IMG/VR virus record: IMGVR_UViG_3300031825_000024
Location: 1-42,913 of that record
Reading direction: 5' to 3' (one strand)
DNA from: a virus
Length of the DNA: 42,913 nt
The notes below the pieces were generated by a model, which was not told where the DNA came from, made no database searches, and saw only the letters and a list, made by a program, of their open reading frames with translations. The translations under genes and the position numbers were made by a program. Shown here one piece after another: positions 1-42,913 of this stretch; positions within the stretch are counted from its first letter, which is position 1; every line of letters starts with the position of its first letter.

Positions 1-1
1 C

Positions 2-208
2 GCGGCGTCGGCGACGGGCAGCCAAGGCGCGGCGTCGGCGACGGGCTACCAAGGCGCGGCGTCGGCGACGGGCAGCCAAGGCGCGGCGTCGGCGACGGGC
101 GAGTATGGCGCGGCGTCGGCGACGGGCGAGTATGGCGCGGCGTCGGCGACGGGCTACCAAGGCGCGGCGTCGGCGACGGGCGAGTATGGCGCGGCGTCGG
201 CGACGGGA
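2..208 (+). repeat. 27-bp tandem repeat, seven full copies plus a partial copy
   Basis: The unit starts gcggcgtcggcgacgggc and continues with a variable part encoding SQG, YQG or EYG. It is in frame, so copy number can change without breaking the reading frame. The window begins inside the array, so the true copy number is unknown. Such repeats commonly break short-read assemblies. Confidence 0.95.
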
Positions 209-391
209 ACCGGCGGAAAAGCCAAGGGCATCGACGGCTGCGCGTTGTTCCTGGTCGAACGCCTGAATGACTTTGACCCGGAGCACGGCAAAATCATCGC
301 CGTATGGGCCGGTATCGCGGGGCGAGATGGTATCAAGGCTGATACATTTTACACGCTGCGCGATGGTGAACCGGTTGAGGTGGGCGCATGA
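2..391 (+). CDS. DUF7666-like AASATG-repeat protein, 5' truncated by the window edge
   Basis: The frame is open from the first bases and ends in a TGA overlapping the next ATG (ATGA). The visible part is seven nine-residue units AASATG(SQ/YQ/EY)G plus a partial one, then a non-repeat C-terminus with the motif [15 protein letters not shown]. Phage and prophage proteins with an N-terminal DUF7666 domain have the same plan: AASATGxxG repeats followed by a short tail ending near DTWYTL. The N-terminal domain is missing here because the window starts inside the repeat. The function of the family is not established. The regular glycine/alanine-rich units suggest a repetitive beta structure. Confidence in the family is good; confidence in any role is low. 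Confidence 0.75.
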
Positions 392-1713
392 CCGCGACCC
401 CTCATGCAGCGCGCGGCCACGCCAAACTCAGCCCGAGCGCCTCCAAGCGCTGGCTCCGCTGCCCTGGTAGCATCAGGATGCAGCAAGGCATTCCCGACTC
501 CTCATCTCTCTTCGCCGATGAAGGCTCCGGCGCGCACGAGCTCGCGCAGAAGTGCATCGAGACGGGCCTCGACGCCGACACCTACGCCGGCTGGTACGCT
601 AACCTCGACCAGAGCAAGCCGATCGCGTCCAAGCAGTTCGGTGAGCGCTCGATCTACATCGACGACGAGATGGTCGACGGCGTGCAGCAATACGTCGACT
701 TCTGCCGCAAGCTGATGAACGGCGCCGAGTGGCAGGCCGAGCAGTGGCTGAGCCTGACGCATCTCGAATGCGACGGGCTCGACGGCGGAACCGGCGACTT
801 CCTGGCCTACAACGAGATGACGGCCACGCTCGACGTCGTCGACCTCAAATATGGCTATGGCGCCGTCGACCCGCGCGAGAATACGCAGCTCATGCTGTAC
901 GCGCTCGGAGCGGTAAAGCGATACCACAACCGCAAGCTCGACAAGGTCCGCTTGACGGTCGTCCAGCCGAGGTCGCGCAGCGGCGCCGAGGCCGTCAAGA
1001 CCTGGGAGGCCGATCCGCTCGACCTCTTCGAGTTCGAGACGGACATCAAGACCGGCGCTCGCAAGACGGAGGACGCGGCGGCGGCCTTCGACCGCATCTT
1101 CGAGGAAGTGCCGGTCGAGAAGCAGCCGAAAGCGGTGGCCGAATGGGAGAAGGCGCATCTCGCCGCCGGCCCTCACTGCACCTTCTGCAAGAGGGAGGGT
1201 AGTTGCGAAACCAACGCCGCGTACAAGCTCAGTCTGACCGACGCGGACTTCGACGCATTCGGCGAAGCGACACCAGCTCCAGTCATCCACATGACGCCGG
1301 AGCAGATCGGCAAGCGGCTCGCGACCGTAGACCAGGTCGAGCAGTGGTGTCGGGCTGTTCGGGCCTACGCCCATGACGAGGCGATGAACGGCCGTATGCC
1401 CGTCGGCTTCAAGCTCGTCGCCAAGCGCGCCACGCGGAAGTGGAGCGACACGTCGATGGCGGCGGACGCGCTCAAGAGCGTGCTCGGTGACAACGCCGCG
1501 ATCTGGTCGGAGCCGGAGCTGCTGAGCCCGGCGAAGGTCGAGAGCCTCATGCCGGGCAGCAACAAGGAGAAGCGCGCGGCGGCGCTTGCTGCGCTGGAGA
1601 TCGACGGCGTCAAGGTCGTCGTGAAGGAGTCGTCCGGCACGGTCCTCGCCGCAGAGAGCGACCCGCGTCCCGCAGCCATCATCGGCGGGGATGAATTTGA
1701 GGAGGTGAAATGA
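388..1713 (+). CDS. DUF2800 family protein, PD-(D/E)XK nuclease-like (Cas4/RecB type)
   Basis: 441 aa. The N-terminus ([18 protein letters not shown]) is the hallmark of DUF2800 proteins. The middle has a nuclease-like core: a GTGDFLAY segment, then [10 protein letters not shown], which together resemble the D...(D/E)xK site of PD-(D/E)XK enzymes. A cysteine cluster [10 protein letters not shown] follows near residue 265 and resembles the Fe-S cysteines of Cas4/AddB-like nucleases. In many phages and integrative elements DUF2800 sits with DUF2815 and a family A polymerase, exactly as here, so a role in replication or recombination end-processing is likely. The ATG overlaps the preceding stop (ATGA), which fixes the start. 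Activity is inferred from motifs only. Confidence 0.85.
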
Positions 1714-1913
1714 AAGAGTTCGCAGCCTGCACCCTCATCGCCGTGTTCGCGATTGCGATCGGCACCGGCATCGGCCTCAATCACGCGACGCAGAGCACCG
1801 AAAAGCGGCTCGGCACCGCCATCTGCAAGAAGCTGTCCGGCCAGTATGCCAGGCTCGACGGCGACCCGATCTGCATCAATCCCGCAGGCGGCATCCTGAA
1901 GTTCTACGACTAG
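1710..1913 (+). CDS. Small exported or membrane-anchored protein, unknown function
   Basis: 67 aa. The ATG overlaps the DUF2800 stop codon (ATGA), implying translational coupling. Residues 3-22 form a hydrophobic segment (FAACTLIAVFAIAIGTGIGL), either one membrane span or an uncleaved signal. A short polar tail carries cysteines (TAICKKLSGQY, DPICINP) that could form a disulfide outside the cytoplasm. I do not recognise a family. It is the only membrane-type protein inside the replication block. Confidence 0.65.
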   Translation: MKEFAACTLIAVFAIAIGTGIGLNHATQSTEKRLGTAICKKLSGQYARLDGDPICINPAGGILKFYD

Positions 1914-1947
1914 ACGGCAGCGCCAGGCCGGGACACTCACGTCCAAA

Positions 1948-1960
1948 TTGTCGCTTTCTG
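1948..1960 (+). promoter_or_regulatory. Operator-like motif copy upstream of the DUF2815 gene
   Basis: TTGTCGCTTTCTG lies in the 74-nt gap before the DUF2815 start and matches 11 of 13 positions of the recurrent motif TTGTCGCCTTTTG. I do not see a convincing -35/-10 pair around it. The following gene has a good ribosome binding site (CAGGAGACAAGACCCAATG). Confidence 0.5.
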
Positions 1961-1987
1961 AGCAAACTCCACAGGAGACAAGACCCA

Positions 1988-2641
1988 ATGTCCAACGCAA
2001 ACCAGTTCGTCACGCTCCCCTCCGGCAATATCAGGTCGGCCAAGGGCAGGATGGCGTATACGCAGAATGTCTTCAGCCCCGCGGCGCAGACGAACGACGA
2101 CGGCTCGCCGCAGCTCGACAAGAACGGCAAGCCCGTCCGCAAGTATCAGCTCACGCTGGTCTTCCCGAAGGGAACCGACTTCAAGGGCCTCCAGGAGAAG
2201 ATCGAAGCTACCGCGGTCGCCAAGTGGGGGCCGGACTACAAGAAGAAGATTTCGGGCCTGAAGAAGCCCTTCCTCAAGGTCGAGGACTACCCGAAGATGG
2301 GCTTCGACGCCGACGCCTTCGAGTATTTCATCCGGCTGAGCGCGTCCGAGGACCGTGCGCCGGAGGTGCGCCGCGCCGACAAGACCAAGGTGACGAGCGA
2401 GCAGGTCAGCGAGGTCTACTCCGGCCGGTGGGCGTTCGCGTCGCTCAACGTCTACGCGACGCACCATCCCCGCGGCGGCCCGCGCATCTCGTGTGGCCTC
2501 GGCAACATCCAGCTTCTCGACAACGACGAGCCGGTCGGTGGCGGTGTCCGTGCGTCGGCGGACGAGGAGTTCGAGGCCGTCGAGATCGAGGGGAGCGGCT
2601 CGACGGACGAGCTGTTCGACAACGACGATCCGATGGGTTGA
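1988..2641 (+). CDS. DUF2815 single-stranded DNA-binding protein (gp2.5-like OB fold)
   Basis: 217 aa. The sequence has the DUF2815 layout: an N-terminal strand with a SAKGRMAYTQNVF segment, a KYQLTLVFPKGTDFKGL strand, a central SGRWAFASLNVYAT segment, and a strongly acidic C-terminal tail (EEFEAVEIEGS...DELFDNDDPMG). DUF2815 proteins are related to the T7 gp2.5 single-strand binding protein. An acidic tail is typical of SSBs and contacts polymerase and helicase partners. AGGAGA sits 8-9 nt upstream of the ATG. Its neighbours (DUF2800 nuclease, polymerase) support a replication or recombination role. Confidence 0.85.
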   Translation: MSNANQFVTLPSGNIRSAKGRMAYTQNVFSPAAQTNDDGSPQLDKNGKPVRKYQLTLVFPKGTDFKGLQEKIEATAVAKWGPDYKKKISGLKKPFLKVEDYPKMGFDADAFEYFIRLSASEDRAPEVRRADKTKVTSEQVSEVYSGRWAFASLNVYATHHPRGGPRISCGLGNIQLLDNDEPVGGGVRASADEEFEAVEIEGSGSTDELFDNDDPMG

Positions 2642-2646
2642 GCGCC

Positions 2647-2910
2647 ATGAGCGAGATCGGCCACAACAGCGACGGCGCCGTCCAGGGCGACCAGATCAAG
2701 AGCTTCATCGAGCGCATCGAGCGACTCGAAGAGGAGAAGAGGGAGACGGCGACCGACATCAAGGAGGTCTACGCCGAAGCCAAAAGCAACGGTTACGACG
2801 TGAAGATCCTCCGGAAGATCGTCGCTCGCCGGCGCCGGGATGCCGATGAGGTCGCCGAGGAAGAGGCCATTTTCGACCTCTACCTGCAGAGCATCGGGAT
2901 GCTCGACTGA
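2647..2910 (+). CDS. GapR-like nucleoid-associated protein (DUF2312 family)
   Basis: 87 aa. It matches the compact coiled-coil plan of GapR/DUF2312: IKSFIERIERLEEEKRE, then DIKEVYAEAKSNGYDVKILRKIVARRRRDADE. In Caulobacter, GapR binds overtwisted AT-rich DNA ahead of forks and RNA polymerase and stimulates topoisomerases. The phage copy probably supports phage DNA replication or reshapes host DNA topology. The start is the ATG six nt after the DUF2815 stop; its N-terminus MSEIGHNS is typical of phage-borne copies. It sits close to CcrM-like and GcrA-like genes, so three alphaproteobacterial chromosome-cycle factors are clustered. Confidence 0.88.
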   Translation: MSEIGHNSDGAVQGDQIKSFIERIERLEEEKRETATDIKEVYAEAKSNGYDVKILRKIVARRRRDADEVAEEEAIFDLYLQSIGMLD

Positions 2911-2981
2911 TGGGCTGGCTCGTCCTCGTGCTCATCGCGGCCTGCGCCTACTGGATCTGGCTCGACCCCGAATCCTTCTGA
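2910..2981 (+). CDS. 23-residue membrane peptide
   Basis: The ATG overlaps the gapR-like stop (TGATG). The peptide MGWLVLVLIAACAYWIWLDP plus three residues is one hydrophobic span with a short polar end. A strong terminator starts eight nt after its stop. Overlap, hydrophobic content and placement support translation, but the length leaves real doubt. Confidence 0.45.
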   Translation: MGWLVLVLIAACAYWIWLDPESF

Positions 2982-2988
2982 CAACCAC

Positions 2989-3026
2989 CACGGCGGGCGT
3001 TTGCTCGTCCGCCGTGTCTCCTTTTG
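2989..3026 (+). terminator. Rho-independent terminator after the gapR-like gene
   Basis: An 11-bp stem (CACGGCGGGCG / CGTCCGCCGTG, with one G-U pair) and loop TTTGCT are followed by TCTCCTTTTG. The T-rich tail (3015-3027, GTGTCTCCTTTTG) also matches the recurrent operator motif at 11 of 13 positions, so the site may be both terminator and repressor target. Confidence 0.7.
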
Positions 3027-3046
3027 CGCTCTTGATGGAGGCGACA

Positions 3047-3382
3047 ATGACCCGCGAAAAGCTGCCGGACAGGCGCGAGGCGCTCAATTTCAAGGTGGTG
3101 CACCCCGGCACCGAGGACCACCACAAGCCGACCTGGTACGACGTCGCCCTCGGCTTCCCGCCCGGCGGCGCGTCGCCGAAAGAGGTCTTCATCTCCTGCA
3201 ACAAGCTCACGACCAACCTCGACGTCGCCGGCCGTGACGTCGCGACGCTGATCTCCATCGCGCTGCAGCATGGCGCGGCGGTGGAGGAGCTCGCTGCGGC
3301 GATGACCCGCGACGACGTCGGCAAGCCGCAAGGCGCTGCCGGCGCGGTGCTTGACGCTGTTCTTGCGGAGGGCGGTCGATGA
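3047..3382 (+). CDS. Stand-alone TSCPD-domain protein (NrdJ C-terminal-like)
   Basis: 111 aa. The segment ALNFKVVHPG...WYDVALGF, then PKEVFISCNKL, then ATLISIALQHGAAVEELAAAM matches the TSCPD domain found at the C-terminus of B12-dependent ribonucleotide reductases and as a free-standing phage protein. Proposed roles include zinc binding or regulation of nucleotide reduction; none is proven. No ribonucleotide reductase is visible in this window, so it would have to act with a host enzyme or independently. GGAGG six nt upstream selects this ATG over the in-frame ATG at 3035. It overlaps the methyltransferase start by 4 nt. Confidence 0.8.
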   Translation: MTREKLPDRREALNFKVVHPGTEDHHKPTWYDVALGFPPGGASPKEVFISCNKLTTNLDVAGRDVATLISIALQHGAAVEELAAAMTRDDVGKPQGAAGAVLDAVLAEGGR

Positions 3383-4356
3383 CCGTCACCCTGCTGCAAG
3401 GCGATTGCATCGAGGTCATGCGCGGGCTCGATGCCGAGAGCGTTGATAGCTGCGTCACCGATCCACCTTACCATCTGGCCTCGATCGTGAAGCGTTTCGG
3501 CAGTCCAGATTCCGCGCCGGCCAAGAGTAACGGTGCGACAGGCGTGTACGCCCGAGAATCCGAGCGATTCCGCGGGCGCAATTGGGACGCAGGCACGATT
3601 GCGTTTCAACCGGAGACGTGGCGAGCCGCTTGGCATGCGCTCAAGCCGGGCGCCTTCTTGCTCGCGTTTAACGCGCCGCGAAATTATCACCGGATGGCGA
3701 CCGCGATCGAGGCCGCAGGGTTTGAGGTCCAGGACGTCGTCACCTGGTTATTCTCCCAAGGCATGGTCAAGCGCAAGGAGAGGCTCAAGCCGGCCTCCGA
3801 GCTGATCTGCATGGCGCGAAAGCCGTTTTCGGGCTCGCTTCACGCCAACGTAAGCACTCATGGCGTAGGTGCGATTTTTGGCGACCCCTGCCGCATCCCG
3901 CGAGCGGAGAATGATCGCTTTGAGCATGGCGTCGATGGTACTGAGCCTTCGCGGCCGGCCAAACACGTCTACGGCGAGTTCAAAAGCCGAGGCGCCTACG
4001 TCGTCCATCCCGGGGGGCGCTGGCCCTCGAACGTCATCCATGATGGATCAGGAGCAGTCCTAGAGGAACTCGGCGAGCGCGCCCGCTTCTTCTACTGCGC
4101 CAAGGCCACCAAGGCCGAGCGTGCTGGCAGCAAGCATCCGACAGTCAAGCCGATCGCGCTCATGCGCTACCTCTGCCGGCTTGTCACGCCGCCGGGCGGC
4201 ATGGTGCTGGACCCCTTCGCGGGGACTGGCACAACCGGCCAGGCCGCGATCGAGGAAGGCTTCAACGTCACGCTGATCGAGCGCGAGGACGAATACGCCG
4301 CCGACATCAGACGTCGCCTCGGGCTGCAGCTCTCCGCAGAGGAGATGCTGGCATGA
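3379..4356 (+). CDS. Beta-class DNA N6-adenine/N4-cytosine methyltransferase (CcrM-like)
   Basis: 325 aa. Motif IV DPPY is at residues 28-31, inside the typical VTLLQGDCIEVM...DSCVTDPPYHL N-terminus. The AdoMet-binding motif (LDPFAGTGTTGQAA) comes near residue 277, after HPTVKPIALMRYLCRLVTPP. DPPY before FxGxG defines the beta class, which includes CcrM (GANTC). The enzyme transfers a methyl group from AdoMet to DNA. Likely uses are evasion of host restriction and interference with host methylation-dependent control. A GcrA-like gene follows immediately, which hints at a CcrM/GcrA-type circuit. No cognate endonuclease is adjacent. Target specificity cannot be read from the sequence. Confidence 0.88.
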   Translation: MTVTLLQGDCIEVMRGLDAESVDSCVTDPPYHLASIVKRFGSPDSAPAKSNGATGVYARESERFRGRNWDAGTIAFQPETWRAAWHALKPGAFLLAFNAPRNYHRMATAIEAAGFEVQDVVTWLFSQGMVKRKERLKPASELICMARKPFSGSLHANVSTHGVGAIFGDPCRIPRAENDRFEHGVDGTEPSRPAKHVYGEFKSRGAYVVHPGGRWPSNVIHDGSGAVLEELGERARFFYCAKATKAERAGSKHPTVKPIALMRYLCRLVTPPGGMVLDPFAGTGTTGQAAIEEGFNVTLIEREDEYAADIRRRLGLQLSAEEMLA

Positions 4357-4637
4357 AGCCCCTTCTCGACCTCGAACCCGCCGACTGCAGATGGCCGATC
4401 GGCGACCCCCGGAAGCCTGATTTCGGTTTCTGCGGCGAGCGCCGCCAGCCAGGCAAGTCCTACTGCGCCGGCCATTGCAAGCTCGCCTACATGCCGCGCC
4501 GCGGCGGCCCATGGGCGCCTGGCGCGAAGAACTTTAACGGCGAGACCAAGCGTGGCGGCTTCGTGAAGACGGCGGTCGCTGCTGACGGGCCGGCTGCGGA
4601 CTGCGTCGAGAGCTTCGCGCAGGGCGGTGTTATATGA
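4353..4637 (+). CDS. GcrA C-terminal-domain protein lacking the N-terminal DNA-binding half
   Basis: 94 aa. CRWPIGDPRKPDFGFCGE, followed by PGKSYCAGHCKLAYMPRRG, is the cysteine-rich C-terminal motif of the alphaproteobacterial cell-cycle regulator GcrA. Full GcrA is about 170 aa and starts with a helix-turn-helix that reads methylated GANTC sites; its C-terminal part binds the sigma70 region of RNA polymerase. Only the RNA polymerase-binding half is present here. It overlaps both the methyltransferase and the next gene by 4 nt. A possible role is to compete with host GcrA for RNA polymerase or redirect the polymerase; this is inference. Confidence 0.82.
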   Translation: MKPLLDLEPADCRWPIGDPRKPDFGFCGERRQPGKSYCAGHCKLAYMPRRGGPWAPGAKNFNGETKRGGFVKTAVAADGPAADCVESFAQGGVI

Positions 4638-5269
4638 TCGCGGCCCTGTATGTTGAGAAAGACGGCGTGTATTTCGGCATCGAGGGGGTGGATCCGTGGG
4701 ACGAGGCACGGGACGCGCGGCTCTACGCCGGGCCGTGGCCTGTGGTCGCGCACCCGCCCTGCCAGCGGTGGGGTCGATTCTGGCACGGCAGCACGCGCAA
4801 GCCGCATCAGTACCAGCTTGGCGACGACGGCGGCTGTTTCGCCCACGCTCTGTCTGCCGTTCGCCGGTTTGGTGGTGTCCTTGAGCACCCCGCCGACAGC
4901 CGGGCGTGGGAGCACTATGGGCTCACGCCGCCCGAACGCTACCGAGGCTGGCAGCGAGCCGACATGCACAACGGATGGACCTGTTACGTCGAGCAGGGCC
5001 ACTACGGCCATGCTTCCAGGAAACCGACATGGCTTTATGCATCAGGTATTGAGAAGCCTGACCTGATCTGGACGCGCGGCGAGCAGCGTATCCCTCAGTG
5101 GATGCTTGACCGATACGGCTACGAAAAAGCCAGGCGCATCGGCGTCGTCGCCATGGTCGGCGGCAAGGACAAGACCCGCATCCGCAACAGCACCCCGGCA
5201 GAGTTCCGCGACATTCTCGTCAGCATGGCGCGTACCGCTACGTCGAGCGCCGAGGAGATGCCGGCATGA
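4634..5269 (+). CDS. Conserved phage protein with C5-methyltransferase-like PPC and E motifs
   Basis: 211 aa. VVAHPPCQRWGRFWHG resembles the catalytic PPCQ loop (motif IV) of cytosine-C5 methyltransferases, and GGVLEHPADSRAW resembles the glutamate motif VI region. The AdoMet-binding FxGxG motif is not seen and the protein is much shorter than a standard C5 methyltransferase. It belongs to a widespread phage family of unknown activity, perhaps a nucleotide- or base-modifying relative. It lies between GcrA-like and polymerase genes with 4-nt overlaps on both sides, so it is part of the replication operon. Confidence 0.6.
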   Translation: MIAALYVEKDGVYFGIEGVDPWDEARDARLYAGPWPVVAHPPCQRWGRFWHGSTRKPHQYQLGDDGGCFAHALSAVRRFGGVLEHPADSRAWEHYGLTPPERYRGWQRADMHNGWTCYVEQGHYGHASRKPTWLYASGIEKPDLIWTRGEQRIPQWMLDRYGYEKARRIGVVAMVGGKDKTRIRNSTPAEFRDILVSMARTATSSAEEMPA

Positions 5270-7368
5270 GCACGCTTCGCATCGACTTCGAGACAAAATC
5301 CGCCTGCGACCTCACGAAGACCAACGCCTATATTTATTTCGACTCCGAAACGACCGACATCTGGTGCGCGGCGTGGGCCTTCGACAACGAGGAGCCTGTC
5401 CTGTGGTGGCCGGGCGAACCATGTCCCGATCGCGTCCGCTGGCACATCGAAGCCGGCGGCCTTGTGAGCGCCTGGAACAGCGCATTCGAGAGACTTGCCA
5501 TCCGACAGGTGCTTGGTCCGAAATACGGTTGGCCGGTGCCGAAGCTCGAGCAGTATCGCTGCACCATGACGCAGGCTTACGCCATGGGCCTGCCAGGCAA
5601 GCTGGAGCAGGCCGCGCCGGCGCTCAAGCTGCCTATCACGAAGGATGACGTCGGCAAGCGCATCATGCTCCAGCTCTGCAAGCCTCGGAAGGCGCGCAAG
5701 GGCGAACGGCCGGACGGTCTCTACTGGCACGACGACCCGGAGAAGATCGCGCGACTCGGCGCCTACTGCATCGTCGACGTGAAGACCGAGCAAGCCATTG
5801 CCGCGATCCTGCCGCAGCTCAAGAAATCGGAACTCGAACTCTGGTTCCTGGACCAGCGGATGAATGATCGTGGGACGTTCATCGACGAGAACCTCTGCCT
5901 TCAAGCGCAGAAGGTCGTCGCGCAGACGCAAATTCGGCTCGACGCCGAAATGCGCCAGGTCACCGGGATGGCGGTGCGCGGCGTCAGCAATGTCGGCGAA
6001 CTCACCGCGTTCTGCCGCCAGCATGGCGTCGATGCGACGTCTGTGGCCAAGGACGATCTCGCCGAGCTGCTGATGCGCGACGATCTGAGCCCGGCCGTCC
6101 GCCGCGCCCTGGAGATCCGGCAGGAAGGCGCGAAGACCTCCGTCGCCAAGATCGGCAAGCTGCTGGCGTGCCGGCAGGCCGATGGCCGGATGCGCGGCAA
6201 CCTGCAGTTCCACGGCGCGGGCCCTGGCCGTTGGGCCGGTAGAAATGCGCAGCTACAGAACCTGCCCGTCCCAACTGTCGATGCGCCCATGGACGAGATC
6301 GTCAGGGATATCCTTGTCGGCGACTCGAACAGGCTGGAGCTACTCTATGGCCCTGCGCTCAGTGTGGTGGCGGATGCCGTTCGAGGCATGGTAGCGGCGC
6401 CGAAGAAGCGCAAGATCCTCGCGGGCGACTTCAGCCAGATCGAATCGCGAAAGACCGCCTGGCTTGGCGGCCAACATGACGTGCTAGAGGCGTTTCGCCG
6501 CGCCGACCGCAAGGAAGGTCCCGATATCTACATCGTTACTGCGGCCGGCATTTATCGCGTGCGGATTGATGAGATCACCAAGTCGGACCCGCGCCGCCAG
6601 GTCGGCAAGGTAGCCAACCTCTCGCTCGGATTCGGCGGCGGCGCCAACGCGCTGCTCAAGATGGCCAAGAAGTACCGGATGGACCTGCTCGACGCTCGCA
6701 CGGCTGTTCTCGCCAGTGCGTCGCCGCAGGCCGTAGAGGCAGCCGAGGCGGCATGGGAGGCCCGAGGCAAGGCCACGGGCGTTTCGCACGATCGCTGGAC
6801 AACGGCGGAGCTCATCAAGATCGCCTGGCGCAAAGCCAACCCGGCCACCGTCGCCATGTGGAAGACGGTCGAGGAAGCTGCGATCAAGGCCGTGAAGGAC
6901 CCCGGAATTATCGTCACGGCCGGACGGCTGCGCTACCGAAAGGCCGGCTCGTGGCTGCATTGTTGCCTGCCGAGCGGCCGGATCATGGCCTACGCCTTTC
7001 CGTCCGTCCGGCAAGAGCCAACGCCGTTTGTCGGCGCGGACGGGGAGACCATTTTCAAAGATAAGCTGCACTTTTGGGCGGTGGACGGAATAAGCAAGAA
7101 GTGGATCGAACATGGCGCCTATGGCGGGCTGCTCTTCCAGAATGCCGTTCAAGGTTCGGCGCGGGATGTCATGGCCGACGCCATGAAGCGCGTCGAAGCC
7201 GCCGGCTACGAGCCCACGATCACCATTCACGACGAGATCGTCGCCGAAGCCGATGAGGATTTTGGCAGCGTTGAGGAGTTTGGAGCGCTCATGACCGCGA
7301 AGGAAAGGTGGCTCGGCGATCTGCCGGTGGCGGCAGAGGCATGGGAGGGACCATGTTACAAAAAATGA
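5266..7368 (+). CDS. Family A DNA polymerase with 3'-5' exonuclease domain
   Basis: 700 aa, a normal length for phage enzymes of this type. Exonuclease: DFE at residues 7-9, SAWNSAFERLAI (Exo II), and YCIVDVKTE (Exo III). Polymerase: GPGRWAGRNAQLQNLPVP leads into the fingers, motif A is AGDFSQIESR with Asp388, motif B is GKVANLSLGFGGG with Lys448, and motif C is IHDEIVAE with Asp656. All catalytic carboxylates needed for proofreading and synthesis appear present. It replicates phage DNA together with the DUF2815 SSB and the prim-pol helicase encoded at 38-40 kb. It is the last large gene of the left operon. Confidence 0.95.
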   Translation: MSTLRIDFETKSACDLTKTNAYIYFDSETTDIWCAAWAFDNEEPVLWWPGEPCPDRVRWHIEAGGLVSAWNSAFERLAIRQVLGPKYGWPVPKLEQYRCTMTQAYAMGLPGKLEQAAPALKLPITKDDVGKRIMLQLCKPRKARKGERPDGLYWHDDPEKIARLGAYCIVDVKTEQAIAAILPQLKKSELELWFLDQRMNDRGTFIDENLCLQAQKVVAQTQIRLDAEMRQVTGMAVRGVSNVGELTAFCRQHGVDATSVAKDDLAELLMRDDLSPAVRRALEIRQEGAKTSVAKIGKLLACRQADGRMRGNLQFHGAGPGRWAGRNAQLQNLPVPTVDAPMDEIVRDILVGDSNRLELLYGPALSVVADAVRGMVAAPKKRKILAGDFSQIESRKTAWLGGQHDVLEAFRRADRKEGPDIYIVTAAGIYRVRIDEITKSDPRRQVGKVANLSLGFGGGANALLKMAKKYRMDLLDARTAVLASASPQAVEAAEAAWEARGKATGVSHDRWTTAELIKIAWRKANPATVAMWKTVEEAAIKAVKDPGIIVTAGRLRYRKAGSWLHCCLPSGRIMAYAFPSVRQEPTPFVGADGETIFKDKLHFWAVDGISKKWIEHGAYGGLLFQNAVQGSARDVMADAMKRVEAAGYEPTITIHDEIVAEADEDFGSVEEFGALMTAKERWLGDLPVAAEAWEGPCYKK

Positions 7369-7637
7369 TCGTCAGCTTAACCGGCGGCCTGGCGGGTCAG
7401 GACGGCCCGATCATGCGGTGGGGCTTCACCGCCGACGGCGATTTCACCGTCGAGGTGAAGCGGCCTGCGGCCTACAATTTCGTCGGAAGCGCGCTGACCC
7501 CCAAGAGGGTCAGCGACTGGCTTTCCGCAAACCCAATCCCGGATCCTCCGGGGTTCATCGAGCCGCCGACCATAGCGGCAGATGTCGACGACCGCGGTCC
7601 TGACGGGCCTCGCGCGAACGGAGAAAACCGCTCCTGA
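7353..7637 (+). CDS. Small hypothetical protein overlapping the polymerase gene end
   Basis: 94 aa. The ATG at 7353 lies inside the polymerase 3' end with GGGAGG seven nt upstream, so translation is probably coupled. The middle (RWGFTADGDFTVEVKRPAAYNF) looks like beta strands; the tail is proline-rich and probably disordered. I do not recognise the family. It closes the operon about 65 nt before a terminator. Confidence 0.65.
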   Translation: MLQKMIVSLTGGLAGQDGPIMRWGFTADGDFTVEVKRPAAYNFVGSALTPKRVSDWLSANPIPDPPGFIEPPTIAADVDDRGPDGPRANGENRS

Positions 7638-7701
7638 GATCACCCAACACGTCAGCCTGACGTCGGCGCAAAAAGCCGTAGCACTCTGGAAAAACTCACT
7701 T

Positions 7702-7729
7702 CGCCCGGCCACCGCGCCGGGCGCTTTTA
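7702..7729 (+). terminator. Rho-independent terminator of the replication operon
   Basis: Perfect 8-bp stem CGCCCGGC / GCCGGGCG with loop CACCGC, followed by CTTTTATTTC. It lies 65 nt after the last gene of the left operon and just before the oppositely oriented tRNA gene. Confidence 0.85.
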
Positions 7730-7742
7730 TTTCTGAGATAGG

Positions 7743-7817
7743 TGGCGCCCGTACGGAGATTCGAACTCCGGTCTCCACCGTGAGAGGGTGGCGTCCTGAC
7801 CCCTAGACGATACGGGC
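7743..7817 (-). tRNA. tRNA-Glu (anticodon CUC)
   Basis: The minus strand gives a complete 75-nt cloverleaf including an encoded CCA. The acceptor stem is GCCCGTA / TACGGGC, the anticodon stem CCACC / GGTGG, and the 7-nt loop CTCTCAC has anticodon CUC at 7784-7782. The T arm carries GTTCGAATC. CUC reads GAG, a frequent codon in this GC-rich genome. It lies between the replication operon terminator and the integrase block. It may supplement host decoding, or mark the attachment region if integration uses a host tRNA-Glu. Confidence 0.92.
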
Positions 7818-7897
7818 GGGAAAATCGTAGCGCGCCAGTCGTAACGCGCCAAAACGGGTGGATACAGTCGTTTTTCTCTTCTATTTCAACCACTTAA

Positions 7898-7921
7898 CTC
7901 TCACGGTTTGGGCCGTGAGAG
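7898..7921. repeat. Perfect hairpin CTCTCACGG / CCGTGAGAG
   Basis: The arms are 9 bp and the loop is TTTGGG. Neither strand shows a T tract after it, so it is not a classical terminator. The right arm with two further bases (CCGTGAGAGGG) is identical to the anticodon-loop region of the tRNA-Glu at 7779-7789 as written on the plus strand. Confidence 0.6.
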
Positions 7922-8025
7922 GGCGACAAGAAACATCAAAAAGATACAGTGTCGGCCGGGCGACATCATAAGGCGCTGATTGTGCGAATGAAAATCCGTG
8001 TCGCCTGAGTTCCTATGAGAGACAA

Positions 8026-8053
8026 TGCACTACGCAATGCTGCGTTATGTGCA
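8026..8053. repeat. Imperfect palindrome downstream of the integrase operon
   Basis: TGCAC / GTGCA outer arms enclose ACGCA-ATGC-TGCGT. It is immediately followed by the operator-like motif TTGTCGCCTTCCG (8057-8069). It could be a terminator-like structure for the minus-strand integrase transcript or part of an attachment site; the sequence does not decide. Confidence 0.5.
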
Positions 8054-8081
8054 ATTTTGTCGCCTTCCGGAGACTGGCGCG

Positions 8082-8225
8082 TCACCCTTTCGGGCGGCCG
8101 AACAGCACCCACTTGATGACGTCGCGGTAGACCCACAGGATGAACGGGACGCCGAGGACGAAGAGCAGCGCCACGACCACGGGCGTGTCGCCGATCGCGC
8201 GGAACATCTCTGCGATGGTCATCAT
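8082..8225 (-). CDS. 47-residue single-span membrane protein in the integrase operon
   Basis: Its start follows the integrase stop by one nt, with GGAGG inside the integrase end at good spacing. The protein MMTIAEMFRAIGDTPVVV... has one strong hydrophobic segment (VVVALLFVLGVPFILWVY, about residues 16-33) and a basic tail (RDVIKWVLFGRPKG). Wobble positions are GC-rich, as expected for real coding. It is too short for a named family. It may act in lysogeny, for example superinfection exclusion, because it is co-transcribed with the repressor and integrase; that is inference. Confidence 0.65.
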   Translation of the reverse strand: MMTIAEMFRAIGDTPVVVALLFVLGVPFILWVYRDVIKWVLFGRPKG

Positions 8226-8226
8226 G

Positions 8227-9279
8227 TCATGCCTCCAGGAGGAACTCGACGCTGTGGTGGCCGTAGGTGCTCTCCACGGTCTTGACCGTGTCGCCGATCA
8301 GCCGCGCCACCTTGTAGATGCTGACGCCGGCCATGAGCATGTTCGACGCGCGGGAATGGCGCAAGACGTGCGGGTTCGAGTGCGGCATCTCCAGTCGCTC
8401 GCAGAGCGCGCGAAACGGCTTGTAGAAGTCGACGCTCTCGCCGAATAGGTAGCCCTTGCGCTCCGCCGCGGCTGCCACGCGATACCGCAAGAGTGCTGCG
8501 ATCTCGGGATATACTGGCACGATCGGCTTGCGCTTCTTCGTCTGGCGCTCGCCCTTCTTGAGCAGGTTGACGTGGGTCGCCTTCACCTGGTCGACGTGCA
8601 GCGTCTCGATGGATTCGCGCCGCGCCCCCCAGGTGTACGCGAACGCGATGAAGTCGCGGAGATCGCCTTCGGCCTCGAAGATGAGCGTGGCGATCTGATA
8701 CTCGCTCAGGAAGCCGACCTCCTGCTGGACGCGGGGCTCGGCCGGCGCCTCGAAGGTCGGCATGTGCTCGGCCTTGATGCGCTTCCAGCGTCGGGCGTGC
8801 TCGGAGGCCGCCTGCAGCACGTTGAGCTCGCGCCGGATGGTGCTGTCGGCGCCTTTGGCCCGCTCGCCCTTGTGGCGCGCTCCGCCGCCGATACGGCCCT
8901 CGCGGCGGGCTTCGGCGTAGGCCCGGCAGGCCGGGATGTCGACGGCGCGCAGCAGCCCGCCCGCGAAGAACGCCTTGAGATGGCGGATGGCATTCTCCTG
9001 ACGGACCGGATCGGCCACGTTCTCTGCGACGGTGACGTGCTCCTTGTAGTAGTCGTCGAGTGCGTTCGCGACCGAGATGTCTTCGCCCCGGCCTTCGACC
9101 ACGGCTAGGGCTTGCGGGTTCTTCCGCCAGACGGCGTAGCGATCAAGCGCCTCGTCATAGTCCTTTGTACGAAGGCCCAGGCGCCGAGTGCGCTTGGTCG
9201 TCGCGTCGTACCAGCAGATTTGATAGACGCCGGCGCGCTGCTGGAGGTAGTGGGGTTCTGCGCGCTTAGGCCGCGGCAT
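8227..9279 (-). CDS. int: Tyrosine recombinase integrase
   Basis: 350 aa. The N-terminal half is an arm/core-binding region (YQICWYDATTKRTRRLGLRT; SVANALDDYYKEHV). The catalytic half shows Arg in WGARRESIETL, a lysine-rich beta region, HVLRHSRASNMLMAG with the HxxR box, and the nucleophile in VESTYGHHSVEFL. The usual second His (LLGH) is replaced by Asp in LIGDTVKTVE, a variant seen in many alphaproteobacterial phage integrases. The start codon overlaps the recurrent motif (GGAGGCGACAATG on the minus strand) and overlaps the repressor gene's end by 14 nt, so the two are coupled. It implies a temperate life style. The attachment site is not identified. Confidence 0.93.
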   Translation of the reverse strand: MPRPKRAEPHYLQQRAGVYQICWYDATTKRTRRLGLRTKDYDEALDRYAVWRKNPQALAVVEGRGEDISVANALDDYYKEHVTVAENVADPVRQENAIRHLKAFFAGGLLRAVDIPACRAYAEARREGRIGGGARHKGERAKGADSTIRRELNVLQAASEHARRWKRIKAEHMPTFEAPAEPRVQQEVGFLSEYQIATLIFEAEGDLRDFIAFAYTWGARRESIETLHVDQVKATHVNLLKKGERQTKKRKPIVPVYPEIAALLRYRVAAAAERKGYLFGESVDFYKPFRALCERLEMPHSNPHVLRHSRASNMLMAGVSIYKVARLIGDTVKTVESTYGHHSVEFLLEA

Positions 9280-9685
9280 TGTCGCCTCCTGTAGCCTCCC
9301 GGATCATCGCCACGATCTTCACGGCCAGATCCCAGGGCACCATCATGTTGATGTTGAGCTGCGCCATCCCGTCCTCGAGGAGCGTCGCCCGGAGCGGATG
9401 GCTGGCGGAGTTGCGAACGACGCGAGAAGGGAGCAGGTCGGCCGGATCGACACCGAGCGCCTTGGAGATCGCCAGCAGATGCGGGCGACCGGGAAGCGAG
9501 AGTCCGCCGGCGTATTTGCTGATACGGTCTCGTGTGACGGGTTTTTCGGAGAACTGAGACGCCCGCCGGGCGAGCTCCGTCTGCGTCCAGCCCTTGTCGG
9601 CACGCAGGTTCTCCAGCTTGGTCGCGAATAGTGTCCGTTGCTGCTCGGCCGTCAATTGCGCCGAAGGGTTCTGCGGGTCTGACAT
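9266..9685 (-). CDS. XRE-family repressor, candidate lysogeny regulator
   Basis: 139 aa. Residues about 18-80 form a Cro/CI-type helix-turn-helix: LFATKLENLRADKGWTQTEL, then DRISKYAGGLSLP, then LLAISKALGVDPADLLP. The remaining ~55 residues have no peptidase-like motif, so it is not a LexA-type self-cleaving repressor. AGAGGA upstream selects the ATG at 9685 over an earlier in-frame start. It is transcribed with and overlaps the integrase, and its own 95-bp upstream region holds the densest cluster of the 13-bp motif, including a perfect palindrome. I infer that it binds that motif genome-wide. Confidence 0.85.
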   Translation of the reverse strand: MSDPQNPSAQLTAEQQRTLFATKLENLRADKGWTQTELARRASQFSEKPVTRDRISKYAGGLSLPGRPHLLAISKALGVDPADLLPSRVVRNSASHPLRATLLEDGMAQLNINMMVPWDLAVKIVAMIREATGGDNAAA

Positions 9686-9717
9686 GCTATCCTCTATCGC
9701 GCTATGGGGGTATCTGC

Positions 9718-9770
9718 TTGTCGCCTCTCTGCGCTCGCGCTCTTCGATTGTCAAGCGACAATTGTCGCCA
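9718..9770. promoter_or_regulatory. Repressor promoter/operator region with a perfect 14-bp palindrome
   Basis: It contains TTGTCGCCTCTCT (9718-9730) and GCGACAATTGTCGC (9755-9768), which is its own reverse complement, plus an overlapping inverted pair TTGTC-AAGC-GACAA (9748-9761). On the minus strand a consensus -35 TTGACA lies at 9754-9749, inside the operator cluster; the matching -10 (CAGAGA at 9731-9726) is poor. The arrangement suggests autoregulation of the repressor and integrase. Confidence 0.75.
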
Positions 9771-9780
9771 TGACGGACGG

Positions 9781-9987
9781 TCAGGGCGCCCATCCGCAGG
9801 CGCCCATGCCCTTGGCGTTGTGGGCGTCGACCTGCTTGCGAGTGCCGTCGGTGTCCTTCTTCGACCCGTAGATCGGGCTGAAGATCGTGCAGCCTTCGAC
9901 CTTAGTCGCGGTCGAACTGGCGCACGCGGCTGTCATCACCGCGATCAAGATGACGCAGCTCAGTGTTCGCACGCTCTTGAGCATCAA
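9781..9987 (-). CDS. Outer-membrane spanin (Rz1-like lipoprotein)
   Basis: 68 aa. The N-terminus is a lipoprotein signal (SCVILIAVMTAAC) with the modified cysteine at about position 22, followed by a short periplasmic part. The gene starts inside the i-spanin gene in another frame and runs past its end, the classic overlapping Rz/Rz1 arrangement. o-spanins join the i-spanin across the periplasm to fuse the membranes in the last step of Gram-negative lysis. Overlap and lipobox make the call firm although sequence is poorly conserved. Confidence 0.8.
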   Translation of the reverse strand: MMLKSVRTLSCVILIAVMTAACASSTATKVEGCTIFSPIYGSKKDTDGTRKQVDAHNAKGMGACGWAP

Positions 9988-10141
9988 TCTGCCCTTTCTG
10001 GATCTGCACGGTGGTTTCGATCTTGCCCTTCTCGTAGGCGACGTTCGTCTGCCGCCAGTACCAGAGCGCGACGAGCACGACAGCGATGAGGATGAGCCAG
10101 ACCTTGAGGGGGACGAGCTTGAGGAGCGCGAGAATCGGCAT
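9902..10141 (-). CDS. Inner-membrane spanin (Rz-like)
   Basis: 79 aa from the ATG at 10141, which overlaps the endolysin stop (TGATG). One N-terminal membrane span (VWLILIAVVLVALWYW, about residues 13-28) is followed by a charged helical periplasmic stretch (YEKGKIETTVQIQKGQIDAQERANTEL) suited to a coiled coil. The o-spanin gene is embedded in its 3' half. Together they form the spanin complex. It is shorter than lambda Rz (153 aa) but the architecture is standard. Confidence 0.8.
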   Translation of the reverse strand: MPILALLKLVPLKVWLILIAVVLVALWYWRQTNVAYEKGKIETTVQIQKGQIDAQERANTELRHLDRGDDSRVRQFDRD

Positions 10142-10608
10142 CACAGACCCTCCAGACACAAGGCGCGCTCTTCCTTGCGGCGGCGCGTGAGGCCGGGGAA
10201 AACCATGCCGGCGGCCTTGTTCCATTTGAGGAAAGCGTCGCAGCTCGCGCGGGTCTGGCCGGCGTTCTCCAGCCGGGAGACGGACGACTTGCAGTAGGCG
10301 CCGACGCCAATATTGTAGGCGAGGCTCACATGCGCAACGTATCGCTTCTCGGGCATGGTCTTGGCCGATGGCGTGCAGCGTTCGACGCCGTTACCGAACT
10401 CGTCGGAGCGGGCGATGAGCATCTCGCGGCACTCATTCGCGGTGAAGCTCATGCCCTTCCTGATACCCTTGGTCTCGCCATAACATGCCGTCCAAGGATG
10501 TCCCTTGGTGGCCGGATCAGGGTAGGCATTGAGGCGCAGGCCCTCCGACGCGGCGAGCACGGCGAAGGCCGCAGCGGCGATCGTTCCGCCTTTCTTGAGG
10601 CGGCTCAT
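10141..10608 (-). CDS. SAR endolysin, glycoside hydrolase family 24 lysozyme
   Basis: 155 aa. The N-terminus (GTIAAAAFAVLAAS, about residues 8-21) is a weakly hydrophobic, Ala-rich signal-arrest-release segment. Catalytic Glu22 in SEGLRLNAYPD follows directly and Asp31 is eight residues later, as in the E-8-D-5-T pattern; Thr40 lies in a slightly longer loop before CYGET. The C-terminal RRRKEERALC segment matches the phage lysozyme RR.EE..LC ending. It cleaves peptidoglycan after release from the membrane. It sits between spanin and holin genes with ATGA-type overlaps on both sides. Confidence 0.88.
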   Translation of the reverse strand: MSRLKKGGTIAAAAFAVLAASEGLRLNAYPDPATKGHPWTACYGETKGIRKGMSFTANECREMLIARSDEFGNGVERCTPSAKTMPEKRYVAHVSLAYNIGVGAYCKSSVSRLENAGQTRASCDAFLKWNKAAGMVFPGLTRRRKEERALCLEGL

Positions 10609-10838
10609 GGTGTGGCCGGCCCGTATTCAGCGGCCATGTCCGCATGCAGTGCTTCGCGCTTAGCGTTCTCGGCCTCGATGCGCGGAGCCCAGCACATCCA
10701 GCACTGGAACGCGCGCTTCGGGCCGAGGAAATACTCCTCGCAGGACGAGCAACGACCCAGGTAGCGTGTGTCATCGGGCCAGTCGCGCGTGGGCCTCGGC
10801 GGAGACGGAGGCGGAGACGGAGGCGGGAACCGCTTCAT
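10605..10838 (-). CDS. Small protein with a proline-rich N-terminus and two CxxC motifs
   Basis: 77 aa from the ATG that overlaps the holin stop (TGATG). It starts with PPPSPPPSPPRP and then has CSSCEEYF and CWMCWAPRIEAEN, consistent with a small zinc ribbon. It lies within the lysis cassette between endolysin and holin and overlaps the endolysin start. No known lysis function is recognisable; a cytoplasmic zinc-binding accessory is possible. Confidence 0.6.
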   Translation of the reverse strand: MKRFPPPSPPPSPPRPTRDWPDDTRYLGRCSSCEEYFLGPKRAFQCWMCWAPRIEAENAKREALHADMAAEYGPATP

Positions 10839-11053
10839 CACTCACGCACCGACGGCTGGTTGATGATCCTGGCGAGCATCGCGATGATGACAGTGATGCC
10901 GCAGAGCACCGCGAAGACACCCCTGCTGACAGGCAGGACGCCGTCGAGCAGTGGCAGCGCGATCTCGAGGCCGGAGAAGACCACGGCGAGCAGCATGAAG
11001 CGCATCGACCACGCGCGCTTGACGATGCGCCGCCAGTTCCAGACGAGGGTCAT
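10838..11053 (-). CDS. Putative class II holin
   Basis: 71 aa. Two predicted membrane spans (MRFMLLAVVFSGLEIALPLL, then GVFAVLCGITVIIAMLARII) are separated by a short turn, with basic residues at the N-terminus and a polar C-terminus. This is the class II holin plan. The position directly upstream of a SAR endolysin and spanins in the same transcript is the main support. The ATG at 11053 overlaps the preceding gene's stop (ATGA), which favours it over a GTG nine nt upstream. Confidence 0.75.
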   Translation of the reverse strand: MTLVWNWRRIVKRAWSMRFMLLAVVFSGLEIALPLLDGVLPVSRGVFAVLCGITVIIAMLARIINQPSVRE

Positions 11054-11190
11054 TGGAGCCACCGACGCGCATCAAGAGCCGCGTACTTGTCGAACGCGAC
11101 CCACAGGCGGTCCCATTGCACCTCGAAGAGGGTGGCGGCCGGAGTTCCAGCGCGGAGGGCCTTCCGCCTGGTTTTGACGCGGAATGTCAT
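11050..11190 (-). CDS. 46-residue basic protein in the lysis cassette, unknown
   Basis: MTFRVKTRRKALRAGTPAAT... is rich in Arg and Lys at the N-terminus and ends WVAFDKYAALDARRWLQ. It overlaps both neighbours by 4 nt (ATGA), and codon use is GC3-rich like its neighbours, which together argue it is translated. No family recognised. It lacks a membrane segment. Confidence 0.6.
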   Translation of the reverse strand: MTFRVKTRRKALRAGTPAATLFEVQWDRLWVAFDKYAALDARRWLQ

Positions 11191-11351
11191 CGGGGCTCCT
11201 CGACGACGTATTTCACGCCCTTCCAAAGATCGCCCATGCCATCGTCATGACGCGCCGAGCAGCCGGCCAGCGCGAAGCCGGCGAATAAGATGATCGCCCA
11301 CAGGGGGATAGCGAGGACGACGCCGAACCCGAGGCCTCTGAAGAATTTCAT
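11187..11351 (-). CDS. Small lipoprotein with a perfect lipobox
   Basis: 54 aa: a basic start (MKFFRGLG), a hydrophobic core (FGVVLAIPLWAIILFAGFA) and LAGC, a textbook lipobox, with the modified Cys at about residue 31; about 24 polar residues follow. AGGGAGGATC precedes the ATG. It is the second lipoprotein of the lysis cassette besides the Rz1-like protein. It could be an extra outer-membrane factor or a lysogenic-conversion lipoprotein. Overlap with the next gene is ATGA. Confidence 0.68.
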   Translation of the reverse strand: MKFFRGLGFGVVLAIPLWAIILFAGFALAGCSARHDDGMGDLWKGVKYVVEEPR

Positions 11352-11363
11352 GGCGATCCTCCC

Positions 11364-11693
11364 TCAAAAAGTCGGCTGCGGGACGAACAGACAAATCTGC
11401 TTCTGTGTCGGCGCGACCACCGCGGCGGTCTTCGACCCGCCATAACGGCAGACGTGAAAGCGACCGTCGCGGGAGGGGCGCGTGTCGCGCTCGGCGATGA
11501 AAATCCCGTCATGCAGGAGGTAGCCGCCCGGTACGATCTTGGGCTCCGGCTCCTGCGCATCGGCGTCGACGCCCATCGGCCAGCAATCGGTCGATGAGCA
11601 GCACTCCCACGGATACCAGGAGTGCGCGAAGGCCGGCGCCACGCTGAGGAAGAGCGCCGTCGCCAAAATTGCCGGATGTCGCCTTTTCATCAT
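11364..11693 (-). CDS. Secreted cysteine-containing protein with signal peptide
   Basis: 109 aa. Signal peptide MMKRRHPAILATALFLSVAP with a likely cut after AFA, giving a mature start HSWYPWECCSSTDCWPM. Proteins with an N-terminal HSWYP-CC...DC motif are common conserved hypotheticals in Rhizobiales chromosomes and phages. The mature part has several cysteines, suggesting periplasmic disulfides. Its function is unknown. It heads the lysis cassette, so it may be exported before lysis. The promoter upstream places the -10 only 6 nt before the first ATG and I see no Shine-Dalgarno, so the mRNA may be leaderless. Confidence 0.75.
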   Translation of the reverse strand: MMKRRHPAILATALFLSVAPAFAHSWYPWECCSSTDCWPMGVDADAQEPEPKIVPGGYLLHDGIFIAERDTRPSRDGRFHVCRYGGSKTAAVVAPTQKQICLFVPQPTF

Positions 11694-11699
11694 TCGACA

Positions 11700-11728
11700 A
11701 ATGTCTCACAAGGAGACAAGGCGATCAA
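11700..11728 (-). promoter_or_regulatory. Promoter of the lysis cassette with operator in the spacer
   Basis: On the minus strand: -35 TTGATC (11728-11723), 17-bp spacer, -10 GACATT (11705-11700). The spacer contains TTGTCTCCTTGTG (11719-11707), a variant of the recurrent motif. The ATG follows the -10 by 6 nt, so transcription would start at or next to the start codon. Confidence 0.6.
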
Positions 11729-14658
11729 GGCTGTTTCTTGGGATCTTCGTCGGTCATCTCACGCACAGCGGCGCCTGCTGCCAGAGCGCGCTGGATCGTC
11801 GCGTTGTAAGCTGGCGATCCGGGCGGAATCTTCCGTGTGGCCAGCACCATGGCGAGATCGGGATCGAGAGCTGCGCGCTTCAACAGGTCGTGCGCGCGCC
11901 GTCCGTCCTCCGGCGTCAGGCCGGCGCCATAGCGCTTGGCGATAGAGAGCAGGCCCTGGCCTTTCAACATACCGAACTTGGCCAGGAGGATGGCCCCCGT
12001 AGCCTTACCCATAGGGGTCTCAAGGTATTTCTCGGCGTTGTTCTGCAGCAGTTTCTCCACTGTGTCGGAGCCGCTGCGAACCCGGATACGCTCGAGGCTC
12101 TGCACCTCCAGCGCCTTATGGACCACGCGCAGCGAATTCATCTCCTCCGGCGAGAAGACCTTGGCCAACTGCTGCTCGTGCTCCTGGAAGAGCTTCTGCG
12201 TCTTGGCGAAGCTCAGCGGCCCGCGGCTGTCGCCGGCCGGCAGCTTCTCCGTCGCCGTGGTCGTGCTCTTGTCGACCATATAATCGCGGACGGCAGCCTT
12301 AAGACCTGCGCGGGCGTCGGCGTCGTTCTTCGTCAGTTCCACCAGTTCGTCGAGCCGGCGGGCTGATTTGTTGGAATCGCTCATGATGGCGGCGACGGCC
12401 TTGTCGGGATCCGCGTCGACCACGGCGCCGAGCGCGCCCTTGTTGATGCGGTCCTCGACGTCCTTCTCGCTGCGGCCGGCGGCGCGCTCGGTCTCCTTGA
12501 GCTTGGCCTGCGCCTGCTTGATCTGATTGGCGAGCCCGCCCGACACGCGCTCGCCTTTGGCGGCGCGGGCGATCATGCCGTCGACTTCGCCGGCGAAGCC
12601 CGGCGCGGCATCGAGCGTGCTACCGTAGTTGTTGCGCCAGGCGCGCAGCTTGTCGGGGCGGATCACGCCCGTCTTGCTGTCGATCACGCCCGAGGTAGCG
12701 AGGTCCGACAGGAGGTAGTCGCGCACGGCGGCGTTGCCCTGCTCGCCCGCGGGGGACGTATCCAGCACACGGCGGAGCGCGGCGACCTTCTCCGGCGACG
12801 ACAGGAACCGGCCGGCGGTCTGAGACGGCGGCGTCTTGCTGCGCGTCGGGTCGCGGTCGATCTCCCTGGTGAATTTCGCCATCTCGTCGCCGGGACCGGG
12901 GCGGTACTTCGGCGCGAAATTCTCGCGGTAGTTGGTCGACGCTTCGGGGTTCGCCGCGTCGAGCGCCTCGTTGAGCGGGCGCTGCACCTCGCCGATATTG
13001 TCGGCGCGCTGGAGTTCGCCGGCGGCGCGCGCGGTGTTGCGCTCCTCCGACAAGCGCTGGCGCACCTGGCTTCCGCTGCCATAGGTGGCCGGCGGAGCGG
13101 TCTGCATGTCCTCGACCAACGCCGGATCGATCGCGCCAGCGCGCATCGACGGCGGGAGTTGCTCGACGCGCTGCGCCACCGCGCCGGCTGCTTCACCGAC
13201 GGGTGCCGTATTGATCGGGGTGTTCGGGTCGACGGCGTCGTAGAGCCGGTTCTTCTCCGCCCGGTCTGGCAGGTAGGTCTCATCGACCACGGCGCTGTCG
13301 AGCCGGCGGCTGGCATTCGTCGCGGCGTCCTTGCTCTGGTACGGCGCGAGCGGCGCGGCGTCCTGCTGGCGGATGGTGTCGACGGCGCCGGAGCGGCCTT
13401 CGACGGTATCGACGCGCGCCTGGCGCTCGGCGATCTGCTGCTCGCCCTGCTGGCGCGTGGCGGCACGCAGCCGCTCGGCTTCCGCCGCGGCGGAGGCCTG
13501 CAGGCGCGCCGGGTCAGCCCCTTCGGGCGCGACCGTGTCGACGGTATCGCGCACCGCGGCGTTGAGGTTCTGATCGCGCCGGATCATCGGGTTGCGATCT
13601 TCCATCGCCAACTGGCGCTCGAGCGCGACCAGCCCCGGATCCTCGGCCATCGCGCCAGGCGTCGGGAGACGATCGCCAAGGACGGGCTCCAGATCGCCGC
13701 GATTGCGCGCCATGAATTCGGGCGCCATGTCAGGATTGGTCGCCGACCCCTGGTAAATCTCGCCGGCCATGTCCGCGGAGCGGTTGCTGTACGGCCGCCA
13801 GTCATTCGGGTCCAGCGGCACGTCCTTGGCCAGGCCCTTGCCGAACGGTGCGCCGGCCAACGTCTTGACCTGCTGCGCGGTGCCGCGGCCGAAGTTGAGT
13901 GCGCCCATCCCGCCAACGCCACCGACGAGGCTCCCGACAACATCAGCGATCGTGCCTGCGACGCCACCGCCCATACCGCGATATTCTTCGGGCGCGCTCT
14001 GCGACGCGCCGAGGCCCGCGCCCGCGCCAACGCCGCCGGCGACATCGCGCGTGATGGCCTTGGCCGCGTCGTCGACATAGGGCTTGGCCGCGCTGTCGAA
14101 CAACTGCGGGAGCTTGTCCTTGGCGACGCTCGTCGCGCGGTCCACGCCGCGCCGCGCGAGGGCCGCGCCGCCGCCGAGCGCGCCGGTCGCGCCGCCGATG
14201 CCCTCGAAGAGCATGCGGTCGAGGATCGGGAGCTCCTCGGGCTTGACCGCGCCGCCGAGAGTGTCGGCGAGTTCGCGGACGCCTTTCTTGAGGCCGGTGC
14301 TGCCGCCCAACGGTTCGGTCACAGGCGGCGTATCGCCACCGAAGACCTTGTTCTTGGCCCATATCGCAGGGTTCACGACGACGGCCGTCATCGCGTCGAC
14401 CGGGAAGCCGGCGACGTTCGCAATGCCTTCGCCAACGGCCTGCGCGCCGAAACGCAGGTCCGCGCCCGCACGGTCCATGAGGGACGGCGGCTCCGGGGGC
14501 GGCGTCGGCCCCGGCTGCGGGTATGACGACGGCGCCATGGGATCGGCGCCATTCGTTCCGGTAGGGCCGGCGCCCTGGAGGATGCCGGAGATTTCGTCGT
14601 CCGTCGCGTCATCCGGCACTTCGATCCGGCGACCTTCGAACTCGATCAGGCGGCCCAT
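11725..14658 (-). CDS. Large internal virion (ejection) protein, T7 gp16-position
   Basis: 977 aa, the longest protein here. It opens with GRLIEFEGRRIEVPDDATDD, a small module also present in the protein at 30704-31402. A Gly/Ala-rich region with possible membrane-active helices follows (about 160-260), then long Arg/Glu/Ala-rich helical stretches. I see no lysozyme or protease motif. It is the last gene of the structural operon, after the gp12-like, gp13-like and smaller ejection proteins, the place of the giant ejection protein in T7-like podoviruses. Likely role: DNA translocation through the cell envelope at infection. Confidence 0.7.
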   Translation of the reverse strand: MGRLIEFEGRRIEVPDDATDDEISGILQGAGPTGTNGADPMAPSSYPQPGPTPPPEPPSLMDRAGADLRFGAQAVGEGIANVAGFPVDAMTAVVVNPAIWAKNKVFGGDTPPVTEPLGGSTGLKKGVRELADTLGGAVKPEELPILDRMLFEGIGGATGALGGGAALARRGVDRATSVAKDKLPQLFDSAAKPYVDDAAKAITRDVAGGVGAGAGLGASQSAPEEYRGMGGGVAGTIADVVGSLVGGVGGMGALNFGRGTAQQVKTLAGAPFGKGLAKDVPLDPNDWRPYSNRSADMAGEIYQGSATNPDMAPEFMARNRGDLEPVLGDRLPTPGAMAEDPGLVALERQLAMEDRNPMIRRDQNLNAAVRDTVDTVAPEGADPARLQASAAAEAERLRAATRQQGEQQIAERQARVDTVEGRSGAVDTIRQQDAAPLAPYQSKDAATNASRRLDSAVVDETYLPDRAEKNRLYDAVDPNTPINTAPVGEAAGAVAQRVEQLPPSMRAGAIDPALVEDMQTAPPATYGSGSQVRQRLSEERNTARAAGELQRADNIGEVQRPLNEALDAANPEASTNYRENFAPKYRPGPGDEMAKFTREIDRDPTRSKTPPSQTAGRFLSSPEKVAALRRVLDTSPAGEQGNAAVRDYLLSDLATSGVIDSKTGVIRPDKLRAWRNNYGSTLDAAPGFAGEVDGMIARAAKGERVSGGLANQIKQAQAKLKETERAAGRSEKDVEDRINKGALGAVVDADPDKAVAAIMSDSNKSARRLDELVELTKNDADARAGLKAAVRDYMVDKSTTTATEKLPAGDSRGPLSFAKTQKLFQEHEQQLAKVFSPEEMNSLRVVHKALEVQSLERIRVRSGSDTVEKLLQNNAEKYLETPMGKATGAILLAKFGMLKGQGLLSIAKRYGAGLTPEDGRRAHDLLKRAALDPDLAMVLATRKIPPGSPAYNATIQRALAAGAAVREMTDEDPKKQP

Positions 14659-16089
14659 TTACTGCGACCTCATGATTCGGCCGTCCTGCCCCCGCACAAA
14701 CCGTTCGACTGGAGCGGGCTGACCGCTCTGCTGCGGCGAGCCGCCAGGAGCCGGACTCGTCGGCTGGCCGCCCTTGCCGGGATACATCCGCTCGAACTCC
14801 TGCTCGAAGATGTTCTGCTGTTCGAGGATCTGCTGGCGAACCGTGCCGAGAACCTGCCGACCGGCGACGGGGTCCATCAGAGCGCCGCCGAGGATCTCCG
14901 AGGCGCGGTCGATGTCCTGATTGGACATGCGGCCAGACGGGTCCTTCGCCTTGGCGATGGTATAGGCCAGGTCGACGATCTGCGAGCGCAGGACGTTGGC
15001 TTGCACGCCGAGCGCCTGCGCGCGCTGCGCGAACTGCGGGTTAGCCTGCAGCCGGCTCATGGCGCCATCGACGGCTTCCTTGAAACCGGGCACGCTGGCC
15101 TCGGCCGCGAGGCCGCCGGGCGAGATGAGCTTCGATGCCGCCTCGACCTGCGCGCGGATGTCGTTGAAGACCGACGCGCTCTTGCCGATGAAGCCGACCG
15201 CGGCGGCCGCATCCGGCTGCGCCAGCAGGTTGTCGAGATTGTCGATCGCGGACGACGCGGAGCGCGCGGCCACGCGCCGGTTGAGCAGCGCGCTCTGGTC
15301 GCCACTGGCAGGCTTGATCGCATCCGCCGATTGCGCCGTGATCTTGCCGAACGAATCGACCTGACCCTCGACCGGCTGGTTGCCCTGGACGGTGAAGAAG
15401 CCGCCGGGACGCGCGAACGCCGGGACGGTCTTGCCGCCAACGGACGCCACGCCGAGCTCTCCGGGGCTCTGTGCGCCAAAGGCGAAATCCTGCTGGCGTT
15501 CCTGCGGGATCGTCGGCCAGAGTTCGTTCTGGCGAAGCGCCTTGTTCTGGTCGCTCGACACGACGGCCGGCGCTCCGTAGGCGTCGCTCCGACGCACGAC
15601 GGTCGGAACGCCGTCGACCATGACGGTCTCTGGCAGGTTCGCCGCGAGTGCCATCTTTGTGGCCTCCTCGCGGTCCTTGAGCATCAGGTTGTTGCCAAGC
15701 GCGCGGCGCTGGTGCTCGGGCGTCGAAGTGAACTGACCGAGGCCCGTCAGCGCGGCCGCCGCAACTGGCGAGTCGACGCCGCCAGTGCGCGCGCCCTCCA
15801 GCGCCCGCATGCGGCCGAGTGCATTCGGGTCGATTGTTTGCAGCGCCGCCGCCAGGGAGGAAATGCGCGCATTCCGATTGATACCGTCGGCGTCGGTCGT
15901 ATCGACGTAGGCCTTCCGCATCTCGTTCTCGTCGGCGATCTTCTGCATCTGCTCACGCTTCAGCGCAGGCGTCAGCGTATCGCCAAACAGCTTCGTGCCG
16001 AGCGCGCCAAGGACTTTCCCGAGGCTCTGGTCCGTCTGCGCCGGGCCGATTTCCCGGATGCCGACCCGGCGACCGATAATATTGACCAT
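14659..16089 (-). CDS. Internal virion protein, probable ejection component (gp15-position)
   Basis: 476 aa. It starts MVNIIGRRVGIREIGPAQTD and is mostly predicted helix, with Gln- and Ala-rich segments and a disordered, Pro/Gln-rich C-terminus. It ends exactly where the 977-aa gene begins. No enzymatic motif seen. Order in the operon (after the gp14-like protein, before the giant protein) suggests the middle ejection protein of a podovirus core. Assignment is by synteny and composition only. Confidence 0.6.
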   Translation of the reverse strand: MVNIIGRRVGIREIGPAQTDQSLGKVLGALGTKLFGDTLTPALKREQMQKIADENEMRKAYVDTTDADGINRNARISSLAAALQTIDPNALGRMRALEGARTGGVDSPVAAAALTGLGQFTSTPEHQRRALGNNLMLKDREEATKMALAANLPETVMVDGVPTVVRRSDAYGAPAVVSSDQNKALRQNELWPTIPQERQQDFAFGAQSPGELGVASVGGKTVPAFARPGGFFTVQGNQPVEGQVDSFGKITAQSADAIKPASGDQSALLNRRVAARSASSAIDNLDNLLAQPDAAAAVGFIGKSASVFNDIRAQVEAASKLISPGGLAAEASVPGFKEAVDGAMSRLQANPQFAQRAQALGVQANVLRSQIVDLAYTIAKAKDPSGRMSNQDIDRASEILGGALMDPVAGRQVLGTVRQQILEQQNIFEQEFERMYPGKGGQPTSPAPGGSPQQSGQPAPVERFVRGQDGRIMRSQ

Positions 16090-16099
16090 CGGCCCCTCC

Positions 16100-16861
16100 T
16101 CAAGGCGACATCGAGCCAGCGGACGGCGAGAAGCCGTTGCTGAACCAGCTCGACACGGTCGGGCCGATCTTGTTGCCGTAGGCCCCCGCCAGGGAGCCGA
16201 CGAGACCGCCGAGCCCGCTCAGCATCCCGGCCGGATTGCTCGAATTGGCGCCGGCCTTGTAGATCGGCTTGCGCAGGACGAACTCCTGCAAATCCTGGTC
16301 GGCGGGCAGCATGGCGATCTCGCCGCGCGCGAAATTGTTGGTCGTATCGATCTTGCGGGCGCTGTCCTGCGCGCCTTCGCCGGCGGCCGTCCAGCTATCG
16401 CCGAAGGAGCCGAGCTTGGCGGCGCGACCAGCGCCGGCCGTGCTGCTGGCCAAGGCCTCGCCCATCTTCTTGGCAAGCTCGCTGGCCACCGCCGGCGAGT
16501 CGGAATCGCGCATGGCGACCTCTGCCTGCGGGATGCCTGCGATCTGCTTGCCGAGGAACTCATTGCGGCCGGCCTCGGCGCCGGCGCGCGACTCTTCCAT
16601 GGCGGGCGCCGTGTAGCCGGAGACGCCACCCTTGAAGGCTTCCTGGTTCTGACCGGTGAACTCCTTCTGCCGGCCGACATACTCATTCAGGATTTTGTTG
16701 CGCAGCTTCGCGACAGCGGAGTCCTGCTCCATCTGCTGGATGTTGGCGAAGGCCTGCGTCCGCACGTCGCGGTTTTTGGCGCGGTTCTGCGCCGCCGAGC
16801 CGGCGGCGTTGAGCCCGCCGCCGATCGCTGCCATTCCGAGGGAAACTGGATCTATACACAA
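16100..16861 (-). CDS. Internal virion protein, gp14-like
   Basis: 253 aa. The N-terminus MCIDPVSLGMAAIGGGLNAAGSAAQNR is a Gly/Ala-rich helix near the start, as in T7 gp14-type internal proteins; a long amphipathic helix (QAFANIQQMEQDSAVAKLRNKILNEY) and a glycine-rich C-terminus (GMLSGLGGLVGSLAGAYGN) follow. gp14-like proteins form the outer-membrane channel of the ejection machinery. Placement between other ejection-type genes supports this; sequence identity was not tested. Confidence 0.6.
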   Translation of the reverse strand: MCIDPVSLGMAAIGGGLNAAGSAAQNRAKNRDVRTQAFANIQQMEQDSAVAKLRNKILNEYVGRQKEFTGQNQEAFKGGVSGYTAPAMEESRAGAEAGRNEFLGKQIAGIPQAEVAMRDSDSPAVASELAKKMGEALASSTAGAGRAAKLGSFGDSWTAAGEGAQDSARKIDTTNNFARGEIAMLPADQDLQEFVLRKPIYKAGANSSNPAGMLSGLGGLVGSLAGAYGNKIGPTVSSWFSNGFSPSAGSMSP

Positions 16862-16866
16862 GGCCG

Positions 16867-17568
16867 TTACCTCACCACCGAGCCGGACCCGGAGCCAGTG
16901 CTGATCGGGGCGAGCGTGCTGTTGATGAGCTTCCTGGAGCCCTGCACCGAGTTCTGTGAAGCACTCGCCGCCGAGATGAAGGGCGTGAGGAACGAGCTGA
17001 AGACGTCGGAGAGCGGCTGCGTCGGCGTTGCGGCGCCCTGCTGCGCGAGCGTCGTCGCCTCGCCGGTGGCGGATCGGGCGATGGCATTCGGATCGGCGGC
17101 GGCCGAGCTCTGCGCATAGAGGTTGTTCTTGGACTCGCCGACCTTCGCCTTCAGCGAATTGGCGTAGGCCAGCGCATCATTGCCGATGCGCACGCGCTCG
17201 TCGCCGGCGCGCTTCTCCAGGTCGGCCAGCGCTTGCGCGCCGACAGACGAACTGAGCACGCCGCGGCCGGCGAGCGACGCGATGAGCTTGTCCTTCGCCT
17301 TGGTTAACTGGTCATCGATCTGCGGGTTATAGACGCCGGCGTAGGCGTCGCGCACGCTCCCGAAGTAGTTGTCATCGAAGCCCGTGAAGGCATTGTCGAT
17401 CTGCGCATTGCCGGTCAGGATATTGCTCTTGCGCTCTGCCTCGGCCTGCAACATCTGCTGGCGCTGCTGTTCCGCGAGTGCATCCTGCTCGGCCTTGGCC
17501 TTCTCCGCAGCCGTCTGCTCCGCCATTTGGGCCAGACGCTGCGATTTACCACTTGGCTGGAGGCACAT
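16867..17568 (-). CDS. Structural protein with N-terminal coiled coil
   Basis: 233 aa. A Gln/Glu/Ala coiled coil (MAEQTAAEKAKAEQDALAEQ, about residues 15-50) is followed by FDDNYFGSVRDAYAGVYNPQ and a Ser/Ala-rich tail. Like the next gene it begins Met-Cys. It lies in the ejection-protein cluster and is probably a virion component. An operator-bearing promoter precedes it. No named family recognised. Confidence 0.6.
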   Translation of the reverse strand: MCLQPSGKSQRLAQMAEQTAAEKAKAEQDALAEQQRQQMLQAEAERKSNILTGNAQIDNAFTGFDDNYFGSVRDAYAGVYNPQIDDQLTKAKDKLIASLAGRGVLSSSVGAQALADLEKRAGDERVRIGNDALAYANSLKAKVGESKNNLYAQSSAAADPNAIARSATGEATTLAQQGAATPTQPLSDVFSSFLTPFISAASASQNSVQGSRKLINSTLAPISTGSGSGSVVR

Positions 17569-17633
17569 TTCGGCGTTCTCGTCTTCGCGAAATCCGGCGC
17601 GGCGAGACCGGGAGAGAACGTCCGCTTGTCGTC

Positions 17634-17662
17634 AATGTAGCAGATGTCGCCTTATCAGCCAA
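17634..17662 (-). promoter_or_regulatory. Internal promoter of the ejection-protein genes with operator in the spacer
   Basis: On the minus strand: -35 TTGGCT (17662-17657), 17-bp spacer, -10 TACATT (17639-17634). The spacer holds the motif copy ATGTCGCCTTATC as read on the plus strand (17644-17656). It could drive 16867-17568 and the genes after it separately from the capsid genes. Confidence 0.55.
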
Positions 17663-18104
17663 CGCTTTTGAATACAGCGGCTTGGTTGGCCCGTTCCTCG
17701 AGCAGGAAGCCTTGGAAGGCGAACCAACGCACCAGGTCGGGGTGCTTCGACCAGGAGAGGCAGGTGAAGCTGGTGGAGGGGAACCGCTTGCGCAGGTCGC
17801 CCATGAAGCGCCGTCCGTACAGAACGCTGCGCGCGCCGAGACCGAACCATTGCTCGGATGCAATGAACCACATGATGCGATTGCGCGTGCGTAATGGGTC
17901 AGGGTAGTGGCCGAGGACGAATAGCGGCTCTCCACCCTGGCTGACAGTGATCGTCTCGCCGGCCTGCATCTGCGCGCGGATGGCTTTCAGCAGAGACCAG
18001 GTCGTGTAGCCCGCCGTATCCATCTCGGCCGCCGTGATCCGTGACGGGCTTTCGAGAATGGCCATCACGTCCTTCAGCGTGGCCGAGCGCGAGCGTAACT
18101 TCAT
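17655..18104 (-). CDS. T7 gp13-like virion protein (GNAT-like fold)
   Basis: 149 aa from the ATG at 18104, which overlaps the nozzle gene stop (ATGA). The C-terminal half (LRKRFPSTSFTCLSWSKHPD, then VRWFAFQGFLLEE) resembles the C-terminus of T7 internal protein gp13 and acetyltransferase-like folds (a strand, then N/H-x2-LVRWF...GF). RIMWFIASEQWFG precedes it. In T7, gp13 is needed for assembly of the internal core and is not an active acetyltransferase. Position directly after the gp12-like nozzle gene matches T7 gene order. Confidence 0.68.
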   Translation of the reverse strand: MKLRSRSATLKDVMAILESPSRITAAEMDTAGYTTWSLLKAIRAQMQAGETITVSQGGEPLFVLGHYPDPLRTRNRIMWFIASEQWFGLGARSVLYGRRFMGDLRKRFPSTSFTCLSWSKHPDLVRWFAFQGFLLEERANQAAVFKSVG

Positions 18105-20176
18105 CCGGCTCTCGTGGTTTCGTAATGGAAGGCCATGTTCGACAGCGTAGCACGGCCGCCGGACTCGCATGTCAGGCTCATGGCGAATAGAGGGAACTCC
18201 CCGACCGTCGCAATGTCCGGCAGTCCGTAGGTCGTCTTTGAAATATTACCGACCTCGATGACTTTGGATTCGTCATTCGGGTCCGGCAGCAGGTCGACAT
18301 GCCAAGTGCCCGAGCACGCCATATCGAAACCTGTCCACTGCTTGAACGTCGCGATCGACTGCGCGTTGGCAAACGGTAAATCGACCGTGATCGGCGTCTC
18401 TCCCGCATCTGGGTAGGTCTGACCTGTACGGCCGCCATAGAGGTATATGGTGTCCTCGTCGCGGGCGTAGAGCCGGCTGCTGACGCGGAGGAAATCCGTC
18501 ACGGTGAAGCCAGGCTCGTAATACGACCAGGCCGTGATCTTCGCCTTGGGAAAATAGGACAGGACGTAGATACGTTCGCCGATCGCCAGCATGAAGCGAC
18601 CATCGATCGGCTCAAGCGCACCGACCGCGCGCTGGACGACATCATCGCTCAGGCTGGAGACCCACTCGTGGACGAAGGTGTCGATTGCTGACCCAGCATC
18701 ATCGACGACAGGCGCGTTGGTCACGTCGCGCGACTGGATCGAGCGGATTCCAGTGATGTCGAGATAGAAGACGTCGATGTTGCCGTAGGCCACGACGGAG
18801 CGCGGCGCGAATGTGCCGGTGTTCTCGATCGTCTGCTCGTACGCATTCTGCGTCGCATCGGTGTTGATGCTGTAGGTTCGAATCTGGTTCCGGGAGAAGA
18901 TAGCCAGTGAGTTCTGGTATGGCGCGATCGCGGTCAACCGCTCGGAGCCTTCCGAATCGCTCGCCAGGTTGATCGAGCCAGTTCCCGTCGCCGTGCCGGA
19001 GCCGGTCGCGAAATCGTCGGGATCGTTGAGCTCGGAGTATTGGAGCAGGGAGCCGGCGGTGATGTACTCCCGGCTTTTGTACGTGAATGCGAAGGTTCCG
19101 TAACCAGCCGCGCGGCCGGTCGCGACATAGTCGATCCCATCGATCGTCAAGGTAAAACGATCCGCCGCTTCGAACGTCCCGCCGAAGGTGGCCTGGCTCA
19201 CCTGCGCTACGGGCGCGACATAGGTGACGCCGCCCGCCATGTTGGCCGTCGACGCAGTGACGTCGCCGGTCAGGACCGCAGCGACGACACGGCCATTCGC
19301 GGTAGCCCCAAGACTGACAGCCGCCCTTACGGTAACGGCCGCGCCTGCAGCGCTGGCCGTATAGCCATGCGTCGAGGTGAGGTTGTTGATCTGGACGGCC
19401 AGCGCATTGGCGGTGGCGCCTGGCGACGAGATGAAGTCAACCGTCGTCGCTGTCAACGCGACGCCGTCGACCGTCGCCGTGATCGTGTTGATGGCGGGGT
19501 CCGTCGTCCCGCCGGTGACTGTGATCGTCCCAGTTGCGCGGACCTCTGCGACTTCCGACACGTTCGCCTGGATCGTTGTCACGACCAGCGTCTGGTCATT
19601 CGACGAGCCCCCGTCCAGCGTGGCGCTGGAGATCGAGAAGGCCGTGCCAGGTGTGTTGGCCGTAATGTTGATCTTGGGGCCGAAGCTGGTCGCCTCAACG
19701 GTCGTTGATGCGTTGATCTTAGAGGCCATGTACTCGGCCAGGATCGTGACGTTTGTGTTGCCGTCAGCGACCGTGTTCCAGTCGGTGACGATCGCTCCGT
19801 CGTAGAAATGGTGGATCGCGCCATTATCGTACTCGGCGATGACATAGTGCTTGCGATCGAATGTGCTGTTCGCGAGAACCCGCAGCATGTTGGGGGAACC
19901 GGATGCCGCCTGCAGTCGCTGATACTGCACGCCGGACGGCATGCTCGCGGCGAGGTCGGCGGAACCGAACACCCAAATCTGGCCATTGATCTGACCGAGC
20001 CCGAAGGTGTTGGCTGGGAGGCTGAAGGTCGAGACGAATTTCTTCATCGACTCAATGTCGCCGCCGCGCGTGATGTGCGCGTTCTTCAGATCCCATAGCG
20101 TACCGGGAATGCCGGAGACGCGCGGGCGCCTCCGGTCCATACCGAACTTCCAATCTGAGATCGCCAGATAGCTCAC
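18101..20176 (-). CDS. Tail nozzle protein (tail tubular protein B, T7 gp12-like)
   Basis: 691 aa. N-terminal DRRRPRVSGIPGTLWDLKNA and repeated beta-propeller-like strands (AIFSRNQIRTYSI, DVFYLDITGIRSI, RFMLAIGERIYVLSY) fit the podoviral nozzle fold. Residues about 130-330 are Thr/Ala/Val-rich (NVTILAEYMASKINASTTVE through GGVTYVAPVAQVSQATFGGT) and look like inserted Ig-like or beta domains, which could mediate host contact. It follows the gp11-like adaptor gene by one nt. It forms the distal tail tube through which DNA and ejection proteins pass. Confidence 0.75.
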   Translation of the reverse strand: MSYLAISDWKFGMDRRRPRVSGIPGTLWDLKNAHITRGGDIESMKKFVSTFSLPANTFGLGQINGQIWVFGSADLAASMPSGVQYQRLQAASGSPNMLRVLANSTFDRKHYVIAEYDNGAIHHFYDGAIVTDWNTVADGNTNVTILAEYMASKINASTTVEATSFGPKINITANTPGTAFSISSATLDGGSSNDQTLVVTTIQANVSEVAEVRATGTITVTGGTTDPAINTITATVDGVALTATTVDFISSPGATANALAVQINNLTSTHGYTASAAGAAVTVRAAVSLGATANGRVVAAVLTGDVTASTANMAGGVTYVAPVAQVSQATFGGTFEAADRFTLTIDGIDYVATGRAAGYGTFAFTYKSREYITAGSLLQYSELNDPDDFATGSGTATGTGSINLASDSEGSERLTAIAPYQNSLAIFSRNQIRTYSINTDATQNAYEQTIENTGTFAPRSVVAYGNIDVFYLDITGIRSIQSRDVTNAPVVDDAGSAIDTFVHEWVSSLSDDVVQRAVGALEPIDGRFMLAIGERIYVLSYFPKAKITAWSYYEPGFTVTDFLRVSSRLYARDEDTIYLYGGRTGQTYPDAGETPITVDLPFANAQSIATFKQWTGFDMACSGTWHVDLLPDPNDESKVIEVGNISKTTYGLPDIATVGEFPLFAMSLTCESGGRATLSNMAFHYETTRAG

Positions 20177-20177
20177 G

Positions 20178-20876
20178 CTACCTCACCCGCACGATGACGT
20201 GCTTGTAATCCGTGGTGCGGTCGCTCGGCAGGCCGAGCCGGATTGGCTCGAAGCTGTTCGCGGCGTTGGCGCGGAGATCGGCCAGGCGGTCAGCCATCTC
20301 GGCCTTGAATATCTGCTTGTCCTCTTTCTTCGTGACCGTGGCGGCCGCGGCATCGAGGACGACGAGATAATCATCGATCAGGCAGAGATCGGCGTCGTTC
20401 ACCAGGCGCGGTGCGACCATCGTCCCGATGAAGTGGATTTCCTGCTCGTTGTCGGCCGGAATCGGCCAGACCTCGATCTGCTCGACCGTGCCGCCGACCA
20501 CGCGCCGCACGTCCCATTTCAGGACGGGGCTCGAGCGTTCGTCGGCGTTGGAATCCCAGGAGTTGAAATCGTCGAGCGAGATGCCTCGCGTCGCGACGTG
20601 CGGCCGGGCGTTCCACCAGATGCGGATCTCGCTGATGCGGTCGAAGTCGAGCGTCGCCGGCAGGTCGTAGTAGCGCTGGCCGGCGGCCAATTCGATCTTG
20701 ACCGGCTCCTGCTGGAGGTGCGGCCAATCATGCTTGTCGTAGAGGCGGGCGTAGGCTTTGTTGATCTGGTACTTCAGGCGTGGGAGATCGTCGACGCCCA
20801 CGGCGACGCTTGTCGAGCGTCCAAGCTCATTCCTGAGCATCTGGACCAGTTCGAGCAGGGACGTGCCGCGGGCCAT
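20178..20876 (-). CDS. Tail tubular protein A-like adaptor (T7 gp11-like)
   Basis: 232 aa from the ATG beginning MARGTSLLELVQMLRNELGR; earlier in-frame ATGs give an Arg/Pro-rich, non-coding-like extension. The N-terminal helices (LKYQINKAYARLYDKHDWPH) and a central strand region (QRYYDLPATLDFDRISEIRI) match podoviral adaptor/tail tubular A proteins that attach the nozzle to the portal. It lies directly before the nozzle gene. Function assigned from these features and synteny. Confidence 0.72.
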   Translation of the reverse strand: MARGTSLLELVQMLRNELGRSTSVAVGVDDLPRLKYQINKAYARLYDKHDWPHLQQEPVKIELAAGQRYYDLPATLDFDRISEIRIWWNARPHVATRGISLDDFNSWDSNADERSSPVLKWDVRRVVGGTVEQIEVWPIPADNEQEIHFIGTMVAPRLVNDADLCLIDDYLVVLDAAAATVTKKEDKQIFKAEMADRLADLRANAANSFEPIRLGLPSDRTTDYKHVIVRVR

Positions 20877-20889
20877 CTTCGTTGACGAT

Positions 20890-21264
20890 TCAGGCGAGAG
20901 CGTCGGCTTGCGCCGACGACGCGGCGGAGGCCGCGAAGGCGGCCGCAGCCATGTCGGAGGTCTCCACGGTCTCGCGCGTGCGGCGAGCCTTGCGCGGTGC
21001 GGGTTCGCCGCCATTCGCTTCGATCTCGTCGCCGATGGCGGCCTTCGGCGCGCCGAACACGCTGAGAACCGCACGCTCGCCATAGACCGCCTCCAGCCGC
21101 TCGCGCTCCTGATCGACGGATCGATCGGTGTTGCCAGTCTCGACGATGTCATCGACATCATGGGCGACGTTGAGCAGCTTGATCTCCGCCGACGTCACGT
21201 TGCTCTTGCGAACCTCGTCGAGGGCGTTGCCTTTGAGGCGGACCTTGCAGGAAAACAGCTTCAT
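20890..21264 (-). CDS. Conserved structural-region protein with Ala-rich tail, unknown
   Basis: 124 aa. Starts MKLFSCKVRLKGNALDEVRK and has VTSAEIKLLNVAHD; the last ~40 residues are low-complexity (AAAAFAASAASSAQADALA). The location between capsid and adaptor genes suggests a head-tail or capsid accessory protein. I do not recognise the family. It is separated from the upstream gene by a strong hairpin, so it may be expressed at a different level. Confidence 0.6.
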   Translation of the reverse strand: MKLFSCKVRLKGNALDEVRKSNVTSAEIKLLNVAHDVDDIVETGNTDRSVDQERERLEAVYGERAVLSVFGAPKAAIGDEIEANGGEPAPRKARRTRETVETSDMAAAAFAASAASSAQADALA

Positions 21265-21294
21265 GCTGTCGAATCTCCGGTTTCAGGGAGGGGT

Positions 21295-21319
21295 GAGAGC
21301 CGGCTACGCGCCGGCTCTC
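21295..21319 (-). terminator. Strong hairpin after the capsid genes, possible attenuator
   Basis: A perfect 10-bp stem GAGAGCCGGC / GCCGGCTCTC with loop TACGC lies in the 64-nt gap after the capsid-region gene. No T tract follows on the minus strand, so it may attenuate or stabilise the 3' end of the capsid mRNA rather than stop all transcription. Confidence 0.55.
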
Positions 21320-21328
21320 TGGTCAGTA

Positions 21329-22210
21329 TCAACCGCCGTACTGCGCGGCGCCGAGATCGGACGGCGTCGGAAGGAGGGCGATCAGGCCGAAGGCCTTGGA
21401 GCCATCGGCGGCCGCATTCGGGTCGTAGGTGCCGCGGACATCGCCGGTCGTGGCGGTGGCCGTGGACGAGACGCCGGCGACGATCGTGCCGGCGGTCGGG
21501 GCCGCGCCATCCTGCAGCTCGCGGATGACGAGGCCGGTCTGCGGGAGCAGAACGGGCAGGCCGAGCACGTCGCCGGTGCCGACGGTCGCGCTCGTGATGT
21601 TGGCGGACGGGACGACCGAGGTGATCGTCTTGAACGCCTTCTTGCCGGCCAGCGAGGTGCCCGAGGCCGAGGACTCGACCACGGTCTCGCCATAGACGTC
21701 GGTGCCGGTGACGGTCAGGACCGCGGTTCCGGTCCAGGCGGCCACGACGTTGCGGGGCACGTCGAAGGTCGCGACGCCGCCGGAGGCGAGAGCCCCGGCG
21801 ATCGTCATCGCGGTCGCGGCGGTGCCAGACTGCGAAGCGCAGACGCCGTCGGCGTCGGCGGTGATCGGCGCGCCCAGGTTGATGAGAACCGGGGTGAGGA
21901 TCGACGTGTTGATCCCGTCGCCGAGATTCAGGTCGAGCTCGCCGCTCTCGCCGAGGATGTCGAGCTGCAGCGCCACGTCCGTACCGGCCGGCAGCGTGGT
22001 GCTGCCGAGGTAGGTGACGGTGATGCTGGAAGCGCCGAAGGCCAGGGTGAAGTCCGCAGGCGCCGAATAGAGCGTCTGCAGCGCGAACATCTTGTGGGCG
22101 GTGCCGCCGAAGAAAGTCCCCGAGTTGGTGTTTGTCGGATACGCCACCGTGAAGGTGCCGTTGTCCGCAACCGCCGAAGCCAGGGTCGTGTTGACGTTCT
22201 TGAAGGACAT
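21329..22210 (-). CDS. Capsid-region structural protein, possible decoration protein
   Basis: 293 aa, rich in Thr, Gly, Ala and Val with predicted beta strands (FTLAFGASSITVTYLGST; GTAVLTVTGTDVYGETVVES). It directly follows the major capsid gene, 27 nt away. Composition and position suit a capsid decoration or tail-associated beta protein. No sequence hallmark names the family; an alternative is a major tail-type protein, which is unlikely in a podovirus. Confidence 0.55.
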   Translation of the reverse strand: MSFKNVNTTLASAVADNGTFTVAYPTNTNSGTFFGGTAHKMFALQTLYSAPADFTLAFGASSITVTYLGSTTLPAGTDVALQLDILGESGELDLNLGDGINTSILTPVLINLGAPITADADGVCASQSGTAATAMTIAGALASGGVATFDVPRNVVAAWTGTAVLTVTGTDVYGETVVESSASGTSLAGKKAFKTITSVVPSANITSATVGTGDVLGLPVLLPQTGLVIRELQDGAAPTAGTIVAGVSSTATATTGDVRGTYDPNAAADGSKAFGLIALLPTPSDLGAAQYGG

Positions 22211-22237
22211 TGTCGTGTGACCTCTCTGTGTTTCAGG

Positions 22238-23284
22238 TCACGCGAACGCGTACACGCCGCAGCCATTACGGCGGCGAGCGATCATTCCACCGACCCAGGT
22301 GTAGGCCGAATAGAAGGTGTACTTGTCCTCGGGACGGGCGGGGGTGTGCTTCTTCTTGTCCTCGCCATCGACGACGAACGGATAGATTTCCGACTCGTCC
22401 AGGATGTAGAGGCGCTTGGCGTAGCCGAGATCGTCGAGGGTCGGATCGTAGTAGATCTGGATCCCGTCGAACTCGACGTCACCGACCGACAGGTCTTTCT
22501 TGCCGGTCGTGCCCGTCTGCGAATAATCGCTCTTGGCGCGGCGTTCGGCCTTGAACCGATCGATCATATCGGCGCCGGCGAAGCCGACGCTCGGCTTGCC
22601 GCCGTAGCGGCGGAGCTGCGGCAGCTCGACGTCCAGCGTGCGGAGAACCGCCTGCGAGGCGCCGGTCGTATCGCCGAGCGTGATCGCCAAGTTGGCCCGG
22701 TTGCGCCAGCGCGCGTTGGCCGCCTGGTCGATGCCGCCGACGACGGTGGCCGCAGTCGGATCATCGACTACCCAAGCGGTGACGCCCGGGAACTCGAGCG
22801 GACCCTGCGTGCCGTCCAGCCAGAACTTGCGGTTGAGGCCGTAGAGGAAGCCTTCCTCCTGGTCCCGCATCTTGCCGTCGAAGATGTTCCAGAGCGAGAT
22901 CGCGTCGCGCTTGGAAATGTCCGACTTGTTCTTGCCGGTGGTGGAATCGGTGACGTTGATGCCGTCATGCAGCAGCTCGTGCATCGTCACCTGGGTGCCG
23001 ATGTGGAACAGCCGATAAGGCGCCGACACGCGCCGGTTCTTGGCCGGCGAGGTGTAGCTGACGGAGTCGTCGTACTCGAAGGATTCGAGCTGCGACACGG
23101 TCTCCATGACGACAGCCATCTCGACACGGCCTTTGCCGCCTGGGATGGACTGCTGCTTCTTCATCAGCCGGGAGAGCAGCGGCTTGTCCTGGATGTGCTG
23201 ATCCAGGGGCGTGCCCTTCTTCATGTAGAAGTCCAGGACGGAATTCTGTACGTTCTGGACCTGTTCGGTGGTGAAAGTGGACAT
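22238..23284 (-). CDS. Major capsid protein
   Basis: 348 aa. N-terminal helix STFTTEQVQNVQNSVLDFYM, then GGKGRVEMAVVMETVSQLES (possible E-loop region), FHIGTQVTMHELLHDGINVT and a C-terminal ending with YTFYSAYTWVGGMIARRRNG. Overall length and pattern fit phage major capsid proteins, presumably HK97 fold. It follows a scaffold-type gene and precedes the capsid accessory gene, the standard order. It forms the icosahedral shell. Confidence 0.8.
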   Translation of the reverse strand: MSTFTTEQVQNVQNSVLDFYMKKGTPLDQHIQDKPLLSRLMKKQQSIPGGKGRVEMAVVMETVSQLESFEYDDSVSYTSPAKNRRVSAPYRLFHIGTQVTMHELLHDGINVTDSTTGKNKSDISKRDAISLWNIFDGKMRDQEEGFLYGLNRKFWLDGTQGPLEFPGVTAWVVDDPTAATVVGGIDQAANARWRNRANLAITLGDTTGASQAVLRTLDVELPQLRRYGGKPSVGFAGADMIDRFKAERRAKSDYSQTGTTGKKDLSVGDVEFDGIQIYYDPTLDDLGYAKRLYILDESEIYPFVVDGEDKKKHTPARPEDKYTFYSAYTWVGGMIARRRNGCGVYAFA

Positions 23285-23299
23285 TTACGGGGTCTCGCC

Positions 23300-24331
23300 T
23301 CAAGTCAGCGGGATTCCCAAAGCCAACAGCGCTGCTTCCTGTGACGTGCGCGGCTCGGAAATCGCCTTCGTCGAGGCAGTTCCGGTGATCGGGCGGACTT
23401 CACGCGGTCGGGGGGTGAAACGGGCGAAGTCGGCGTCGACCTTCGCCGCGATGCCATTCAGCATCTTGACGACGGCCTCTTTCGACTGCGGAAACCCGTT
23501 CTCGTAGACCTCGACCTTGATGAGCTCGCCGAACCGTGACTGCTTCGACTGCCAATCCGGGTCCGTCCGCTTCCGACTTGCTTCCCAATCCGCCGCCGTG
23601 GTCTCCGACATCGTCTTCAGCTCGCGAAGCCTGGAGGCTTCCTGCTGAGACTCGCGTTCTTCCCGCTCGCGCGCCGCGGCCTCTTTGGCCCTCGTCGCAT
23701 CGGCTTCGGATCGAACGAGACGCTTCGCTTCCTCTTCCCCGATGTAGCCAAGGCGCACGCGCTCCTTGATGTCGTCGGGCAGAGTGCGGCCGGTCGTCTG
23801 CATCAACTGCTGGACGATCGGGATCAGCTTATCGAGCGCCGCTTCGGGGTTGGCCCCGTTGGCCAGGGCGGCCAACTCGACGGCCTCCGCGACCTGCGTC
23901 ATCGATATGCGGCTTGTGGCCGCGAACTCCTCGAGCGCCTCGAACTGCTGAGCCTTCGGCCGGATGGCCTCCAACTCGGTACGCAATTCGTGACGGTGCG
24001 AGAGGAGCTGCTGCATCCGCTCTTGCGTCTTCGGGCCATACTTCTTCAGCTCTTCGGGGGTGATTTCCCCCAATTCGGCTTTAGGAGCGGCTTCGGCCTC
24101 CTCGGCTTTCGCCTCGGCGCCTTCCTGGGTGTCAGCCGGATCGGATGGATCCTGCTCAGAGTCGGGCGAGCTCTCCTTTTCGGTCAGCTTCAGCGCCTCG
24201 AAGACGAGGTCCGAAGGCGACTTCTGTGCGCCCTGGTTTGCTTCCGTGGACGAATCGGAGGCGGTGCTTGCGTCCAGATTGGTGTCCGGCGAGATCAGTA
24301 CGCCGTCCTGCTCGGGTGACGATTCCGACAT
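23300..24331 (-). CDS. Scaffold / capsid assembly protein
   Basis: 343 aa, highly charged and mostly helical. The N-terminus is acidic and disordered (SPEQDGVLISPDTN...PSDLVFEALKLTEKESSPDS), the middle has ERMQQLLSHRHELRTELEAI, and a long EEEAKRLVRSEADATRAKEA coiled coil follows. The C-terminus is short and basic. These are classic scaffold features, and the gene lies between portal and major capsid genes. An AAGGAGA site precedes the ATG. It should be absent from mature virions if the call is right. Confidence 0.75.
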   Translation of the reverse strand: MSESSPEQDGVLISPDTNLDASTASDSSTEANQGAQKSPSDLVFEALKLTEKESSPDSEQDPSDPADTQEGAEAKAEEAEAAPKAELGEITPEELKKYGPKTQERMQQLLSHRHELRTELEAIRPKAQQFEALEEFAATSRISMTQVAEAVELAALANGANPEAALDKLIPIVQQLMQTTGRTLPDDIKERVRLGYIGEEEAKRLVRSEADATRAKEAAAREREERESQQEASRLRELKTMSETTAADWEASRKRTDPDWQSKQSRFGELIKVEVYENGFPQSKEAVVKMLNGIAAKVDADFARFTPRPREVRPITGTASTKAISEPRTSQEAALLALGIPLT

Positions 24332-24375
24332 TCACGTCTCCTTGCGAGCGGAATGTATTCTTCCGCGTCGGGCAT

Positions 24376-24404
24376 ATAGTCACAAAAGGAGACAACGACG
24401 TCAA
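24376..24404 (-). promoter_or_regulatory. Promoter of the scaffold-capsid genes with operator in the spacer
   Basis: On the minus strand: -35 TTGACG (24404-24399), 17-bp spacer, -10 GACTAT (24381-24376). The spacer holds TTGTCTCCTTTTG (24395-24383), matching the motif at 12 of 13 positions. The scaffold ATG is 45 nt downstream of the -10 with its own AAGGAGA site. The -35 overlaps the portal stop codon region. Confidence 0.65.
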
Positions 24405-26578
24405 GCGTTTCCTGCCGGGAAGGCCGGTTGCGGCCCTGCCTGCCTGCCGGGCTGCTGCGCGGCGTTCTGGCCGCCCTGCTGGCCCTGCGCGTTCGGGTCC
24501 GTCGCCGGGTCGCCGGTGCCTGCCTGGACGCCGCCCTTCGCCATCATCGAGTTGAGCGCGGTGATCGACGGGAGGCCCTCGACGAAGGCGTCTTCCGTGT
24601 CGATGTCGAGCAGTTCGAGATAGCGCTTGGCGAAGACGGCGGGATTCAGCCCCGGCATCTGGACGATGTACGGCATGCCGCGCTCGAGCTTTGCGAGCTC
24701 TGCCGCAGCATTCGGGCGGCCGCTGGAGCCGGCCTTGATTTCCAGCAGCAGATCCTGCGCGATCTCCTCGCGGCTGGTCTGCATGTCAGGCCAGACGGCG
24801 CCAGGCCCGACGATCTGCTGGACCGTCTCCTTCGACAGCTCGAGCATCATGAGCTGCCCGGTGCCGGCGGCGATGTCCGACAGCCATTCGTCCAGGTCGT
24901 CGACATTCTCGCTGAGCGAGACGGTGCGGCTCTGCTCGGCGATCGTGCTCTCCGTCGCGGTGCCGTCACTGGTTCCGCCAAGATTGGCCTCCTGCGCGCC
25001 GGAGACGCGTTGCATGTCCGAGAAGACCTGCTCGACCTCGTAGAGATTCGGGTCGATGTTGGCCTTCTCCAGCCGCTTGATGACGGCGGCCACATCCTCG
25101 CCCGCGCCCGTCTTGACCTCGATGACCTCGTGAGCTTTCGCACCCTGGAGTGCGGAGCGATCGGTCTTGTCGAGATGGCCTTTGCGAACGACGTAGTTCG
25201 GTGCCGCCGCGATGCAGTGCTCCCGCAGCGCCTCGCGCTTGCGGTTGTACTCGAACTGCAGATGGCGCATCAGCCAGACGTCGGAAGGCGGGTAGATGTC
25301 CTTCTCGTTCTCCGTCTCGTTGAAGACCAGGGGGTAGCCGGTGAAGAACCGTTCGATCTTGACGTCGGGTTCCGCCGGCTCCTTGAGGAAGTCGGGATAG
25401 CCCTCGCAGATCGTCAGGAACTGGCCGTTGCGCTTGTCCTGCACCTCGATGACGCGAGCCAGCCCCTTGCCGGTCTCATCGCCGGCGCTGCTCTTGGGCC
25501 GCTCGCCCTTCTCGTCGTCGCCGCGATCATCGCCCCTGAACTCGGTATAGCTGCCGCAGATGTCTACGCCATAGATGCTCTCGACCTCGTCGGGCGACAG
25601 CATGAACTCGTGAAACAGCGCTTGCGCGCCGAACAGCGTCTTTAGGTGCGTGCACTTCTCGTCGGGGTACATGTCCTTCGAGCGCGGCCAGTCGAAGACC
25701 GGCCCTTCGCGCACGATGATGGACTCCTTGCCTTGGAGCTGCTGGAGCAGCAGGCGCAGTTCCTCGACGCGCGCGCTGTCATCGCTGGTTTCGCCATCCT
25801 CGACCTCGCGGCCGAGCTGCTCCAGCCGCGCGATCTGCGTGGTTGTGTCGTCGATCTGCGCGCCGATCTCCGGCCGCGGCTCCAATTCGCGCTGGAAGAC
25901 CAGCTTGCACCAGGAGACCGAATTGACCTTCGTGCGCCGAATCGCCGCCTTGACCTGCTGCTTGAAGCCGCCGGACTGCTCGGTGGTGAAATAGTCCCAC
26001 AACAGCTCCTGCGTCTTGCCCATCCGGTCGATCATGTCGTTCTGCTCGCGAACGGCGGCGATCTCCTGGATCATCGCGACCGCGTTCGGATCGGGCTCCG
26101 GCGCCATCGGTGCGCCCGTCACCGGGTCCGTCGGACCGCCGGGCAACGGCATCCCGGTCATCGGATCCATGGGCGGCTGCGGATTCGCGGCCTCCATCGC
26201 CGCCTGGAGCGTATCCGAGCGGCCGTCCCAAAGCGTATACATCATGCGCTTCTTGCGCTTGGCGATGGCCTTTGGGTTCTTGGCATAGAGCTGTGCGACG
26301 GCCTGGTTGATATGCCGGACGATGATGGGGACGACATAATTGCCGGCCTTGACCCACTCTTCCGTCGCGCCCTCCGCGGCGAGCTGCTGACACTCGTCCA
26401 TGCGCTTGAACGCCGGCGCCCATTTCTTCCTGGCGCGCTTGGCACGCTTCAGCCACTCCGCGACGAGCGCGGCGCGAGCGGGATCGACCTCGGGCTTGGC
26501 GTCGTCCGAACGCTCTTTCGGCGCCATCGCGCCGTAAGCGGCGGGAGCCGGCTTCATGTCCAGGGTGTCGTCTACCAT
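24401..26578 (-). CDS. Portal protein
   Basis: 725 aa. Large portal of the podoviral type: N-terminal AKRARKKWAPAFKRMDECQQ, NYVVPIIVRHINQAVAQLYA, a clip/stem region (TKVNSVSWCKLVFQRELEPR; VWLMRHLQFEYNRKREALRE) and a C-terminal Gln/Gly-rich tail (AQGQQGGQNAAQQPGRQ). Its start overlaps the terminase end by 7 nt, the standard terL-portal order. It forms the dodecameric DNA entry channel and binds the terminase and the gp11-like adaptor. Confidence 0.85.
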   Translation of the reverse strand: MVDDTLDMKPAPAAYGAMAPKERSDDAKPEVDPARAALVAEWLKRAKRARKKWAPAFKRMDECQQLAAEGATEEWVKAGNYVVPIIVRHINQAVAQLYAKNPKAIAKRKKRMMYTLWDGRSDTLQAAMEAANPQPPMDPMTGMPLPGGPTDPVTGAPMAPEPDPNAVAMIQEIAAVREQNDMIDRMGKTQELLWDYFTTEQSGGFKQQVKAAIRRTKVNSVSWCKLVFQRELEPRPEIGAQIDDTTTQIARLEQLGREVEDGETSDDSARVEELRLLLQQLQGKESIIVREGPVFDWPRSKDMYPDEKCTHLKTLFGAQALFHEFMLSPDEVESIYGVDICGSYTEFRGDDRGDDEKGERPKSSAGDETGKGLARVIEVQDKRNGQFLTICEGYPDFLKEPAEPDVKIERFFTGYPLVFNETENEKDIYPPSDVWLMRHLQFEYNRKREALREHCIAAAPNYVVRKGHLDKTDRSALQGAKAHEVIEVKTGAGEDVAAVIKRLEKANIDPNLYEVEQVFSDMQRVSGAQEANLGGTSDGTATESTIAEQSRTVSLSENVDDLDEWLSDIAAGTGQLMMLELSKETVQQIVGPGAVWPDMQTSREEIAQDLLLEIKAGSSGRPNAAAELAKLERGMPYIVQMPGLNPAVFAKRYLELLDIDTEDAFVEGLPSITALNSMMAKGGVQAGTGDPATDPNAQGQQGGQNAAQQPGRQAGPQPAFPAGNA

Positions 26579-28212
26579 CCCGCCGCCCTCTTGGCTGTCA
26601 GCTTCCGGCGCTCGCTTTCGATCTTCGACTGGTTCAACAGCCAGCCGATCGAGCCTGTCGGCGCGTTATTTGTAGCAGATTTGTCGCCTGATTGCGACGG
26701 CTTGTATTGTTTCATCAGGCCCATGCCGATATGGGCGAGCCAGTCGACGAAGTCGTCATTCGCGCCGGCCGGGAACTTGAGCAGTTGGCTCTTGGCGTCC
26801 TCGAACCACGGTGCCGTGCGCGGGAAGCGCACCTTCTTCATCTGCATGCGGCCCTGGATCGAGCGCGCGCGCAGCGCCTTGTCCTTCGCCGGCGTGACCG
26901 CGTCGATCGGAACGTAGACGCGCTCCTCCTCCATCCGCTTTTGCAGGAACGGGCCGAACGACTTCGAGATAAGCTCCGACTCCATCCACCAGTAGGCGGG
27001 GTCGTTCGTCCGCATGTTGTGCAGGATTTCCTCGACCGTCCGGTCGGTCTGCATGCGGTCCCAAACGAGGTCCGGCAGGATCCAGATGTTGTCGTATCTG
27101 TCGACGCCGACGCAGCCGAGCACGGTGTAGTCTCGGCCCTGCTTGGTCGAAACGGCGTGGTCCGACGCCCCGTAGACCTCGAGCTCCGCACGCGGCGGCA
27201 GCTCCTCGATTTCATAGGGCACAATCCATTCACGGTGGAAGAAGTCGCCGTCGATCGCCGACGGGTTGCCCATGACCAGCGCCGAGAATGTGCGGGGCTC
27301 GGCCATCCGCCAGGGAACGTAGTGCGCGAGGCTCTTTTCCTCCTCCCACAGCGCCGTTACAGGCTTCGTGCCGAATGCGGCGACGATCTTCGGGTCCGTC
27401 TGGACCTTGAGCGTCAGACCGAGGCTCTTCGCCAAGGGCGCGTCGTAGATGACGCCGGGGATATTGAGGTACTGCCAGTCTTCCTTCAGGCCGGCGAAAC
27501 GCTTGTTGCGCTCCGGGTGATCCTCGTCGCAGAGTCGCCCGATCAGGTCGTCTTGCGACCATCTGGTGTGAATGATGACGATCGCGGTCCTGTTGCCACC
27601 GCGAGAATAGGCGACAGAGAAGAACCACGACCAGAGCTTCTCGCGGAATAGATCGCTCTGCGCGTCCTCATCGCCCTTCATCGGGTCGTCGATGAAGAAA
27701 TAATGCGCGCCGCGGCCGGTGATCGTGCCGCCGATGCCGACGAAGAAAATCTTGCCGCCGCGCGTCGTCGTCATCGACGTTTTCGACTGCGATCCGGTCT
27801 CGAGCACGGCTTGCGGGAAGCACTGCTGATACGCCGGCGAGTTCACGATCTTGCGGAACTCTTCGCCGAGTTCCGTCGCACGAGTCTCGTTGTACGTCGC
27901 GATGATGAGCTTCGCGCGCGGGTTGCGTCCGATGATCCACGCCAGGCCGTAGGTCGATAGATGCCAGGTTTTGCCGTGCTGTGGCGGAATTGCCACAGCA
28001 ACGCGCTTCATTTTACCTGACTCTACTTTCTCGACGATATCACAGAGAAGCCGCCCGTGTGCGGTGTCTTTGTACTCCGACAGGTCTGGATTATCTGGCT
28101 CGATCTCATCAGGAAGCAGGAGCTTCATAAAGCTGTAGAGGCTCTTCTGCGCGGCCTTCACCGCGATAAGCCGCTTGATGGTGTTGATTTGGGTATCGCT
28201 GACGGTGGTCAT
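26572..28212 (-). CDS. terL: Terminase large subunit
   Basis: 546 aa from the ATG at 28212, which overlaps the HNH gene stop (ATGA). ATPase: Walker A region VAIPPQHGKTWHLSTYGLAW, Walker B YFFIDDPMKGDED, and the coupling segment IHTRWSQDDLIGRL. The nuclease domain begins near YGASDHAVSTKQGRDYTVLG, with Asp residues expected to bind metal. It packages DNA into the prohead and cuts it. The small subunit is not adjacent; it lies 6.4 kb away at 34578-35075. Confidence 0.92.
   Translation of the reverse strand: MTTVSDTQINTIKRLIAVKAAQKSLYSFMKLLLPDEIEPDNPDLSEYKDTAHGRLLCDIVEKVESGKMKRVAVAIPPQHGKTWHLSTYGLAWIIGRNPRAKLIIATYNETRATELGEEFRKIVNSPAYQQCFPQAVLETGSQSKTSMTTTRGGKIFFVGIGGTITGRGAHYFFIDDPMKGDEDAQSDLFREKLWSWFFSVAYSRGGNRTAIVIIHTRWSQDDLIGRLCDEDHPERNKRFAGLKEDWQYLNIPGVIYDAPLAKSLGLTLKVQTDPKIVAAFGTKPVTALWEEEKSLAHYVPWRMAEPRTFSALVMGNPSAIDGDFFHREWIVPYEIEELPPRAELEVYGASDHAVSTKQGRDYTVLGCVGVDRYDNIWILPDLVWDRMQTDRTVEEILHNMRTNDPAYWWMESELISKSFGPFLQKRMEEERVYVPIDAVTPAKDKALRARSIQGRMQMKKVRFPRTAPWFEDAKSQLLKFPAGANDDFVDWLAHIGMGLMKQYKPSQSGDKSATNNAPTGSIGWLLNQSKIESERRKLTAKRAAGW
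26669..26697 (-). promoter_or_regulatory. Weak candidate promoter inside the terminase 3' end
   Basis: The motif copy TTGTCGCCTGATT (26681-26693 on the plus strand) lies in the spacer between a poor -35 (TCGCAA, 26697-26692) and -10 TACAAA (26674-26669) on the minus strand. It would drive the portal gene. The -35 is weak and the site is inside a coding region, so this is tentative. Confidence 0.3.
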
Positions 28213-28841
28213 GACCAAGCCATCTCCGCGAACTGCTCGGGAAATTTGTTCTGCTTGGAGATGTTTTCCGCTGCCGGCAGCACCTGGAGGTTCCATGGGA
28301 CGTGGCGCCCCGTGAAATTCTCACCCTTCAACGGGAAGATGTGGTCGACGTGGTGGAGGACGCCCTCCTTACTCCGTCGACGGGCTTCCTCATACAGAGC
28401 GCGGATCTCCGCCAGATGCGCTTCCGCTAGCCAATGTGGGGTCGCCCTTAGTTTGGTCGCCTTCCGAAGCATCTGGAGCGCCGTGAAGTGCGCGCGATGC
28501 TTGCGCTTATACGCCAGATGGCGCGCTCTTACGGCGTCGGCATTCTCTTCGAACCATCGCTGCGCGCCGGCCTTATTCTGCACCTCATTCCGCTCTTTCC
28601 ACGCCGCCGATGATGCGCGGACCTTTTCCCGGTTCGCGTTTTTGTAAGCGCGCATCCGCAGGATCTGCGCCTCCCGGTCGGCGTGATGCGCCTCAAGCGC
28701 TTTCTGGCGGCTGCACTCTGCGCATCCGTAGCTCGCCACCGAACGCCACGTGACGTGGCCTTTCGGGCACGCCTTGCCGGTGAAGTACCGCTTCTCGCCG
28801 AGGGCGAGCGCCTCTTCGCGGGTGAAGACCTCGCAGATCAT
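28209..28841 (-). CDS. HNH endonuclease
   Basis: 210 aa. N-terminal zinc-knuckle CPKGHVTWRSVASYGCAEC, a long basic helical middle, and a C-terminal HNH core: LHHVDHIFPLKGENFTGRHV, then WNLQVLPAAENISKQNKF, giving His-Asp-His, Asn and the second His/Asn of the fold. HNH proteins next to the large terminase are often required for terminase cutting and head morphogenesis. A free-standing homing nuclease is an alternative. It overlaps its neighbours by 4 nt on both sides, which favours a packaging role. Confidence 0.85.
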   Translation of the reverse strand: MICEVFTREEALALGEKRYFTGKACPKGHVTWRSVASYGCAECSRQKALEAHHADREAQILRMRAYKNANREKVRASSAAWKERNEVQNKAGAQRWFEENADAVRARHLAYKRKHRAHFTALQMLRKATKLRATPHWLAEAHLAEIRALYEEARRRSKEGVLHHVDHIFPLKGENFTGRHVPWNLQVLPAAENISKQNKFPEQFAEMAWS

Positions 28842-30073
28842 TCGCCGCCTCCGTCCGCCACCATCTCGGGGGTGATGACGTTACGCCCGACCTCGCCGCG
28901 CTTCGCGTGGTAGTAGATGACCTTCGCCGACCGGCCAGACAACCAGCCGCCATTGGCGGCGAATGCGTCAGGCGCCGCGAGCGTCTCGTGCTGCTCTACC
29001 TTCATCAGGTTTGTGGTCTTAAGCTCGTCAGCGTGCTTGTGGCCGAGATGCGCATAACTGAAACGCGTCCGGCCGTAGATTTCCCGGAACTTACCAGCGA
29101 AGACAGAATCAACGTCCGATACGCCTCTCCGGTGGCCATGATGCCAGAAGAGCGAGACATCCCCATGCTCCAGCACGCTATATGTGCCTGGAGTCGTATC
29201 GACCGTCACCCGCGGCTCGTCTTCGTAAAGCACGGCAAAGAGTTCGCGCAGCCAGACGCCGGAAACCGGATCGTGATTGGCGTCGGCCATGACGAGATGC
29301 ACTTCGGCGTGCTTTTCAAGCAGCATCCGAACGATGCGGCGAAGTACGCGGATAGCCACCCGAACCATTTTCGGGTAGCGGCTGTCCGCGTCGAGGACAT
29401 GCCCGTGCTCCGGCGTCACGCTCTTGAAGGAGTCGTGATGAAGGAAGTCCCCTAGCTGCGCGAGCACCGCGCGCCGTGACGGCGGGGAGCCGGCGATCGC
29501 CGCTCCGAACCAGTCTACCAGCAGCTTTTCTCCGATCGCCAGGTCGTAATCACCGCGGCCCGTCTCTTCATTCCACGCCATTGCGCCGAGGTGCGCGTCC
29601 GTGATCGTGTACTGGCTGAGCATCGCGCCCATGACATGCACGGGCGCCGCGACGGGCGCCTCCCGCGGCAACTCTTCCTTGAAGGCTTCGAACGCGGCGC
29701 GTAGCGCTTCGTACTGCGCCGTGCTGTCGCGATCAGTCTTCACCCATTTCTGGATGACCCGGTCCTCGCCATCGATCAGCGCCGAGACGCCCTTGACCGA
29801 ATGCCGTGCTGGCAGTTCGAAGACCTCGCCGGGCGCCTTTGTCTGCTTGACCCACGCGCCGTCTGGCGCGCGGCTCGAGATGCTCTTCGCGGCGAAGCCC
29901 GGCAGGATCGGCTCGTATCCCATCAGGCCCTGTTCGGCCGCGCGCTTGAGCCTGTTCTGGAGCGCCTGCCGCGAGAGCTTGAGCGCGGACGCCGCTGCGA
30001 CCTGAGAGCCATGCCGCTCGACAGCCTCGACCGCGGCCCTCAGTTTCTCGTCCGTCAGTGGTGGCGTCGGCAT
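28838..30073 (-). CDS. Calcineurin-like metallophosphoesterase with N-terminal helix-turn-helix
   Basis: 411 aa from the ATG overlapping the upstream stop (TGATG). Residues 1-45 (KLRAAVEAVERHGSQVAAAS, then ALKLSRQALQNRLKRAAEQG) look like a helix-turn-helix of the resolvase/recombinase type. The catalytic part shows TDAHLGAM, LGDFLHHDS, MADANHD, FWHHGHRRG and AHLGHKH, the metal-binding series of the metallophosphoesterase fold. Such genes often lie beside phage terminases and are annotated as oxidoreductase or phosphatase. DNA or nucleotide phosphodiesterase activity linked to packaging is plausible but unproven. Confidence 0.78.
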   Translation of the reverse strand: MPTPPLTDEKLRAAVEAVERHGSQVAAASALKLSRQALQNRLKRAAEQGLMGYEPILPGFAAKSISSRAPDGAWVKQTKAPGEVFELPARHSVKGVSALIDGEDRVIQKWVKTDRDSTAQYEALRAAFEAFKEELPREAPVAAPVHVMGAMLSQYTITDAHLGAMAWNEETGRGDYDLAIGEKLLVDWFGAAIAGSPPSRRAVLAQLGDFLHHDSFKSVTPEHGHVLDADSRYPKMVRVAIRVLRRIVRMLLEKHAEVHLVMADANHDPVSGVWLRELFAVLYEDEPRVTVDTTPGTYSVLEHGDVSLFWHHGHRRGVSDVDSVFAGKFREIYGRTRFSYAHLGHKHADELKTTNLMKVEQHETLAAPDAFAANGGWLSGRSAKVIYYHAKRGEVGRNVITPEMVADGGGE

Positions 30074-30399
30074 CAGATGTCGAGAGCCTTCTTGGCCCAT
30101 GCCAGCCCGAAACTGGCCGCGGCGCCGAAGAGGCTGCTGACGACGGCAACGCCTCCCATGATCCGGCTGCGATCGGAGTTGTAGCGCTGGACGCTCGGTT
30201 TCATCTCGGAGATGTCGCGCTTGGTTGCCGCTACGTCGTTCTTGAGTTGCCCGACATCGGACATCACAGAGTCCATCTTCGACTGCATGCGCGCCCTGTC
30301 GGCCGATGCAGCGACGTGCGTGTCGCTGAGCGCTTCGACCTTTCCGAGCAGCTCCCCGATCTTCAACGACACTTCATGGAGCTGGCCACTGCCTGTCAT
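30073..30399 (-). CDS. DUF1515-like coiled-coil membrane protein
   Basis: 108 aa. A helical coiled-coil part (LHEVSLKIGELLGKVEALSD ... MQSKMDSVMSDVGQLKNDVA) is followed by DISEMKPSVQRY and a C-terminal hydrophobic span (IMGGVAVVSSLFGAAASFGL). This matches DUF1515 proteins of Rhizobiales phages and XhlA-like membrane-associated proteins. A GTG four codons upstream is an alternative start. It heads the packaging operon. A role in lysis or membrane signalling is possible. Confidence 0.68.
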   Translation of the reverse strand: MTGSGQLHEVSLKIGELLGKVEALSDTHVAASADRARMQSKMDSVMSDVGQLKNDVAATKRDISEMKPSVQRYNSDRSRIMGGVAVVSSLFGAAASFGLAWAKKALDI

Positions 30400-30446
30400 C
30401 GGCCCGCCCACGCGCTCGGATTTGACGGTTCTGGTCGCATGGACGT

Positions 30447-30487
30447 TGTATCCTTTAGGTGCTGTCTCATCTTCCCATAAGGATACA
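30447..30487. repeat. Perfect 9-bp inverted repeat TGTATCCTT / AAGGATACA
   Basis: The arms are separated by 23 bp in the 202-bp gap between the DUF1515 gene and a small plus-strand gene. TTGACG at 30422-30427 with TTGTAT 18 bp later could be a plus-strand promoter overlapping the left arm. The site does not match the 13-bp motif, so a different regulator may bind here. Confidence 0.45.
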
Positions 30488-30601
30488 TTCAGGTCAAATT
30501 TTCAGAGGGTCGGAAGCGGCTCGCGCTCCGGCCTGTGGTGGCAAGTTGCCATGCCCGCGGGCGACGCCTAGAACTCCTCGGTCTGTCCTGGAGGAACGAA
30601 C

Positions 30602-30715
30602 TTGCTGAGAGCTCTCAACTTCGTCGGTATCGTCTCCGCCTGCGGCGGCGTCATCGTCCTTTGCGGGGTGGCGCTCGTCGTCGCCGCCGTGAAGCAGATG
30701 TGGCTACTGTTCTAG
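30602..30715 (+). CDS. 37-residue membrane peptide on the plus strand, TTG start
   Basis: TTG start preceded by GGAGG at seven nt. The product (MLRALNFVGIVSACGGVIVL, CGVALVVAAVKQMWLLF) is a single long hydrophobic span with strongly GC3-biased codons. It is the only plus-strand gene between 8 and 35 kb and converges on the frameshifted gene ending at 30704/30724. A small holin, antiholin or exclusion peptide is possible. The TTG start and short length limit confidence. Confidence 0.45.
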   Translation: MLRALNFVGIVSACGGVIVLCGVALVVAAVKQMWLLF

Positions 30716-31402
30716 CCGGGTCTTCAAAACTCGCCCGTCACCGCTTCGACCGCGGCGAGCAGCGCCGCAGGCGTCTCGGCCGCTGCCAGGCGCGGGTCGG
30801 CCGGCGCATTCCGCAACTGATCGCCCTTGGCGATGAGCGGCGCCGTATCGAGGCCACGCTGCTGCAGCCATTGCGTCGTCGGTCATGCCGGCGGGGAATT
30901 CGACCATGTCGCCGTTCGGAGCCTGGATCCTCTGGACGCTGTTGCTCGCCGAACCGGCCGGCGCCGACAGGATCGCCTTGATCTCATCGTCGGTGGCGTC
31001 GGCGGGAACCTGGATGCGCCTGCCCTCGAACTCGATCAAACGATCAGGCCGAGGGGCTGCAGGCGCGGTATTGCCGCGCGGCTTGTCGTAGAATTTCAGA
31101 ACACCGTGTTTCAGCGCCTCTTCGTCGGGCGCCACGAAGATGGTCTTCGCGCCATCCGGGCCGGTGACCTCGTACTTTCCCAAGCGGGATTTCGAGGGAA
31201 CGCCGCCCTGAGCAAGGGCCGGCCCGCCTCCAAAAAGCATCTCGCCCGCCTCCTGGAGGGCGGCGGCGTCTCCGTCTTCAGCACTGACATAATGACGAGA
31301 GCCATCCGGCCCGGTCAGTTCGTAGAGACCCAGCTTACGGGGCGGCTGGCCGACCGCCGGAAAGGCTTGCGGCTGGGATGCGTTGAGCAGTGGCTGTGAC
31401 AT
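30704..31402 (-). CDS. Multi-module GPDG-repeat protein, C-terminus frameshifted
   Basis: 232 codons from the ATG at 31402 (MSQPLLNASQPQAF). It contains four variants of one short module: LGLYELTGPDGSRHYVSAED, LGKYEVTGPDGAKTIFVAPD, DRLIEFEGRRIQVPADATDD and VQRIQAPNGDMVEFPAGMTD, each followed by a short helix. The third is nearly identical to the N-terminus of the 977-aa ejection protein. After DDAMAAA the open frame turns into Arg/Gly-rich non-coding-like sequence to 30704, while a neighbouring frame continues naturally (LQQRGLDTAPLIAKGDQLRN ... EAVTGEF) to a stop at 30724. A 1-nt indel near 30869 is likely, either real or a sequencing error. Confidence 0.65.
   Translation of the reverse strand: MSQPLLNASQPQAFPAVGQPPRKLGLYELTGPDGSRHYVSAEDGDAAALQEAGEMLFGGGPALAQGGVPSKSRLGKYEVTGPDGAKTIFVAPDEEALKHGVLKFYDKPRGNTAPAAPRPDRLIEFEGRRIQVPADATDDEIKAILSAPAGSASNSVQRIQAPNGDMVEFPAGMTDDAMAAAAWPRYGAAHRQGRSVAECAGRPAPGSGRDACGAARRGRSGDGRVLKTRLEQ
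30724..30872 (-). other. Out-of-frame C-terminal segment of the GPDG-module protein
   Basis: Read one base out of phase with the upstream frame, this segment gives LQQRGLDTAPLIAKGDQLRN, then ADPRLAAAETPAALLAAVEA and VTGEF before a stop at 30724-30726. This has normal phage-protein composition and completes the fourth module's helix (DDAM-LQQRGL). Skipping the single G after the ATG codon restores the frame. No canonical slippery heptamer is present. Confidence 0.6.
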
Positions 31403-31415
31403 TCGCTTCTGGTCC

Positions 31416-31586
31416 TCAGGATCGGCAAATCGAGCCCGAAATTGCCAGGCATGAGCTATCGAAGATCGGCCCCGACACGGCGCTCTGGCTGAAAATGTGC
31501 TGCGCGGCCGCCGGCAGGTCCGCTTCGCTCGGAACGTCGACCTCGTAGCGCGAGCCATCCGGTCCCGTAATCTCGAAGCGGGCCAT
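31416..31586 (-). CDS. 56-residue single-module GPDG protein
   Basis: MARFEITGPDGSRYEVDVPS, then EADLPAAAQHIFSQ, followed by a short tail with two cysteines (FDSSCLAISGSICRS). GAGGTGA precedes the ATG, and the tail fibre stop is 4 nt upstream. The first 33 residues are the same module as in the next gene (F/Y-E-I/L/V-T-GPDG-S/A). It may be a separate subunit or an accessory linked to the multi-module protein. No function is known to me. Confidence 0.6.
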   Translation of the reverse strand: MARFEITGPDGSRYEVDVPSEADLPAAAQHIFSQSAVSGPIFDSSCLAISGSICRS

Positions 31587-31590
31587 GTCG

Positions 31591-32967
31591 TCACCTCAGT
31601 CCGTACAGCTCATAATCGAGCGTCGAAATGTTCCCATTTGAGAATGCAATCCGAATGTTTGTCACGCGACCGGAAGTAGTCAGAATGCCGACGTTTTCTT
31701 GTTGAACAATAAGACCGTTGTAGAACAGTGTCTTACCAACACACGTTGCCCGATAGCTCGTCGCTCCTGGATTTATCTCTAGAGTTGCTTGGGAAAAAGT
31801 GCCCCCAGAGGTTACGCCATTGGCAACCGGGATGTACGACCCACTGAACCCGCTATCGTTGTTGCTTGTCCTTCCCGGCGCGCTGGCCGCGGTGCTGATC
31901 CCGTAGAGGAACTGCCAAGCGTAATCGGACGAGCCGGCCGGGTAGGTAGAGCCGTTGTCCAGGCTGAACCGCGCAAGCAGTATACCGCCCGTCACGGCCG
32001 GGTTGAAGTTCCGCAGGCTCAGGTGGAAAACTCGATACGAGGACGAAAGAGCCAGATCGAGCGCAGCGGTGCTCGTCACAGTGCCGCCCGAGACCTTGTC
32101 CACGGCCGCTGGCGATACGGCGGCCCACGACCCACTGGCATGCAGGAACTTGTCATCCGCAGCATCGCCAGCGGCCGGCGCCGGAACGAGCCCCTGCGTA
32201 CCGCCGGAGCCGGCGTCTCCGCCGAATGCGACGACATCGATGTTCTCTCGCGCCTGCAGCTTCTCGCCGGCCGATAGCGACTGCGCGACGTCCCAGCGGA
32301 CAGATCCTGTCCCATCACCGACGACATTGGCCGCCTCCAACGCGCTTGCCGCCGCAGCGTCGGCGCTGGCGTCCGCCGCCACCGCGCTTGCCGCACTCGC
32401 ATCGGCGAAGCCCGAAGCATCGGTGACGTAGCCGCTCGCAGCGGTCGCGAAACCGGAGGCATCGGTGACGTAGCCACTCGCCTCGGACGCTGACGCGGCC
32501 GACGCCGAAGCGCTCCCCGACGCGGCCAGGGCAGACGCCGCCGCTTCCGCGGCCGACGCAGCCGCATCCGCAGTGATCGCCGCGAAATCGGCAACCTCTT
32601 CCCACGTCGCGGAGTCGACATCGGGCCGGTTTGCGTTGCTCGAAAGGTGCGCCGCCAGCGCACGATAGAACTTGCTGTCGTAGGTGACGCCGTCGCTCAG
32701 GACGTAATTCTGGCCGGACGCCCACGGCCCGCGAAGCGTGAAGCCGACCGACAGCGACGGAGACAGCGAGTCCTGCGTGACGATGCCGTTCTTGAGTGCG
32801 CCATCGTCGCGCTGGATCTCCGCCAGGTTCGCCAGCGTCTGGTCGAGCGTGACCTTGACCGAGTTGAACTCGTTATCGACCTCATCGGCCGGCAACGGCG
32901 CCGTCGGAGTCAGCGCCTGCTGGTCAGCGAAGTTGAACTGGCGGTTGTAGGGGGTCGGCTGCGCCAT
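31591..32967 (-). CDS. Tail fibre protein
   Basis: 458 aa. The N-terminus (YNRQFNFADQQALTPTAPLP, then DEVDNEFNSVKVTLDQTLANL) is a virion-attachment domain common in podoviral fibres. RGPWASGQNYVLSDGVTYDS resembles a carbohydrate-binding-like repeat. Residues about 140-215 are Ala/Ser repeats such as ASGYVTDASGFATAASGYV, probably a trimeric shaft. The C-terminal ~190 residues are Gly/Ser/Thr-rich beta structure, the likely receptor-binding tip. It has its own operator-bearing promoter. Confidence 0.8.
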   Translation of the reverse strand: MAQPTPYNRQFNFADQQALTPTAPLPADEVDNEFNSVKVTLDQTLANLAEIQRDDGALKNGIVTQDSLSPSLSVGFTLRGPWASGQNYVLSDGVTYDSKFYRALAAHLSSNANRPDVDSATWEEVADFAAITADAAASAAEAAASALAASGSASASAASASEASGYVTDASGFATAASGYVTDASGFADASAASAVAADASADAAAASALEAANVVGDGTGSVRWDVAQSLSAGEKLQARENIDVVAFGGDAGSGGTQGLVPAPAAGDAADDKFLHASGSWAAVSPAAVDKVSGGTVTSTAALDLALSSSYRVFHLSLRNFNPAVTGGILLARFSLDNGSTYPAGSSDYAWQFLYGISTAASAPGRTSNNDSGFSGSYIPVANGVTSGGTFSQATLEINPGATSYRATCVGKTLFYNGLIVQQENVGILTTSGRVTNIRIAFSNGNISTLDYELYGLR

Positions 32968-33019
32968 CGGGGGTCTTTTCGCGATGCGAGCCGGAGGCGA
33001 GACGGCAGGATGACGCCAA

Positions 33020-33059
33020 TTGTCGCCTTCAATCTAGCCCCAAAAGGCGACAAAAGCAA
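33020..33059 (-). promoter_or_regulatory. Tail-fibre promoter with two operator copies
   Basis: On the minus strand: -35 TTGCTT (33059-33054), 17-bp spacer, -10 TAGATT (33036-33031). The spacer is the motif TTGTCGCCTTTTG (33053-33041) plus four bases. A second copy in the opposite orientation, TTGTCGCCTTCAA (33020-33032 on the plus strand), starts at the -10 and covers the likely transcription start. Confidence 0.75.
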
Positions 33060-33063
33060 CAAA

Positions 33064-33804
33064 TCAGGCGGAAGGCGCTCCGACCAACAGCGGCGACGAC
33101 ATCCCCGCCAGAATTTTCGCCAAATCCGGCTTTTTCGTCGCCATATGCGGCTTTTGGAGCGGCTGTTGGGCGATCTGCGGCTGTTGCTGCGCGGCCTGCT
33201 GCTGACTCGCCGCAAATTGGCTCAGCGCGGAGGTGAACGCGCTCGCCAGACTCGGCTCTTCGGCCTGCGGGGCCGTAAGCATCTCCGCCGGGACCGACTG
33301 ACCGACCATCGACGGCGCCGCGGCGCCTCCGGGAGCCGCAGGCCCAACGGCGGGGCCGCCCGCCGCGGCGGGTAGCATCATCGCCTTGGCGCCGCGCGCG
33401 CCGGCAGGCTCAATATGCCAATTTTCATGGCTCATCGGGAAATTCAGGCCATACTTGGCGGCGTTTTCATGCGCGTACTGGACAGCCGCCTTGTATTCAG
33501 GAGACCCCTTCGGCGCCCCGAAATCCAGGTCGACGGCCTCGCCATGGTTGTGCTTGGACCGTCCAGGGGGCGCGACCCATTTTCGCGCCGCGGCCTCGGA
33601 GCCGTATTTGGCCACGGCAGCGGAGTAGAGCTGCGCCTGGCGCTCAGGACTGCGATAGGCGGACCGAATGCCAAGGCGCCCCTTCAACTCGGGCGGCGCG
33701 TTCTCAACCAGATTGGCCAGGGCCTCGGCAAAGCTGCTCTGCAGCCCCGTCAGGTCTTCGCGTGTCTTGCCGCCGCGCAAATATGGGATGAGCCGATCAA
33801 CCAT
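33064..33804 (-). CDS. M15 family (VanY/D,D-carboxypeptidase-like) peptidase
   Basis: 246 aa. GRLGIRSAYRSPERQAQLYS, then GRSKHNHGEAVDLDFG and SHENWHIEPAGARGAK give the His-Asp-His zinc site and overall pattern of M15 peptidoglycan peptidases. The C-terminal ~110 residues are Ala/Pro/Gln-rich and probably disordered. It follows the small-terminase side and precedes the tail fibre gene, away from the lysis cassette, so a virion-associated lysin that opens peptidoglycan at infection is likely. A second lysis enzyme is the alternative. The promoter's -10 is 6 nt from the ATG. Confidence 0.82.
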   Translation of the reverse strand: MVDRLIPYLRGGKTREDLTGLQSSFAEALANLVENAPPELKGRLGIRSAYRSPERQAQLYSAAVAKYGSEAAARKWVAPPGRSKHNHGEAVDLDFGAPKGSPEYKAAVQYAHENAAKYGLNFPMSHENWHIEPAGARGAKAMMLPAAAGGPAVGPAAPGGAAAPSMVGQSVPAEMLTAPQAEEPSLASAFTSALSQFAASQQQAAQQQPQIAQQPLQKPHMATKKPDLAKILAGMSSPLLVGAPSA

Positions 33805-33810
33805 GGCGAC

Positions 33811-33839
33811 ATCCTAGCGCAAAAGGCGACAAAAGCGAA
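33811..33839 (-). promoter_or_regulatory. M15 peptidase promoter with operator in the spacer, leaderless layout
   Basis: On the minus strand: -35 TTCGCT (33839-33834), 17-bp spacer containing TTGTCGCCTTTTG (33832-33820), -10 TAGGAT (33816-33811), then six bases GTCGCC and the ATG at 33804. The block CTTTTGTCGCCTTTTG plus GCTAG is shared with the tail-fibre promoter 0.8 kb away. Confidence 0.7.
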
Positions 33840-33841
33840 GA

Positions 33842-33880
33842 CCCCTGGGCTCGGCGCCTTTCAGCGCGTACTGCCAGGGG
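33842..33880 (-). terminator. Possible terminator upstream of the M15 promoter
   Basis: CCCCTGG / CCAGGGG arms enclose a 25-nt loop with a smaller GCGC/GGCGC stem. On the minus strand the hairpin is followed by TCTTCGCTTTT, which runs into the M15 promoter. It would end transcripts of 33997-34188. The gap 33805-33996 otherwise shows only a dubious 28-codon plus-strand frame. Confidence 0.4.
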
Positions 33881-33996
33881 CCTTGCTGCGGAAGTCGACC
33901 AGAATGCGGGTACATGAACGCTCCCGAGAAGAGGCCCGTTCCGGTCTTGTATGCCCTGACCCTTCGCGCTGGCCAGAGAAGGTACCCTCTTCCCGG

Positions 33997-34188
33997 TTAA
34001 ACCTGGTCTTCGGCCACGGGTGGCGCGATCTGCGGGATTTCACGCCAAATGGCGTCTTCGACGGGGACGAGCTCGATGGGCGCCGCGTCCGATTGCTGCG
34101 CGGCCTGCGCCTTGCGCGCGTGGTGCGGGTCGTCGAAAACGTTCAACAGGTGGATCGCCAGGGACGCGTTGTAGGCCGAGAAGGTCAT
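33997..34188 (-). CDS. 63-residue hypothetical protein
   Basis: Starts MTFSAYNASLAIHLLNVFDD at the ATG at 34188, chosen because AGGGAG lies eight nt upstream and the longer upstream frame runs through a structured non-coding region. The C-terminal half is acidic with prolines (IELVPVEDAIWREIPQIAPP). No family recognised. It is an isolated gene between the M15 peptidase and small terminase regions. Confidence 0.55.
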   Translation of the reverse strand: MTFSAYNASLAIHLLNVFDDPHHARKAQAAQQSDAAPIELVPVEDAIWREIPQIAPPVAEDQV

Positions 34189-34213
34189 TCGCTGCTCCCT
34201 TTGTGAAATCGTA

Positions 34214-34336
34214 GTCGACGCGGCACGCTTAGGGATCGAACCTGCACACCCTTCGCTGTTGCTGTCATGCACCTACCAGGCATTGTCTGGTCACTGGTGG
34301 ATCCGGCTTCACGGACCTGGGCTAGTGGCCGCGTCG
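34214..34336 (-). other. Structured element: 10-bp terminal inverted repeat around a tRNA-like interior
   Basis: TCGACGCGGC (34214-34223) pairs perfectly with GCCGCGTCGA (34327-34336). On the minus strand the interior has ACCAG-ACAATGC-CTGGT, a 5-bp stem with 7-nt loop as in an anticodon arm, and GGTTCGATCCC resembling a T loop. But the T stem does not pair, the loop lacks U33, and the span is 119-123 nt, so it is not a functional tRNA. It may be a degenerate tRNA or another structured RNA. Confidence 0.4.
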
Positions 34337-34343
34337 ATAGGAG

Positions 34344-34372
34344 ACATTTTGCACGAAAAGCGACATCGGTCA
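34344..34372 (-). promoter_or_regulatory. Candidate promoter with operator in the spacer
   Basis: On the minus strand: -35 TTGACC (34372-34367), 17-bp spacer with ATGTCGCTTTTCG (34365-34353), -10 AAAATG (34349-34344), which is weak. The block GTCGCTTTTYGTGCAAAAT is shared with the small-terminase region at 35110-35128. Transcription would run into the structured element at 34214-34336 and the gene at 33997-34188. Confidence 0.45.
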
Positions 34373-34431
34373 ACGCGGGATTTGATGGGAACTTCGAACT
34401 GGTAGCTTTGCGCTGATGCAGTCTGGAATGA

Positions 34432-34470
34432 CCGAAAAGCTAAAAACTTTGCAAAAATGCAAATTTTAGC
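34432..34470 (-). terminator. A/T-rich hairpin terminator downstream of the small terminase gene
   Basis: On the minus strand GCTAAAATTTGCA pairs with TGCAAA-GT-TTTTAGC (two-nt bulge) around a TTTT loop, followed by TTTTCGG. It lies 108 nt after the small-terminase stop. A second hairpin, TCGCCTA-CCC-TAGGCGA (34558-34574), sits four nt after that stop. Confidence 0.55.
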
Positions 34471-34577
34471 GGGCAGGCTCCGGCGTCCGGAAGCAACGCG
34501 CTCCGCCCCCTCCCCCAGGGGTCGGGCTCGGCTTTTCGGGGTCGAGCAAGACGGGTGTCGCCTACCCTAGGCGAAGA

Positions 34578-35075
34578 CTATTCAAGTGGATCAAGGGCTT
34601 GTTCATCATCGTCTCTAATAACTGGCGTGATATCGACCGCTTGGGCTGCCCTCTGCGCCTCGAGCTGCTCGACCAGGCGCTCGAGTTCTTGGATCGAACG
34701 TTCCGCCAATGGAACGTCTGTTCCATCCGATCGACCGGGTCGTTTCGGGTCCGAAACATAAGCAGCCCTGTCCAGAATCGTCTTCGCGGCGTCCACTCGA
34801 GCGCCCGCTGGCGCCTTCTCATCCTGCATCACTTTGTCCAAAACCGTGAGCGCAACGGGTGCCATGTGCTGCAGGCGACGCGTCGTCTCTATGCGGATCG
34901 CGGCGGCAATGCGCGGCCGCCTGGCAATGGCGCGCCCTTGCACGTCCGGCTGGGCGTAGCCGGCCAGCTTGGCCGCTTCGTTCGCGTCGCCGAGCCGCAC
35001 GAAATGCGATACAAACTCATCTTCCCTGTCTGTCATCTCGGGCATGAGATCACGCAAAGCGGGCGGTTTGGTCAT
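34578..35075 (-). CDS. terS: Terminase small subunit
   Basis: 165 aa. TDREDEFVSHFVRLGDANEA, then AAKLAGYAQPDVQGRAIARR is the DNA-binding helix-turn-helix typical of phage small terminases; RRLQHMAPVALTVLDKVMQD, then GARVDAAKTILDRAAYV is the oligomerisation helix pair. It selects phage DNA for packaging. It is separated from terL by about 6.4 kb and has a separate promoter, unusual because terS and terL are normally adjacent. AAGGAGA precedes the ATG. Confidence 0.85.
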   Translation of the reverse strand: MTKPPALRDLMPEMTDREDEFVSHFVRLGDANEAAKLAGYAQPDVQGRAIARRPRIAAAIRIETTRRLQHMAPVALTVLDKVMQDEKAPAGARVDAAKTILDRAAYVSDPKRPGRSDGTDVPLAERSIQELERLVEQLEAQRAAQAVDITPVIRDDDEQALDPLE

Positions 35076-35096
35076 GGAAATCTCCTTGTTTCAATG

Positions 35097-35125
35097 ACTT
35101 TAGCCGCTTGTCGCTTTTTGTGCAA
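35097..35125 (-). promoter_or_regulatory. Small-terminase promoter with operator in the spacer
   Basis: On the minus strand: -35 TTGCAC (35125-35120), 17-bp spacer, -10 TAAAGT (35102-35097). The spacer carries TTGTCGCTTTTTG as read on the plus strand (35108-35120). The ATG follows after a 21-nt leader with AAGGAGA. Confidence 0.7.
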
Positions 35126-35133
35126 AATAGCGC

Positions 35134-35163
35134 TTGACGCGTCTGTCGCCTTCTGTGCATTCT
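35134..35163 (+). promoter_or_regulatory. Divergent plus-strand promoter with operator in the spacer
   Basis: -35 TTGACG (35134-35139), 18-bp spacer holding CTGTCGCCTTCTG (35143-35155), -10 CATTCT (35158-35163). It would drive the small accessory genes from 35223 to 36827. It is back to back with the small-terminase promoter. Confidence 0.5.
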
Positions 35164-35222
35164 CCAATTGTCGAAAGGGAGACGCCCTGCCGACCACCAT
35201 AGCAAAATAGGAGATACCGCCC

Positions 35223-35342
35223 ATGAAGATCGAACCCCGCAGGAGGCAGGACCTCCCCAAGCGCATCCGTTCGCAGGCCCGCAAAGCAGCCGCCATGTAC
35301 GGCAAGCGCGCCTACCTGTTCTCCGGCGCCGCGGGCAAGTGA
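35223..35342 (+). CDS. 39-residue basic protein
   Basis: MKIEPRRRQDLPKRIRSQAR, then KAAAMYGKRAYLFSGAAGK; about one third Arg/Lys. GGAG lies about ten nt upstream. It is the first gene after the divergent promoter and likely binds nucleic acid or a partner by charge. No family recognised. Confidence 0.55.
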   Translation: MKIEPRRRQDLPKRIRSQARKAAAMYGKRAYLFSGAAGK

Positions 35343-35349
35343 GGGCGCC

Positions 35350-35751
35350 ATGGTCAAGCCGGACATCCGCTTCTGTGATCTCCCCATCGGTCGGCATTTC
35401 GAGTTCAGCAACTCCGAAACGTTCTCTTCCATCTGCAAGAAAACATCGCCGCTTTGCTACACTTGGCAAGACGGCGATGGCCAGGAACTTAATTCCCGCG
35501 TCACAAATCCCCTGCATGTGTGGGTGCGCCCTATGCCGACGCCTCTTGGGCCGGGCGTCAAGAACCCGACTTTCAGCCACTTCAACGTCTGTTTCGCTGA
35601 TGTGTGGGTCGGCGAACGCTTCCTGTATAACGGAAACGTCTGGTGCAAGCGCTCAAGCCGTACCGCAACCGGTATAAGCGAGGGCTTGCCGAAATTGGCT
35701 TATTTCCGCGTCAACGACATGTGCAAGCCCGCGATCGGTCTCACGCCATGA
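35350..35751 (+). CDS. Hypothetical phage protein with two DLPIG/DVWVG-type motifs
   Basis: 133 aa. Two similar beta segments occur: FCDLPIGRHFEFSNSETFSS near the start and FADVWVGERFLYNGNVWCKR later, followed by SSRTATGISEG. This G-x-x-F...Y/W-x-K-x-S-x-x-x-A pattern is a small phage domain seen in several siphophage and podophage hypotheticals. Internal duplication is likely. Function unknown. Part of the plus-strand accessory operon. Confidence 0.65.
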   Translation: MVKPDIRFCDLPIGRHFEFSNSETFSSICKKTSPLCYTWQDGDGQELNSRVTNPLHVWVRPMPTPLGPGVKNPTFSHFNVCFADVWVGERFLYNGNVWCKRSSRTATGISEGLPKLAYFRVNDMCKPAIGLTP

Positions 35752-35889
35752 GAAAAGCCGAGATAATCGCAATAACCATGGTCGAATGCTGATTTCGCTC
35801 ACGGCCTAACAAACAACCAACCCGCCAAACCTTCAACGCAACAAGCAACGCGCCCGGCAGGGCCAGCGCGAACGGGAAAGCTCATTCCA

Positions 35890-36186
35890 ATGCGTCAAGC
35901 AATCTCAACCAAGTTCCTCGGCCCGACCGACAGCCGCGGCGCCCGCGTCAAGGCGGCCTGCGAGGCCGGATCCTTGACGGCGCCCTGGGATTACAGCCTC
36001 GGCATCGAGGCCAACCACGCGCATGCAGCGCGAGATCTGGCCATGAAGCTTGGCTGGGCAGGGCACTGGTACGGCGGGGGGCTGTCCGGCGCAGGCTTCG
36101 TCTTCGTCATGGCAGCCAAAGGGATGTCGGATTTCGCCATTTGGAACGACGGCGCCGGCAATCTCGTCGCGAGCAAGGCCGTCTAG
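35890..36186 (+). CDS. Conserved hypothetical phage protein
   Basis: 98 aa. ISTKFLGPTDSRGARVKAAC, then WDYSLGIEANHAHAARDLAM and KLGWAGHWYGGGLSGAGFVF. The pattern TKFLGPTxxRGxRxKA...NHxxAAxxLxxKLGW is common in short accessory proteins of many phages and plasmids. No biochemical function is known. About 140 nt of non-coding sequence precedes it with no clear promoter. Confidence 0.7.
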   Translation: MRQAISTKFLGPTDSRGARVKAACEAGSLTAPWDYSLGIEANHAHAARDLAMKLGWAGHWYGGGLSGAGFVFVMAAKGMSDFAIWNDGAGNLVASKAV

Positions 36187-36188
36187 CC

Positions 36189-36299
36189 ATGAACCCCGAA
36201 ACCCTCGCAGGCCTTGCAATCGGCTTCCTGGCGATCCTGTTCGTCGGCGTCATCGCAAACCACGTCGAAGCTGTTCGCGAATATGAAAGGCGCAAGTGA
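36189..36299 (+). CDS. 36-residue single-span membrane protein
   Basis: MNPETLAGLAIGFLAILFVG, then VIANHVEAVREYERRK: one membrane helix and a charged cytoplasmic tail. It starts two nt after the preceding stop and overlaps the next start (TGATG). Function unknown. Confidence 0.6.
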   Translation: MNPETLAGLAIGFLAILFVGVIANHVEAVREYERRK

Positions 36300-36568
36300 T
36301 GGCAACGCACACCCCCGGCCCTTGGCGCTACGAGGCTTCAACAAAGACCATCCGCAGCCAGCCCGCGAATTATTGGCTCGCGTCTATGAACAGCTGGGAT
36401 GGCGCCGTCGACCACGACGCAAATGCACGCATCATTGCTGCTGCGCCGGATCTCATGGCAGCGTGCCGCGCCGTTCTGGATGAGTTCCCCGCGTTTGATA
36501 GCAAGCGGATCGAGAGCGTCAAAAACATCTGCCGCGCCGCGATCACCAAAGCCGAGGGCCGGTCATGA
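36299..36568 (+). CDS. Conserved hypothetical phage protein (HTPGPWRYE / AARIIAAAPDL type)
   Basis: 89 aa. MATHTPGPWRYEASTKTIRS at the N-terminus and DANARIIAAAPDLMAACRAV in the middle are the two signatures of a very widespread small phage protein (typically TPGPW...NARLIAAAPDLLAAL). Function has not been established. It overlaps the genes on both sides by a few nt. Confidence 0.75.
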   Translation: MATHTPGPWRYEASTKTIRSQPANYWLASMNSWDGAVDHDANARIIAAAPDLMAACRAVLDEFPAFDSKRIESVKNICRAAITKAEGRS

Positions 36569-36747
36569 CCAACTTCCAAGCCACGATCCGCGCCGCTCAG
36601 ATCTATCTGTTCCTCGGCCGGCACGACAAGGCGCTCGCCTCCCTGCGCCTCGCCCTGCCCGAGGCAAACCGCTTGAGCCCGTCGCACCGCCGCGTCACCC
36701 TGCGCGCGATGAACTGGACCCGAGCTGCAGCCAAGGGCATCGGATGA
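36565..36747 (+). CDS. 60-residue hypothetical helical protein
   Basis: MTNFQATIRAAQIYLFLGRH, then DKALASLRLALPEANRLSPS. Predicted to be two or three helices resembling a single TPR-like hairpin. Overlaps both neighbours by 4 nt. Function unknown. Confidence 0.55.
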   Translation: MTNFQATIRAAQIYLFLGRHDKALASLRLALPEANRLSPSHRRVTLRAMNWTRAAAKGIG

Positions 36748-36827
36748 TAGCGGCCGCATCCTGCCTCCTTCGCTTCTTGGCAACATCGGCCTTCCTGGCC
36801 TGGCTCGCCACCCTGATACTGAGATAA
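36744..36827 (+). CDS. 27-residue membrane peptide ending the accessory operon
   Basis: MIAAASCLLRFLATSAFLAW, then LATLILR: almost entirely hydrophobic. The ATG overlaps the preceding stop (ATGA), and its own TAA is part of the terminator stem that follows. Confidence 0.45.
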   Translation: MIAAASCLLRFLATSAFLAWLATLILR

Positions 36828-36855
36828 GGCCGCCGCAAGGTGGCCTTATCCTTTT
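36824..36855 (+). terminator. Rho-independent terminator, probably bidirectional
   Basis: An 11-bp stem (ATAAGGCCGCC / GGTGGCCTTAT, one G-U pair) with GCAA tetraloop, followed by CCTTTT. It lies exactly between the convergent plus-strand accessory operon and the minus-strand winged-helix gene. Confidence 0.8.
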
Positions 36856-37400
36856 CGCGCCGCCCGCAGAGCCCTCCGTCGCGCCGTAGCGGCCTGCAGG
36901 CGGGCAAAGCCGGCATCCTCCTTGGCCTCCCCCATGCGAGCCTGGATATCTCCGCACACGGCCTCCCCTGCCCTTGTGAGACGCCATAGGAACTTGGGCT
37001 GCGGTGTCACCAGCCCGTTCCCCTTCGGTATGGACGCGGAGTCCTCATTCTCGGCCCGCTCGACAAGCCCTTTCCTCGCGCAATGCGCCATGACCCACTG
37101 CGCCGTCTGTGTCGTCATATTGGCCCGCTTGCCGATGTCGCTATGGGCCAGCCACTCGCCACTCGCCAGCGCCAGCAACGCCCTGTCCCGATCGCTCTCG
37201 CCCCATCGGCCTTTCGGCTCTCCCCGAGCGCGCATCTCGGCCCGCTTCGCGATCGACCTGGCGATGACGGCTTTCTTCGCCCGGTTCGCCGGGTGCTTCT
37301 CTTTCATCGTCACCTTGCGCGCTTCCATCCGCGCCGCATGACGAGCCGCATCGGCCAGCAGGATCGCCCGCGTCACATCGTCGATCAGGTCATCGCTCAC
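36846..37400 (-). CDS. Winged-helix DNA-binding protein
   Basis: 184 aa. A basic N-terminal helical region (KEKHPANRAKKAVIARSIAK) precedes a winged helix: ALLALASGEWLAHSDIGKRA, NMTTQTAQWVMAHCARKGLV and a KFLWRLTRAGEAV wing. The C-terminus is basic (ARRRALRAARKG). The gene lies directly beside the CGGGTGAG repeat array and the prim-pol helicase, so it may be the initiator or regulator that binds that array. This is inference from position; the fold assignment is from motifs. Confidence 0.65.
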   Translation of the reverse strand: MSDDLIDDVTRAILLADAARHAARMEARKVTMKEKHPANRAKKAVIARSIAKRAEMRARGEPKGRWGESDRDRALLALASGEWLAHSDIGKRANMTTQTAQWVMAHCARKGLVERAENEDSASIPKGNGLVTPQPKFLWRLTRAGEAVCGDIQARMGEAKEDAGFARLQAATARRRALRAARKG

Positions 37401-37520
37401 GTCCGCGAACCTCGCCGCTCGGGATTAAAATAAATAGGGCATTTTGCCAGGGATTTCATCTCCGATCCTGTCGGCATTTTCGACACGCAACGTTTACTCG
37501 GGACCGGCGGGAGTGAGGTC

Positions 37521-37748
37521 TCCTCACCCGCCTAGGGTTACGTAGTAAGGGTAATCGGGTGAGACACGTAAAACGTTGAAATCATTGAATATAGTCTCAC
37601 CCGACACCACGGGTGAGACGAAAAGCCGGGTGAGGAAGGAGATGCGCCCCATAAAACTCTTATTCTTCAATAGCTTGGCTCATCTCACCCGACCCCGGAA
37701 ATCGGGTGAGAGCCGGGTGAGAGATCGGATTTTCGATCTCGGGTGAGA
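37521..37748. repeat. Iteron-like array, nine copies of CGGGTGAG(A/G), candidate origin
   Basis: Copies at 37521-37530(-), 37556-37565(+), 37594-37603(-), 37610-37619(+), 37627-37635(+), 37683-37691(-), 37703-37711(+), 37714-37722(+) and 37740-37748(+). Two pairs form perfect 10-bp inverted repeats: GTCTCACCCG/CGGGTGAGAC (spacer 6) and TCTCACCCGA/TCGGGTGAGA (spacer 9). An A/T-rich stretch (37568-37594) lies between copies 2 and 3 and another at 37424-37446. The array runs into the 3' end of the next minus-strand gene. Iterons plus A/T-rich DNA beside a helicase gene suggest a replication origin. Confidence 0.75.
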
Positions 37749-37986
37749 CGCGATTTCGGTACTCATCTATTTTCAGAAATTCATTGTGCGCATTTATCGG
37801 GTTTATTCCGTCGCGCACGACGAGGGTGTTGAAGTCGATGAAAACCTGCTCCGCCGGTGACACAACAAAAGCGCCGCCAACCGAATATCGGAGGTGCGAT
37901 GTCAGGCCATTGCGATCCGGCCACGGCACGACCATCACCTCCTTTGTGTCGACGCTCCAGGCGACCATCATATCTGCGTATCGCAT
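37660..37986 (-). CDS. Hypothetical protein upstream of the iteron array
   Basis: 108 aa from the ATG at 37986, with GGAGG seven nt upstream. MRYADMMVAWSVDTKEVMVV, then YSVGGAFVVSPAEQVFIDFN. The last ~30 residues are encoded by repeat-containing DNA (SHPALTRFPGSGEM). Predicted mixed alpha/beta, unknown family. It starts 12 nt after the prim-pol gene, so is likely co-transcribed with it. Confidence 0.6.
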   Translation of the reverse strand: MRYADMMVAWSVDTKEVMVVPWPDRNGLTSHLRYSVGGAFVVSPAEQVFIDFNTLVVRDGINPINAHNEFLKIDEYRNRVSPEIENPISHPALTRFPGSGEMSQAIEE

Positions 37987-37997
37987 TGCTGCCTCCT

Positions 37998-40097
37998 TCA
38001 GGTCAGTTCGTTGCGCTTGATATGGAACACGATGCCCCCCGGACTTGGCTTCTTCCAGACGCCCAGCTTGCCGTGAGGCGTGTCGGTTCCGCGCTCCCTG
38101 CGCTCGGAGATCTGGACGCCCTTGGCTTTGAGCGCGCGCTCGACCGTCCGCGACCAATGGGGCTTGGCGCCGAGCGCACCGAGTTGGAAGGCATCCATGC
38201 TCTCCGTTATCTGCGCCAACGGATACCACTCCCCCTCCTCGAAATGAGGGTTCTCGTCGAGCGTCTGCGCGATCAGATTGATGATGTCCAACTCCCCGTC
38301 CTCTCCTGTTTTCTGAAGGGTGGCCGGCAGCAGCACGCCCAGGCTCTCTCCCGCCTCCGGCGGGCCAAGGTGCACGCTCTCGCGCCGGAACCACCGCGGC
38401 TCGCCATTGTCGATGAAGATGTTCCCCTTGGCCCTGTCGAGCCGCGCATACAGGTGCCGCTGGTTGTCGGGCACGCCATAGAGCTTGGCGTTCTTGGCCG
38501 TCATGGTGAAGAGGGTATACGCCAGCCGGACCACTGGCCCTTGGGCGGACGCACCACGCAGCGAGTCCATCGAGCCGATGAACGACTCAGCGTCGGCGTC
38601 CGGCGGCTTCTTGGTGTGCGCGGAGACGAAGACGGCGCAGCGCGTCTCGACGGCGATGCGCCTGAAGATGCGCCAGGTCGCCGCCATCTCGGCGTTGTTG
38701 TTCTCCTCGCCCTCGTGGAACTCGATGAAGGGATCCGCGATGAAGACGTCGATCCGGTTGCGCTTGATCTGCTCGATGATCTTCGGGACGTTGGCCGTGG
38801 TCGCGAGTGTGCCGTCGGGCTTGCGCCTGGCCATGAGCAGCGGGCGCTCGACGCCCGAGTCGTAGAAGAAGCCAGGCTCGCCGTCGAGCAGGGTGTCGGA
38901 TGTCCTGATGCCGAAATGCTCTCTGACGGCGCCGATGCGCCTGCGCAGCTCGTCGTGGTCGTCCTCCTGGTTCCAGTACCAGACCTTCGCGCGCTTGGGC
39001 ACGTCGAAGCCGAGGATGTCGGATCGGCCGGCGGATAGCGCGAGGCCTATGCTCGCCGCGAGCTGCGTCTTGCCGGTACCGCCAGGGCTGATGAGCGCGG
39101 TGACGAAGGTGCGTGCGAGCAAGGCAGGCACGATCCATTCTCGTGGCGGGATGGCGTGGGGGTCGAAGTCCTCCAGCGGCGTCGGCTTTGGCCATTCGTC
39201 GTTTTGAGTTGGATCCGCTTCGGAACCAGTTGCCAGCTCGACATGGTCGAACTCGACATCTGCGCTGCTCGACCCGATCGGGCTGTGTCGGTAGGCCGCG
39301 GCGTTATTCACGATGACCTCGAGGCGCTCCGCGCTCCACGGCGGTTCGCATCTCTCGTTCCAGTCGGCCAGCATGACGTCGAGCGCGTCCGATGGCGAAA
39401 GCCCGAAGTCCATGACCCTGGCCGCGACGCGATAAGCCGTGTCGTCACCGCCATTGCCCTCCATCGAGAGCTCGGCATGGTTTTTCAGCCACGTCGCCGC
39501 TCGTGCGGCCGCGAGTTCCTCGTCGACGCCTTCGAGCGCCGCAGTCGATTCGGCTTTGACCGGCCTTGGCCCCGATACCATCGGCAGGAGCCAGCCGGGC
39601 GCCTCCGGCGCGTCACCGGCCGCGCTCACCTCATACCGCTTCCCGTCGATGATGGATCCGGGGCCGACGACGTAGCCGCCATCGCCGCGCACGTCGATAC
39701 CGTTGCCGAGGGTGGACGCGCTGTTGCGGATGTACGACCCAGCCGCGCATGTCAGATAGATATGATTGCCGCCGCTCGGCGTACTGATGGTTAACGCTGG
39801 CGGCAGATCGCTGTTGCGAAGTTCGAGCGATTCTAAAGAGAGTGAGCCGTTCTTGCCATTCTTGTTGTCGATATCGAGGACAAGCAGGCCATCGCCGGTC
39901 GCGATGCCGATATTGTAGTCCAGCGGTTCGCCGCTGAAAGCCTCGGACCAGAAGCGGTGCACCCGCTCGGGATCGGACGAGGCCCTGGTAACTCCCCCTT
40001 CGACTGCAGGGGTCTTGCCATTTGGCAGCAACGGAAAAACCCGACGGCCTTGCCTTGCCAGGGCGACCGCCTGGCTGCGGAGAGAATCGTCTGCCAT
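37998..40097 (-). CDS. Bifunctional prim-pol / AAA+ (RepA-like) helicase
   Basis: 699 aa from the ATG at 40097 with AAGGAGA upstream. Prim-pol domain, residues ~1-190: NIGIATGDGLLVLDIDNKNG with the catalytic acidic pair, TPSGGNHIYL and DVRGDGGYVVGPGS. Helicase domain: Walker A SPGGTGKTQLAAS near residue 335, Walker B RIDVFIADPFIEF, and a sensor-like VFVSAHTKK. A short winged-helix-like C-terminus follows. It should prime and unwind phage DNA for the family A polymerase encoded at 5-7 kb. It is encoded beside the candidate origin. Confidence 0.88.
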   Translation of the reverse strand: MADDSLRSQAVALARQGRRVFPLLPNGKTPAVEGGVTRASSDPERVHRFWSEAFSGEPLDYNIGIATGDGLLVLDIDNKNGKNGSLSLESLELRNSDLPPALTISTPSGGNHIYLTCAAGSYIRNSASTLGNGIDVRGDGGYVVGPGSIIDGKRYEVSAAGDAPEAPGWLLPMVSGPRPVKAESTAALEGVDEELAAARAATWLKNHAELSMEGNGGDDTAYRVAARVMDFGLSPSDALDVMLADWNERCEPPWSAERLEVIVNNAAAYRHSPIGSSSADVEFDHVELATGSEADPTQNDEWPKPTPLEDFDPHAIPPREWIVPALLARTFVTALISPGGTGKTQLAASIGLALSAGRSDILGFDVPKRAKVWYWNQEDDHDELRRRIGAVREHFGIRTSDTLLDGEPGFFYDSGVERPLLMARRKPDGTLATTANVPKIIEQIKRNRIDVFIADPFIEFHEGEENNNAEMAATWRIFRRIAVETRCAVFVSAHTKKPPDADAESFIGSMDSLRGASAQGPVVRLAYTLFTMTAKNAKLYGVPDNQRHLYARLDRAKGNIFIDNGEPRWFRRESVHLGPPEAGESLGVLLPATLQKTGEDGELDIINLIAQTLDENPHFEEGEWYPLAQITESMDAFQLGALGAKPHWSRTVERALKAKGVQISERRERGTDTPHGKLGVWKKPSPGGIVFHIKRNELT

Positions 40098-40117
40098 GAG
40101 GTCTCCTTGTGAGGCGT

Positions 40118-40130
40118 TTGTCGCCTTCGA
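40118..40130 (+). promoter_or_regulatory. Operator-like motif copy in the prim-pol leader
   Basis: TTGTCGCCTTCGA, 20 nt upstream of the prim-pol ATG and downstream of its promoter, in inverted orientation to the copy at 40140-40152. Two copies facing each other could allow repressor looping or block elongation. Confidence 0.6.
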
Positions 40131-40133
40131 CGA

Positions 40134-40168
40134 TTGACTATCTAAGCGACAACAGCGTAGCTTGTCTA
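40134..40168. promoter_or_regulatory. Overlapping divergent promoters sharing one operator
   Basis: Minus: -35 TAGACA (40168-40163), 18-bp spacer, -10 TAGATA (40144-40139), towards prim-pol. Plus: -35 TTGACT (40134-40139), 18-bp spacer, -10 TAGCTT (40158-40163), towards 40200. The motif copy TTGTCGCTTAGAT (minus, 40152-40140) lies in both spacers, so one bound regulator could control both directions. Confidence 0.65.
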
Positions 40169-40199
40169 CGTCGATGACGTGATCGACGGGGAGAAGAGC

Positions 40200-40451
40200 A
40201 TGAAAGAAGTGACCACACAGCAGGAGGCCGCGGCGCTGGCAGAAGGGCTTTCGGGCTTCCAGGAGCTCGTCGAGCGGCACCTGGCCGAGTCCGGCCTGTC
40301 GCAGACGCGGTATTCCGTCGAGGCCTATGGCTCCGTGGATTTCATGCGGCTGCTGCGCGCGGGCCGCAACTTCCGCATGGATACGGTCGCGCGCGTGCTC
40401 GGCTACATCTCCCGCACATCTCCTCCGTCGCCCTCCACAATTGACGCTTGA
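40200..40451 (+). CDS. Small putative helix-turn-helix regulator (Cro-like position)
   Basis: 83 aa from the ATG at 40200 with GGGGAGA upstream. The central part (SGLSQTRYSVEAYGSVDFMR, then LLRAGRNFRMDTVARVLGYI) has the helix pattern of small phage HTH proteins (GxSxxxF...L..GRxxxxxTxxRV). It is divergent from the replication helicase gene across a shared operator, where a Cro-like early regulator would sit. It may compete with the XRE repressor for the same motif. The HTH assignment is tentative. Confidence 0.55.
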   Translation: MKEVTTQQEAAALAEGLSGFQELVERHLAESGLSQTRYSVEAYGSVDFMRLLRAGRNFRMDTVARVLGYISRTSPPSPSTIDA

Positions 40452-40477
40452 CAAGCGACGAAGGCGACAGCTAGATA
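40448..40477 (+). promoter_or_regulatory. Near-consensus promoter with operator in the spacer
   Basis: -35 TTGACA (40448-40453, perfect), 18-bp spacer, -10 TAGATA (40472-40477). The spacer holds CTGTCGCCTTCGT on the minus strand (40470-40458). It is the strongest promoter seen in the window and drives the genes from 40512 to the right end. The -35 overlaps the stop codon of the gene at 40200. Confidence 0.75.
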
Positions 40478-40511
40478 CGAACACGACGACACGAGACGAG
40501 GAGGCGACAGG

Positions 40512-40556
40512 GTGATTGTCAGGAGGGTCGATGCGCCGGGGAGCGGCGCGAAGTGA
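40512..40556 (+). CDS. Possible 14-residue leader peptide
   Basis: GTG start with GAGGAGG seven nt upstream; MIVRRVDAPGSGAK then TGA. Its stop overlaps the GTG start of the next gene (GTGA), which would couple their translation. The strong ribosome binding site otherwise has no gene to serve. Too short to be sure. Confidence 0.35.
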   Translation: MIVRRVDAPGSGAK

Positions 40557-41212
40557 ATACGAAAGAGGCGGCAGAGATGGAGGCTGGGATGGGCAAGGTG
40601 CAGATCGACGAAGCGAAGATCACGGATAGCGGCAGGAGGCCGAGCGGCGACTATGCCGCGCTTCAGAAGGTGCTCGACGAGGCGTATCGCCAGTCGGCCG
40701 AGGGCAAGGGCAACGCCCGACACGCCAACGACAAGCCCTTCACGGAGCAGCCGATCCTGTCGATCGGCCGCATGGTCGGCCCTGGCTTCGCCGCCGGGCA
40801 GGTTATGAAGAAGGCGCAGGAGGCCATCGGCATGGCGGCCCGCGGCGAGACCGAGGCCGCGGCGAACGAATTGCTCGGCGCGATCGTCTACGCCGCGTCG
40901 GCCGTGGTGCTGGTGCGGGAGAAGGGCGTCGCGCTGGCGCTCGCCGCGAACGCCGACGTGATATGGGGCCGCGAAGCCGTGGCGGTCGAGGCAGACGCCT
41001 CCCGCCTAATCGAGCCAGAGGTGGCGGCTGACGTCGCGCCTCGTGAGTTCAAGATCTGTGACGAGGTGCGGATTCTAACCAGCGACGTGCCCGAGTGGGG
41101 CACCGTCCTCAATGTTATCGGCGGTTATGTCCGCGTGCGCTGGCGCGACGCTTCCGGAAACGGCGGCGTGCGGATCTTCCCGAAGGCGAGCCTGGCCCAC
41201 GTCGACGATTGA
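40553..41212 (+). CDS. Conserved phage protein with C-terminal KOW/SH3-like domain
   Basis: 219 aa from GTG 40553; an ATG at 40577 is an alternative start. The helical middle (KPFTEQPILSIGRMVGPGFA, then GQVMKKAQEAIGMAARGETE) matches a conserved phage hypothetical with the pattern QPI..I.R.VG.GFA.GQ..KK. The C-terminal ~55 residues (CDEVRILTSDVPEWGTVLNV, IGGYVRVRWRDASG) resemble a KOW/SH3-like barrel. No function established. It is first in the right-end operon under the strongest promoter. Confidence 0.6.
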   Translation: MNTKEAAEMEAGMGKVQIDEAKITDSGRRPSGDYAALQKVLDEAYRQSAEGKGNARHANDKPFTEQPILSIGRMVGPGFAAGQVMKKAQEAIGMAARGETEAAANELLGAIVYAASAVVLVREKGVALALAANADVIWGREAVAVEADASRLIEPEVAADVAPREFKICDEVRILTSDVPEWGTVLNVIGGYVRVRWRDASGNGGVRIFPKASLAHVDD

Positions 41213-41296
41213 GCGCCCAAGAGCGCCTCCTGACAGACCCTGTCGGTCTATAGGACCAATATCCTACAATTGACGAACCCAAAGGGGGATATGCCT

Positions 41297-41743
41297 ATGA
41301 CGACGCTCGCTCTCGACCTCGGCACGACGACCGGCTTTTGCGTCGGAGACAGGCGTGAGGCGCTCATTTCCGGCACCTGGAACCTGAAGCCGCAGCGCTT
41401 CGAGTCCGGCGGCATGCGCTACGTCAAGTTCCGCAAGCAGCTCGACACGCTGCACGCGACCTTCGGGCTGAAACAGATCTGGTTCGAGGAAGTGCGGGCG
41501 CACAAGGGCGTCGATAGCGCACACGTCTACGGCGGACTGATGGCGACGCTGCAGGCCTGGAGCGAGGACAATTCCGTTCCGTGCGCCGGCGTACCCGTCG
41601 GCGTCATCAAGAAACACGCCACCGGCAAGGGCAACGCGAACAAGGAGGCGATGATGGCCGCTGTTCGCGAGCTAGGCTTCGAGGTGGTCGACGACAACCA
41701 CGCCGACGCGATCGCGTTGTGGCTGTGCCAGACGGAGGCGTGA
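41297..41743 (+). CDS. RuvC-like Holliday junction resolvase
   Basis: 148 aa. TLALDLGTTTGFCVG with Asp7 (strand 1 of the RNase H fold), then IWFEEVRAHKGVDSAHVYGG with the second acidic residue, and DDNHADAIALWLC with the C-terminal Asp pair: the RuvC/RNase H-type catalytic set. Phage resolvases of this kind resolve recombination junctions before packaging. AAAGGGGG eight nt upstream favours the ATG at 41297 over the one at 41291. The preceding 84-bp gap holds two small hairpins (AGACC/GGTCT; TAGGA/TCCTA) with no clear promoter. Confidence 0.82.
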   Translation: MTTLALDLGTTTGFCVGDRREALISGTWNLKPQRFESGGMRYVKFRKQLDTLHATFGLKQIWFEEVRAHKGVDSAHVYGGLMATLQAWSEDNSVPCAGVPVGVIKKHATGKGNANKEAMMAAVRELGFEVVDDNHADAIALWLCQTEA

Positions 41744-41744
41744 C

Positions 41745-42344
41745 ATGAGCGGACTCAACACAGCAGGGCTGGTGGCGGAGCTGCGGGAGTGGGCTGACGC
41801 GGAGGACAACGGCGGTTGCGTCGAATTTCAGATGCGCACGAGCCCATGCCGCCGCGCAGCCGACGCCCTTACCGCACAGGCCGCAGAGCTGGTTGAGGTG
41901 CGGCGTCTATTGGAGCGCGCTCGCACGAGTAGGCGGGAATGGTCTGATGACGCGATTCAGCAGGATGACCGCGCCACCGAAGCCACCCGCTCCCGCGACG
42001 AAGCCCTAGCCGCACTCAAAGCAGCTGAAGAGGCGACAGACGAGCGGATCGATACGGCTTGGGCAGACGGCGCCCGTTTCGTTATGAACGAACTGGACAG
42101 CCTTATCCCCGATAGCCCGCTCGTTCGGAGCAAGCTTGTCGACATCGATCTGAGGATTGCCCAGCGCTACGCCGATGCCATCGCCAGCCGCAAGAATCGC
42201 CGCGCCCGGTCGGTTCTGGAGAACAGCAAATCCCGTCTCGCGGATGCCAACTCAAATCCAGGGACGGAACAGAGGGAGGCGGGACGCAACCCGGCCTACG
42301 ACGGTCCGATGGGAATTTTCGAAGGTTACGGAGAAGAGCCATGA
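41745..42344 (+). CDS. Hypothetical coiled-coil protein
   Basis: 199 aa. Begins MSGLNTAGLVAELREWADAE and has CRRAADALTAQAAELVEVRR, a pattern common in phage ead/ea22-like accessory proteins. The middle is a charged coiled coil (DRATEATRSRDEALAALKAA) and the C-terminus is polar. Starts one nt after the resolvase stop and overlaps the next gene by 4 nt. Function unknown. Confidence 0.6.
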   Translation: MSGLNTAGLVAELREWADAEDNGGCVEFQMRTSPCRRAADALTAQAAELVEVRRLLERARTSRREWSDDAIQQDDRATEATRSRDEALAALKAAEEATDERIDTAWADGARFVMNELDSLIPDSPLVRSKLVDIDLRIAQRYADAIASRKNRRARSVLENSKSRLADANSNPGTEQREAGRNPAYDGPMGIFEGYGEEP

Positions 42345-42913
42345 CACAGACCACCCCCTCAACCTCCGCGCAGGGGCCGGTGGCCGATGCCGCCGAGTTC
42401 CTTATCGAGCGCCTGAACGACTTCGAAAGCGAGATTGGCGGCGACGCCTTCCGCGAATGGGCTGGCCATGTCCACCCTGCGATGGCGCGCTTGACTATGG
42501 CCTTGCGCGCCTCCCCATCCCCTGCCTCGGATGCGTCACCGAGCGGGGTGGATGCGGTGGCCGGTATCTACATCGCCAGCAAGACTACGCACGGCGCCCG
42601 TTGGCGGGATCTGCGGGCGTCAGGCGCGCCAATTATCTCGACGTGGATTGACGAGGCCGAGGCGGGCGCTACCAACGACTGGCCTGACCTTTGGCATCGT
42701 TGCGTTCGCGAGGCGCGGCAAGCCGCTGTGACAATCGTCTATCGGGAGCCGGGCGAAACCCTCAAGGGAGCCTTCATCGAAATGGGTGCGGCCTTGGCGG
42801 CAGGCCGTACCGTATTCGCGGTCGGCTGCGACGAGTTCTCTGTCCGACATCACATGCGCGTCGTTCCGTGCGCCTCGCTTGATGAAGCGCTCGACCTCGC
42901 CCGCGCCTCCCTC
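42341..42913 (+). CDS. Nucleoside 2-deoxyribosyltransferase-like protein, 3' truncated by the window edge
   Basis: 191 codons visible without a stop. The N-terminal ~60 residues (AEFLIERLNDFESEIGGDAF) are a separate helical region. The second part (GIYIASKTTHGARWRDLRAS, PIISTWIDEA, then EPGETLKGAFIEMGAALAAG and VFAVG) matches phage nucleoside 2-deoxyribosyltransferase-like proteins with a Rossmann-like fold and a conserved Glu. It could scavenge or alter deoxynucleosides. The ATG overlaps the previous stop (ATGA). The end of the gene is outside the window. Confidence 0.78.
   Translation, partial: MTQTTPSTSAQGPVADAAEFLIERLNDFESEIGGDAFREWAGHVHPAMARLTMALRASPSPASDASPSGVDAVAGIYIASKTTHGARWRDLRASGAPIISTWIDEAEAGATNDWPDLWHRCVREARQAAVTIVYREPGETLKGAFIEMGAALAAGRTVFAVGCDEFSVRHHMRVVPCASLDEALDLARASL

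Follow-up and report, generated by a model that had tools for sequence, protein, structure and literature searches.

A short-repeat array downstream of a Prim-Pol/RepA-type helicase gene as the probable replication origin of a temperate phage

In SaPI Rep and SCCmec Cch2 it is the C-terminal domain that recognises the iterons, which lie downstream of the protein's own gene (PMC7581432), and the rep-ori of EcCICFT073 replicates a plasmid, loss of the ori lowering replication (PMC6092414). In pRN1, whose ORF904 protein joins Prim-Pol to a helicase and carries a winged helix at its C-terminus, the origin also lies 3' of the gene, as a 100-nt stem-loop and explicitly not as iterons; in phage P4 the C-terminal domain of the alpha primase-helicase binds short origin repeats (ori-crr), and the RSF1010 replicon involves three polypeptides (all PMC4234260). 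For the primase group concerned here, a published survey merely speculated that C-terminal winged-helix domains recognise the origin (PMC5862659). A search of the open literature found no paper placing iterons beside RepA-type genes.

The window, that is the whole 42,913-base IMG/VR virus record analysed here, comes from a temperate tailed phage of 64% GC, the features of which are listed in Table 1. A unit of 27 bp (CGCGGCGTCGGCGACGGGCAGCCAAGG), repeated 7.7 times in tandem, occupies positions 1–207 at the left contig end, and a tRNA-Glu (CTC) gene at 7743–7817, about 400 bp from the integrase gene, is possibly the attachment site or a phage-borne tRNA. Exact word search locates CGGGTGAGR at nine sites within 227 bp, six on the plus and three on the minus strand, and at a sole further position, 20181, far from this array; the extended core of the word is TCGGGTGAGAC. 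By chance 0.99 copies are expected in the whole window, and ten were reached in 0 of 100 shuffles. Markov resampling of the 600-bp array region (5000 resamples) gave at most 4 copies of an 8-mer versus the 9 observed, and the array is the top-scoring word cluster of the window, an equally strong 7-mer cluster occurring in 0 of 409 control windows. The preliminary description of this DNA had reported nine copies in both orientations, two perfect 10-bp inverted pairs and A/T-rich DNA nearby, all of which are confirmed: the pairs are located at 37594–37603/37610–37619 (gap 6) and 37683–37692/37702–37711 (gap 9), and four of the approximately 20 most A/T-rich 50-bp segments of the phage lie in the array or at its edges. 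The copies are irregularly spaced, successive starts being 33, 40, 14, 17, 57, 19, 11 and 26 apart; facing 9-bp copies are separated by gaps of 6, 11 and 25, and the remaining copies are direct. The detrended cumulative GC skew reaches its minimum at 38452, near the array, in line with an origin there though confounded by gene direction.

Table 1. Features of the phage and of its array region (window coordinates)
Feature	Coordinates	Strand	Basis
DUF2800 exonuclease	388–1713		
PolA	5266–7368		
Integrase	8227–9279		
CI-like repressor	9266–9793		
Major head protein	22238–23284		
Terminase	26572–28296		
MarR-like winged-helix protein, 184 aa; probably not the iteron binder	36846–37400	-	structure model
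A/T-rich segment, 40% GC, wHTH side of array	37422–37471		
Block conserved with L014, CCGACAGGATCGRARATGAAATCCCTGGCAAAATNNCCTATTTATTTTAAT, about 47/51 identical	37424–37475	-	DNA alignment
Iteron 1, CGGGTGAGG	37522–37530	-	exact word search
A/T-rich segment, 36% GC, within array; candidate unwinding element	37543–37592		among lowest-GC 50-mers of window
Iteron 2, CGGGTGAGA	37556–37564	+	exact word search
Iteron 3, CGGGTGAGA; perfect inverted pair with iteron 4	37595–37603	-	
Iteron 4, CGGGTGAGA; pairs with iteron 3	37610–37618	+	
Iteron 5, CGGGTGAGG	37627–37635	+	exact word search
A/T-rich segment, 42% GC, within array	37636–37685		
108-aa ORF between helicase and array; four iterons in its 3' end	37660–37986	-	
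Iteron 6, CGGGTGAGA; perfect inverted pair with iteron 7; in coding 3' end of 108-aa ORF	37683–37691	-	
Iteron 7, CGGGTGAGA; pairs with iteron 6	37703–37711	+	
Iteron 8, CGGGTGAGA; 11 bp (one helical turn) past iteron 7	37714–37722	+	
Iteron 9, CGGGTGAGA	37740–37748	+	exact word search
A/T-rich segment, 34% GC, helicase side of array; second lowest in window	37758–37807		
Fusion C-terminal ~120 aa, proposed iteron-binding domain	37998–38360	-	covariation in relatives
Prim-Pol/RepA-type helicase/C-terminal domain fusion, 699 aa, proposed initiator	37998–40097	-	PF09250, PF13481, 1g8y

The array lies 250–475 nt past the stop codon of the gene encoding a Prim-Pol/RepA-type helicase fusion, with a small ORF in between, whereas the arrays of most relatives begin 0–100 nt past the helicase stop. 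This ORF, which matches no family and has a good ribosome site (AAGGAGG), carries four of the nine sites inside its 3' coding end, as had been noticed before. Within the fusion, the Prim-Pol domain corresponds to PF09250 and the RecA-fold helicase to PF13481; the motor, of the hexameric RepA type, matches RSF1010 RepA (1g8y) by sequence with E=1.7e-16, and the same protein is the top Foldseek hit. A start at 40484 was rejected in favor of the ATG at 40097, because the relative L014, a 50-kb IMG/VR phage, starts at the equivalent MAD. No family match was found for the C-terminal region, and the predicted structure of the helicase half is unreliable at its poor C-terminus (pLDDT below 40).

The likeness of this locus to the rep-ori of SaPI and PICI elements concerns the location of the origin, a putative one here, just past the 3' end of the gene for the initiator helicase, the combination of short iterons with A/T-rich DNA, and the variation of the word between elements. 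In those elements two iteron sets flank an A/T-rich segment; the window iterons do not form two clean sets but are interleaved with several such segments. The window element is a full-sized temperate phage, part of its array is in coding DNA, and its helicase is a RecA-fold RepA-type motor fused to Prim-Pol instead of a D5/DUF927 AAA+ Rep. SaPI/PICI origins work alike with other helicase classes, and the RepA-type motor is what differs here; C-terminal iteron binding of the SaPI/PICI kind is suggested by the covariation described below. pRN1 likewise has a Prim-Pol/helicase fusion and an origin 3' of the gene, but with an SF3 helicase and a large stem-loop where the window has a RepA-type motor and repeats. 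RSF1010 (IncQ) has the homologous RepA motor and an AEP-type primase; however, RepA, RepB' and RepC are three separate proteins, and its iteron-binding RepC acts on long direct iterons, in contrast to window words of 9–10 bp in both orientations. No RepC homologue was recognised in the window, the neighbouring protein being MarR-like. P4 alpha, compared at the level of classes, contains a TOPRIM primase and another class of helicase, and the window differs in that its repeats adjoin the gene.

Genes for RepA-type (Prim-Pol) helicases have, as a general feature, short-repeat arrays at their 3' end, an arrangement seen in many unrelated phages and genomic islands. A profile of Prim-Pol/RepA-type proteins was searched in 398 Pseudomonadota genomes, and the surrounding DNA was taken without selection. 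In each locus, the best repeated 7-mer between -200 and +500 relative to the helicase stop codon was then placed in a ranking with every other 700-bp window. The helicase 3' flank came first in 20 of 37 loci and within the best 5% in 25 of them; the test reveals no array in about half of the loci surveyed, and the loci are not fully independent (L082 and L083, for example, are copies). An 8-mer version was weaker (top in 14/37), and the 7-mer version was then fixed for a second set of loci, in which, with parameters set beforehand, the flank was top in 10 of 19. Among named phages and plasmids it was top in 8 of 14. As a control, other long ORFs of the same loci were ranked in the same way and came top in 2 of 211 cases versus 25 of 48 for the helicase flank (Fisher p=2e-19). 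Repeating the genome search at class level yielded no genomes beyond the 48 already obtained. The array words vary from locus to locus; Rhizobium phage 16-3 contains 15 copies of CGTGACA within 360 nt past gene p101, and the array of RHph_X2_25 comprises 16 copies. Prim-Pol is not required for an array, since stand-alone RepA-type helicases of about 400 aa carry arrays too. The L011 array was left out of the count, its repeat being inside a predicted ORF that we read as pentapeptide-like. Past its helicase, L019 has a duplicated array (8139–8475), in which two similar TTCCCGAAATTCCCG repeat units are separated by about 280 bp.

Comparing the window with L014 (a second L014-type contig is a copy), the Prim-Pol parts are 74% and the 184-aa winged-helix (wHTH) proteins 66% identical, whereas the helicase/C-terminal half of L014 is of a different lineage, unrelated to that of the window. 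At the same place, between its prim-pol and wHTH genes, L014 carries an array that extends into the prim-pol 3' end and is built from another word, CGATTGGTC. This comparison indicates that the word changed jointly with the helicase half while the wHTH gene was kept, and for this phage the swap argument is a single comparison, because the wHTH gene is common to one relative only. No relatives of the window's helicase half were confirmed in IMG/VR. A parallel exchange is seen in E. coli CFT073, in an island that, by its genes and location, we take for EcCICFT073. The slot used by the RepA-type helicase in other E. coli islands (integrase ... DUF4222 - Rep - gap - SSB) is here occupied by a D5-type Rep, which is followed by repeats of its own, GGTAGACA; the first ~120 Rep residues are 62% identical to those of the island L156, and the remainder has been exchanged together with the array. 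Elsewhere in IMG/VR, the CGGGTGAGR word was met only in L016, as three copies that we regard as unrelated since they stand in an unrelated phage contig with no such helicase nearby.

Analysis of 29 array loci reveals that word similarity tracks C-terminal similarity (Mantel r=0.18, p=0.002), a modest effect that persists once the motor domain is controlled for (p=0.008), whereas the motor domain alone does not predict the word (p=0.15). Two instances in which all sites shift together are stronger evidence. In the trio L070, L074 and L084, the word is CGTGACA in one locus and CGGGACA in the others at 9 or so equivalent positions, the DNA between the sites being largely unchanged, and this change accompanies a Q to K replacement in the putative recognition helix. 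All sites of the trio are in coding sequence and the copies have changed in unison even though this alters amino acids, which lends support, from homologous systems, to the earlier proposal that selection on the DNA overrides coding. Among E. coli islands, Asn in the helix is associated with GTGAG arrays (L156, L165, L168) and His with GTGGG arrays (L163, L164, L166, L167, L169, L170, L172), a switch involving 6–9 sites each with a nearly identical RepA-type motor; judged by distinct C-termini, these cases represent few lineages. The one exception to the rule, L171 (E. coli cq9), has His with GTGAG. Its RepA-type helicase gene is truncated, its GTGAGGA array is intact, and an intact D5-type primase gene adjoins them in the island, which apparently represents a rep-ori cassette in the midst of replacement. 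The segment bearing the Q/K and N/H changes is a putative recognition helix, assigned from sequence rather than from a structure. Because the words change in concert with its residues, the helicase C-terminal domain, rather than the MarR-like 184-aa protein, is the likely iteron binder. The phage L010 encodes a stand-alone 178-aa protein (10793–11329, minus strand) that by eye resembles the C-terminal domain of its own prim-pol/RepA-type helicase and possibly is a detached origin-binding domain acting as a regulator.

The 184-aa protein, which models as a MarR-like winged helix and has no close relatives in the phages, plasmids and genomes searched, deserves consideration as the binder, given that iteron binding in RSF1010 falls to a separate protein, RepC, with which RepA works. 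The array would then still be an origin, at which this protein would act as a RepC-like separate initiator recruiting the RepA-type helicase. Its gene is directly downstream of the array in both the window and L014, the two proteins differ in their recognition helix (T99R), and in L024 an HTH-like gene, unrelated to this one, follows the array. We nevertheless judge such an arrangement unlikely: homologues among the surveyed loci are confined to the window and L014, the gene is missing from nearly all other array-bearing loci, the protein has stayed 66% identical in two phages with unrelated words, and the covariation between residues and words sits in the helicase C-terminus. It is less probable still that the array is no origin but a dense operator where the MarR-like protein keeps its own operon repressed. 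MarR proteins often autoregulate, and the array is just upstream of the 184-aa start codon; but the MarR fold normally binds a palindrome of fixed spacing, the array does not present palindromic sites of fixed half-site spacing, similar arrays accompany helicases that lack the 184-aa gene, and a promoter scan, a weak test, found no sigma-70-like promoter. Of the two functions offered in the preliminary description, origin or operator of the winged-helix protein, the survey comparison strongly supports the former; the latter is disfavored by the absence of the gene from nearly all other array-bearing loci, by the conservation of the protein despite the change of word and by the missing palindrome.

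The preference for an origin of iterons has also to be set against a pRN1-type one, in which a large stem-loop would lie 3' of the replication gene and the repeats would be by-products of the hairpin. The pRN1 origin is indeed 3' of the prim-pol gene (PMC4234260), and the array single strand folds better than shuffled sequences (z=-4.5). However, this fold consists of many alternative short pairings of inverted copies and not of one hairpin, a hairpin needs neither direct copies nor irregular spacing, and in related arrays most copies often point the same way (L085 and L075, for example), so that we give this possibility very little weight. Scans for a stem-loop origin and for promoters were unconvincing. 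Between the array and the wHTH gene, a block of about 50 bp is nearly identical in the window and L014 and was met, outside the window, only in the two L014-type contigs; it may be an origin element, a promoter element or the start of a 20-codon leader ORF, MKSLAKCPIYFNPERRGSRT, at 37397–37459 on the minus strand. The TGA of this ORF overlaps the wHTH GTG start, and its first 12 codons and upstream DNA are almost unchanged in L014 (MKSLAKSPIYFN), as would suit either a leader peptide or a conserved DNA element.

Most probably, the array is the theta-type origin of the phage and the C-terminal domain of the fusion is the iteron-binding part of its initiator. The steps of binding, melting, loading and priming that we infer for this phage are as follows. 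The nine words of 9–10 bp would serve as iterons and the adjacent Prim-Pol/RepA-type fusion as initiator, its C-terminal domain binding the words singly and in either orientation and so concentrating helicase subunits at the array. The nearby A/T-rich DNA would open and hexamers would assemble on the strands; the fused Prim-Pol domain would provide primers, to be extended by the phage PolA or a host polymerase. Helicase, C-terminal domain and array would move as one exchangeable rep-ori cassette, and a new specificity would arise by a change in the C-terminal domain followed by concerted change of all copies.

On the broader scale, it appears reasonably likely that phages and islands harbor a large class of self-origin initiators that has mostly escaped recognition, namely their RepA-type helicases, whether fused to Prim-Pol or not, each with its own iterons at the 3' end of the gene; that the C-terminal recognition helix and all iteron copies co-evolve by a readable code; and that the origins of thousands of these elements are predictable from sequence and exchanged as rep-ori cassettes. 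Replication proteins of the Prim-Pol/RepA type occur widely in phages and mobile elements. If the proposal is true, the rule would locate origins in many phages, phage-plasmids and E. coli islands, would account for the swapping of replication modules as cassettes, and would provide natural protein/site pairs for reading the evolution of initiator DNA specificity.
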